Source of the DNA: a virus
DNA: 40,470 nt
Strand: one strand, 5' to 3'
IMG/VR virus record: IMGVR_UViG_3300046010_006281
Span: 1 to 40,470 of that record
The notes under the pieces were generated by a model. The model searched no databases and was not told where the DNA came from. It worked only from the letters and a program-made list of their open reading frames with translations. A program made the translations under genes and the position numbers. Shown piece by piece: positions 1 through 40,470 of the stretch (position 1 is its first letter; each line of letters opens with the position of its first letter).

Positions 1-455
1 TTGAAGAAAGCATTTCTTCACTTGATAACGCGATGGGAGTGCTGAAGGCATCGCGAAAGCCCCGCAAGCGAAAAGCAAAAAGTGCCGATGCCTTGGTGAA
101 GCGATTAAATTACTTGAGCAGAAGTGCAGAGATGGGTGTTGACTCTGCCCGTCCCGAGAGTATCATTGGGTCACAAGGATTGATCGTGTTCAACACCAAG
201 ACAAACAAGGCAACGGTATTCGTGGCAGCAGAGCCGAAGGCAGGGCTTTCGGTGAAGGGATCCACGATCATCGGCTACGACACGGACAAGTCCTTTGAGA
301 AGACTGTGCGCAAGCCCGAAGAGTTCGTGAAGAACGGTGGTGGTTGCCGCAAGACATTCTCATCCGCATTGCGTTATCTCAATGGGGTGAAGACAAAGGC
401 TGCTCCACCCACAGGTCGCGTAAACACCCATTGTCTCATCCTACAGGTACAGTAA
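1..455 (+). CDS. Unknown protein, 3' part of a gene cut by the window edge
   Basis: The reading frame is open from base 3 to the TAA at 453-455, so the real start probably lies upstream. An internal ATG at 33 would give 140 residues. The visible part begins with a very basic stretch (KASRKPRKRKAKSADALVKR) followed by a mixed alpha/beta-looking region and no membrane segment. I do not recognise the family. Its stop overlaps the ATG of the RNase H gene (TAATG), so the two are probably co-translated. This position beside rnh fits a replication or nucleic-acid-binding accessory protein, but that is only inference from the basic stretch and the neighbours. Confidence 0.75.
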   Translation, partial: EESISSLDNAMGVLKASRKPRKRKAKSADALVKRLNYLSRSAEMGVDSARPESIIGSQGLIVFNTKTNKATVFVAAEPKAGLSVKGSTIIGYDTDKSFEKTVRKPEEFVKNGGGCRKTFSSALRYLNGVKTKAAPPTGRVNTHCLILQVQ

Positions 456-1303
456 TGATTCTCGTTGACAACACACAAGTGATTCTCTCTTCCATTTTCG
501 CACACCAAAAGAACGTGGAGAGCGTTGACGAGGACATGATCCGTCACATGGTGCTGAACACGTACAGGATGTACCGTAAGAAGTTCGGCAAGGAGTACGG
601 CGAGTTGGTGATCTGTGAGGACGGCGGCGCATCGTGGCGGCGTGAGTTCTTCCCGCTGTACAAGGCAAACCGCCGAGCGGATCGCAAGGAAAATCAGGAG
701 CAGTGGGATCGGTTCTACTCCATCATCAACAACATTCGTGCAGAGGTAGCGGAGCATTTCCCGTATCGCTGCGTCCATGTCCCCAAGTGCGAGGCAGACG
801 ATGTGATTGCGTACTTGGTGAAGCGTTACGCGCAGAGCGAAAAGATCCTTATTCTCAGTGGGGACAAGGATTTTGGGCAACTCCACATTCACCCCAATGT
901 GAAGCAGTATTCGCCCATCCTCAAGAAGTTCGTGGAGATTGAGAACCCAAAGGAGTTTCTGCTGGAGCATATCGTCCGTGGAGACTCGTCCGATGGGGTT
1001 CCGAACATCCTTTCCGATGACGATTGCTTCATCACCGAGGACAAGCGACAGAAGCCTGTCACGAAGAAGCGGATGGAAGAGATTTTGGGAGAATACACGC
1101 AGAACGGACGGGTTAGTGACAAGCACGCTGCGAATTGGAACAGGAACAAGGTTCTCATTGATCTGCTCCATATTCCGCAGCAATACGAGGAGCGAATTGA
1201 AGTAGAGTGGAATAAGCCGTTTACCCCTTCACGCGGCAAGATTCTGAACTACATGATAGAGAAGGGACTACGCAACCTTATAGGAGACATCCAGGACTTT
1301 TAA
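455..1303 (+). CDS. rnh: T4-type RNase H, 5'-3' exonuclease (FEN-1 family)
   Basis: 282 residues from ATG 455, the start that overlaps the previous stop by one base. An ATG at 344 in the same frame would lie inside the previous gene and add an unrelated peptide. Family landmarks are the N-terminal metal site MILVDNTQVILSS, the acidic patch VICEDGGASWRRE followed by a basic helix (KANRRADRK), KCEADDVIAYL, and ILSGDKDFGQL. A C-terminal region GDSSDGVPNIL carries the conserved (S)DGVPN signature. In T4 this enzyme removes RNA primers and some adjacent DNA from lagging-strand fragments. It lies directly upstream of the clamp operon, with which it cooperates. Confidence 0.93.
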   Translation: MILVDNTQVILSSIFAHQKNVESVDEDMIRHMVLNTYRMYRKKFGKEYGELVICEDGGASWRREFFPLYKANRRADRKENQEQWDRFYSIINNIRAEVAEHFPYRCVHVPKCEADDVIAYLVKRYAQSEKILILSGDKDFGQLHIHPNVKQYSPILKKFVEIENPKEFLLEHIVRGDSSDGVPNILSDDDCFITEDKRQKPVTKKRMEEILGEYTQNGRVSDKHAANWNRNKVLIDLLHIPQQYEERIEVEWNKPFTPSRGKILNYMIEKGLRNLIGDIQDF

Positions 1304-1498
1304 ATGAACAACGACAGAGGCAGTTTCAACGATGGCTACGACCATCAGGACCGTGCAGCAAAGAAGGCTCGCAAGAACGTGGAGCGGAAGCACAAGAGCC
1401 GCCGCCGACACGATGCGAAGCAGGACTTGAAGCGTTTTGTGGACGATTACAATGCAGGAAAGCGAGATATTTACTATGGCGACGACGACAATGACTAA
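1304..1498 (+). CDS. Small charged hypothetical protein
   Basis: 64 residues, starting on the base after the rnh stop. It is extremely hydrophilic: a central Lys/Arg-rich stretch (AKKARKNVERKHKSRRRH) lies between acidic ends, finishing YYGDDDND. The composition suggests a nucleic-acid- or protein-binding peptide, possibly a transcription or replication accessory factor, but no known domain is recognised. It is not evidently the late co-activator gp33, because the hydrophobic C-terminal tail expected for that protein is absent. Its end overlaps the start of the sliding clamp gene, so it belongs to the same operon. Confidence 0.7.
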   Translation: MNNDRGSFNDGYDHQDRAAKKARKNVERKHKSRRRHDAKQDLKRFVDDYNAGKRDIYYGDDDND

Positions 1499-2186
1499 GC
1501 CCAGCACCATTACCCTCTCCAAGCGGACTCTTGACATCCTCAAGAATTTCGCAAGCATCAACGCAGGAATCATCGTGAATGCTGGCAACACCATCAACAC
1601 GATGGCAACCACGAAGAACATCATGGCAGAGGCACGTGTAGACGAGACATTCCCACGGGGGTTCTCCATCTACGATCTGAACAAGTTCATCGGTTCGGTG
1701 AGTCTGTTCAAGGATCCTCAGTTCGTGCTGGAGGACAACTACATTCTCATCAAGAGCGGCAAGTCCAACATCAAGTATTGGTATTGCGATCCCAAGTTGG
1801 TGGTTTCCACGAACAAGAAGATCACGATGCCTACGACGGTGGTGAAGTTTGACCTGTCTGCGAAGGATTTTGCGGAGGTGATGAAGGCAGCGTCCGTGCT
1901 TCAGGTGGCACACCTGTGCGTGTGCTCGTCCGAGGACGGGTCGCGCATTGAATTGACCGCGAAGGACATCACGGACAGGACTTCCAATACCTTCTCCGTG
2001 GATGTGGGCGAGAATGCTTCAGGTGCGTCATTTGAGTTCATCATTGACGTTGAGAACCTGAAGATCCTGCCTGGTGACTACTCTGTTGAGATTTCAGAGC
2101 GGGTGGTTTCGCAGTTCACGAACAAGAATGAACCCATTCAATATTGGATCGCGCTGAACGCCAACTCCACCTACGAGGCAGGATAA
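1476..2186 (+). CDS. 45: Sliding clamp, DNA polymerase processivity factor (gp45)
   Basis: About 236 residues, close to the 228 of T4 gp45. The N-terminal part (ITLSKRTLDILKNFASINAG) matches the T4 pattern LSKxTxxLLKNFAxINxGI almost position by position. The trimeric ring tethers polymerase 43 to DNA and in T4 also activates late transcription. Two starts are possible: ATG 1476 with a GCGAG-like site about 10 nt upstream, or ATG 1491, which overlaps the previous stop (ATGACTAA). I chose 1476. The 3' end overlaps by 16 bp the end of the convergent homing endonuclease gene. Confidence 0.93.
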   Translation: MATTTMTKPSTITLSKRTLDILKNFASINAGIIVNAGNTINTMATTKNIMAEARVDETFPRGFSIYDLNKFIGSVSLFKDPQFVLEDNYILIKSGKSNIKYWYCDPKLVVSTNKKITMPTTVVKFDLSAKDFAEVMKAASVLQVAHLCVCSSEDGSRIELTAKDITDRTSNTFSVDVGENASGASFEFIIDVENLKILPGDYSVEISERVVSQFTNKNEPIQYWIALNANSTYEAG

Positions 2187-2752
2187 ATGCGTTTTGGTCT
2201 GATCCTGAACCAAGATGGGTGATTTGGATTGTCCAATCTCTTCCTTACGCATTTTGGACATCCAATAGAACGGAAATAGTCTTCTGCTTGTTTTATGGAA
2301 TCAAATGTCATTCCTTCACAAGAGACAGGATACGAGTTTGCTCTGCTTATTTGCTTCTTCGTTTCTTCTGAAAGATGTTTGCCAAGCATTCCGTATGTGG
2401 CGTAGTCTTGTGGTTTTTTGGAAGAGTGGTATTTTTGCATACTGCTCAACCATTTTTCAGATTTTGACATATCGCCACCTTCACCGCCGTTTGTCATGTT
2501 GTATGTCGGTGACAGAAGTTTAATCCAATATTGTTCCCTTTTATTCAGGTCATCATCGGTGTTTATGTTTTCCTCAATCACGGTCAACAAAAACGCATTC
2601 TTTCCATGCTTTCGCATAGAGTTGTATAAGTGAGAAACGATACCCAACCGAGCATTTTTAAAATGACGATTGAGCCTCTTCTTTGGATCATTTTTTGTCT
2701 TACCAATGTAAGTTTCGTTGGTTATGTTATTTTTTATTTGATAGATAAACAT
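2171..2752 (-). CDS. GIY-YIG homing endonuclease
   Basis: 193 residues, the only gene on the minus strand. The GIY-YIG domain is at the N terminus: Y4-Q-I and Y15-I-G, catalytic Arg candidates R26/R29, and the downstream Glu E73 in KREQYWI. The middle holds a NUMOD3-like element (GKHLSEETKKQIS) and the C terminus a helix-turn-helix-like DNA-recognition repeat (SYPVSCEGMTFDSIKQAEDYF region). The layout resembles free-standing seg-type endonucleases of T-even phages, which cut alleles lacking the insertion. The gene is much more AT-rich than clamp and clamp-loader genes on either side, marking it as a late arrival. Expression must be separate from its neighbours. See the Shine-Dalgarno/hairpin entry for its odd start region. 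Confidence 0.93.
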   Translation of the reverse strand: MFIYQIKNNITNETYIGKTKNDPKKRLNRHFKNARLGIVSHLYNSMRKHGKNAFLLTVIEENINTDDDLNKREQYWIKLLSPTYNMTNGGEGGDMSKSEKWLSSMQKYHSSKKPQDYATYGMLGKHLSEETKKQISRANSYPVSCEGMTFDSIKQAEDYFRSIGCPKCVRKRLDNPNHPSWFRIRPKRIYPAS

Positions 2753-2782
2753 GGTAGTTAGTTGAAAACTATCGTCCCTCCT
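2753..2782 (-). promoter_or_regulatory. Distant Shine-Dalgarno with hairpin before the homing endonuclease
   Basis: Read on the minus strand, a perfect AGGAGGG (2776-2782) lies 23 nt before the ATG at 2752, too far for normal initiation. Between them TAGTT-TTC-AACTA can fold into a 5-bp hairpin. Folding it away leaves about 10 nt between the site and the start codon. A stem-loop that shortens the spacing is known for T4 gene 25. The stem here is AU-rich and weak, so function is inference. No in-frame start exists closer to the site because a TAA intervenes. Confidence 0.45.
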
Positions 2783-2789
2783 GTAATAT
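2762..2789 (+). promoter_or_regulatory. Candidate sigma70-type promoter for gene 44
   Basis: TTGAAA (2762-2767), a 16-bp spacer and TAATAT (2784-2789). The predicted start of transcription is around 2796-2797, which is the ATG of gene 44, so the message could be leaderless. No Shine-Dalgarno precedes that ATG. An independent promoter makes sense here because the antisense endonuclease separates gene 44 from the clamp gene. A second -10-like TATACT lies at 2791-2796. The match is moderate. Confidence 0.4.
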
Positions 2790-2796
2790 GTATACT

Positions 2797-3750
2797 ATGA
2801 ACATTACTACACAAACAATCGGACTTTGGACGGAGAAATACAGACCGCAAAAAGTGGCAGACTGTATTCTGCCGCAGGATACGCATGAAACGTTCATGCA
2901 GATGGTCGGGCGTGGCGAGCCGCAGAACCTCCTACTTAGCGGAGGGGCAGGCTGCGGAAAGACTTCTGTTGCGCGAGCACTGTGCAATGACTTGGGCTGC
3001 GACTACATTGTGGTCAACTGCTCCGAGGACGGCAACATTGACACGCTACGAACACGGATCCGAAACTTTGCGTCCACCGTGTCACTCACGGAGGGCGTGA
3101 AGAAGGTGGTGATATTGGACGAGTTTGACTATTCAAATGCTCAGTCCACTCAACCCGCCCTTCGCGGTTTCATTGAGGAGTTTGCGGACAACTGCCGCTT
3201 CATCCTCACGTGCAACTTCAAGAATCGCATCATTGAGCCGCTGCACTCACGATGCACGTGCATTGACTTCCGCATCCCCAACAAGCAGAAGCCGCAGATG
3301 GCAGCAAAGTTCTTGCAGCGTGCAGAGGACATCCTGAAGGCAGAGGGGATCGCTTACGAGCAGAAGGTGGTTGCGGAACTGATCACCAAGCACTTCCCTG
3401 ATTTCCGCCGCACCCTGAACGAGTTGCAGCGGTATTCGGTGAACGGGAAGATTGATGTGGGCATCCTACAGAGCATGGGGGATGTGCAGATCAAGGCATT
3501 GGTGAAGGCAATGAAGGGCAAGGATTTCCCGTCTGTGCGGAAGTGGGTGGTGGACAACTTGGACAACGATCAGACCCGCATCTACCGTTCCATCTACGAT
3601 TGCCTGTACGAGAACTTGGACGGCGCGTCCATCCCACAGGCAATCCTTATCCTTGCGGACTACCAATACAAGGCAGCGTTTGCGGCAGATCCGGAGATCA
3701 ACCTGACCGCGTGTGTGGTCCAGTTGATGATGGAGGTAAAGTTCAAGTGA
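2797..3750 (+). CDS. 44: Clamp loader large subunit, AAA+ ATPase (gp44)
   Basis: 317 residues from ATG 2797 (ATG 2788 would add MYT). EKYRPQKVADCILP matches the T4 gp44 N terminus. Walker A GGAGCGKT is at residues 49-56, Walker B ILDEFD ends at 111, and the SRC motif with the arginine finger is at R152. The C-terminal collar domain follows to the end, including the pentamer-forming region. Four gp44 plus one gp62 open the gp45 clamp and load it on primer-template junctions using ATP. The stop overlaps the GTG of gene 62. No ribosome-binding site is visible before the start. Confidence 0.95.
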   Translation: MNITTQTIGLWTEKYRPQKVADCILPQDTHETFMQMVGRGEPQNLLLSGGAGCGKTSVARALCNDLGCDYIVVNCSEDGNIDTLRTRIRNFASTVSLTEGVKKVVILDEFDYSNAQSTQPALRGFIEEFADNCRFILTCNFKNRIIEPLHSRCTCIDFRIPNKQKPQMAAKFLQRAEDILKAEGIAYEQKVVAELITKHFPDFRRTLNELQRYSVNGKIDVGILQSMGDVQIKALVKAMKGKDFPSVRKWVVDNLDNDQTRIYRSIYDCLYENLDGASIPQAILILADYQYKAAFAADPEINLTACVVQLMMEVKFK

Positions 3751-4136
3751 CCTACGGGCTGTCTGATTATTTGAATGCCATCAACGTGAGCAAGGAACCC
3801 CTAATGGACGAGAGCGAGGGGTATGCGAAGCAGTCGTATCCTCCGTTCGTGGTGACGCGGTGCCTGTCGTATTTCCCCGACACCCTGTTCATGGTGAACG
3901 AGATGAACACCCGACCCCACACCGATTCAAAAATGCACTTTGACTTCCTACGTCACGCAGTGCGCCCACGGAAGCGGTTCTCCAAGTGGCTGAAGCGGGA
4001 GGAGGACGAGCGTGTGGGTGCGTTGGTGGAGTATTACGGCATATCGTCCCGCAAGGCACGGGAGGCATTACGAGTCTTGACCGAAGAGGAGATTGGGGAG
4101 ATAGTGAAGGCTACCTTCAAGGGTGGAAAGCAGTAA
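3747..4136 (+). CDS. 62: Clamp loader small subunit (gp62)
   Basis: 129 residues starting at GTG 3747, which overlaps the gene 44 stop (GTGA). The frame is open further upstream, but that part is a shadow of gene 44. Position between 44 and regA and the sequence TYGLSDYLNAINVSK followed by a Lys/Arg-rich helical C terminus fit the gp62 family. It is clearly shorter than T4 gp62 (187 residues). It is the non-ATPase subunit that completes the gp44/62 complex, and its dependence on translation of 44 helps fix the stoichiometry. Confidence 0.85.
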   Translation: MTYGLSDYLNAINVSKEPLMDESEGYAKQSYPPFVVTRCLSYFPDTLFMVNEMNTRPHTDSKMHFDFLRHAVRPRKRFSKWLKREEDERVGALVEYYGISSRKAREALRVLTEEEIGEIVKATFKGGKQ

Positions 4137-4139
4137 ATA

Positions 4140-4147
4140 TCTAAATA
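4140..4147 (+). promoter_or_regulatory. Possible late-type promoter octamer
   Basis: TCTAAATA differs at one base from the T4 late consensus TATAAATA and sits in the short gap before regA, 39 nt upstream of its ATG. RegA is an early product in T4, so this could be chance or could give late expression of regA and the sugar genes downstream. Confidence 0.3.
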
Positions 4148-4186
4148 GTTCCGTGTCTATTCGGTATTAACAGGAGTGACCATAGC

Positions 4187-4621
4187 ATGGAACAAAACGA
4201 ACGCTACATTGACCTTGAGGTGCATGATCTCCTTGAGGTTACACTGCAAAAACCCGATGACTTCCTGAAGGTTCGCGAAACACTTACCCGTATCGGTGTG
4301 TCTTCACGAACAGAAAAGAAACTGTGGCAATCGTGCCACATCCTGCACAAGCGCGGCAAGTATTACATTGTGCACTTCAAAGAAATGTTTGCACTAGATG
4401 ATCTACCCACATCCATCAACTCCGAGGACATTGGACGGCGCAATACCGTTGCGTGTCTGCTGGAGGAGTGGGGGCTGCTGAAAGTGGTGGACAAGAACAA
4501 GGCTATTGAAAAGGTTCCCCTGAACAAAATAAAGATTCTTCCCTACAAGGAAAAGAACGAGTGGGAACTGTGCCCTAAATACCACATAGGACGGTCAAAG
4601 AAAGACATGAAACCAGAGTGA
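4187..4621 (+). CDS. regA: RegA translational repressor of early genes
   Basis: 144 residues from ATG 4187, with AGGAG at 4172-4176 as ribosome-binding site. The stretch GKYYIVHFKEMFALD and preceding QSCHILHKR are nearly identical to T4 RegA (GKYYIVHFKEM, QSCHILQK), and the region RRNTVACLLEEWGLL matches RRNSIAWLLEDWGL. RegA binds the start regions of many early mRNAs, including clamp and clamp-loader messages, and blocks their translation. The protein has a slightly extended N terminus (MEQNERYIDLEVHD) relative to T4. In T4 the next gene is 43; here the sugar cluster follows instead. Confidence 0.97.
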   Translation: MEQNERYIDLEVHDLLEVTLQKPDDFLKVRETLTRIGVSSRTEKKLWQSCHILHKRGKYYIVHFKEMFALDDLPTSINSEDIGRRNTVACLLEEWGLLKVVDKNKAIEKVPLNKIKILPYKEKNEWELCPKYHIGRSKKDMKPE

Positions 4622-4636
4622 CAACGGAGATTCATT

Positions 4637-5344
4637 ATGAGCAGACTTGTGATCAAGTTCCCCACGCGGAACCGACCTGAAAAGTTCAAGACAGTGTTCA
4701 CGCGATACCTCACCTTCCTTAGCGGACGGCACGATACTCAATTCGTGATCACGATGGACACCGATGATCCCACCATGAACAACGACGAGATGCGTCAGTG
4801 GTTGGATACCCGTGCGAAGAATGCCCACATCACCTACCACTACGGTGAGTCCAAGACGAAGATTGAGGCTTGCAACGCGGACTTGGAGGGCGTGGACGGC
4901 GATGTCCTGATGCTCGCGTCCGATGACATGGTGCCTGTGCAGATGGGCTACGACGAGATCGTGTTCGGATGCTTTGGGCAGGCATTCCCTGATTACGATG
5001 GTGCGATCAAGTTCTGGGACGGACTGCGCCCGAAGGAAGATATGCTCATGACTCTTACGGTGATGGGGTTTCCCCTCTACCGCAAGTTCGGCTACATCTA
5101 CCACCCGTCATACAAGTCTCTGTATTGCGACAACGAGCAGACGCAGGTGTGTGCTGCCCTGAAGAAACTGGTGCGCTGCGATATGTGCATCATTCAGCAC
5201 CAGTGGAGCGGCGAGCCGTGGGATGAACTCCATGCTCGCAACGAGAACCGTGAAATGTATGGAGTAGACGGTGAGAACTTCAAGTCTCGCTCTGCTCGCA
5301 AGTTTGACATGGAGGAAATGTTCAATGCCAGTGCCAGCCGATGA
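4637..5344 (+). CDS. Glycosyltransferase-like protein, GT-A fold
   Basis: 235 residues. The start MSRLVIKFPTRNRPEKF is the beta-strand plus PTRNRP pattern typical of GT-A transferases. VLMLASDDMVPV contains the acidic metal/nucleotide-sugar motif. There is no membrane segment, so it is presumably cytoplasmic. It is preceded by GGAG at good distance and begins the sugar cluster directly after regA. Base composition still resembles the replication genes. Donor and acceptor cannot be told. A DNA-modifying role cannot be excluded, but no HMC-synthesis gene is present in the window. Confidence 0.75.
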   Translation: MSRLVIKFPTRNRPEKFKTVFTRYLTFLSGRHDTQFVITMDTDDPTMNNDEMRQWLDTRAKNAHITYHYGESKTKIEACNADLEGVDGDVLMLASDDMVPVQMGYDEIVFGCFGQAFPDYDGAIKFWDGLRPKEDMLMTLTVMGFPLYRKFGYIYHPSYKSLYCDNEQTQVCAALKKLVRCDMCIIQHQWSGEPWDELHARNENREMYGVDGENFKSRSARKFDMEEMFNASASR

Positions 5345-5966
5345 AATCAAGTTCAGCATTCTCATACTGTCCATTCCGTCCCGCATCAAGTCACTGACCG
5401 CTGCGGTAGAGCAGTTGCAGGCACAAGCCGATGGGACAGGACAACCGAAGTCTGTTGAGGTTCTTGTCCTCTTGGACAACCGCTCCAAGAGCATCTCAGA
5501 AAAGCGAAACGACCTGTTGGGCATTGCCCGTGGCAAGTATGTGGCATTCCTTGATGATGACGACGCGATCAGCAAGGATTACATGGAGAAGATCCTGAAG
5601 GCAATAGACGAGCATGACGGAGTGGACTGCATTACCTTCAACCAATGGTGCAGCCTGGATGGTGAGCCAATGGATGTGGAGTTTGGGGTCGGCAATCCTC
5701 ACGGGCAGTTGTGGCGCGACGAGGACGGATTCCTTGGAGACATCAAGCGACCACCCTACCATATGTGCGTGTGGCGGCGTGAGATTGCGCAGAGCGAGCC
5801 ATTCCGTCCCGTGTACGGCGCGAACGGGCAGTCCAGCGAGGACATTGATTGGCTACTGCGCCTGTATCCAAAGGTTCAAACGGAGCATCACATTCCCGAT
5901 GCCCTACACGGATACATCTACAGTTCGCAGACCACTACCTCCCTTGTCCCACAGGACCAGCAGTGA
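5325..5966 (+). CDS. Family 2-type glycosyltransferase
   Basis: 213 residues from ATG 5325, overlapping the previous gene by 20 nt. The in-frame extension upstream is a shadow. FSILILSIPSRIKSL is followed by VEVLVLLDNRSKSISEKRNDLL and then the acidic motif KYVAFLDDDDAI, the classic GT2 layout. DIDWLLRLYP near residues 175-185 resembles the conserved acid (ED/DxxW) of these enzymes. Soluble, no transmembrane helix. Donor and acceptor unknown. Its stop overlaps the GTG of the next gene. Confidence 0.85.
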   Translation: MPVPADEIKFSILILSIPSRIKSLTAAVEQLQAQADGTGQPKSVEVLVLLDNRSKSISEKRNDLLGIARGKYVAFLDDDDAISKDYMEKILKAIDEHDGVDCITFNQWCSLDGEPMDVEFGVGNPHGQLWRDEDGFLGDIKRPPYHMCVWRREIAQSEPFRPVYGANGQSSEDIDWLLRLYPKVQTEHHIPDALHGYIYSSQTTTSLVPQDQQ

Positions 5967-6664
5967 AAGCAATCTGCTATAGTCTGTGGGGAGACAATCC
6001 CACATACACAATTGGTGCCGTAAAAAATGCAGATGGAGCAGCGATTCTGTTTCCTGATTGGACTTGCATTTTTTACTGTTTTCAATCTGTCCCACTCACC
6101 ATTATTGAAGAATTGAAATCTCGTTCAAATGTACTTGTGCGGATGGTGGACAGAGAGTACAGTCCTTCTGACAGCAGGGGAATGTTTAACCGATTCCTGC
6201 CTGCTGATGAGGATGGAGTAGAGTACATGATGAGCCGAGACACCGATTCACGACTATCCGAACGAGAGCGCCTCGCTGTTGATGAGTGGCTGCGGAGTGG
6301 AGCGGATCTGCACATCATGCGCGACCATCCGTATCACGGTGTTCCCATGCTTGGGGGTATGTGGGGAGTGAAGGGTGGAAGGCTGAAGGGAATAGCCCAA
6401 GCGATGCAGGACTTCAAGCCTACGGAAAACAAGGGTCAAGATCAGGCATTCCTGTGGGGATGGATTTGGGAGAAGGCAAAGACGGGACAACTTTCCGTCT
6501 GTGCACACGATCAGTTCTTTCAGAAGGTTCCATTTCCTGTGGGTGCAAAGCGCGGAGCAGAGAACGGCGGCGTATGGTTTGTGGGGCAGTGCTTTGACGA
6601 GAACGATGTGTTCAACAGTCAGAGCGATGTTGATGTACTACTCGGGAGTAATGCAAATGTATAG
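5963..6664 (+). CDS. Putative glycosyltransferase or sugar-processing protein
   Basis: 233 residues from GTG 5963 (GTGA overlap with the previous stop). The start VKAICYSLWGDNPTYTIGAV and the motif MSRDTDSRLSERE (DxD-like), then DHPYHGVPMLGGMWGVKGG, resemble proteins in bacterial polysaccharide loci that adopt a GT-A-like fold. Exact family not recognised. The context of glycosyltransferases before and a methyltransferase after supports a sugar role. Confidence 0.65.
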   Translation: MKAICYSLWGDNPTYTIGAVKNADGAAILFPDWTCIFYCFQSVPLTIIEELKSRSNVLVRMVDREYSPSDSRGMFNRFLPADEDGVEYMMSRDTDSRLSERERLAVDEWLRSGADLHIMRDHPYHGVPMLGGMWGVKGGRLKGIAQAMQDFKPTENKGQDQAFLWGWIWEKAKTGQLSVCAHDQFFQKVPFPVGAKRGAENGGVWFVGQCFDENDVFNSQSDVDVLLGSNANV

Positions 6665-7292
6665 ATCAGAATTTCCTTATACCGATCCTTTGTTCACAAA
6701 GTTTATCAACAAGCCGATCAGAACTATTGTTGAATTAGGATGTAATAGATTTCAATACACATATGACCTTCTTGAAAAGTATAATCCAACCACTCTATAT
6801 GCTTTTGAGGCTCATCCAAAATGCTATGAACACTGCATCAATTCCACAACAGACAACAGAATACAATTCGTTCCCAAAGCCGTTTGTTCCTATGATGGCA
6901 CTACTAATTTCTACGGTCTTGGTTTCACGGATGATACAACTTGCTCGTCAGTATATGAGAGACAACATTTGGCTGAACTACAAGAATCAGCCATAACGGT
7001 TGAATGCACCAGACTAGACACATTCTTCAAGGGTAAATCCGACACGAAAATAGATCTACTGTGTATGGATATTCAAGGATCCGAGTTGGACGCAATGATT
7101 AGTCTAGGAACTATGATACAGGATGTTCAGTACATAATATTAGAAATGCCCAACCGAGGAATGAATGTTCATAAGAATTGTCCAAACCACGAAGATTACA
7201 TTCTGTTTTTCATGAAGAATGGCTTTGATGTTTTGGGTTCTATATGGGAGAATGATTGGGAAAATAATGTGTTAGTAGGAAGAGTGCCATGA
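6657..7292 (+). CDS. FkbM-type SAM-dependent methyltransferase
   Basis: 211 residues from ATG 6657, chosen because GGGAG at 6644-6648 is well spaced from it but too close to ATG 6651. The SAM-binding motif is VELGCNRFQYT, followed by the acidic LYAFEAHPKCYE, VPKAVCSYDG, and the FkbM signature LDTFF then IDLLCMDIQGSELDAM. FkbM enzymes O-methylate sugars or other small acceptors, so this probably caps or decorates a glycan. From here to about 10.5 kb the DNA is distinctly more AT-rich than the replication genes. Confidence 0.88.
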   Translation: MYRSEFPYTDPLFTKFINKPIRTIVELGCNRFQYTYDLLEKYNPTTLYAFEAHPKCYEHCINSTTDNRIQFVPKAVCSYDGTTNFYGLGFTDDTTCSSVYERQHLAELQESAITVECTRLDTFFKGKSDTKIDLLCMDIQGSELDAMISLGTMIQDVQYIILEMPNRGMNVHKNCPNHEDYILFFMKNGFDVLGSIWENDWENNVLVGRVP

Positions 7293-7930
7293 AAACTGCT
7301 ATCGTGATTTCGGGAGAACCCAGAACATTCACGGATTGCTATCCATCTCTTGATGCTTGCATTTTGTCAAAAAACAAGTGTGATATTTTCTTACATCTAT
7401 ACGAAGACGAAAACACTTCTGATGTATTGAAAGTGCTATCGCCAAAGATATGGTTGATTGAGAAAAAAAAAGAAGTGGCATTTGATGTTCCATCCATTTG
7501 CGAGACAAACAAACCACCAGAAGTAAGTGCCTTCTCAACCATGTGTCAATGGAGAAACATTCAAAAAGCATTTGGTCTTATTGATGACTACTATGATTGC
7601 GTATTGAAAACTCGTTATGATATCAAGTACACCAATCCACTGATTCTTGAAAAATACAATATGGACTGTCTTAATGTGCCTATAGGTGGAGATTGGAGAG
7701 GTGGACTGTTTGATATGCTTGCGTTTGGTTCTTTGCGATTGATGAAAAACTATTGTTGTCTTTTTGATAGAATTCAACAATATTGCGAATCGGGAGTTCC
7801 TTGTCATTCCGAAACACTCAACAGATTCAATAACAGAAATGCTCTTATCCATCGGTTTGACTACACTGTGCTACTAAGAAGGCAATTTGATCGCGGATAC
7901 ATAGAAGACAGAGTGTTTACCTTGAGGTGA
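7289..7930 (+). CDS. Capsule-locus type protein, possible glycosyltransferase
   Basis: 213 residues, ATGA overlap with the methyltransferase. MKTAIVISGEPRTF followed by YPSLDACIL and CDIFLHLYEDE is the recognisable start of a family common in bacterial capsule and LPS loci. DCVLKTRYDIKYTNP carries the conserved RxD motif. Fold resembles GT-A transferases. No signal peptide. Activity is not established from sequence, and the assignment rests on family resemblance and on the neighbours. AT-rich. Confidence 0.7.
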   Translation: MKTAIVISGEPRTFTDCYPSLDACILSKNKCDIFLHLYEDENTSDVLKVLSPKIWLIEKKKEVAFDVPSICETNKPPEVSAFSTMCQWRNIQKAFGLIDDYYDCVLKTRYDIKYTNPLILEKYNMDCLNVPIGGDWRGGLFDMLAFGSLRLMKNYCCLFDRIQQYCESGVPCHSETLNRFNNRNALIHRFDYTVLLRRQFDRGYIEDRVFTLR

Positions 7931-7933
7931 TTC

Positions 7934-8740
7934 ATGATTGATATTGTGACTCTTTCTTGCAATGAAGACCCGATGTATTGGGAGTTTTGGAATCCTATCT
8001 CCAAACATTGGAAACAGGAGTTTGGTATACATCCTGTTCTCTTTTACTATGGGTCTGCAAATCCATCCCTGTCAGAAGAAAACGGAACCATCGTTTATCA
8101 TGATGTCATAGACGATATCCCAGACTATGTTGCTGCCACTTGGGGCAGATTTTGGGTAACAAAATTCTTCCCACAAAAAATGTGCTTGATCAGCGACATT
8201 GATATGTTTCCATTATCTCGTGGCTTTTTTTTGGAGAAATCCAATTCACAAGTTGACGTATACACGCATCTGAATGCGGACGCATATCATGTTGGCAACT
8301 TTGAGTGTTGGAAAGATGACGGTGTTACAGTTCCAGTGTGTTATCACTTGGCAACATCTGAAATGCTCAATTCTGTATATGGTTTTTCTGATACTTTTCA
8401 TGATGAAATTCAAAAACTACTAAGCCGAAACTACACAGAGTACAGGAGCGGATTTGCTTCAACCTCCGAGGCTCATCTGCAAAAGGCAAGTGCTGATCAT
8501 GGTGGTATGTGGGGAATTGATGAAATGTATTCTTCATCGCTGCTCCGTGAGTATTTTAGAGCAGGAGGAGTGGTAAGTGTTGGTCAACGAGTGCTTCCGC
8601 AGAACAGGTTGTGCAGATCACGAATAGGTTCTCAACTTTCTACTTTTAGTGCTGGAACACACATTGACTTTCATTCTGTTCGTCCTTACAATACTTACAA
8701 ACACGACATACAGCAACTGTTGAAAAGAGGAACTGCATGA
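7934..8740 (+). CDS. Putative glycosyltransferase with DxD motif
   Basis: 268 residues, 3 nt after the previous stop. The N terminus MIDIVTLSCNEDPMYWEFW and the acidic motif MCLISDIDMFPLSR (DxD after a hydrophobic strand) point to a GT-A fold. SADHGGMWGIDEMY later resembles the acceptor-side motif of such enzymes. I do not recognise the precise family. It is cytoplasmic by composition and lies in the AT-rich part of the sugar cluster, overlapping the HAD gene by 4 nt. Confidence 0.65.
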   Translation: MIDIVTLSCNEDPMYWEFWNPISKHWKQEFGIHPVLFYYGSANPSLSEENGTIVYHDVIDDIPDYVAATWGRFWVTKFFPQKMCLISDIDMFPLSRGFFLEKSNSQVDVYTHLNADAYHVGNFECWKDDGVTVPVCYHLATSEMLNSVYGFSDTFHDEIQKLLSRNYTEYRSGFASTSEAHLQKASADHGGMWGIDEMYSSSLLREYFRAGGVVSVGQRVLPQNRLCRSRIGSQLSTFSAGTHIDFHSVRPYNTYKHDIQQLLKRGTA

Positions 8741-9342
8741 AAATAGAGTGCGTGCTATTTGATCTTGATGGAGTTCTTGTAGATGCCTGTGAGTGGCACT
8801 ACAACGCACTAAACGAAGCGATGAATGAGATCGTTGGATTTCAAATATCCAGAGAAGATCACATCAACAAGTACAATGGACTACCTACAGCAGTCAAATT
8901 GAGTATGCTTGGAATTGAAACATCTACAGCATCGCGCATAGAAGCAGTAAAGCAAATGAAGACTTTGGAGATGATCGCTGAATATGGGAAAATCATGCCC
9001 GAGAAACAAGAATTGCATTCTTATCTTAAAAATCAAGGCATCAAGATAGCGTGTGTCACAAACTCCATTCACACAACAGCAATGGCTATGCTGCGTCAAA
9101 CTGATCAGATTAAGTTCATGAATTTGATTGTCAGTAATGGTGATGTGCAGAAAAATAAACCACATCCAGATTGTTACAATTTTGCAGTAAAAACTCTTGG
9201 AGTCAATCCGTCCGCGTGTTTATGTGTGGAAGATTCTCCGAAGGGAATAGAGGCTGCACGTGCATCATGCGTTCCAAACTTATGGATAGTTTCTAATACT
9301 TCCGATGTGACTCTTGAAAACTACAAGAAGGTCGTAACATGA
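8737..9342 (+). CDS. HAD-superfamily phosphatase/phosphomutase-like protein
   Basis: 201 residues. HAD motif I is FDLDGVLVDAC at the N terminus, motif II is ACVTNS, the motif III Lys is in KNKPHPDCY, and motif IV is CVEDSPKGIEAA. With an alpha-helical cap after motif I it belongs to the beta-phosphoglucomutase/GPH-like subfamily. Next to a sugar nucleotidyltransferase it may dephosphorylate or isomerise a sugar phosphate before activation. Substrate unknown. Overlaps both neighbours by 4 nt. Confidence 0.9.
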   Translation: MKIECVLFDLDGVLVDACEWHYNALNEAMNEIVGFQISREDHINKYNGLPTAVKLSMLGIETSTASRIEAVKQMKTLEMIAEYGKIMPEKQELHSYLKNQGIKIACVTNSIHTTAMAMLRQTDQIKFMNLIVSNGDVQKNKPHPDCYNFAVKTLGVNPSACLCVEDSPKGIEAARASCVPNLWIVSNTSDVTLENYKKVVT

Positions 9343-10058
9343 ATATACTCATACCTATGGCTGGAGAGGGCAGTAGATTTGCAAAGGAAGGTTATACCTT
9401 TCCGAAACCGTTGATTGATGTGGATGGCAAGCCAATGATCCAACAGGTAGTAGAAAATCTCAAGTTTTCTGCTGATTTCATCTTCCTTGTTCGTAAAGAA
9501 CATCTGCACAAGTACAAAGGTTTATCTGTTACCCTGCAAAACATCACGGGTGGACGAACTAATATCATTGAAGTTGATGGATTAACTGAGGGGGCTGCTT
9601 GTACTGCCCTTCTTGCAAAAGAACACATTAACACCGATGATGATCTGTTGATTGCCAATTCCGATCAAATAATCTATTACCGTGCAGAAAATTTTCTGAC
9701 TATGAAAAATATGACAACAGCGGACGGAATTGTTTTTACATTTAATGCGGTTCATCCCAAGTGGTCTTTTGCCAAAATTGGCGAATCTGGATTTGTGACA
9801 GAGGTGGCTGAAAAGGTTCCAATTTCAAATGTTGCAACCTGCGGCATCTATTGGTATCGCAAAGGAAAAGACTTTGTTGATGCAGCAGAAAGCATGATTG
9901 TAAAAAATATTCGTGTGAATAACGAATTCTATATTGCACCAGTGTACAATGAAATGATTGGCAGAGGAAAAACTGTTATTCCGTTTTTCGTTCAGGAGAT
10001 GCACGGTATTGGAACTCCAGAAGACTTGAATGCGTTTCTGTCAAAGAGAGAAAGATGA
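9339..10058 (+). CDS. Sugar-1-phosphate nucleotidyltransferase
   Basis: 239 residues. The NTP-transferase signature is MNILIPMAGEGSRFAKEGYT with the Lys in FPKPLIDVDGKPMI. DDDLLIANSDQI supplies the metal-binding acid. The C terminus IGTPEDLNAFL is the usual end of the family. It makes an NDP-sugar (or related alcohol) from a phosphate precursor and an NTP. The nucleotide is not readable. Because an RfbH-type enzyme downstream needs a CDP-sugar, a cytidylyltransferase is an attractive guess, but the N terminus is not a clear RfbF match. Confidence 0.88.
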   Translation: MNILIPMAGEGSRFAKEGYTFPKPLIDVDGKPMIQQVVENLKFSADFIFLVRKEHLHKYKGLSVTLQNITGGRTNIIEVDGLTEGAACTALLAKEHINTDDDLLIANSDQIIYYRAENFLTMKNMTTADGIVFTFNAVHPKWSFAKIGESGFVTEVAEKVPISNVATCGIYWYRKGKDFVDAAESMIVKNIRVNNEFYIAPVYNEMIGRGKTVIPFFVQEMHGIGTPEDLNAFLSKRER

Positions 10059-10061
10059 GCC

Positions 10062-10502
10062 ATGAAAATCATATCTCACCGAGGAAACCTAAACGGTAGG
10101 ATTACAGATAAGGAGAACAATCCTTCTTACATTCAAGAGGCAATAGATTATGGTTGCGAAGTTGAAGTTGATGTGTGGTACGTGAATGACAAGTTTTATT
10201 TGGGTCACGATGCACCTCAGTATTCGGTTAGTGAGTCTTGGCTAAACGACAGAAGAGATGTTCTGTGGTGCCATGCAAAAAACACTGCTGCCCTTCAACG
10301 CATGATTGAGATTGGGTTGCACTGCTTTTGGCACGAAACAGATAGATTCACCTTGACTAATAGAGGAATACCGTGGTGTTATCCAAAAAACCACATCCGT
10401 GGTGGGATTGTCGTTGTGTTTGATGTGAATGTGCAGTTGGTTTTGCCTGCGGACATACTTGGAGTGTGTACCGATGAACCAAACAGATGGAGAAAATCAT
10501 GA
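10062..10502 (+). CDS. Small glycerophosphodiester phosphodiesterase-like protein
   Basis: 146 residues. IISHRGNLNG, then ENNPSYIQEAIDYGCEVEVDVW, is the GDPD active-site pattern (HRG, E-N, E-D). YLGHDAP fits the next conserved His. True GDPD enzymes are about 230 residues or more, so this is a short barrel or partial form, of a type seen in capsule loci. It may trim or process a phosphodiester-linked sugar. Its stop overlaps the next start (ATGA). Confidence 0.72.
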   Translation: MKIISHRGNLNGRITDKENNPSYIQEAIDYGCEVEVDVWYVNDKFYLGHDAPQYSVSESWLNDRRDVLWCHAKNTAALQRMIEIGLHCFWHETDRFTLTNRGIPWCYPKNHIRGGIVVVFDVNVQLVLPADILGVCTDEPNRWRKS

Positions 10503-11194
10503 GAGATCTGCTAATCGTGTCATCCCATTTCAATGAAGACTTGTCGTGGTTAGTCAACCAAGACAAGTACGACTACATGGTGTATTCCAAGAAACCGCAA
10601 GAGGCACTTGATCAAGGTGTCCACTACAGAAAATTAGAGTTCGTGCCCAATCGCGGTCAAGATCATTCGTCGTACTACAAGTTCATACTTGACAATTATG
10701 ATATGCTTCCAGACTACATTGCTTTCTGTCACGGTCACAACCACTCATGGCACATGGACAAAACGATCATTGAAGCGATAGACTCATACGATGGTAGCGA
10801 TTACTTTAATTTGAATAACTCGTATTTCAGGAACATATTCCATGATGATGGATGTGGTGACGAATCACACAAGAAACAGTGGGAAAACATCAAGTTCATA
10901 TGCAAAAAGATAGAGTTGGACATACCAAAGTATCTTGAGCACAGTATGTGCTGTCAATTTGTCACCAAGCGGGAGTGCATTCTGAGACACCCTTGCTCTT
11001 TCTACAATACTTGCTACGCTTACATGATGGAGCAGGCAGACATGGATAACATAAGGGCATCCTTGGTATTTGAGCAACTTTGGTACTTCATACTTACGGG
11101 CAAATCAGTTGAGCCTGCACTAGTGGTTCCTAACATAATTGACGAGCGTGGTTGGAGGCGCGATGATCTCAGAGAAAAGTTTGGTGTGGCATGA
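10499..11194 (+). CDS. DUF3431-like protein, putative glycan-related
   Basis: 231 residues from ATG 10499 (GGAG at 10489-10492, spacing 6 nt), preferred over ATG 10487, which is placed within that site. Signature region: FVPNRGQDHSSYYKFILDN followed by LPDYIAFCHGH and a His-rich HNHSWHM, resembling DUF3431 proteins, which are often glycosyltransferase-like. Activity unknown. Overlaps the epimerase gene by 4 nt, so it is in the same operon. Confidence 0.65.
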   Translation: MRDLLIVSSHFNEDLSWLVNQDKYDYMVYSKKPQEALDQGVHYRKLEFVPNRGQDHSSYYKFILDNYDMLPDYIAFCHGHNHSWHMDKTIIEAIDSYDGSDYFNLNNSYFRNIFHDDGCGDESHKKQWENIKFICKKIELDIPKYLEHSMCCQFVTKRECILRHPCSFYNTCYAYMMEQADMDNIRASLVFEQLWYFILTGKSVEPALVVPNIIDERGWRRDDLREKFGVA

Positions 11195-12009
11195 TTAGTG
11201 TCTATGGTGGTCGCGGGTTTGTAGGCACTCGCTACTGTGAGATGTTTCCTGATGCTTTTGTCATCCCAAGGGAAGAGAACGTTCCTGCTTCATCCGAGGT
11301 TCTGTATTTCATAAGCACAACTCACAACTACAATATCTTCACAGAACCACACAAGGACATTGACACCAACCTGAGCAAGTTGATAGCAGTCTTGGAGGAG
11401 TGCCGAAAGCGCGATCCCAATACCACATTCAATTTTGTCAGTTCTTGGTTTGTATATGGCATGAATTGCACGTTGAATACAAAGGAAACTGACCCCTGTG
11501 ATCCTCGTGGCTTCTATTCCATAACAAAGAGAGCGGCAGAGCAGATGCTGATATGCTATTGTAACACTTTTGGAATGAAGTACAGGATACTCAGACTCAC
11601 CAATATCATAGGCGAAAGCGATCCCAAAGTGTCTTCACAAAGAAACGCGTTGCAGTACATGATTAGTTTGCTGAAGAAAAACGAGCCTGTGAAACTGTAC
11701 GACAATGGCTCAAACATCAGGGATTTCATGTACGTTAATGATGCTTGCCGCGCCATTCGGGTGTGCTTGGATAGCAGTCCAGTGAATGAAATAGTTAACA
11801 TCAGCAACACCCAACCCACACCAATAGGATCAATCATACGGTACTGCAAGGAAAAGTTGGGTTCTCAGTCTGAACTTGTCTCAATTGATGCACCACACTT
11901 TCATAAAGTGGTGCAAGTAACTGATGTGTGCCTGAATACAGACAAACTCAAGTCATACGGATACGTTCCCTCCATACATACGATGCAGGCAGTGGACAGG
12001 CTATTGTGA
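11191..12009 (+). CDS. NAD(P)-dependent sugar epimerase/reductase (extended SDR)
   Basis: 272 residues. The Rossmann motif is YGGRGFVGTRY, the active site is FVSSWFVYG then YSITK (YxxxK), and the C-terminal part includes IRDFMYVNDACRAI, typical of nucleotide-sugar epimerases/dehydratases. It likely reduces or epimerises an NDP-keto-sugar. With the RfbH-type enzyme it could supply the final 4-reduction to a 3,6-dideoxy sugar, but substrate cannot be read from sequence. Confidence 0.87.
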   Translation: MISVYGGRGFVGTRYCEMFPDAFVIPREENVPASSEVLYFISTTHNYNIFTEPHKDIDTNLSKLIAVLEECRKRDPNTTFNFVSSWFVYGMNCTLNTKETDPCDPRGFYSITKRAAEQMLICYCNTFGMKYRILRLTNIIGESDPKVSSQRNALQYMISLLKKNEPVKLYDNGSNIRDFMYVNDACRAIRVCLDSSPVNEIVNISNTQPTPIGSIIRYCKEKLGSQSELVSIDAPHFHKVVQVTDVCLNTDKLKSYGYVPSIHTMQAVDRLL

Positions 12010-12027
12010 ACTAGTAGAGAATGAACC

Positions 12028-12267
12028 ATGTACATTGAAACCAAGCAGAGAAGTTGGAGCAAATCTGTGATATGGAGGCTGATTGCAACAGCCAATAGTT
12101 TTGCCATTCTAACGGCAGCAATTACAGGTAGCCCCCTTTGGAATGCAATCTGCATGAATATCACAGGGCTGTTTGTGTACTACTTCTACGAGCGCATTTG
12201 GAACAGGATATCGTGGGGTAAAATTACAGTGAAAGACTCAAGTCAGAATGGAGAGATTCATGAATAA
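12028..12267 (+). CDS. DUF2061 small membrane protein
   Basis: 79 residues. KSVIWRLIATANSFAILTAAITG and IWNAICMNITGLFVYYFYERIWNRI-like pattern match the DUF2061 family, a two-helix inner-membrane protein ending in YYxxERIWNRIxWG. It is found next to sugar-nucleotide genes in some bacterial and phage loci. Function unknown. It is the only clear membrane protein in the cluster. Its end overlaps the next gene by 8 nt. Confidence 0.85.
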   Translation: MYIETKQRSWSKSVIWRLIATANSFAILTAAITGSPLWNAICMNITGLFVYYFYERIWNRISWGKITVKDSSQNGEIHE

Positions 12268-13231
12268 GGTGATGATCGTTGGTGGTGCTGGATACATCGG
12301 CACTCTTCTGTCTTCTGAACTGCATGACAGAGGCTATGATGTTTCAATTGTGGATCTTCTGTGGTTTGGAAACAATCTTCCAACTCACCTGAAGACAAAG
12401 GTAAGGCAGGCAGATGTGTTTGATCTAACACAGAAGGACTTGGAGGGGTTTCACTCCGTGGTGTTTATTGCTGGTCTGTCAAACGATCCGATGGCAGACT
12501 ACTCGCCTTCAAAGAACTTCATTTCTAATTCAGCCAGTCCTGCGTACCTTGCGTACATTGCAAGAAAGGCTGGCGTTCGTCGCATGGTCTATGCGAGCAG
12601 TTGTTCCGTCTATGGATACGCTGTTGACGAGTTTTATGACGAAAACGGACCAACCACTGCCGTATATCCGTATGGAATATCAAAACTACAAGGGGAGCGA
12701 TCTGTTGTTCAGATGGCTACGGACGATTTCTCCGTGATCGCTTTGAGAAAGGGTACTGTTTCTGGAGTCAGTCCACGAATGAGATTTGATTTGGTGGTTA
12801 ACTCCATGTTCAAAAGCGCACTCACCACAAACACCATAACAATGAGCAACCCTTCAATATGGCGACCCATTCTCTCAATCAGGGATTGTGTTTCCGCTTA
12901 CATGAGAGCAATTGAGTCTGACTGCTCTATATCTGGAGTATTCAACGTTGCATCAGAAAACTGCACAGTGGGAACTATAGCGGATGTTGTGAAGGCAACA
13001 TTTGAGGAAGAGTTGGGAACCAAGCCAACCATCATAAACAACAACGTAAAGGATGTTAGAAATTACAAGGTGAACTGCGACAGGGCAGCAACTGTATTGG
13101 GATTCGTTCCAAAATACGGTCTTAGGAACATTGTTGTTGACTTGATCAGGAATCGTGATAAGTTTGGCGACATGAACAATCCCGCTTACTACAACATCAA
13201 GACATTCGTGAACATGGAGACATCAAGATGA
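12260..13231 (+). CDS. NAD-dependent nucleotide-sugar epimerase/dehydratase
   Basis: 323 residues from ATG 12260 (GGAGAG at 12250-12255). The Rossmann motif is VGGAGYIGTLL, the catalytic part is YASSCSVYGYAVDEF then YGISKLQGE (YxxxK with K), and RPILSIRDCVSAYMRAI is the usual substrate-side motif. An extended SDR similar to UDP-glucose 4-epimerase-type or CDP-sugar-modifying enzymes. It immediately precedes the RfbH-type dehydratase (ATGA overlap), which suggests they act in one pathway. Confidence 0.9.
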   Translation: MNKVMIVGGAGYIGTLLSSELHDRGYDVSIVDLLWFGNNLPTHLKTKVRQADVFDLTQKDLEGFHSVVFIAGLSNDPMADYSPSKNFISNSASPAYLAYIARKAGVRRMVYASSCSVYGYAVDEFYDENGPTTAVYPYGISKLQGERSVVQMATDDFSVIALRKGTVSGVSPRMRFDLVVNSMFKSALTTNTITMSNPSIWRPILSIRDCVSAYMRAIESDCSISGVFNVASENCTVGTIADVVKATFEEELGTKPTIINNNVKDVRNYKVNCDRAATVLGFVPKYGLRNIVVDLIRNRDKFGDMNNPAYYNIKTFVNMETSR

Positions 13232-14556
13232 TACAGGTAAATGTTCAAAAGGTCACTGACGACCTTCACGCAGCCATAAAGACACGCCTCGCAATGAACA
13301 AGCGCGAGTGGATACCAGGAGAGAGTTGGGTTCAGTATGCTGGAAACTACTTCACGGAAGAGGAGTACATCGCGGCTATAGATTGCCTCCTTAACGGTTG
13401 GCTTGCTCTTGGCGAGAACGGAATACGGTTTGAGAACAAGTTCTGTGCCCATTTGGGAAAGGATCACGGATGTCTGTCAAACAGCGGTTCCAGTGCCAAT
13501 CTGCTCATGGTCACAGCATTGAGTTCAAAGAGACTGTGGAACTTGCCAAAGGGATCCAAGATCATCACGCCTGTGGCTGGATTTCCTACAACCATAAATC
13601 CCATAGTTCAGAACGGGTATGAGCCTGTGTTTGTGGATATTGAACTGAACACCCTCAACCTTGATGTGAACCAATTGGAAGCCGCTGCAAAATCAGGCGC
13701 AAAAGCACTGATATTTGCCCATGTGTTGGGCAATCCGCCAAACATGGATGCAGTGATGGACATAGTTAATCGCTACAATCTCATACTTCTTGAGGACTGC
13801 TGCGATGCGTTGGGCAGCACTTACAAGGGAAAACTTCTAGGATCATTTGGTGAGATTGCTACTTGCTCATTCTATCCCGCTCATCATATCAGCATGGGGG
13901 AGGGTGGATTCGTTGCCACACGCACCAAGGATCAGGAAATGGTTGTAAAGAGCCTTCGTGAGTGGGGAAGAGGTTGCTATTGCTCTGGAAAGGCTGCTTC
14001 TTGCTTGAAGAATGGAATGTGCAAGAAGAGGTTCAGCAATTGGCTACCTTCTCTTCCAAACGAGATATTTGATCACAAGTTTGTGTACGAGGAGATAGGC
14101 TATAACCTAAAGCCTTTGGACTTGCAGGCTGCTATGGGAATTACTCAATTAGACAAGTTGAGTTGGATCATTGAGCGCAGAAAGCACAACTACGAGAGAC
14201 TGTTTGACATTTTCTCAAAGTATGAGGACAAGTTCATCCTTCCAAGAGCAACAGAGGGAGCAGATCCGTCTTGGTTTGCCTTTCCAATGACGGTGAAAGA
14301 AGGAGCAGGTTTCAAGAGGAGCGATCTGACTGGTTACTTTGAGGAGAACAAGATTCAGACGCGCAACTACTTTGCAGGAAACATACTTCTACAGCCAGCA
14401 TACAGCGGTTTCAGTTCTGTTGACCCTGTGAAGGCATTTCCGAATGCCACCACAGCAACAACCAACACTTTCTTTTTGGGCGCGAGTCCGGTCATCACTG
14501 ATCAGCAAATTGACTACATAGAATGTGTTCTTTCGTCTTTCATGCAGGGAAAATAA
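13228..14556 (+). CDS. rfbH: RfbH/E1-type CDP-4-keto-6-deoxyglucose 3-dehydratase
   Basis: 442 residues, DegT/DnrJ/EryC1 fold. In place of the PLP-binding Lys there is His220 in FYPAHHISMGEGG, the hallmark of E1-type enzymes that use PMP. Cys192, Cys250 and Cys252 give a C-X57-C-X1-C spacing, with Cys259 and Cys265 candidates for the fourth ligand, as in the [2Fe-2S] cluster of E1. GRGCYC and KKRF flank the insert as in RfbH, followed by DHKFVYEEIGYNLKPLDLQA. E1 removes the 3-OH from CDP-4-keto-6-deoxy-D-glucose, with electrons from a reductase (E3) not seen here, on the way to 3,6-dideoxyhexoses. The substrate is inferred from the family. Confidence 0.88.
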   Translation: MIQVNVQKVTDDLHAAIKTRLAMNKREWIPGESWVQYAGNYFTEEEYIAAIDCLLNGWLALGENGIRFENKFCAHLGKDHGCLSNSGSSANLLMVTALSSKRLWNLPKGSKIITPVAGFPTTINPIVQNGYEPVFVDIELNTLNLDVNQLEAAAKSGAKALIFAHVLGNPPNMDAVMDIVNRYNLILLEDCCDALGSTYKGKLLGSFGEIATCSFYPAHHISMGEGGFVATRTKDQEMVVKSLREWGRGCYCSGKAASCLKNGMCKKRFSNWLPSLPNEIFDHKFVYEEIGYNLKPLDLQAAMGITQLDKLSWIIERRKHNYERLFDIFSKYEDKFILPRATEGADPSWFAFPMTVKEGAGFKRSDLTGYFEENKIQTRNYFAGNILLQPAYSGFSSVDPVKAFPNATTATTNTFFLGASPVITDQQIDYIECVLSSFMQGK

Positions 14557-14568
14557 GGAGATCGTGAA

Positions 14569-15753
14569 ATGTCTACAGTATGCCTATCAATGATCGTGAA
14601 GAACGAAACTCATATCATCCATGAGTGCCTTAACTCCATCCACAACCACATTGACTATTGGGTGATAGTTGACACGGGATCCACTGACGGTACTCAGGAT
14701 CTCATACGGAAATTCTTCGCGGAGAAGGGAATTCCTGGTGAACTCCATGAGCGTCCGTGGGTAAGTTTCGGTCACAACCGCAGCGAGGCACTTGCACTCT
14801 GTGACGGCAAGAGCGACTACGCGTGGATGATTGACGCAGACGACCAAATCATCGGAGACTTTCGCTATCCAAATGGCAAGAAGATGACTGCTGATGCCTA
14901 CGCCCTGAAGTGTGGTCGCGACAATTGCATTTGGTGGCGCAACCAGATCTTCAAGACAGGCATTGGGTGGAAGTACATCGGCATTCTCCACGAGTACGCA
15001 CACTGCGAAAAACAGCCGCTCATTCAGGAGAAACTGGACGGCAACTACTTCCTTGAGGCACGGACTCTTGGTCACAGGAATGTGAACGTCACTCCCATAG
15101 AGAAATACTCCAAGGACGCTATCGTGCTTGAGGAAGCCCTGAAAACCGAGCCAAACAACTCCCGCTACCAGTTCTACCTTGCGCAGTCGTACTTTGACTC
15201 GCAGCAGTGGGACAAGGCAATTGGGGCGTATTACAAGCGGGTGGAGATGGGTGGATGGGAAGAGGAGTGCTACTACTCCCTGTTCCGTGTGGCACTGTGC
15301 GAGATCTCCAAGAACTCTGATTGGACGATTGTGCAGCAGAAACTGCTGGACTCCTTTGACTACCGCCCGTGCCGCGCAGAACCACTCCATGCCATTGCGC
15401 GGTTCCTCCGCATGAACGGTCGTCCGCGTGCCGCGTATCTGTTTGCAAAGCACGCTGCAACCATTCCGTATCCCCACCAAGACATTCTGTTCATTGACAA
15501 CAACGTCTACGAGTGGATGGTGCTGGACGAGTTGTGCTCCACTGCGTTCTATGCCCACGACTTCCAAACAGGCTATGCTGCGTGTGATGCGCTCCTAAAG
15601 AGCGGAAGACTCCCACAGGGCGAAGTGGAACGCGTGAACAAGAATTTCCAAGCATACAAGGAGCGATTGGCAGCGCAGGCACAGCAGGTTCCTGTGATCA
15701 CTGCCCCCGCTATAAATAAGAGCATACGGACATTCAAGAAGCGGAGAGTGTAA
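14569..15753 (+). CDS. Family 2 glycosyltransferase with TPR-like C-terminal region
   Basis: 394 residues, ribosome-binding site AAGGAG before ATG 14569. N-terminal GT2 domain: LSMIVKNETHIIHECL, DTGSTDGTQDLI, and the acidic motif WMIDADDQI. From about residue 180 a helical repeat region reads EPNNSRYQFYLAQSYFDSQQ and onward, typical of TPR units, probably for partner or acceptor binding. Composition returns to that of the replication genes. A TATAAATA late promoter lies inside its last codons and serves the small genes that follow. Confidence 0.9.
   Translation: MSTVCLSMIVKNETHIIHECLNSIHNHIDYWVIVDTGSTDGTQDLIRKFFAEKGIPGELHERPWVSFGHNRSEALALCDGKSDYAWMIDADDQIIGDFRYPNGKKMTADAYALKCGRDNCIWWRNQIFKTGIGWKYIGILHEYAHCEKQPLIQEKLDGNYFLEARTLGHRNVNVTPIEKYSKDAIVLEEALKTEPNNSRYQFYLAQSYFDSQQWDKAIGAYYKRVEMGGWEEECYYSLFRVALCEISKNSDWTIVQQKLLDSFDYRPCRAEPLHAIARFLRMNGRPRAAYLFAKHAATIPYPHQDILFIDNNVYEWMVLDELCSTAFYAHDFQTGYAACDALLKSGRLPQGEVERVNKNFQAYKERLAAQAQQVPVITAPAINKSIRTFKKRRV
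15711..15718 (+). promoter_or_regulatory. T4-type late promoter TATAAATA
   Basis: An exact copy of the T4 late-promoter octamer, placed inside the 3' end of the glycosyltransferase gene and 34 nt before the ATG of the 45-residue protein. T4 late promoters need sigma gp55, gp33 and the gp45 clamp, of which only gp45 is encoded in this window. Exact match and position give fair confidence. Confidence 0.7.
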
Positions 15754-15890
15754 TGGCAAACAGAGGCAGAACAGGCAAGGGCAAGGGCGGATTCGGCAGC
15801 ACCCGAACCAAGCGGTGGCGCAAGCACACCGAGCAGGTAAAGTATCTTAACCGCCGCCGCACACAAGATCCAACCTACAAGGCAGTGTAA
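15753..15890 (+). CDS. Small very basic protein, 45 residues
   Basis: ATG 15753 overlaps the previous stop and its TAA at 15888-15890 overlaps the next ATG (TAATG at both ends), so it is almost certainly translated. Sequence begins MANRGRTGKGKGGFGSTRTK and is rich in Arg, Lys and Gly (no acidic cluster), ending TQDPTYKAV. Such a peptide could bind nucleic acid or a virion component. No family is recognised. It is the first gene after the TATAAATA late promoter, which favours a virion-associated or late role. Confidence 0.75.
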   Translation: MANRGRTGKGKGGFGSTRTKRWRKHTEQVKYLNRRRTQDPTYKAV

Positions 15891-16312
15891 TGGCATCCGC
15901 ATACTACGACATCAACGCGCAGCAGCACTCCACGTTTAATTTCCACGTGGAGTATTACGACAACAACGGCAATCCTATTGACCTTGTTGGCTACACTGCC
16001 CGTCTTCACGTGCGCCCCAACTACGACAGCAGCAAACTGTATCTGGCAATCACAACCAGTGGAGTGACCACAGGGGGATCCACAGGTGAGTTCACAGGTA
16101 GCGGCGGGGTAAGCGGTAGCGGTGGAATATCGGTGAACAAGGGCGAGACAGGAGCCGTTTTCACTGGCGGCATTCTTATCACTGCCGATGCCACAAGCAT
16201 GGGCTACGTTCGCGCTGGTTCATGGAAGTATTCCATTGACATCACGAAGGGCGTGACCACCGAAGAGTTGATGGCAGGGCAATTCGTGGTGGCTCCCAAG
16301 ACTACCCGATGA
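15890..16312 (+). CDS. Putative virion-associated protein
   Basis: 140 residues. After YYDINAQQHSTFNFHVEYYD a beta-rich sequence with a Gly/Ser-rich linker (GGSTGEFTGSGGVSGSGGIS) leads to ISVNKGETGAVFTGGILITADATSM and SWKYSIDITKG. The beta-strand and linker composition resembles small phage structural proteins (tail, baseplate or head decoration), and it follows a late promoter. Exact role unknown. Confidence 0.65.
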   Translation: MASAYYDINAQQHSTFNFHVEYYDNNGNPIDLVGYTARLHVRPNYDSSKLYLAITTSGVTTGGSTGEFTGSGGVSGSGGISVNKGETGAVFTGGILITADATSMGYVRAGSWKYSIDITKGVTTEELMAGQFVVAPKTTR

Positions 16313-16524
16313 AAATTCTAATAAAGGAATTTTCGTGGTCCCTTAAACCAAAACAGGTTGAAGGCAAGATTGTGCCCAAGCGGGTGGAGTTTACAGTCAA
16401 GCCCAAACCTTCAGGGGTGATCTTACAGAAATACGTGATGTCTTCTGTGTGCAAGCAGGATGCACGATGCGGTGTGTCCATTCAAAAAATTTCAGACAAC
16501 AAAATCCTGAAGCAAAACGATTGA
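16309..16524 (+). CDS. Small hypothetical protein
   Basis: 71 residues, ATGA overlap with the previous gene. Basic, with many Lys and a repeated KPK pattern (SLKPKQVEGK, TVKPKPSGV). No motif recognised and no membrane segment. Its stop codon overlaps the -35 box of the dUTPase promoter, marking the end of the late-promoter operon. Confidence 0.6.
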   Translation: MKILIKEFSWSLKPKQVEGKIVPKRVEFTVKPKPSGVILQKYVMSSVCKQDARCGVSIQKISDNKILKQND

Positions 16525-16548
16525 CATCCTCTTGTTCTGTGCTATCTT
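16521..16548 (+). promoter_or_regulatory. Strong sigma70-like early promoter for dut
   Basis: Consensus TTGACA (16521-16526), a 16-bp spacer and TATCTT (16543-16548), with TG at the extended -10 position. Transcription would begin about 16555, at the AAGGAG site (16556-16561) for the dUTPase ATG at 16570. Best promoter match in the window. Confidence 0.75.
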
Positions 16549-16569
16549 CTCCCGCAAGGAGATTTGATC

Positions 16570-17091
16570 ATGACCCAACCACGAACACTTGGCGTTTACG
16601 CCATACCAGGCACAGGGGCTACGCTGCCCCGATTTGCCACAGACGGTTCCGCGTGCTTTGACATCTGCGCACGCTTCAGTGACGGCAAGTCCATAACTGC
16701 CTACGACAAGAACAACACGCAGAATTTCATCCCGCCAGTGGGAGAGAAGTTCTACTTCTTCGGGGGTATGCGTGCGCTCATACCCACAGGGCTGATCTTG
16801 GACATTCCCGAAGGCTACTCTGTCCGACTCCACGCTCGCAGCGGATTGGCTCTTAAGCAGGGCTTGGTGCTGACGAACTCCGAGGGCGTGATTGATTCCG
16901 ACTACACGCAGGAACTGCTTGTGATGATGCACTGCCTGACAAACACAATAGTCACCATCAACAGCGGCGACCGCATCTGCCAAGGCGAACTTGTGCGCAA
17001 TCAACCTACCCGTTTCATTTCCATTCCCACTCCACCCCAACCCAAAACCGACCGCGCTGGCGGCTTCGGCAGCACAGGAGTAAGCACATGA
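16570..17091 (+). CDS. dut: dUTP diphosphatase (dUTPase)
   Basis: 173 residues from ATG 16570; AAGGAG lies 8 nt before it, and the TTG at 16564 is not needed. All five trimeric-dUTPase motifs are visible: motif 1 ATDGSACFDICA, motif 2 LHARSGLA, motif 3 GVIDSDYTQEL, motif 4 RICQGEL, and C-terminal motif 5 RAGGFGSTG. The enzyme hydrolyses dUTP to dUMP and PPi, keeping uracil out of DNA and feeding ThyX, which is encoded downstream at 28.3 kb. It begins a coupled operon with DUF1599 and the next gene. Confidence 0.97.
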   Translation: MTQPRTLGVYAIPGTGATLPRFATDGSACFDICARFSDGKSITAYDKNNTQNFIPPVGEKFYFFGGMRALIPTGLILDIPEGYSVRLHARSGLALKQGLVLTNSEGVIDSDYTQELLVMMHCLTNTIVTINSGDRICQGELVRNQPTRFISIPTPPQPKTDRAGGFGSTGVST

Positions 17092-17423
17092 CCCGTGATG
17101 ATCTACTAAAGTATCACCTTGAACTCTGCACCGCAGCCCGTGACCTGATGAGCCTGAAGAACCGCGACTACGCAGGCAACGAGGGGCTTGAGCCGTTCGC
17201 GAACTTTACCCGTGTGGAGGCAATGGGCATCTGCAAGACAGAGCAGGGCTTCATGGTGCGCCTCACCGACAAGATGAGCCGCCTGTCGTCTTTTGTCCGC
17301 TCGGGCAAGATGCACATCAAGGACGAGTCGTTCAAGGACACGTGCGTGGATGTGATCAACTACATGGTGCTGCTTGCTGCTTACCTGAAGGACAAGGAAG
17401 AGCAGGGCAAGAGCAACGCATGA
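17088..17423 (+). CDS. DUF1599 family protein, nucleotide-metabolism associated
   Basis: 111 residues, ATGA overlap with dut. NRDYAG, then FANFTRVEAMG, then RLTDKMSRLSSFV and ESFKDTCVDVINYMVLL form the DUF1599 pattern, an all-alpha fold related to MazG-type nucleotide pyrophosphohydrolases and linked to modified-nucleotide metabolism in phages. Being in the dUTPase operon supports an NTP/dNTP role. Reaction not known from sequence. Confidence 0.82.
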   Translation: MTRDDLLKYHLELCTAARDLMSLKNRDYAGNEGLEPFANFTRVEAMGICKTEQGFMVRLTDKMSRLSSFVRSGKMHIKDESFKDTCVDVINYMVLLAAYLKDKEEQGKSNA

Positions 17424-18049
17424 ATCCAAACATCCCGCCCATAGAGTGCTACGTGCGGGGAGAATACCTCCGCAACCTTGAGGACGGGCACGGCACCACA
17501 TTCCCGTGCTTGGTGTTCGGGTTCTCGTCCATTCCATCACGGGTTCCCCTGTTCCACTTCCTCATGGAAGACGGCGGAATATGGTGGCGTATGCCTCCAT
17601 CTGCTTTCTGTTGGAAACCTGATGCACCACATATGGAATTGGATGAACTCGTCCTGTGGGACTGCTTCTCGTATCACGCCACAGTCACGGTGTTCTCTGT
17701 GCTGAAGGGCAAGCGGATGGAATACATCTCCCGCCGCAAGCGCAAATACGGTGGGGAGTATCTGTTCACACTGGATTGGATGGGTGGTGATCCCAATCTA
17801 TTGGATACAGGTTTCTCGGAGGAGCCTGGACAGCACAAGTGCGGTCATGTTATAAAATTGGACAACGGCAATTTTGCAATTCAGCCAAATAATCGCGTTC
17901 TCCTCCATGACCCGTCGTTCACCGTAAAGAGTGGTGGGCTGGTGATACAACGCAAACTCAACTCTCATAAATGGAGCGTGGAGTCTTCACCCAAGTGGGT
18001 AACAGCGGACACTGATTATTACGATTACGATATTCGTGAAATCAAATAA
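17420..18049 (+). CDS. Unknown conserved-looking phage protein
   Basis: 209 residues from ATG 17420 (ATGA overlap). Distinct regions are PCLVFGFSSIPSRVPLFHFL and GGIWWRMPPSAFCW, then a basic patch ISRRKRKYGG, and a tyrosine/aspartate-rich tail DTDYYDYDIREIK. The sequence looks globular and conserved, but I do not recognise a named domain. Operon position with dUTPase and DUF1599 suggests an early function. Confidence 0.65.
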   Translation: MNPNIPPIECYVRGEYLRNLEDGHGTTFPCLVFGFSSIPSRVPLFHFLMEDGGIWWRMPPSAFCWKPDAPHMELDELVLWDCFSYHATVTVFSVLKGKRMEYISRRKRKYGGEYLFTLDWMGGDPNLLDTGFSEEPGQHKCGHVIKLDNGNFAIQPNNRVLLHDPSFTVKSGGLVIQRKLNSHKWSVESSPKWVTADTDYYDYDIREIK

Positions 18050-18059
18050 AGATTTGGTC

Positions 18060-18087
18060 TTGACATGAACGCCCCATCTGCTACCCT
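18060..18087 (+). promoter_or_regulatory. Candidate early promoter for uvsE
   Basis: Consensus TTGACA (18060-18065), a 16-bp spacer and TACCCT (18082-18087) preceded by TG in the extended -10 position. The -10 box ends 6 nt before the uvsE ATG (18094), so the mRNA would start at about the ATG. The -10 match is weak (3 of 6), offset by a perfect -35 and an extended TG. Confidence 0.5.
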
Positions 18088-18093
18088 TTGGTC

Positions 18094-19023
18094 ATGATCC
18101 GACACCTTGGTTACGCTTGTCAGAACCTGTCCCTTGCGCAAACCCGCAAGCCCAAGGACAGGCTTTTCACAGACCGAACCCTGCGCATGGATCGGTTCTC
18201 GTTGGAGAGGGTAGGAGAACTCGGTGAGCGCAATGCTGCCGATCTCCTACCCATTCTCCAATGGAACGTCGCGAACGGCATACGGTTCTTCCGCATCGGC
18301 AGCGGGATGTTTCCGTTCATGGATCACCCTGACTTGGGGTATTCGGTTGGTGAACTGCGGACAGAACACGCCGATGCCATCCGCGCACACCTGAAGGGTG
18401 CAGGCGAATACGCAAAGGCACACGGGTTGCGCCTGTCGTGCCATCCGGGTCCGTATACGTGCATTGCGTCACCCAACACCGACACAGTGGACAAGAGCGT
18501 GAAGTGCTTGGAGATGCACTCGCTTATTGCCGACCTGTTGGGCTACGGCGACGAGTTTGCCATCAACATCCACATGGGTGGCGTATACGGTGAGAAGGAG
18601 CGGACAGCAGATCGCTTTGTCCGTAACTTCTTCAACCTTTCTGAACCTGTGCGCGGTCGGCTCACACTTGAGAACGACGACAAGGCTTCCATGTGGAGCA
18701 TGACCGAACTGTATGAATCGGTTGCAGCGCATTGCCCTGTGAAACTGGTGTTGGACATTCACCACCACCGTTTCTGCAACCGCGAAACGCTGCGCGAAGC
18801 GGCAGAGATGGCATTCAGCACATGGGAGGGCTTCTGCGAGATTCCGAAGGTTCACTACTCGGAGTCCAAGCCTGGTCCGCGACCGCAAGCCCATTCAGAC
18901 TACGTTAGAGGGGAGATACCTGTGCTGTCGGATACAGTGCAGTATGATGTCATGCTTGAAGCCAAGTGCAAGGACTTGGCACTTTTGGAATACAGAAAGG
19001 CGCATCTACCGTGTTTGGTGTAA
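18094..19023 (+). CDS. uvsE: UV-damage endonuclease UvsE/UvdE
   Basis: 309 residues. MIRHLGYACQNL at the N terminus is the usual beginning of UvdE proteins and fixes the start at ATG 18094. LTLENDDK, VLDIHHHRFCN and KVHYSESKPG supply the TIM-barrel metal-binding Glu, Asp and His residues of the family. The enzyme nicks DNA 5' of cyclobutane dimers and 6-4 photoproducts, starting repair without photoreactivation. No Shine-Dalgarno sequence precedes the ATG. The stop lies 13 nt inside the next gene, in another frame. Confidence 0.95.
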   Translation: MIRHLGYACQNLSLAQTRKPKDRLFTDRTLRMDRFSLERVGELGERNAADLLPILQWNVANGIRFFRIGSGMFPFMDHPDLGYSVGELRTEHADAIRAHLKGAGEYAKAHGLRLSCHPGPYTCIASPNTDTVDKSVKCLEMHSLIADLLGYGDEFAINIHMGGVYGEKERTADRFVRNFFNLSEPVRGRLTLENDDKASMWSMTELYESVAAHCPVKLVLDIHHHRFCNRETLREAAEMAFSTWEGFCEIPKVHYSESKPGPRPQAHSDYVRGEIPVLSDTVQYDVMLEAKCKDLALLEYRKAHLPCLV

Positions 19024-19394
19024 TTCTCTCTACCGTTATCGCGTTTGCTCCCCCGTCCTTTGACACCCGCCCCCTACTGAATGCAATGTATCAGGTTGAG
19101 TCAAGTGGCGGAAAGGTGTTGGTTGGTGATGGCGGCAAGGCAATCGGACCCTACCAGATTTGGGAAGCCTATTGGCGGGACGCTGTGCAGCACGATCCGT
19201 CCATTGGTGGCGTGTACGCGGACTGCATGGGCAAGGAGTATTCGGAGCGGGTGATTCGTGCGTATTGGTCGCGCTACGCCCCGAAGGGTGCGACTGCGGA
19301 GCAGTTGGCACGAATTCATAACGGCGGTCCCGCTGGTCATAAGCGTAGTTCTACTGTAAAGTATTGGAAGAAGATTATAAAGGAAATCAAATGA
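19011..19394 (+). CDS. i-type (destabilase-like) lysozyme with signal-like N terminus
   Basis: 127 residues from GTG 19011 (AAAGG about 10 nt upstream). A frame extension to 18966 would lie inside uvsE. The first 17 residues (VFGVILSTVIAFAPPSF) form a short hydrophobic signal/anchor, which may allow export without a holin or membrane tethering. NAMYQVESSGG with Glu30, AIGPYQIWEAYW and IHNGGPAG are the invertebrate-type lysozyme/destabilase pattern. Likely endolysin or a murein-degrading entry enzyme. Only one Cys is present, unlike animal members. Overlaps uvsE by 13 nt. Confidence 0.8.
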   Translation: MFGVILSTVIAFAPPSFDTRPLLNAMYQVESSGGKVLVGDGGKAIGPYQIWEAYWRDAVQHDPSIGGVYADCMGKEYSERVIRAYWSRYAPKGATAEQLARIHNGGPAGHKRSSTVKYWKKIIKEIK

Positions 19395-19996
19395 ACAACA
19401 ATAAAGTAAAAATTCGTCCATCAGATTTGTCTGTTGGTTTGGGATTGGTATATTCTAACAACATTGACTCTCCTGCTAGATTGGAAAACAAAAAGGAAGT
19501 AAAAGAAGGACATATGTTGGCTGTTAAACATCTTTCACTCCAATTGGTTTTTAAGTTTAAGGACATTTACCAAATTCCTGAACTTGGAAAAAGGGAGATG
19601 CTGATGGAGTGGTGGGCATATCCCGATAGTGAACTCATGTACGAATTCTTGCTCATTACGGATGAAAACGCACAACGTAAAATGCAAGCATTTATTTTTG
19701 ATGAAGTAAAGGAAACTGTGGAGCAGCAATTGTTAGCAATAAAAAATGACTTGCGAGAATCTCTAAAAGGACTGAACCCAAATATAGAACCACGCATTGC
19801 ATTTCTTGCTTTAGATAAATTGCAGAATATAGAATTTGATATTCAATATGCTGCTGAAAAACTCAATCAGAGTGCAGTTAGAAAGATTTTTCAATTTAGA
19901 AATCGGTATCCTAAAGACAGTGAACGTGCGTTCAATGTTGCAAAAGAATACTTGGACACTCTAGACGAAACAGATAGTGATAATTACTTTCCATAA
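19391..19996 (+). CDS. Unknown AT-rich gene before the methyltransferase
   Basis: 201 residues from ATG 19391, overlapping the lysozyme stop (ATGA). The DNA is much more AT-rich and uses codons unlike its neighbours (many AAA, AAT, TTT). The protein is helical and charged: PSDLSVGLGLVYSNNIDSP at the start, then a long acidic C terminus ending DETDSDNYFP. The middle region (HLSLQLVFKFKDIYQIPEL) could be beta-rich. No family recognised. Its place between lysozyme and a DNA methyltransferase and its composition suggest a recent acquisition. Confidence 0.65.
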   Translation: MNNNKVKIRPSDLSVGLGLVYSNNIDSPARLENKKEVKEGHMLAVKHLSLQLVFKFKDIYQIPELGKREMLMEWWAYPDSELMYEFLLITDENAQRKMQAFIFDEVKETVEQQLLAIKNDLRESLKGLNPNIEPRIAFLALDKLQNIEFDIQYAAEKLNQSAVRKIFQFRNRYPKDSERAFNVAKEYLDTLDETDSDNYFP

Positions 19997-20012
19997 TAGA
20001 GATGATACTGTC

Positions 20013-20873
20013 ATGACCACACACCGCATCATCACAGGCGACTGCATTACAGGCATGAACTCCCTACCCGAATGCAGCGTTCACACGTGCATCACATCTC
20101 CTCCGTATTTCGGCTTGCGAGCATACGGCGGCGGTGACGCAGAGATCGGGCAAGAGGAAACAGTTGACGGCTATGTGAACAAGATGACTGAAGTGTTCCG
20201 TGCGGTTCGGCGGATCCTGCGGGACGACGGAACAGTATGGCTCAATCTTGGTGACTCATACATGGCAGCGAAAAACGTTACGCCCCCACCACAAACCATT
20301 GGTGGTCAACGAGGAATGCCTTCCGATTTCGTGCCGCCCAACCGTAGGGATCAGCGCGGCTTGAAGGGCAAAGACCTTATCGGTATCCCGTGGCGCGTGG
20401 CACTTGCACTACAGGCAGACGGGTGGTATCTGCGGCAGGACATCATCTGGCACAAGCCCAACCCCATGCCTGAAAGCGTAGAGGACCGCTGCACACGGGC
20501 ACACGAATACATCTTCCTGCTGTCCAAGAAGCCCCGCTACTACTATGACCATGAGGCTGTCAAGGAGACAACAGTAGATGCCACCGAGCGTAAGAATAAG
20601 CGTTCGGTGTGGACGGTGAACACGCGTGGCTACAAGGGCGCGCACTTTGCGGTGTATCCTGAAGACCTCATCACGCCGTGCGTGCTTGCAGGGTGTCCTG
20701 TGGGCGGCACGGTGTTTGATCCGTTCACAGGAAGCGGCACAACTGCTGTGGTTGCGCTGAAGCACGGGCGCAACTACATCGGTACCGAACTCAATCCTGA
20801 ATATGTAAAGATTGCGGAGGATCGTATACGAGAATCCCTGCCGTCCACGCTTGATGAAATTCTAAAAGGATAG
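20013..20873 (+). CDS. DNA methyltransferase, N4-cytosine or N6-adenine type
   Basis: 286 residues from ATG 20013. The order of motifs is that of beta-class enzymes: catalytic motif IV CITSPPYFGLR (SPPY) near the N terminus and the SAM-binding motif I FDPFTGSGTTAVVA near the C terminus. WYLRQDIIWHKPNPMPE and RAHEYIFLLSK are further typical blocks. SPPY leans towards N4-methylcytosine. It may protect phage DNA from host restriction or belong to a phage-borne modification system. Recognition sequence unknown. No clear ribosome-binding site is seen before the ATG. Confidence 0.92.
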   Translation: MTTHRIITGDCITGMNSLPECSVHTCITSPPYFGLRAYGGGDAEIGQEETVDGYVNKMTEVFRAVRRILRDDGTVWLNLGDSYMAAKNVTPPPQTIGGQRGMPSDFVPPNRRDQRGLKGKDLIGIPWRVALALQADGWYLRQDIIWHKPNPMPESVEDRCTRAHEYIFLLSKKPRYYYDHEAVKETTVDATERKNKRSVWTVNTRGYKGAHFAVYPEDLITPCVLAGCPVGGTVFDPFTGSGTTAVVALKHGRNYIGTELNPEYVKIAEDRIRESLPSTLDEILKG

Positions 20874-20939
20874 ACTAACAGGTGCTGCCAGGACTTGAAA
20901 CAACACCCCTCATAGAGACAGCGGAAGGATGAAGCGAGA

Positions 20940-21551
20940 TTGATATCCGAACAACTGAAAACCTTTCTGTTGGACAGGGCATTGGGAAATCCTTCATTGG
21001 CTCTTGATCCTGTATCGGAAGAACTGTTCAAGATGTACATCTCCGATCCCAACTCGTCCACAATCAGAGAGGCAATCAGCGTATTGATTGCTGGATACGA
21101 TCCCCTTTACGGAAAGCACGGCAGGGATGCGATTGATCCTGTCAACGGCAAGAGCAAGGAAGCCAAGCCAAAGTCATATACGGGCAAGCCCACGAACGGC
21201 AGCGGGTGCTTCAACGACTACACCCGATCCCGATTGGAAAAGGACATCGCAGACGGGTTAGACTTGGTGCATTCTTTTTTCATTGGGGAGAGGGTGGCGT
21301 ATGTGGTTGAATTTAACATATCCGCAGTAAGCCCGAAATTGGAAAAGCAAATAGTCCTCAACTGCGAGCAGAGAGGGTTTCAATATGTGCGCAGTGCGTC
21401 GTGGACATATTTGGATTGGATTCATCACCCATCAATGCGCATTCATTATATTGATTGGAAAGTGATTGACTCTACCCCTCGGTGCATCAATCGTAATATG
21501 TACAAATCTTTTATGGGAAGACGCATGATGGAGTTGACCGGTGATAGGTAG
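20940..21551 (+). CDS. Unknown protein next to the methyltransferase
   Basis: 203 residues from TTG 20940, the first usable start in the frame. GGAAGG (20923-20928) lies 11 nt before it, and a four-codon reading frame from ATG 20929 ends on the TTG itself, so starting may be coupled. Notable stretches: KSYTGKPTNGSGCFNDYTRS, VAYVVEFNISAVSPKLEKQ, and SASWTYLDWIHHPSMRIHYID. A predicted alpha/beta core with no recognised motif. A restriction or DNA-binding role would fit the neighbour, but no PD-ExK catalytic triad is evident. Confidence 0.65.
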   Translation: MISEQLKTFLLDRALGNPSLALDPVSEELFKMYISDPNSSTIREAISVLIAGYDPLYGKHGRDAIDPVNGKSKEAKPKSYTGKPTNGSGCFNDYTRSRLEKDIADGLDLVHSFFIGERVAYVVEFNISAVSPKLEKQIVLNCEQRGFQYVRSASWTYLDWIHHPSMRIHYIDWKVIDSTPRCINRNMYKSFMGRRMMELTGDR

Positions 21552-21563
21552 TTGTAGTAGAAT
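21534..21563 (+). promoter_or_regulatory. Candidate early promoter for DNA polymerase gene 43
   Basis: TTGACC (21534-21539), an 18-bp spacer and TAGAAT (21558-21563), each five of six to consensus. The -10 box ends 8 nt before the gene 43 ATG (21572), so a transcript would have almost no leader. The promoter sits inside the end of the preceding unknown gene. Confidence 0.5.
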
Positions 21564-21571
21564 GGAACACA

Positions 21572-24094
21572 ATGGACTTCTACACACACGTTGACATTCG
21601 CGGCAACTCCATCCTGTATCGTGGATGGCGGAACGGGCAGCGTGTCCACCAACGCGTTCCGTTCTCGCCCACCCTCTACATTCCTGGGAATGTGGACAGC
21701 GGAGACACAGGGTTGCGCACCATTCACGGGCATCCAGTGGAGTCCATAGAGTTTGGTGACATCAACGAAGCACGGGAGTTTGTGGACCAATTCAAGGATG
21801 TGAGCAACTACGCGGTGTTCGGAAACACCAACTACGTGTACCAGTATCTGTACAAGGAGTTTCCGCATGAGGTGGACTACGACTTCTCCCGCCTGAAGGT
21901 TGCCACCATTGACATTGAGACTTCCTGCGAGGGTGGTTTCCCGTCCATAGAGTCGCCCGACGAGAAGATCATTGCCATCACCGTGATGATGGACGGCAAG
22001 ACCTATGTGTTTGGCTTGGGGGAGTTCACGCTTGAGGGTGATGGTGTAATAGCGGTGTCGTATGATGACGAGCGGGAACTGCTGTCCGCGTTCGTTGACA
22101 CGTGGAAGCACCTTGATCCCGACATCGTGACGGGATGGAACGTGCGATTTTTTGACATTCCGTATATGGTTGCGCGAATGGAGCGGTTGGAGGAGGGGTG
22201 GAGTTCCTCCCTGTCGCCGTGGGGTCGCTTGCGGCAGAGCGTCGTGAACCGCATGGGTCGGGATCAGACGGTGCATACCATCAGCGGATTGGCAGTGCTT
22301 GACTACCTTGAACTGTATCAGAAGTTCACCTACGTAAAGCAGGAGTCGTATTCCCTCAACCATATTTCCAAGGTGGAGTTGGGCGAGGAGAAACTGTCGT
22401 ATGCGGAATACGAAACCATTCAGGAGTTCTACACGCAGGACTTTCAGAAGTTCGTGGAATACAACGTTCAGGACGTTGCCCTTGTGCAGAAGTTGGAGAG
22501 CAAACTCAAACTGATGGAATTGGCAGCAGCACTTGCGTATTCCGCACGGGTGAACTTTGAGGATGTGTTTTCTCAGGTGCGGACATGGGATGCCATCATT
22601 CATCACCACCTGTTGAGCAAGGGGATCGTGATTCCCCGCAAGGAGGAAGCGGAGAAGGAAGACCAATACGCAGGCGCGTTCGTGAAGGAGCCGCTGGTGG
22701 GCAAGCACGATTGGGTAGTGTCGTTTGACCTCAACTCGCTGTATCCGCACCTCATCATGCAATACAACATCTCCCCTGACACGAAGGGAAACTTTACACG
22801 TGGAAGCCTCACACCCGATGCGGTGCTGCGGGGTGATCCGTCTGTGGAGCGGTTGGTGGAGGCAGCACGGGAAACTGATTCGTGCCTTGCCGCAAACGGT
22901 GTGGGCTTCACGCGACGGGTGCGGGGCTTCCTCCCTGAACTGATGGACTCCATGTATGCAGAGCGCAAGCGGTTCAAGGAATTGATGATTGACGCGCAGC
23001 GGCGGTTGGAAGGCTTGGACAAGAGCGCACCCCTCCACGAACGGCGCAAGATTGAATACGAGATTTCCAAATACAAGAACTTCCAACTGGTCCGCAAGAT
23101 TCAGTTGAACTCCGCTTACGGCGCAATCGGCAACGAGTATTTCCGATTCTTTGACGTTGATCTTGCGGAAGCCATTACCCTGTCGGGGCAGTTGAGCATC
23201 CAATGGATAGGCGAATCCCTCAACCGCTTCCTGAACAAGATATTGGGAAGCAGCGGCGAGGACTATGTGATCGCATCAGACACCGACTCCGTGTATCTCC
23301 GCTTGGGTGGTGTGGCAGCGCGGTGCAAGTCCCCCGACAAGGGCAAGATCGTTGATTTCCTTGACGGGTTCTGCAACGAGGTGCTGCAACCGTTCATCAA
23401 CAAGGAGTTTGAACGCTTGGCACAGATCCTAAACGCATACGAGAACCGCATGGTGATGGGTCGCGAAGTGATTGCGGAGAAGGGCGTGTGGACTGCGAAG
23501 AAGCGGTATATGCTTGCGGTATGGGATTCCGAAGGTGTCCGCTACAAGTCTCCAAAGTTCAAGATCATGGGCATTGAGACTGCCCGCTCGTCCACTCCTG
23601 CGTATGTGCGCAAGGCACTGAAGGCAGCGGTGGAGACTGCGCTGCTCCGCGACGAGTCCGCGCTCCACGACTTGGTGAAGGCAACAGAGAGCGAGTTCAA
23701 GAAGTTGCCTGTGGAAGAGGTTGCGTTCCCAAGATCCGTTTCCAAGATGGGCGACTACGCAAACGAGGGATCGGTGTACCGCAAGTCAACACCCATCGCG
23801 GTGAAGAGTGCGCTACTGCACAATCATCTCCTGAAGACGCACAAGTTGACGCGCAAGTACCGTGCGATTGGCGAGGGCGAGAAGATGAAGTTCGTGTACC
23901 TTAAGATTCCCAATCCCATTCACGAATCAGTGATCGGATTCACCACAACGCTTCCAAAGGAGTTCGGCATTCACAAATACGTGGATTACGATATGCAGTT
24001 TGACAAGGCATTTCTTGAACCGCTGCGCTCCATCACAACCGCAATCGGTTGGACACCACAACCCCAAAGCACACTTGAATCGCTATTTGGATAG
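21572..24094 (+). CDS. 43: Replicative DNA polymerase, family B (gp43)
   Basis: 840 residues, somewhat shorter than T4 gp43 (898). Proofreading exonuclease: D114-I-E116-T (Exo I), N190...D195 (Exo II, NVRFFD), and Y297...D301 (Exo III). Polymerase: motif A FDLNSLYP with D386, motif B with K509 and N513 in KIQLNSAYG, motif C SDTDS with D570 and D572. All catalytic residues are present, so the enzyme is complete and not split by an intron or endonuclease. It ends in a short hydrophobic tail (TLESLFG) that resembles the clamp-binding C terminus of T4 gp43. The ATG matches family start; only a weak GGA precedes it. Confidence 0.97.
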   Translation: MDFYTHVDIRGNSILYRGWRNGQRVHQRVPFSPTLYIPGNVDSGDTGLRTIHGHPVESIEFGDINEAREFVDQFKDVSNYAVFGNTNYVYQYLYKEFPHEVDYDFSRLKVATIDIETSCEGGFPSIESPDEKIIAITVMMDGKTYVFGLGEFTLEGDGVIAVSYDDERELLSAFVDTWKHLDPDIVTGWNVRFFDIPYMVARMERLEEGWSSSLSPWGRLRQSVVNRMGRDQTVHTISGLAVLDYLELYQKFTYVKQESYSLNHISKVELGEEKLSYAEYETIQEFYTQDFQKFVEYNVQDVALVQKLESKLKLMELAAALAYSARVNFEDVFSQVRTWDAIIHHHLLSKGIVIPRKEEAEKEDQYAGAFVKEPLVGKHDWVVSFDLNSLYPHLIMQYNISPDTKGNFTRGSLTPDAVLRGDPSVERLVEAARETDSCLAANGVGFTRRVRGFLPELMDSMYAERKRFKELMIDAQRRLEGLDKSAPLHERRKIEYEISKYKNFQLVRKIQLNSAYGAIGNEYFRFFDVDLAEAITLSGQLSIQWIGESLNRFLNKILGSSGEDYVIASDTDSVYLRLGGVAARCKSPDKGKIVDFLDGFCNEVLQPFINKEFERLAQILNAYENRMVMGREVIAEKGVWTAKKRYMLAVWDSEGVRYKSPKFKIMGIETARSSTPAYVRKALKAAVETALLRDESALHDLVKATESEFKKLPVEEVAFPRSVSKMGDYANEGSVYRKSTPIAVKSALLHNHLLKTHKLTRKYRAIGEGEKMKFVYLKIPNPIHESVIGFTTTLPKEFGIHKYVDYDMQFDKAFLEPLRSITTAIGWTPQPQSTLESLFG

Positions 24095-24123
24095 TCCAAA
24101 ACGCCGTATGTGCGACTACATAC
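24086..24123 (+). other. Two tandem hairpins after gene 43
   Basis: First: TTTGGA (24086-24091) pairs with TCCAAA (24095-24100) around the stop codon TAG. Second: GTATGT (24106-24111) pairs with ACATAC (24118-24123). Neither is followed by a T run, so a simple intrinsic terminator is unlikely. An RNA processing site, mRNA stabiliser or protein-binding element are alternatives. Confidence 0.45.
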
Positions 24124-24151
24124 ACAGTAACCCCCTACAGAAAGGTTTGTC

Positions 24152-24466
24152 ATGTCAACAAAGATCGTGAAAGTTCAGACTGGTGAAGAGTTGATCGCAA
24201 TGGTAACGGAGAACTTTGAGGGCGACCGCATTGCCTCATATACCCTCAAGAATCCGTGCATGGTTGTGCCTGTGCCGCAGAAGGGTGGCGGTGCAAGCAT
24301 TGCAGTAGTGCCGTGGATGGCATCGGTGAAGGATCAGAGCGTCACTGTGCCAGCGTCGTATGTGATGTTCACTGCAAATGCAGCAACCGATCTTGCAAAT
24401 GAGTTCAATTCTGCATTCAGCGGAATTGTTGTGCCGCCAGCAGGACTGAAACTCACCACCGAGTGA
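24152..24466 (+). CDS. Small conserved phage protein, Sm-like pattern
   Basis: 104 residues with AGAAAGG as ribosome-binding site. IVKVQTGEELIAMVTEN, then YTLKNPCMVVPVP, then an aromatic/hydrophobic core (VVPWMASVKDQ) and FSGIVVPPAGL resemble small proteins common in T4-like phages of marine cyanobacteria and relatives, with a predicted beta-barrel like LSm proteins. Its position just after polymerase suggests a replication or RNA role. Function not established. Confidence 0.72.
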   Translation: MSTKIVKVQTGEELIAMVTENFEGDRIASYTLKNPCMVVPVPQKGGGASIAVVPWMASVKDQSVTVPASYVMFTANAATDLANEFNSAFSGIVVPPAGLKLTTE

Positions 24467-24708
24467 TGTCAAAAATCAATAGCCAATATCTGAAAGGTCT
24501 TCTTCAAGAAAAGAAAGACCTGCTCCGCGATGAAATGCGGATGATGATCCTTGACAAAGGCTCATCGTTGGCTATGATTCGTGAGCGTGAGAGTGAGATG
24601 GTTCTGATTGACGAGCAGATTAAAGCATTGGAGAAACATTATGAAACTGAAAGACATTTTGAAGGTAGCAGGCAACAAGTACGGAGCAATCGCATCGGAG
24701 GGGCTTGA
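24466..24708 (+). CDS. Small coiled-coil protein upstream of uvsX
   Basis: 80 residues from ATG 24466, overlapping the previous stop (TGATG). The middle is a long amphipathic helix (LLQEKKDLLRDEMRMMILD and onward) with charged heptads. Its 3' end overlaps the uvsX start by 68 nt in another frame, so the last part may be constrained by uvsX. Possibly a recombination accessory protein, based only on position. Confidence 0.55.
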   Translation: MSKINSQYLKGLLQEKKDLLRDEMRMMILDKGSSLAMIRERESEMVLIDEQIKALEKHYETERHFEGSRQQVRSNRIGGA

Positions 24709-25711
24709 CGGCAGCGACGTAAAGTCATTCATCTCCACAGGATCGTATTCGTTCAATGCGCTCCTCAGCGGCTCCATCTACGGCGGGATTCCCGACAACA
24801 AGATCATTGCGCTTGCAGGTGAGCAAGCCACAGGCAAGACCTACTTTGCCCTGAACGTGGTGCGAGAGTTCCTCAACTCCAGTCCACAGGCAATGGTGCT
24901 GTACTTTGACACTGAGCAGGCAATCACCCTTGATATGCTTCAGTCTCGTGGAGTGGACACGGAGCGGGTAGCCGTGCTGCCTGTTGCAACCATTGAGGAC
25001 TTCCGCCAGCAGTGCATTTCCGTGGTGGACAAGTATTTGGAGGAGGACAAGGACACGCGACCACCCATGATGATCGTGCTTGACTCCCTTGGAATGCTTT
25101 CCACCGAGAAGGAAATATCGGATACCGCAGAGGGCAAGAACGTGCGCGATATGACCCGTGCGCAGGTTGCGAAGGCAGTGTTCCGTGTCCTCACCATCAA
25201 GTTGGGACACGCTCGCATCCCTCTCCTCATGACGAACCACACTTACGATGTGATTGGCGCGTATGTGCCCACGAAGGAGATGGGCGGCGGTAGTGGTTTG
25301 AAGTATGCCGCATCCACCATCATCTACCTGTCCAAGAAGAAGGACAAGGTGGACGGTGAGGTGGTGGGCAACATCATTCACTGCAAGACCTACAAGAGCC
25401 GACTCACGAAGCAGGACAAGATGGTGGATGTGCAGTTGAACTTTGAGAGCGGGCTGAACAAGTTCTACGGGCTGACGGAGATTGCCCTGAAGCACGGCAT
25501 CTTCAAGAAGGTGTCCACGAAGATTGAATTGCCCAACGGCAAGACGGTGTTTGAGACACAGATCAACCGTGATCCTGAGAAGTATTTCACGGAGGATGTG
25601 CTGAAGGCAATTGACGCAGCAGCGCGGAAGGAGTTCTGCTACGGTTCAGAGGAGAAGGAGGAGGCAGACGCGAACAACGACGAATTCAGGAGGACCGATG
25701 GAGAGTCCTGA
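24641..25711 (+). CDS. uvsX: RecA-like recombinase UvsX
   Basis: 356 residues from ATG 24641 (GGAG at 24631). The in-frame extension upstream to 24608 overlaps another gene and is not family-like. Walker A GEQATGKT is at residues 60-67, then VLYFDTEQAI, Walker B MMIVLDSLGML, and the DNA-binding loop region IPLLMTNHTYDVIG followed by KEMGGGSGLKYAAS. It forms filaments on ssDNA and drives strand exchange, as in recombination-dependent replication of T4. Acidic C-terminal tail (EEKEEADANNDE) is typical of RecA proteins. Confidence 0.96.
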   Translation: MKLKDILKVAGNKYGAIASEGLDGSDVKSFISTGSYSFNALLSGSIYGGIPDNKIIALAGEQATGKTYFALNVVREFLNSSPQAMVLYFDTEQAITLDMLQSRGVDTERVAVLPVATIEDFRQQCISVVDKYLEEDKDTRPPMMIVLDSLGMLSTEKEISDTAEGKNVRDMTRAQVAKAVFRVLTIKLGHARIPLLMTNHTYDVIGAYVPTKEMGGGSGLKYAASTIIYLSKKKDKVDGEVVGNIIHCKTYKSRLTKQDKMVDVQLNFESGLNKFYGLTEIALKHGIFKKVSTKIELPNGKTVFETQINRDPEKYFTEDVLKAIDAAARKEFCYGSEEKEEADANNDEFRRTDGES

Positions 25712-25916
25712 AGCGTACGAGAATCGCAGTCTGCGCCGTAAGGTTGTGGAACTGATTGCCGAGCGTGATGCCGCACGAAAGGAGTTGTGCGAGCATCATT
25801 TCGGCGGCGAGCCAAGGCTTGAGGATTTGGAACGAGTTGCCCAATCCCGTGGTTGGGGATACCTTTACGCACTTGATCGGCTGTCGCGTCTTGATGAGGA
25901 GTTGGGTCTAAAGTGA
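25698..25916 (+). CDS. Small hypothetical protein between uvsX and helicase
   Basis: 72 residues from ATG 25698, with an excellent AGGAGG (25689-25694). Helical and charged: YENRSLRRKVVELIAERDAA followed by LYALDRLSRLDEELGL. It overlaps uvsX by 14 nt and the helicase GTG by 4 nt, so it is in the same operon. T4 has gene 40 at this place, but no similarity is visible. Function unknown. Confidence 0.65.
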   Translation: MESPEAYENRSLRRKVVELIAERDAARKELCEHHFGGEPRLEDLERVAQSRGWGYLYALDRLSRLDEELGLK

Positions 25917-27325
25917 GTCAGATTGACAAGACAATCATTGGTGGTCTGCTTGGAGACTCCGACTACTGCAAGCGGGTGATTCCGTTCTTGCAGGAGGAGT
26001 ATTTCCATGATCGGGTTGATCGTGCGCTGTTCCGTGCGATCAAGGGTTTCGTGGACGAATACAAGGGCATCCCCACAAAGGAAGCACTTGCAATCTCGCT
26101 GGAGAGCAACAGCAACCTCACCGAAGACGAGTTCAAGCGGTGCAAGGATCTGCTGACGGAGGCAGCGCGGAGTCCCAAGCAGGACACCCAATGGCTTGTT
26201 GACACCACAGAGAAGTTCTGCAAAGACAAGGCAATCTACAATGCCATTCTTCAATCCATTCAAATCATTGATGGAAAGGACAAGGTTCATACCCCTCATG
26301 CTCTTCCCGAAATTCTCTCACAGGCTCTTGCGGTTTCTTTTGATACTAACGTTGGTCATGATTATTTGGAGGATTATGACAGCCGCTACGAGTTCTACCA
26401 CCGAGTTGAAAGAAAGATCCCGTTTGATCTAGAGATGTTCAACGTGGTGACAAAGGGCGGCATCACACCCAAGACCCTCAACATCATCATGGCAGGCACG
26501 GGTGTGGGCAAGTCCCTGTTCATGTGCCATCACGCGGCAGCGTGCCTCATGCAGAACAAGAATGTCCTGTACATTACCCTTGAGATGTCAGAGGAGCGTA
26601 TCGCAGAGCGTATTGACGCAAACATCATGGACATCACGATGGACGACTTGGCACTGCTGTCGCGTGAAATGTACGAGTCCCGCCTGAAGTCCTGCACCCG
26701 TGGCGTAAGCGGCAAACTGATCGTGAAGGAGTATCCCACATCCGCAGCGAACGTGGGGCATTTCCGAATCCTGTTGGACGAGTTGCGGATGAAGAAGCAG
26801 TTCACGCCTGACATCATCTTCGTGGACTACATCAACATCTGCTCCTCTGCGCGGTTCAAGAGCGGCAACAACATCAACTCCTACGGCTACGTGAAAGCCA
26901 TTGCAGAGGAGTTGCGCGGCTTGGCAATGGAGCGGGACGTTCCCATCGTGAGCGCAACGCAGGTGAATCGTGCAGGCTTCTCGTCCACCGATGTTGACCT
27001 CACAGACACAAGCGAATCCTTCGGATTGCCGCACACCGCAGACCTGATGATTGCTCTCATCACCACAGAGGAATTGGAGAAGAGCGGGCAGATCATGGTG
27101 AAGCAGTTGAAGAACCGCTACAACAGCAAGGGCGCGAACAAGAAGTTCATCGTGGGGCTGAACTACGCCAAGATGAAGTTCTACGATATTGACTTGGGGC
27201 AGTCCAAGACTCTCACAGACTCAAATATTACGGAGGACGAGGAGAACTCCTTTGGCGCAGGCTACGGCAAGCGTGACTTCAAGAGCAAGTTCGGCAAGCG
27301 CGACACTTCGGACTGGACCATATGA
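25913..27325 (+). CDS. 41: Replicative DNA helicase, DnaB-like (gp41)
   Basis: 470 residues from GTG 25913 (GTGA overlap), near T4 gp41 (475). An N-terminal helical domain is followed by the RecA-like motor with Walker A GTGVGKS at residues 195-201, LYITLEMSEERI, Walker B IIFVDYINIC, and VSATQVNRAGF, all conserved in the T4 family. The hexamer unwinds DNA 5'-3' ahead of polymerase 43 and activates primase 61, encoded next. Complete, no intein. Confidence 0.96.
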   Translation: MSQIDKTIIGGLLGDSDYCKRVIPFLQEEYFHDRVDRALFRAIKGFVDEYKGIPTKEALAISLESNSNLTEDEFKRCKDLLTEAARSPKQDTQWLVDTTEKFCKDKAIYNAILQSIQIIDGKDKVHTPHALPEILSQALAVSFDTNVGHDYLEDYDSRYEFYHRVERKIPFDLEMFNVVTKGGITPKTLNIIMAGTGVGKSLFMCHHAAACLMQNKNVLYITLEMSEERIAERIDANIMDITMDDLALLSREMYESRLKSCTRGVSGKLIVKEYPTSAANVGHFRILLDELRMKKQFTPDIIFVDYINICSSARFKSGNNINSYGYVKAIAEELRGLAMERDVPIVSATQVNRAGFSSTDVDLTDTSESFGLPHTADLMIALITTEELEKSGQIMVKQLKNRYNSKGANKKFIVGLNYAKMKFYDIDLGQSKTLTDSNITEDEENSFGAGYGKRDFKSKFGKRDTSDWTI

Positions 27326-28311
27326 GTGCGTTCATTGACAAGAAATACATCAACATGGCATCGCCCCAATTGGAGCGATTCAAGTGGAAGAGCATTGATT
27401 TGGCAAATTGCCGCTGTCCCCTTTGCGGAGACTCGCAGAAGAACAAGCGAAAGGCACGTGGCTTCTTTTTCCCCAAGAAGAACGACTACTTCTACAAGTG
27501 CCACAACTGTGGCGTGGGGCATTCCCTCTACCGCTTCCTGGAACACGTGGCTCCTGCCCTTGCCCACGAATACGCACTGGAGCGGTGGCGCAACGGGGAG
27601 AATGGGAAGAGCAACTACATCAAGCCCCAAGAGACTGCCATCATTCCCAAGGCAGAGATTCGCCTGCCCCGTGTGGACGCGCTGCCAACGGATCACATCG
27701 GACGGCGGTATTTGGAGTCGCGTAAAGTGCCGTGCCTTGACCGCTTCTATTTTTCAGATTCGTTTGGCGATTGGGTTCGCAGCATTGACCCTACATACAC
27801 ATCCATACCGAATGACGAGCGTATCGTCATCCCCTTCGTAAACAAAAGGGGAGAACTCCTCGCTGCACAGGGAAGATGCCTCAGCGGTTCTCCAGGATCC
27901 ATCCGATACATCACCGTAAAGTTTGCAAAGGACGGCAGGGCAATCTACGGTGAGGATCGCGTGGACTACTCCAAGAGGGTCTATGCAGTTGAAGGTCCGA
28001 TTGATTCTGTATTTTTGGATAATGCAGTTGCTCTTGCTGGCAGTGAACTGTCAGATGGCATTCGCCTTTTTCGCGACTGTGTTGTTGTGTACGACAATGA
28101 GCCGCGTAATGTGGAAATCGTTTCCAAGATGGATCGTGCCATCGCGGACGGACACACGGTTTGCGTGTGGGGCGAGGGCGTGGGAGAGAAAGACATAAAT
28201 GACATGATTCTTGGTGGGCGTTCGGCAGGGGAAGTCCAACGGATCATTGACGAGTGTTCGTGCAGTGGGTTGACAGCAAGGGCAAGATTTTCACAATGGA
28301 GAGTCAAATGA
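27322..28311 (+). CDS. 61: DNA primase (gp61)
   Basis: 329 residues, ATGA overlap with the helicase. The N-terminal zinc ribbon uses C32, C35, C60 and C63 (CPLC...CHNC). The catalytic Toprim core follows, with YAVEGPIDSVFL (acidic EGP motif) and VVVYDNEPRN supplying metal-binding acids, then KDINDMILGG. It lays down short RNA primers for lagging-strand synthesis together with gp41 and is close to the 342 residues of T4 gp61. Its last bases overlap the start of thyX. Confidence 0.95.
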   Translation: MSAFIDKKYINMASPQLERFKWKSIDLANCRCPLCGDSQKNKRKARGFFFPKKNDYFYKCHNCGVGHSLYRFLEHVAPALAHEYALERWRNGENGKSNYIKPQETAIIPKAEIRLPRVDALPTDHIGRRYLESRKVPCLDRFYFSDSFGDWVRSIDPTYTSIPNDERIVIPFVNKRGELLAAQGRCLSGSPGSIRYITVKFAKDGRAIYGEDRVDYSKRVYAVEGPIDSVFLDNAVALAGSELSDGIRLFRDCVVVYDNEPRNVEIVSKMDRAIADGHTVCVWGEGVGEKDINDMILGGRSAGEVQRIIDECSCSGLTARARFSQWRVK

Positions 28312-29028
28312 AGGACAAGATTGATGTGTTGGATCACGGGTTCGTGCAGTATGTGGACCACATGGGCAACGACCTAACGGTTGTCAATGCCGCACGGGTG
28401 TCGTTTGCAAAGGAGAGCAGTTGGGACGACGAGCCAAGATGGAACGAGTTTGGTGGACCACGAAAGTTGTCTGAGCGTGATCAGAAACTGATCAAGTATC
28501 TTGCACGGCATCAGCATTGGACTCCCTTTGCCCACCCACAGATCACCATCCGCATCAAGACTCCCATGTTTGTCCGTGCGCAGTTGGGCAAGCACCAGGT
28601 GGGATTGGTGATGAACGAGGTGTCCCGCCGCTACGTTTCGGACGAGCCGCAGATCTACCATCCCCGATGGCGCAACGCACCCACCGATGGCGCAAAGCAG
28701 GGATCCAGCGGGGAGATGGAGTATTCCCACAACTACAATGCCGCGAACTTGTCGTTTGACACCGCAGCAAAGGAAGCCCTCAACACCTACAAGCACCTCC
28801 TGAACATGGGCGTTGCACCTGAACAGGCACGGGGAGTTCTTCCACAGTCCACCTATACCGAGTGGTGGTGGACAGGATCCCTTGCGGCATTTGCACGGGT
28901 CTACGCACAGCGAATTGACGCTCACGCACAATGGGAGGTTCAGAAGTACGCAGAGGCAATATGCGAAATAATACAGCCGCTGTTCCCCCATTCGTGGGCT
29001 GCGCTCACGGTGAAGGAGCCTCCAACTG

Positions 29029-29033
<5 letters not shown>
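28308..29033 (+). CDS. thyX: Flavin-dependent thymidylate synthase ThyX
   Basis: 241 residues from ATG 28308 (GGAGAG just upstream; it overlaps the primase stop; ATG 28296 is too near that site). LARHQHWTPFAHPQITIRI and MNEVSRRY are ThyX blocks. The signature RHRxxxS is altered to K95-H96-Q97 with one extra residue before S106. ThyX makes dTMP from dUMP with FAD and methylene-THF, complementing dUTPase. Its stop overlaps the CCTAAATA motif before the collagen-like gene. Confidence 0.93.
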
Positions 29034-31923
<2,890 letters not shown>

Positions 31924-31924
<1 letters not shown>

Positions 31925-32361
31925 TGCCACTGAACTTCCCGTCCAATCCAGTCACCAATCAAATATACTCTTTCGCAGGAAAGACTTGGCGGTGGAACGG
32001 TGAGGGGTGGGAGAACCAAACAGTGGCAGGCGGCTCGGTGGTCATTGGCGGGGTGGAGAACGAAATCCTAGTCACAGGCAACACCGCAGGGGGCTACACG
32101 CTGGAGTTGCCGCCTGATGTGCGGATCACAGACGGCGGGTTCCGTGCCAATTATTTCAATATTGGGGACGGGGCTACATTCACCGCAAACCTTGACGGAA
32201 TCAGCCTCAGCGGTGGTTTGGGGGTAGCAGGAAACCTAAATATCACAGGAACGTTGGTCGTGGACGGTCCTATCGTGTCCAAGACAGGCTTCAGCGGGTT
32301 CACGCTGGACGGCGATGTGGAGCCTGTAACAGATGTGTCACTTGACGGAGGGGAATTCTAA
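31924..32361 (+). CDS. Small fibre-associated structural protein
   Basis: 145 residues from ATG 31924, which overlaps the previous TGA. MPLNFPSNPVTNQIYSFAGK followed by WRWNGEGWEN is the common N-terminal tail-fibre element FPxNPxxxQxYxxxGxxWxWNGxxW. A Gly/Thr-rich beta region (ISLSGGLGVAGNLNITGTL) follows, like the repeat units of the longer fibres downstream. Probably a short fibre, a connector or a remnant of a longer fibre gene. Confidence 0.78.
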
Positions 32362-32363
32362 AA

Positions 32364-33590
32364 ATGGCAATCATACGGATCAAGCGCACCACAACCAATA
32401 GTCTTCCCACAGGCTTGACATTCGGTGAGTTGGCATTCGTTCAGGGCAGCGGAGGCTATACTGCAAACCGCCTGTATATTGCAAATAATGCAGGTGTATG
32501 TGTTTGGATCGGCGCAGAAATCCTTAACTCGCCCACGTATTGGAGTGGGGCTACGGCAGAGACTACTATTCCAACCGTTAGTGCGGTTGAGGGAAGAATA
32601 GACACAAAAATTGCCTCTTCATCTGGTGTAACTGGCTTGGGTGCGACTGGTTCATCATGGAAAAAACTTGCAGTATCATTCCTTAATTCCAACAGAGCAC
32701 AAGGCGCAACTGGTTTTGTGAATCTACTAGGAGTCACTTGGAACGACTCTGCAACAACCAACACTACAGTTGGAGCACTATCAACTGGTTCTTCCATCGC
32801 AGGCAGCACAGTTCTAGAAATTCTAGAGAGAATGCTTTTCTCTTTCCGTGCTGCAACTATTAGTAGCCTTTCCGTTGGTAGTTTCAGTAGTGGAAACTTG
32901 GAGTTGGGTCAGACTGCCGCATCAAGCGGAACCAGAACCGTGACTTCTTCTGCTACAAACACAGACAATATTGATTCTGAAGGCTATTCTATAGTTTATT
33001 CTCATACGAACACTTCTGCCCCAAGCGGTAGCGGAAGCGGAACTCTTATGGGCGCAACTGCATATGCTGCATCCAAAGCGGGAATAAACCTATCCACAGA
33101 CATAAGATCAACCACAATCGGTTCAAGTTTTACCTTTACTGCAAGAGTAAGTGACTACAACGCATGGGTTGCGTTTGGATCTCCACTTCCAACTTCACTA
33201 GGAGACACCGCTTCAACCACTCAGTCTTGTTCTTGGTGGGCAAGAACATATTGGGGAAAGAGCGCAACTGATGGTCTTACAGACCCTTCACTTTTGGCTG
33301 AAGGAAGCACCTCACTCAATACATCTGCAAGCGGATTTAACCCAAGCAGCCTGTCCATATCTTCAAGTGCTACCGCAAAATATCTGTATGTTTTCGTACC
33401 AAGCAGTTACACAGTAACTTCAATAAAATCAGGAGGCGTGGGAGTTCCTCTGAAAAATCTTTCAAATGATCCAATTGTAGGAACTGTTCCCACCACAACA
33501 GTAACCAACGCACACGGGCATTCTATAACCTACAAGATCTATCAAACACAGAACACATATTTTGATGCGTTTACTTTGGTTATTGCATGA
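32364..33590 (+). CDS. Tail-fibre protein with shared N-terminal domain
   Basis: 408 residues. The N terminus MAIIRIKRTTTNSLPTGLTF, then GELAFV and NRLYIANNAG, is the domain shared with the fibre genes at 36284, 38346 and 39871 and resembles the N-terminal virion-attachment domain of the major tropism determinant. Beyond about residue 110 the sequence is Ser/Thr-rich and beta-stranded and differs from the other fibres, ending FDAFTLVIA. It may be an adhesin that binds the host surface. DNA is more AT-rich in the C-terminal half. Confidence 0.82.
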   Translation: MAIIRIKRTTTNSLPTGLTFGELAFVQGSGGYTANRLYIANNAGVCVWIGAEILNSPTYWSGATAETTIPTVSAVEGRIDTKIASSSGVTGLGATGSSWKKLAVSFLNSNRAQGATGFVNLLGVTWNDSATTNTTVGALSTGSSIAGSTVLEILERMLFSFRAATISSLSVGSFSSGNLELGQTAASSGTRTVTSSATNTDNIDSEGYSIVYSHTNTSAPSGSGSGTLMGATAYAASKAGINLSTDIRSTTIGSSFTFTARVSDYNAWVAFGSPLPTSLGDTASTTQSCSWWARTYWGKSATDGLTDPSLLAEGSTSLNTSASGFNPSSLSISSSATAKYLYVFVPSSYTVTSIKSGGVGVPLKNLSNDPIVGTVPTTTVTNAHGHSITYKIYQTQNTYFDAFTLVIA

Positions 33591-33614
33591 AATGTTGTAA
33601 TTAGGAACACATAA

Positions 33615-36014
33615 ATGCCAACACCAATACCATCAACACAAGTAGCACTAGGTCTTCTTGCTCCGAAGAATTACGAAGACACATATCCTGTATACGATTA
33701 CACTTATGGTCTTGGTGGGTTCCGAAGTGTCGGAACAACTACAGATCTATTGCTTCCTACTGGTGCAGGAGAACCAGTAAATCCTTCAACTCCAGAACGT
33801 GCAATAACTTCTCTAAGAAGACAGCGCGGCATGATGGTGTATGTTCGTGGTGTTACTGCATTCTACGGTTTATTCAGTTCTACTGCTGATTCCTCTTGGG
33901 AAATAGTTGGTCCTGGTTATTTCAAAGGCGGAATTCGTTCTCTAGGCACAACTACACAAATGGAAAGCATTCGCGATGAAATGCGCGAAGAGGGCATGAT
34001 TGTATATGTGAGCGGCGTTACTGCTTACTATGCCCTAATAGGAACCACAGCAAACAGCGGTTGGACTACTGGATTCACTTTTGGAAGTGGTGGTGGCGGT
34101 GGCGGCATAGTAGGTGACTACGTAACCACATTCAACGGTCGCACAGGAGCCGTGCAGGGTGTATCCTCTGCGGTTGCAGGGGACGGCATATCACTTTCCG
34201 CAGCAACTGGTTCAGTAACGATCACCAATATTGGTGTTACTTACATTTCTGCTGGCTCGTTCATTTCCGTTTCAGGAAACACGGGCACAGTTACAGTCAC
34301 CAACATAGGTGTTCATTCGTTCAATGGCAGGACAGGGGCAGTAACAGGTGCTTCTCTTGGTGCAAACACATTCAGCGAACTGAATACCTTCAACGCAGGA
34401 ATTAGCGCAAGTGGTGCAACACTAGGAACTCTCACAGTTAATAGCGGTGCAACAGTTAGCGGCAGACTTGATGTTGGTGGCGTTCTTGACGTTATCAGCG
34501 GTGCTACGTTTGAAACTACTACCGATCACGCAGGTGTTGCTCGTTTTGCAGCAGGAATTACATCATCAAGCCTTGATGTCACAGGTCTTGCCAAGTTCAA
34601 TGGTAACGTCACGGTTGGTGACAATGCAGCAGATGTCTTTATAGTCACATCTGGTGCCACATTCGGCATCACTGACCATTCTGGTGCCGCTCGTTTTGCA
34701 TCCACGATTACCGCAACAGGTGTTCTCACTGCAAACGGTGGGGTTACGGCATCTGCCATTGATGTCACAGGTCTTGCCAAGTTCAATGGAAACGTTACAG
34801 TTGGAGATAATGCAGCCGATGTTCTCACCGTTACATCAGGTGCAACATTTGGTATTACTGATCATTCAGGTGTTGCCCGATTTGCCGCAGGTGTCACATT
34901 TGCATCCACCGTGGATGCAGCAGGTGTTGTGAGGTTGAATGCAGGTGTTACCGCTTCAGCCATTGATGTCACAGGTCTTGCCAAGTTCAATGGTAACGTC
35001 ACGGTTGGTGACAATGCAGCAGATGTCTTTATAGTCACATCTGGTGCCACATTCGGCATCACTGACCATTCAGGAGTTGCCCGATTTGCGTCTGGAATTA
35101 CCACTTCAACATTAGATGTCACAAGCCTTTCGCGATTTGCATCTGGCATTTCTGCATCTACAATATACGCATCTAATGGTTCCACCTTTGCTGGACCTGT
35201 TTTCTTCAATGGTGGACTGACTGCTTCTAGGATTGATGTGACAGGGAGCGGCTATGTCTCAAGCGATTTTACCGTAGGAGCAACCCTGTCTGTCAACGGA
35301 AACCTGTACGTTCAGGGAACCGTAACGACAGTAAACGAAACCCAACTCCTCATTCAAGACAAATATCTTGTTCTCGGTTCAACTTTAAATACCGATGCGC
35401 TTGGAGTATCGGCAGGCGTTTATATCGGCTCCACAACTGCACCAATTATCTCGTTTGCCTACAACAATAACATCAAGGCATGGGAAAGCAGCAAGAGCAT
35501 CAATATTGCAAGCGGATCAACAGGTTACTATATTGGAGAAACGTTAGTTCTGTCTGGACAAACGCTTGGAACAGGAGTTTTGTACTCAAGCCTCACTAAA
35601 GTTGGAACTCTTGTCGCAGGAACGTGGAACGCGTCTATCATTGGATTGGCATACGGCGGAACCAACAAGGATCTGTCTACCACCGGCGTTTCAGGCGGAA
35701 TCGTGTTCAAGGACGGCACGGGGCTTTCGGTGCTGTCAAACGCGGGAACTGTTGGTCAATATCTCAGTTCAGGAGGGGCAAACAACGTGCCCACTTGGGC
35801 ATCGTTCTCCGCGCTGACAGGGCTTACTGCGGATTCCGTAAATATTACAAATACAGAATCAACCAATAGCACATTCTTCATTACTTTCGTTGACGCGAGC
35901 GCAAGTGGAACACGCATAATGAGGGCTGACAGCGGAATAACTTACAACCCCTTCACAAATACTATATCGTGCACCCAAATAGAAGCAATCGTTGATGGTG
36001 GAGTTTGGTCATAA
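33615..36014 (+). CDS. Long tail-fibre protein with internal repeats
   Basis: 799 residues, AGGAA ribosome-binding site. The first 150 residues hold a duplicated unit (VRGVTAFYGLFSS and VSGVTAYYALIGT). Then a Gly linker, FNGRTGAVQG modules, and three copies of a 42-residue repeat beginning DVTGLAKFNGNVTVGDNAAD. The end contains the pattern LIQDKYLVLGS and IIGLAYGGTN that is widespread in phage tail fibres. Predicted trimeric beta-solenoid fibre. Unlike its neighbours it lacks the RIKRGTT-type N-terminal domain, so it may attach elsewhere or carry its own virion-binding unit. Confidence 0.85.
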   Translation: MPTPIPSTQVALGLLAPKNYEDTYPVYDYTYGLGGFRSVGTTTDLLLPTGAGEPVNPSTPERAITSLRRQRGMMVYVRGVTAFYGLFSSTADSSWEIVGPGYFKGGIRSLGTTTQMESIRDEMREEGMIVYVSGVTAYYALIGTTANSGWTTGFTFGSGGGGGGIVGDYVTTFNGRTGAVQGVSSAVAGDGISLSAATGSVTITNIGVTYISAGSFISVSGNTGTVTVTNIGVHSFNGRTGAVTGASLGANTFSELNTFNAGISASGATLGTLTVNSGATVSGRLDVGGVLDVISGATFETTTDHAGVARFAAGITSSSLDVTGLAKFNGNVTVGDNAADVFIVTSGATFGITDHSGAARFASTITATGVLTANGGVTASAIDVTGLAKFNGNVTVGDNAADVLTVTSGATFGITDHSGVARFAAGVTFASTVDAAGVVRLNAGVTASAIDVTGLAKFNGNVTVGDNAADVFIVTSGATFGITDHSGVARFASGITTSTLDVTSLSRFASGISASTIYASNGSTFAGPVFFNGGLTASRIDVTGSGYVSSDFTVGATLSVNGNLYVQGTVTTVNETQLLIQDKYLVLGSTLNTDALGVSAGVYIGSTTAPIISFAYNNNIKAWESSKSINIASGSTGYYIGETLVLSGQTLGTGVLYSSLTKVGTLVAGTWNASIIGLAYGGTNKDLSTTGVSGGIVFKDGTGLSVLSNAGTVGQYLSSGGANNVPTWASFSALTGLTADSVNITNTESTNSTFFITFVDASASGTRIMRADSGITYNPFTNTISCTQIEAIVDGGVWS
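34575..34700 (+). repeat. Fibre repeat, copy 1 (126 bp)
   Basis: Codes the 42-residue unit from DVTGLAK to SGAARFA. Its first 107 bases (34575-34681) are identical to copy 3, and two bases upstream also match. Confidence 0.9.
34761..34886 (+). repeat. Fibre repeat, copy 2 (126 bp)
   Basis: Same 42-residue unit with synonymous changes relative to copies 1 and 3 (for example AAACGTTACAG for AACGTCACGG) and LTV in place of FIV. In protein it is almost the same as the copy at 40345. Confidence 0.9.
34965..35090 (+). repeat. Fibre repeat, copy 3 (126 bp)
   Basis: Identical to copy 1 over at least its first 107 bases, then diverges at the SGV/SGA position, which points to a recent duplication or gene conversion. 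Confidence 0.9.
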
Positions 36015-36037
36015 TTCTAATCTAGAAAGGAATAGTC

Positions 36038-36262
36038 ATGAGTGAACCCAATTACAATGAGACTGTGGTGGTGCCGCTTCTACAGAAGAAGGTGCAGGAG
36101 ATGAACAATCAGATCCTGTTTCTTGAGGCAAACTTCCTTGTGCAGCAGGCACGATGCAAATGGCTGGAGGAGCGGTTGGCAGAAGCAAACGCAAAGGTGG
36201 ATAGCCTGTCCAAGCGGGGCAAGAAGAAAGAGGAGGCTCAGTTAGACGGGCAGACTTACTGA
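36038..36262 (+). CDS. Small coiled-coil protein within the fibre module
   Basis: 74 residues with AAAGGAA as ribosome-binding site. QKKVQEMNNQILFLEANFLV and WLEERLAEANAKVDSLSK form one long heptad helix, ending in a basic/acidic tail (KRGKKKEEAQLDG). Could be a fibre chaperone or trimerisation/assembly factor, by analogy with small proteins encoded among T4 fibre genes. No family recognised. Confidence 0.72.
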   Translation: MSEPNYNETVVVPLLQKKVQEMNNQILFLEANFLVQQARCKWLEERLAEANAKVDSLSKRGKKKEEAQLDGQTY

Positions 36263-36283
36263 GCCGCGCCTAACTACTAGGTT

Positions 36284-38314
36284 ATGGCTTCAATACGAAT
36301 CAAAAGCAAGGCAACGACAGGAGGAGTTCCCAGCGGTCTAACGCGAGGAGAACTTGCTGTCAATCTTGCTGACAAGACCCTGTATGTGGGCGGAACCGTA
36401 GGAAATTCCATATACCTCAGTGGTGTTCAGACATTCAATGGGCTGACAGGAGATGTTAGTGGAGTAACTCTTGGTGGTGTCAATGTGTTCACCCAACTGA
36501 ACACATTTTCTGCTGGTCTGTCTGCATCGGGTGCAACATTAGGCAGACTCGTTGTCAATGGAGGAATATCAGCATCAGGTGGCTTGACTCTTGGTGGAGG
36601 CGTTTGGGCACCAGGCGGAGTAACCGCTGGAAGTCTAAGTCAATTCGGAACTCTGTTTGTAACTGGAACCATAAATGGTATTGGTGGATTAGACATATCG
36701 GGTTCAGGTACAACACTAGCAACTCTTGTAGTCACCAGCGGTGCAACAGTTAGTGGCAGACTTAATGTTGGTGGTGTTCTTGATGTTGTGAGTGGTGTCA
36801 CTCTTGGATCAACGCTTGACGTTGTTGGAATTGCACGGTTTGCGGCTGGCGTGTCTGCAAGCGGTGCAACGCTTGGAACACTTGTTGTCAACAGCGGCAT
36901 ATCTGCCTCTGGTGGGATCACACTTGCGTCACCAAACCTTGTAGGAACACCAACTGCAACAACCGCACCAATAGGTGACAACAGCCTCCGAATTGCCACC
37001 ACTGCATATGTGCAACAAGAGATTGCAAACGAGGGAGTCACTTCTTTCAACGGTCGCACAGGCGCAGTCCAAGGTGTATCTGCTGCGGTTCCTGGTGACG
37101 GAATTTCGGTTTCTGGCGCAACAGGAACCGTTACCATCACCAATACAGGTGTGACACGGGCAGAAGCAGGCACGGGTATTTTTATTTCTGGTAACACAGG
37201 AACCGTTACCATCACCAATACAGGTGCTCTCCTTACTGCAAACACCTTTACAGGATTGCAGACTTTCACTAACGGCATTTCCGCTGCTGGCGGGATCACA
37301 TTCAATTCGCTTTCACATTTCACGGCAGGGTTGTCTGGCAGCGGTGCCACGCTAGGCAGACTAGTTGTCAACAACGGCATCTCTGCTAGCGGTGGTGTCA
37401 CATTCCACAACAACGTGTGGGTGGGCGGTCTGCTGACCGCAAACGGCGGCATCTCGGCTGCTGGTGGAGTTACTTTCAATAATACATTGTATGTTGGTGG
37501 AACTCTGTCTGTTCAAAACAATATTTCCTATGGTGGAGATTTGATACGAAACGGACAGGCTGTAAGCATCATCAGCACTTACGGCACCACTTCCGATCTC
37601 CCAAGACCAGGAGTTCAGGGTGAAGTGGCAATTGTATCTGGACCGATTGCAGATTACGGAATGTATCTTTGGGACGGTGGTGTATCCTTTGAATTTGGTG
37701 GTGTCACAGGTGCGTGGATACGAATCACAAATCAAAACAGATATGCTTGGAATCCTGACGCAGATTCATCAGGTGTTGTAGATGGTGCAGATTTATCCTT
37801 CCTGCTCGCTGCCTGGGGTGAGTATTCACGATATGTGGCAGGAGGTGGTGGAGGTGACTCAACAACCCTGTTGATGGGTATTGGGGACAACCTAGCGAAT
37901 GCTTTTGAAGTAAAAGTGTATGGTGCTACAGCAGGAAAAAAGACCTCTGCTTTCAGAATAACAAGCAACGATGCCGTTCCTCAGATATCCATGAACGCAG
38001 GAACGGTGCAGATGAATTCTGATCTCACGATCAGTCCTGTGGGCGATTACACCACCACCATTAGCCAAGTTACTGGTGTCATTCAAACTGGTTTCATTCA
38101 CGCAACCGGCTTCACCGCAGGAGGAAAAGGATCCACGTTTGACGGAAACCTTACAGTAGGCAACTTGCTTACCCTAAACGGTGGGCTTTCCGCAGGGGGA
38201 GCAACTTTTACTGCCCCTGTTTACATGGGCGCGACCCTCACCATGAACTCAAATATTAGGTTCAACAGCGGCTACGGGATCACAGGTGGTTTCGTGGACG
38301 CTGGTTGGTACTGA
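36284..38314 (+). CDS. Tail-fibre protein with a dockerin-like calcium loop
   Basis: 676 residues. The shared N-terminal domain is MASIRIKSKATTGGVPSGLT then RGELAVN and KTLYVGG. The body is built of repeated beta units (GISASGGITLA, SGATVSGRLNVGGVLDV) also present in the 33615 fibre, including FNGRTGAVQGVSAAVPGDG. At residues 492-512 a dockerin-type EF-hand loop appears (DADSSGVVDGAD then LSFLLAAWG), with D492, D494, S496, D500 and D503 at the calcium positions. A unique beta C-terminal part follows. Presumed receptor-binding fibre. Confidence 0.85.
   Translation: MASIRIKSKATTGGVPSGLTRGELAVNLADKTLYVGGTVGNSIYLSGVQTFNGLTGDVSGVTLGGVNVFTQLNTFSAGLSASGATLGRLVVNGGISASGGLTLGGGVWAPGGVTAGSLSQFGTLFVTGTINGIGGLDISGSGTTLATLVVTSGATVSGRLNVGGVLDVVSGVTLGSTLDVVGIARFAAGVSASGATLGTLVVNSGISASGGITLASPNLVGTPTATTAPIGDNSLRIATTAYVQQEIANEGVTSFNGRTGAVQGVSAAVPGDGISVSGATGTVTITNTGVTRAEAGTGIFISGNTGTVTITNTGALLTANTFTGLQTFTNGISAAGGITFNSLSHFTAGLSGSGATLGRLVVNNGISASGGVTFHNNVWVGGLLTANGGISAAGGVTFNNTLYVGGTLSVQNNISYGGDLIRNGQAVSIISTYGTTSDLPRPGVQGEVAIVSGPIADYGMYLWDGGVSFEFGGVTGAWIRITNQNRYAWNPDADSSGVVDGADLSFLLAAWGEYSRYVAGGGGGDSTTLLMGIGDNLANAFEVKVYGATAGKKTSAFRITSNDAVPQISMNAGTVQMNSDLTISPVGDYTTTISQVTGVIQTGFIHATGFTAGGKGSTFDGNLTVGNLLTLNGGLSAGGATFTAPVYMGATLTMNSNIRFNSGYGITGGFVDAGWY
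37121..37151 (+). repeat. 31-bp exact direct repeat, copy A
   Basis: Identical to 37196-37226 and codes TGTVTITNTG in both, the strand-turn unit of the FNGRTGAVQG module. Confidence 0.9.
37196..37226 (+). repeat. 31-bp exact direct repeat, copy B
   Basis: Second copy of the 31-bp repeat, 75 bp downstream of the first. Confidence 0.9.
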
Positions 38315-38315
38315 A

Positions 38316-38323
38316 CCTAAATA
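38316..38323 (+). promoter_or_regulatory. Possible late-promoter octamer before fibre gene 38346
   Basis: CCTAAATA, 22 nt before the ATG at 38346, with an AAGGGGAA ribosome-binding site in between. Same octamer as at 29029. It lies in the only clear gap of the fibre module. Confidence 0.5.
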
Positions 38324-38345
38324 AAGAAGCAAAAGGGGAAAGCAC

Positions 38346-39833
38346 ATGAGCACTACCATTACATTCCGACGCGGCACAGCGGCACCCACACAGGGTGCAG
38401 GGTTGACCATTGGAGAGCCAGCATTTGACACCACCAACCGCAATTTTTACATTGGCTTGGGTCATGGTGTCACTGCCGCGTGGGTGGGTGCACGGATCAG
38501 CGGTGCAAGTGCGGACATTGCCGCAGGGTTGACCAACTGGATAGTCAACGCAAAAGCGGTCAAGGACTACGTGAGCACCGTTGGTGGAGTCACTCCAGGC
38601 GATGCTGTAACATGGACGCAGTTGCAGACATTCAGTGCAGGCATATCCGCTGCGGGTGGCATCACTTTCAACGGAACAGTCAACGGCGCAACGGCAACAT
38701 TTAGCCGCCTGGTCACAGGTAATGCAGGATTCAGCGGTGCGTTAACAGGCACGGCAACCAACGCATCGGCTTTAGGTGGAACCGCTGCAAGCGGATGGGC
38801 ACAACTAGCCGCAGCAAATACATTTACCGCACTCAATTCCTTCACCATAGGCATATCCGCAGCAGGCGGGACATTTGCAAATGACATACGGGTGAACTCC
38901 CTAACCGTAGGAAGGGGTGGCGGAAGTGTTGCCACCAACACTGCATTGGGAATCAATGCCCTATCAGCAAACGTGAGCGGTGGTGGAAACGTTGCGGTGG
39001 GTTGGGGAGCGTTGCAGGGCAACAGCGGAGGTGCAAGCAACACCGCAATTGGTCAACGGGCATTGGGTTCAATTGAAGACGGATCCTCTTTGACTGCCGT
39101 TGGTGATCAGGCATTCAGGCAGTTGCTTGGTGGAAGTGCGGGTGTTGCTCTTGGATACATGGCAGGCAGATATTACGGAAGTGGAAACGATCTGCTTGAG
39201 AACTCATCCAACTCCATCTATGTCGGTTACGAATCCCGTGCCGCGAGTGACGGCACCAACAATGAAATAGTGATTGGTGCAAGTGCGCTTGGTCAAGGCT
39301 CCAACTCCACAACCATCGGCACAAGCGCAACCACGCTTACTCGCCTTTACGGATTGGTGCAGACAAACGGTGGCGTGTCCGCAGCAGGTGCAACGTTCAG
39401 CGGCAACGTGCTGGTAGGTGCAACTCTCACAGTTAGCGGCAACCTCATAGTAAACGGCACAACCACCACAATCAACTCCGCCACAATTTCGGTGGACGAT
39501 AAGAACATTGTGCTTGCAGATACTGATACTCCTTCCGACACTGCTGCTGACGGCGGCGGCATTACGCTCAAGGGCACAGGAGACAAGACTCTTTATTGGA
39601 AGCGATTGGGTGGAAGTCTAGCGGCAGAAGAAGTTGCAAACTCTTGGAACACGAATCAAAACTTCAACCTCACAAGTGCTACTGGAAAGTATTACGTAGA
39701 AGCGTATGAAGTCCTAAGCAAGACTGCATTGGGATCAACCGTTGTCTCGTCTAGCCTAACTAGCGTTGGCACAATCACAAGCGGAACATGGAACTCTGAC
39801 ATCGTTTACGTTGATGGCGGAACCTATACATAA
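38346..39833 (+). CDS. Tail-fibre protein with YadA-like head repeats
   Basis: 495 residues. The shared N-terminal domain is MSTTITFRRGTAAPTQGAGL then TIGEPAFD and NFYIGLG. The middle contains short repeats (NTALGINAL, NVAVGWGAL, NTAIGQRAL, TAVGDQAF) like the beta-roll head of trimeric autotransporters, then NEIVIGASALGQGSNSTTIG. The C-terminal half (TVSGNLIVNGTTTTINSATI onward, then GTITSGTWNSDIVY) matches common T4-like fibre modules. A trimeric adhesin is likely. No enzymatic motif. Confidence 0.85.
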   Translation: MSTTITFRRGTAAPTQGAGLTIGEPAFDTTNRNFYIGLGHGVTAAWVGARISGASADIAAGLTNWIVNAKAVKDYVSTVGGVTPGDAVTWTQLQTFSAGISAAGGITFNGTVNGATATFSRLVTGNAGFSGALTGTATNASALGGTAASGWAQLAAANTFTALNSFTIGISAAGGTFANDIRVNSLTVGRGGGSVATNTALGINALSANVSGGGNVAVGWGALQGNSGGASNTAIGQRALGSIEDGSSLTAVGDQAFRQLLGGSAGVALGYMAGRYYGSGNDLLENSSNSIYVGYESRAASDGTNNEIVIGASALGQGSNSTTIGTSATTLTRLYGLVQTNGGVSAAGATFSGNVLVGATLTVSGNLIVNGTTTTINSATISVDDKNIVLADTDTPSDTAADGGGITLKGTGDKTLYWKRLGGSLAAEEVANSWNTNQNFNLTSATGKYYVEAYEVLSKTALGSTVVSSSLTSVGTITSGTWNSDIVYVDGGTYT

Positions 39834-39870
39834 TGGGTATTCTGTTCTGAATCTATTGGGAGAGTGAGTA

Positions 39871-40470
39871 TTGTCTACACGAATTCAAATCAAGCGTGGA
39901 ACCACAACGCCATCAGGTCTTACCACTGGTGAGTTTGCGTATAACGTCACCAATTCCACCCTGTATATCGGCAACACTGCCGATCAGAAGTGGATCGGCG
40001 GCGAGGTCACGGGCGGTGTGGACATGGGTGCAGGATCGGCTGCATCACAGAACCGCGTGCCTACGCAAAACTCTGTATATCAATACGCACGGAACAACTT
40101 TGTCCACCGCTTAAATGGAATAACAGGCGGCATAACTCTCAATGCAGGCACGAACATCACCATCACCTCGTCGGTTGTGGGTGGGATAACCATTGCTGCA
40201 ACCAACGATGGCGTTGGTGCCCTAACAGGTGCGGCAAACATTTGGACTGCTACTCAATATTTTGCCGCAGGGTTCTCTGCTGCAAGTGGTGTTACATTTA
40301 CTGGAACTGTTGCTGCGAATGGTGGGTTGACCGCATCCACGTTGGATGTGACTGGTCTTGCGAAGTTTAACGGTAACGTTACTGTTGGTGACAATGCAGC
40401 AGATGTTCTTACGGTCACATCAGGTGCCACATTTGGCATCACTGACCACTCAGGAGTTGCCAGATTTGCC
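39871..40470 (+). CDS. Tail-fibre protein, 5' part (runs off the window)
   Basis: Open from TTG 39871 to the last base, 200 codons without stop. GGGAGAG at about 39858-39864 precedes the TTG. The start reads STRIQIKRGTTTPSGLTT then GEFAYN and TLYIGNT, the same N-terminal domain as three other fibre genes. LNGITGGITLNAGTNITITS follows, and the window ends at the last base of a fourth copy of the 42-residue repeat. No ATG near the start would keep the conserved N terminus, which supports TTG. Confidence 0.85.
   Translation, partial: MSTRIQIKRGTTTPSGLTTGEFAYNVTNSTLYIGNTADQKWIGGEVTGGVDMGAGSAASQNRVPTQNSVYQYARNNFVHRLNGITGGITLNAGTNITITSSVVGGITIAATNDGVGALTGAANIWTATQYFAAGFSAASGVTFTGTVAANGGLTASTLDVTGLAKFNGNVTVGDNAADVLTVTSGATFGITDHSGVARFA
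40345..40470 (+). repeat. Fibre repeat, copy 4 (126 bp, ends at window edge)
   Basis: Codes the unit DVTGLAKFNGNV... through SGVARFA, almost the same protein as copy 2, but in a different gene from copies 1-3. Many of its base differences from them are synonymous. Confidence 0.9.

Follow-up and report, generated by a model that had tools for sequence, protein, structure and literature searches.

An RfbH/E1-type 3-dehydratase in the glycan island of a T4-like phage, with relatives whose gene context points to dTDP- or UDP-linked sugars

Introduction

A gene for an iron-sulfur sugar 3-dehydratase (rfbH) in phage DNA raises the question of which nucleotide sugar a viral enzyme of this kind would deoxygenate, and with which electrons. 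The gene was studied in the window, which is the whole stretch of viral DNA analysed here (40,470 bases). That phages carry rfbH is already known: the gene is annotated in cultivated cyanophages and is published as an auxiliary gene, being among the listed marine viral auxiliary genes (PMC10653327). The new elements are a separate viral RfbH lineage and its dTDP-type gene context. Among open-licence papers, none was found on the separate viral lineage, the longer loop or the dTDP-type partners, and no description of such a phage dideoxyhexose pathway was found for bacteria.

The window and its glycan island

The window is a virus fragment carrying the following T4-like replication genes:

1437-2186: clamp
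2788-3750: clamp loader
21572-24094: DNA polymerase
24608-25711: UvsX-like recombinase
25913-27325: DnaB-like helicase

The DNA polymerase is about 50% identical to Synechococcus myovirus polymerases. The window also encodes a GIY-YIG endonuclease (2171-2752), placed between the genes for the clamp and its loader but on the minus strand, as well as a UvdE UV endonuclease (18088-19023) and a ThyX thymidylate synthase (28254-29033). A collagen-repeat protein, and after it long proteins with many GISASG/GATLG-like repeats, are found at 29043-30704 and 33615-38314, probably as tail fibres. The glycan island is placed between the clamp loader and the polymerase. It comprises glycosyltransferases, an FkbM methyltransferase, a HAD phosphatase, a nucleotidyltransferase, two SDRs and rfbH:

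5271..5966, plus strand: GT2-like glycosyltransferase of the rfbH glycan island (PF00535, phrog_8858)
8737..9342, plus strand: HAD-family phosphatase (PF13419, 8.5e-32)
9339..10058, plus strand: sugar nucleotidyltransferase-like protein, not RfbF (PF00483)
11191..12009, plus strand: short extended SDR with active site S-S-W-FVYG...YSITK, candidate 4-keto-reductase of the pathway
12248..13231, plus strand: extended SDR with active site S-S-C...YGISK (Epimerase domain and motif)
13228..14556, plus strand: RfbH/E1-type NDP-4-keto-6-deoxyhexose 3-dehydratase (PMP and [2Fe-2S]), 442 aa
14569..15753, plus strand: GT2-family glycosyltransferase with a TPR-like region (PF00535, phrog_13126)

The assignment of the 9339 nucleotidyltransferase as RfbF is unsupported, as it does not reach the RfbF cut-off. 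The SDR at 12248 is of the epimerase/4-keto-reductase type and not a 4,6-dehydratase. It overlaps rfbH by ATGA, and a counterpart 80% identical to it is found at the equivalent place in the closest relative of the window (L018). The S-S-W type of SDR found at 11191 occurs as a family in 28 of the 57 viral rfbH loci; a scan with the single protein reached four close loci only.

Family, fold and catalytic residues

The rfbH ORF is uninterrupted from the ATG at 13228 to the stop at 14556. An earlier note, made from the sequence of the window, had assigned its product to the E1/RfbH family, and this assignment holds. The protein reaches 475.3 bits with the curated RfbH model NCBIfam NF011936 (cut-off 423), and E1 (3bcx) is its best PDB sequence match (E=1e-109). 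The structure prediction and alignment to E1 that the note had put forward as a check agree with this: the AlphaFold model computed with 86 sequences has a pLDDT of 92.5, and its top three Foldseek matches are all E1 (3bcx/3bb8; TM 0.89/0.94, rmsd 1.9-2.6). The iron-sulfur loop is the weak part of the model, with a block pLDDT of 56-69 with 86 sequences and below 50 with 20 sequences.

The cysteines 191, 192, 213, 250, 252, 259 and 265, as well as His219 and His220, are present at their named positions. The residues proposed for catalysis and for the cluster are encoded as follows, where A3 is the alignment of 86 sequences and A1 the viral alignment:

13801..13803, plus strand: Cys192, first proposed [2Fe-2S] ligand, invariant in A1
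13885..13887, plus strand: His220, in place of the Schiff-base lysine of aminotransferases, aligned with E1 H220 and invariant in A3
13975..13983, plus strand: Cys250-Tyr-Cys252, second and third proposed ligands, both Cys invariant in A3
14020..14022, plus strand: Cys265 (the Cys of CKKRF), fourth proposed ligand, invariant in A3

The replacement of the PLP lysine by His220 and the motif C192-X57-C250-X1-C252, both read by the note, thus stand in the alignment with E1. The histidine and four cysteines are present in 57/57 viral homologs, and the Cys192 equivalent is kept in 74 of 75 non-redundant bacterial proteins. For the fourth cysteine the note had left a choice between 259 and 265. At position 259 (codon 14002-14004) the viral homologs have C, L, F, K, N or D, which rules this cysteine out; the fourth ligand is assigned to Cys265 because the other four Cys positions are kept while 259 varies. 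The published ligand numbering of E1 was carried over by the alignment made here, in which the four motif cysteines of 3bcx fall on C192, C250, C252 and C265. The full motif of the window protein is C192-X57-C250-X1-C252-X12-C265. With His220 the protein lacks the Schiff-base lysine of a PLP sugar aminotransferase, and with all four cysteines it departs from the ColD type, in which iron-sulfur cysteines are missing. Sequence and predicted fold together confirm the ORF as a member of the RfbH/E1 family of PMP/[2Fe-2S] 3-dehydratases, and 3-deoxygenation is its likely reaction.

A separate viral lineage

The loop before the last cysteine, which the note had described as longer than that of the bacterial enzyme, is X12 in the window protein, X11-13 in all viral E1-type proteins and X7 in E1. 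Among 80 homologs from the genome collection, X7 is found in 72 (57 by motif search and 15, reading CWC or CCC, judged by eye), X10 in four proteins of Clostridia-type or archaeal origin and X11-13 in four, of which two are on phage-like contigs. The viral/bacterial contrast in loop length is far beyond chance. The longer loop is a mark of the viral RfbH lineage.

A tree of 78 proteins (quick search, SH-aLRT support only) joins 40 genome-collection proteins in one group with a support of 99. The bacterial proteins had been selected for resembling the viral query and are no random sample. The viral sequences are placed outside the group of 40, together with three MAG contigs (L065, L066 and L067), and the window protein belongs to a well supported virus-only set. 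The phage origin claimed for the gene is supported, and the position of the window protein deep within that set rules out recent capture from a host. The viral clade is diverse, with identities down to about 40%, and its catalytic residues are invariant. About 20 positions are fixed differently in viral and bacterial proteins (e.g., L143/Y, V166/T, G57/F, Y381/L and S420/Y), as would be expected from a change of specificity, though they are no proof of one. L065, from a MAG labelled Pirellula, has three genes in common with phage loci (the three-gene set of the phages), and L066, from a MAG labelled Maricaulis, has fourteen, with most of its genes also present in L046 and L047. Since both carry genes of phage loci, they are probably phage contigs binned into MAGs.

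Pathway partners and the nucleotide carrier

The substrate named by the note, CDP-4-keto-6-deoxyglucose, is not supported. Neither glucose-1-phosphate cytidylyltransferase (RfbF) nor CDP-glucose 4,6-dehydratase (RfbG) was found over its cut-off in any of the 46 related viral records, some of which may be fragments. The family searches returned weak, sub-cut-off matches only, which also speaks against a hidden RfbF or RfbG among the neighbours. This absence lowers the claim of a CDP substrate and leaves the family assignment unaffected.

The 4,6-dehydratases carry an active-site code in which [ST]DE denotes dTDP- or UDP-glucose and [ST]DK denotes CDP-glucose (PMC8987622, Table 1). Within 10 kb of viral rfbH the 4,6-dehydratase is of the DE type in 38 loci and of the DK type in none, whereas near bacterial rfbH it is DK in 54 loci and DE in one, the contigs L065 and L066 being scored as viral. 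The Fisher test of this contrast (p = 2e-25) overstates the evidence because the loci are related, and the contrast is therefore best read as one lineage-level difference. In 27 loci the DE gene overlaps rfbH or lies within 70 bases of it, on the upstream or the downstream side depending on the locus. Among phage glycan islands found through their glycosyltransferases, a DE gene is present in 8 of 9 with rfbH against 1-2 of 30 without (p ~6e-6, on related loci); one of the two DE islands without rfbH comes from the L055 contig, on which rfbH falls outside the fetched piece. A control set anchored on UvsX was nearly empty of rfbH and is uninformative alone. Bacterial rfbH loci contain RfbG-like genes in 50 cases, RfbF-like genes in 41 and a short flavoprotein reductase in 23, these neighbour clusters being named from sequence by inspection and not by family search.

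In the cyanophage S-H68, both RmlB (381.7 against 365.1) and RmlC (221.3 against 155.75) pass their own cut-offs. Such a pair of RmlB and RmlC beside rfbH might instead belong to a rhamnose-like pathway of its own. The S-H68 RfbH has the four cysteines and, like other distant cyanophage copies, falls under the NF011936 cut-off, with a score of 359.7. For the other phage DE genes scored, the RmlB model gives 294-320 bits, short of its cut-off of 365, and so UDP-glucose is also possible; their CDP-type scores are only 69-81. None of the structures used in this analysis reveals the nucleotide bound by E1. A nearby 4,6-dehydratase of the [ST]DE type indicates a dTDP-linked pathway, and the genomic context of the relatives points to dTDP or UDP as the carrier for viral RfbH. 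Neither type of 4,6-dehydratase is encoded in the window, nor is one found near rfbH in L018. In both, the S-S-C type SDR overlapping rfbH occupies the spot that the DE gene has in close relatives. As the window lacks this step, the keto-sugar would have to be supplied by the host or by genes outside the contig.

Additional sugar genes are found in viral rfbH loci. Thirteen of them (L009/L010, L015, L025, L027-L029, L036, L037, L039, L042, L046 and L055) encode an acetolactate-synthase-type ThDP enzyme, with 28-42% identity to one near a bacterial rfbH; taken with a 4-keto-3,6-dideoxy sugar, it suggests yersiniose-like sugars with a branch at C4. In 13 viral loci, rfbH has a split transketolase-like pair (206 and 158 aa) nearby (e.g., L021:12271-12891 and L033:12897-13373); a two-carbon transfer to a keto sugar is possible.

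Electron supply

That no E3 reductase is visible, as the note had remarked, extends to the relatives. No Fer2 or NAD_binding_1 (FNR-type) domain was found in the 46 viral records including the window, and no NAD_binding_1 in four phage records, among them a complete 206-kb cyanophage. Near 23 bacterial rfbH genes (e.g., L123) a 229-aa flavoprotein reductase-like protein is encoded, which is not long enough for a typical E3 with its ferredoxin domain. The E3 search of viral sequences gave no match to this short bacterial reductase. The cyanophages S-H68 and RN05-S, both with rfbH, also encode a stand-alone plant-type ferredoxin. Cyanophages often encode ferredoxin, so its presence in these two is only suggestive. 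Viral RfbH would draw its electrons from the host or, in cyanophages, perhaps from a phage ferredoxin.

Proposed pathway and alternative explanations

The favoured explanation, which we consider fairly probable, is a working RfbH/E1-type 3-dehydratase in a T4-like phage glycan island, acting by a dTDP-linked, SpnQ-like route independent of E3. The literature on E1, ColD and SpnQ describes a PMP Schiff base and a His-catalysed elimination of the 3-hydroxyl, followed by a two-electron reduction via the cluster (PMC8987622). By this chemistry, PMP would form a Schiff base with the NDP-4-keto-6-deoxyglucose, His220 would take the C4' proton and the 3-hydroxyl would depart. A [2Fe-2S] cluster on C192/C250/C252/C265 would then deliver two electrons, giving an NDP-4-keto-3,6-dideoxyhexose. 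One of the neighbouring SDRs (11191 or 12248) would act on this sugar, either by reducing it at the 4-keto position or by epimerisation, and the island glycosyltransferases would then add it to a glycan on the surface of the host or virion. In the viral lineage the carrier would more likely be dTDP than CDP, with the host pool of dTDP-glucose/dTDP-4-keto-6-deoxyglucose as source of substrate. General ferredoxin or flavodoxin systems of the host would supply the electrons, as reported for SpnQ, in place of a dedicated E3. In the window phage, cluster assembly, activity, dTDP specificity, the electron donor, and the final sugar and its use are all what we infer.

The strongest competitor is an enzyme that has kept the E1 role: host RfbF and RfbG would supply CDP-4-keto-6-deoxyglucose, host E3 would be used, and the phage enzyme would complete the CDP-3,6-dideoxyhexose pathway of the host or divert it. 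The full-length similarity is strongest to CDP-specific E1, the RfbH cut-off is passed, and a CDP-type 4,6-dehydratase is near 54 of the 78 bacterial relatives examined. Nevertheless, no viral locus has a CDP-type partner, the viral branch stands apart with its own substitutions and longer iron-sulfur loop, and the gain to the phage would be limited to hosts already producing CDP-dideoxyhexoses; on balance this reading is unlikely. The missing reductase also admits a dual activity like that of SpnQ, which is reported to transaminate if given PLP and glutamate but no reductant (PMC8987622), so that an amino sugar would be formed by transamination at C4 in place of a 3-deoxysugar. Against this, E1 gave no transamination under the conditions of SpnQ (PMC8987622), position 220 is His and not Lys, and the four cluster cysteines are kept in every viral homolog. 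The retention of the histidine and cysteines suggests selection for the redox reaction, and transamination is regarded as improbable. More improbable still is a leftover host gene that is inactive or moonlights and is heading for loss: the pathway is incomplete in the window, but the ORF is intact, the catalytic residues are invariant across the diverse viral clade and the coupling with sugar genes is conserved.

Beyond the favoured dTDP-linked route, a broader proposal is held tentatively, as a serious possibility rather than an expectation. It supposes that a virus-specific E1 lineage was rewired from CDP to dTDP (or UDP) sugars and from E3 to general ferredoxin, which would provide a short route from host rhamnose-pathway intermediates to 3,6-dideoxyhexoses and, in those phages that have ThDP or transketolase-like genes near rfbH, on to branched sugars. 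If true, phages make 3,6-dideoxyhexoses, which are important in O-antigen recognition, by a dTDP-type pathway, and annotation as CDP-4-keto-6-deoxyglucose 3-dehydratase gives the viral genes the wrong substrate. As the cultivated S-H68 and RN05-S carry the same enzyme family, the question is testable in laboratory phage-host pairs.

Comparison with known systems

The closest known enzyme is the Yersinia CDP-4-keto-6-deoxy-D-glucose 3-dehydratase, named E1, DdhC, AscC or RfbH (PDB 3bcx, 3bb8). The window protein shares with it the fold, the catalytic His220, the four-cysteine motif with the X57 and X1 spacings and the framework of a PMP enzyme. Viral RfbH differs from E1 in having X12 for X7 before the last cysteine, in its separate branch and in its neighbours: RfbF, RfbG and E3 are missing nearby, and the viral kin adjoin dehydratases of the dTDP/UDP type.

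ColD, the GDP-4-keto-6-deoxymannose 3-dehydratase, has the superfamily, the replacement of Lys by His and 3-deoxygenation in common with viral RfbH, but enzymes of its type lack the iron-sulfur cysteines present in the window protein. A gene of Synechococcus phage S-CAM7 (L149, 8950-10083) is annotated as CDP-4-keto-6-deoxy-D-glucose-3-dehydrase; its product misses the C250/C252 iron-sulfur motif and the gene adjoins those for GDP-mannose dehydratase and fucose synthetase. For both reasons it is taken as ColD-like and probably misannotated.

The annotated rfbH genes of the Synechococcus phages S-H68, S-B05, S-B43, RN05-S and RB11-B belong to the same enzyme family and also lie in a phage glycan island. 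Their products are only about 42-44% identical to that of the window, and that of S-H68 has the histidine as well as the four cysteines. Unlike the window, S-H68 and RN05-S carry genes for a 4,6-dehydratase and a 3,5-epimerase (the RmlB and RmlC cut-offs were applied to S-H68).

SpnQ, the dTDP-4-keto-2,6-dideoxyglucose 3-dehydratase, is likened to viral RfbH by description and not by sequence. Its substrate lacks the 2-hydroxyl, unlike the one proposed for the viral enzyme. SpnQ is reported to be a [2Fe-2S]/PMP 3-dehydratase that acts on a dTDP sugar and uses general ferredoxin/flavodoxin reductases instead of E3 (PMC8987622).
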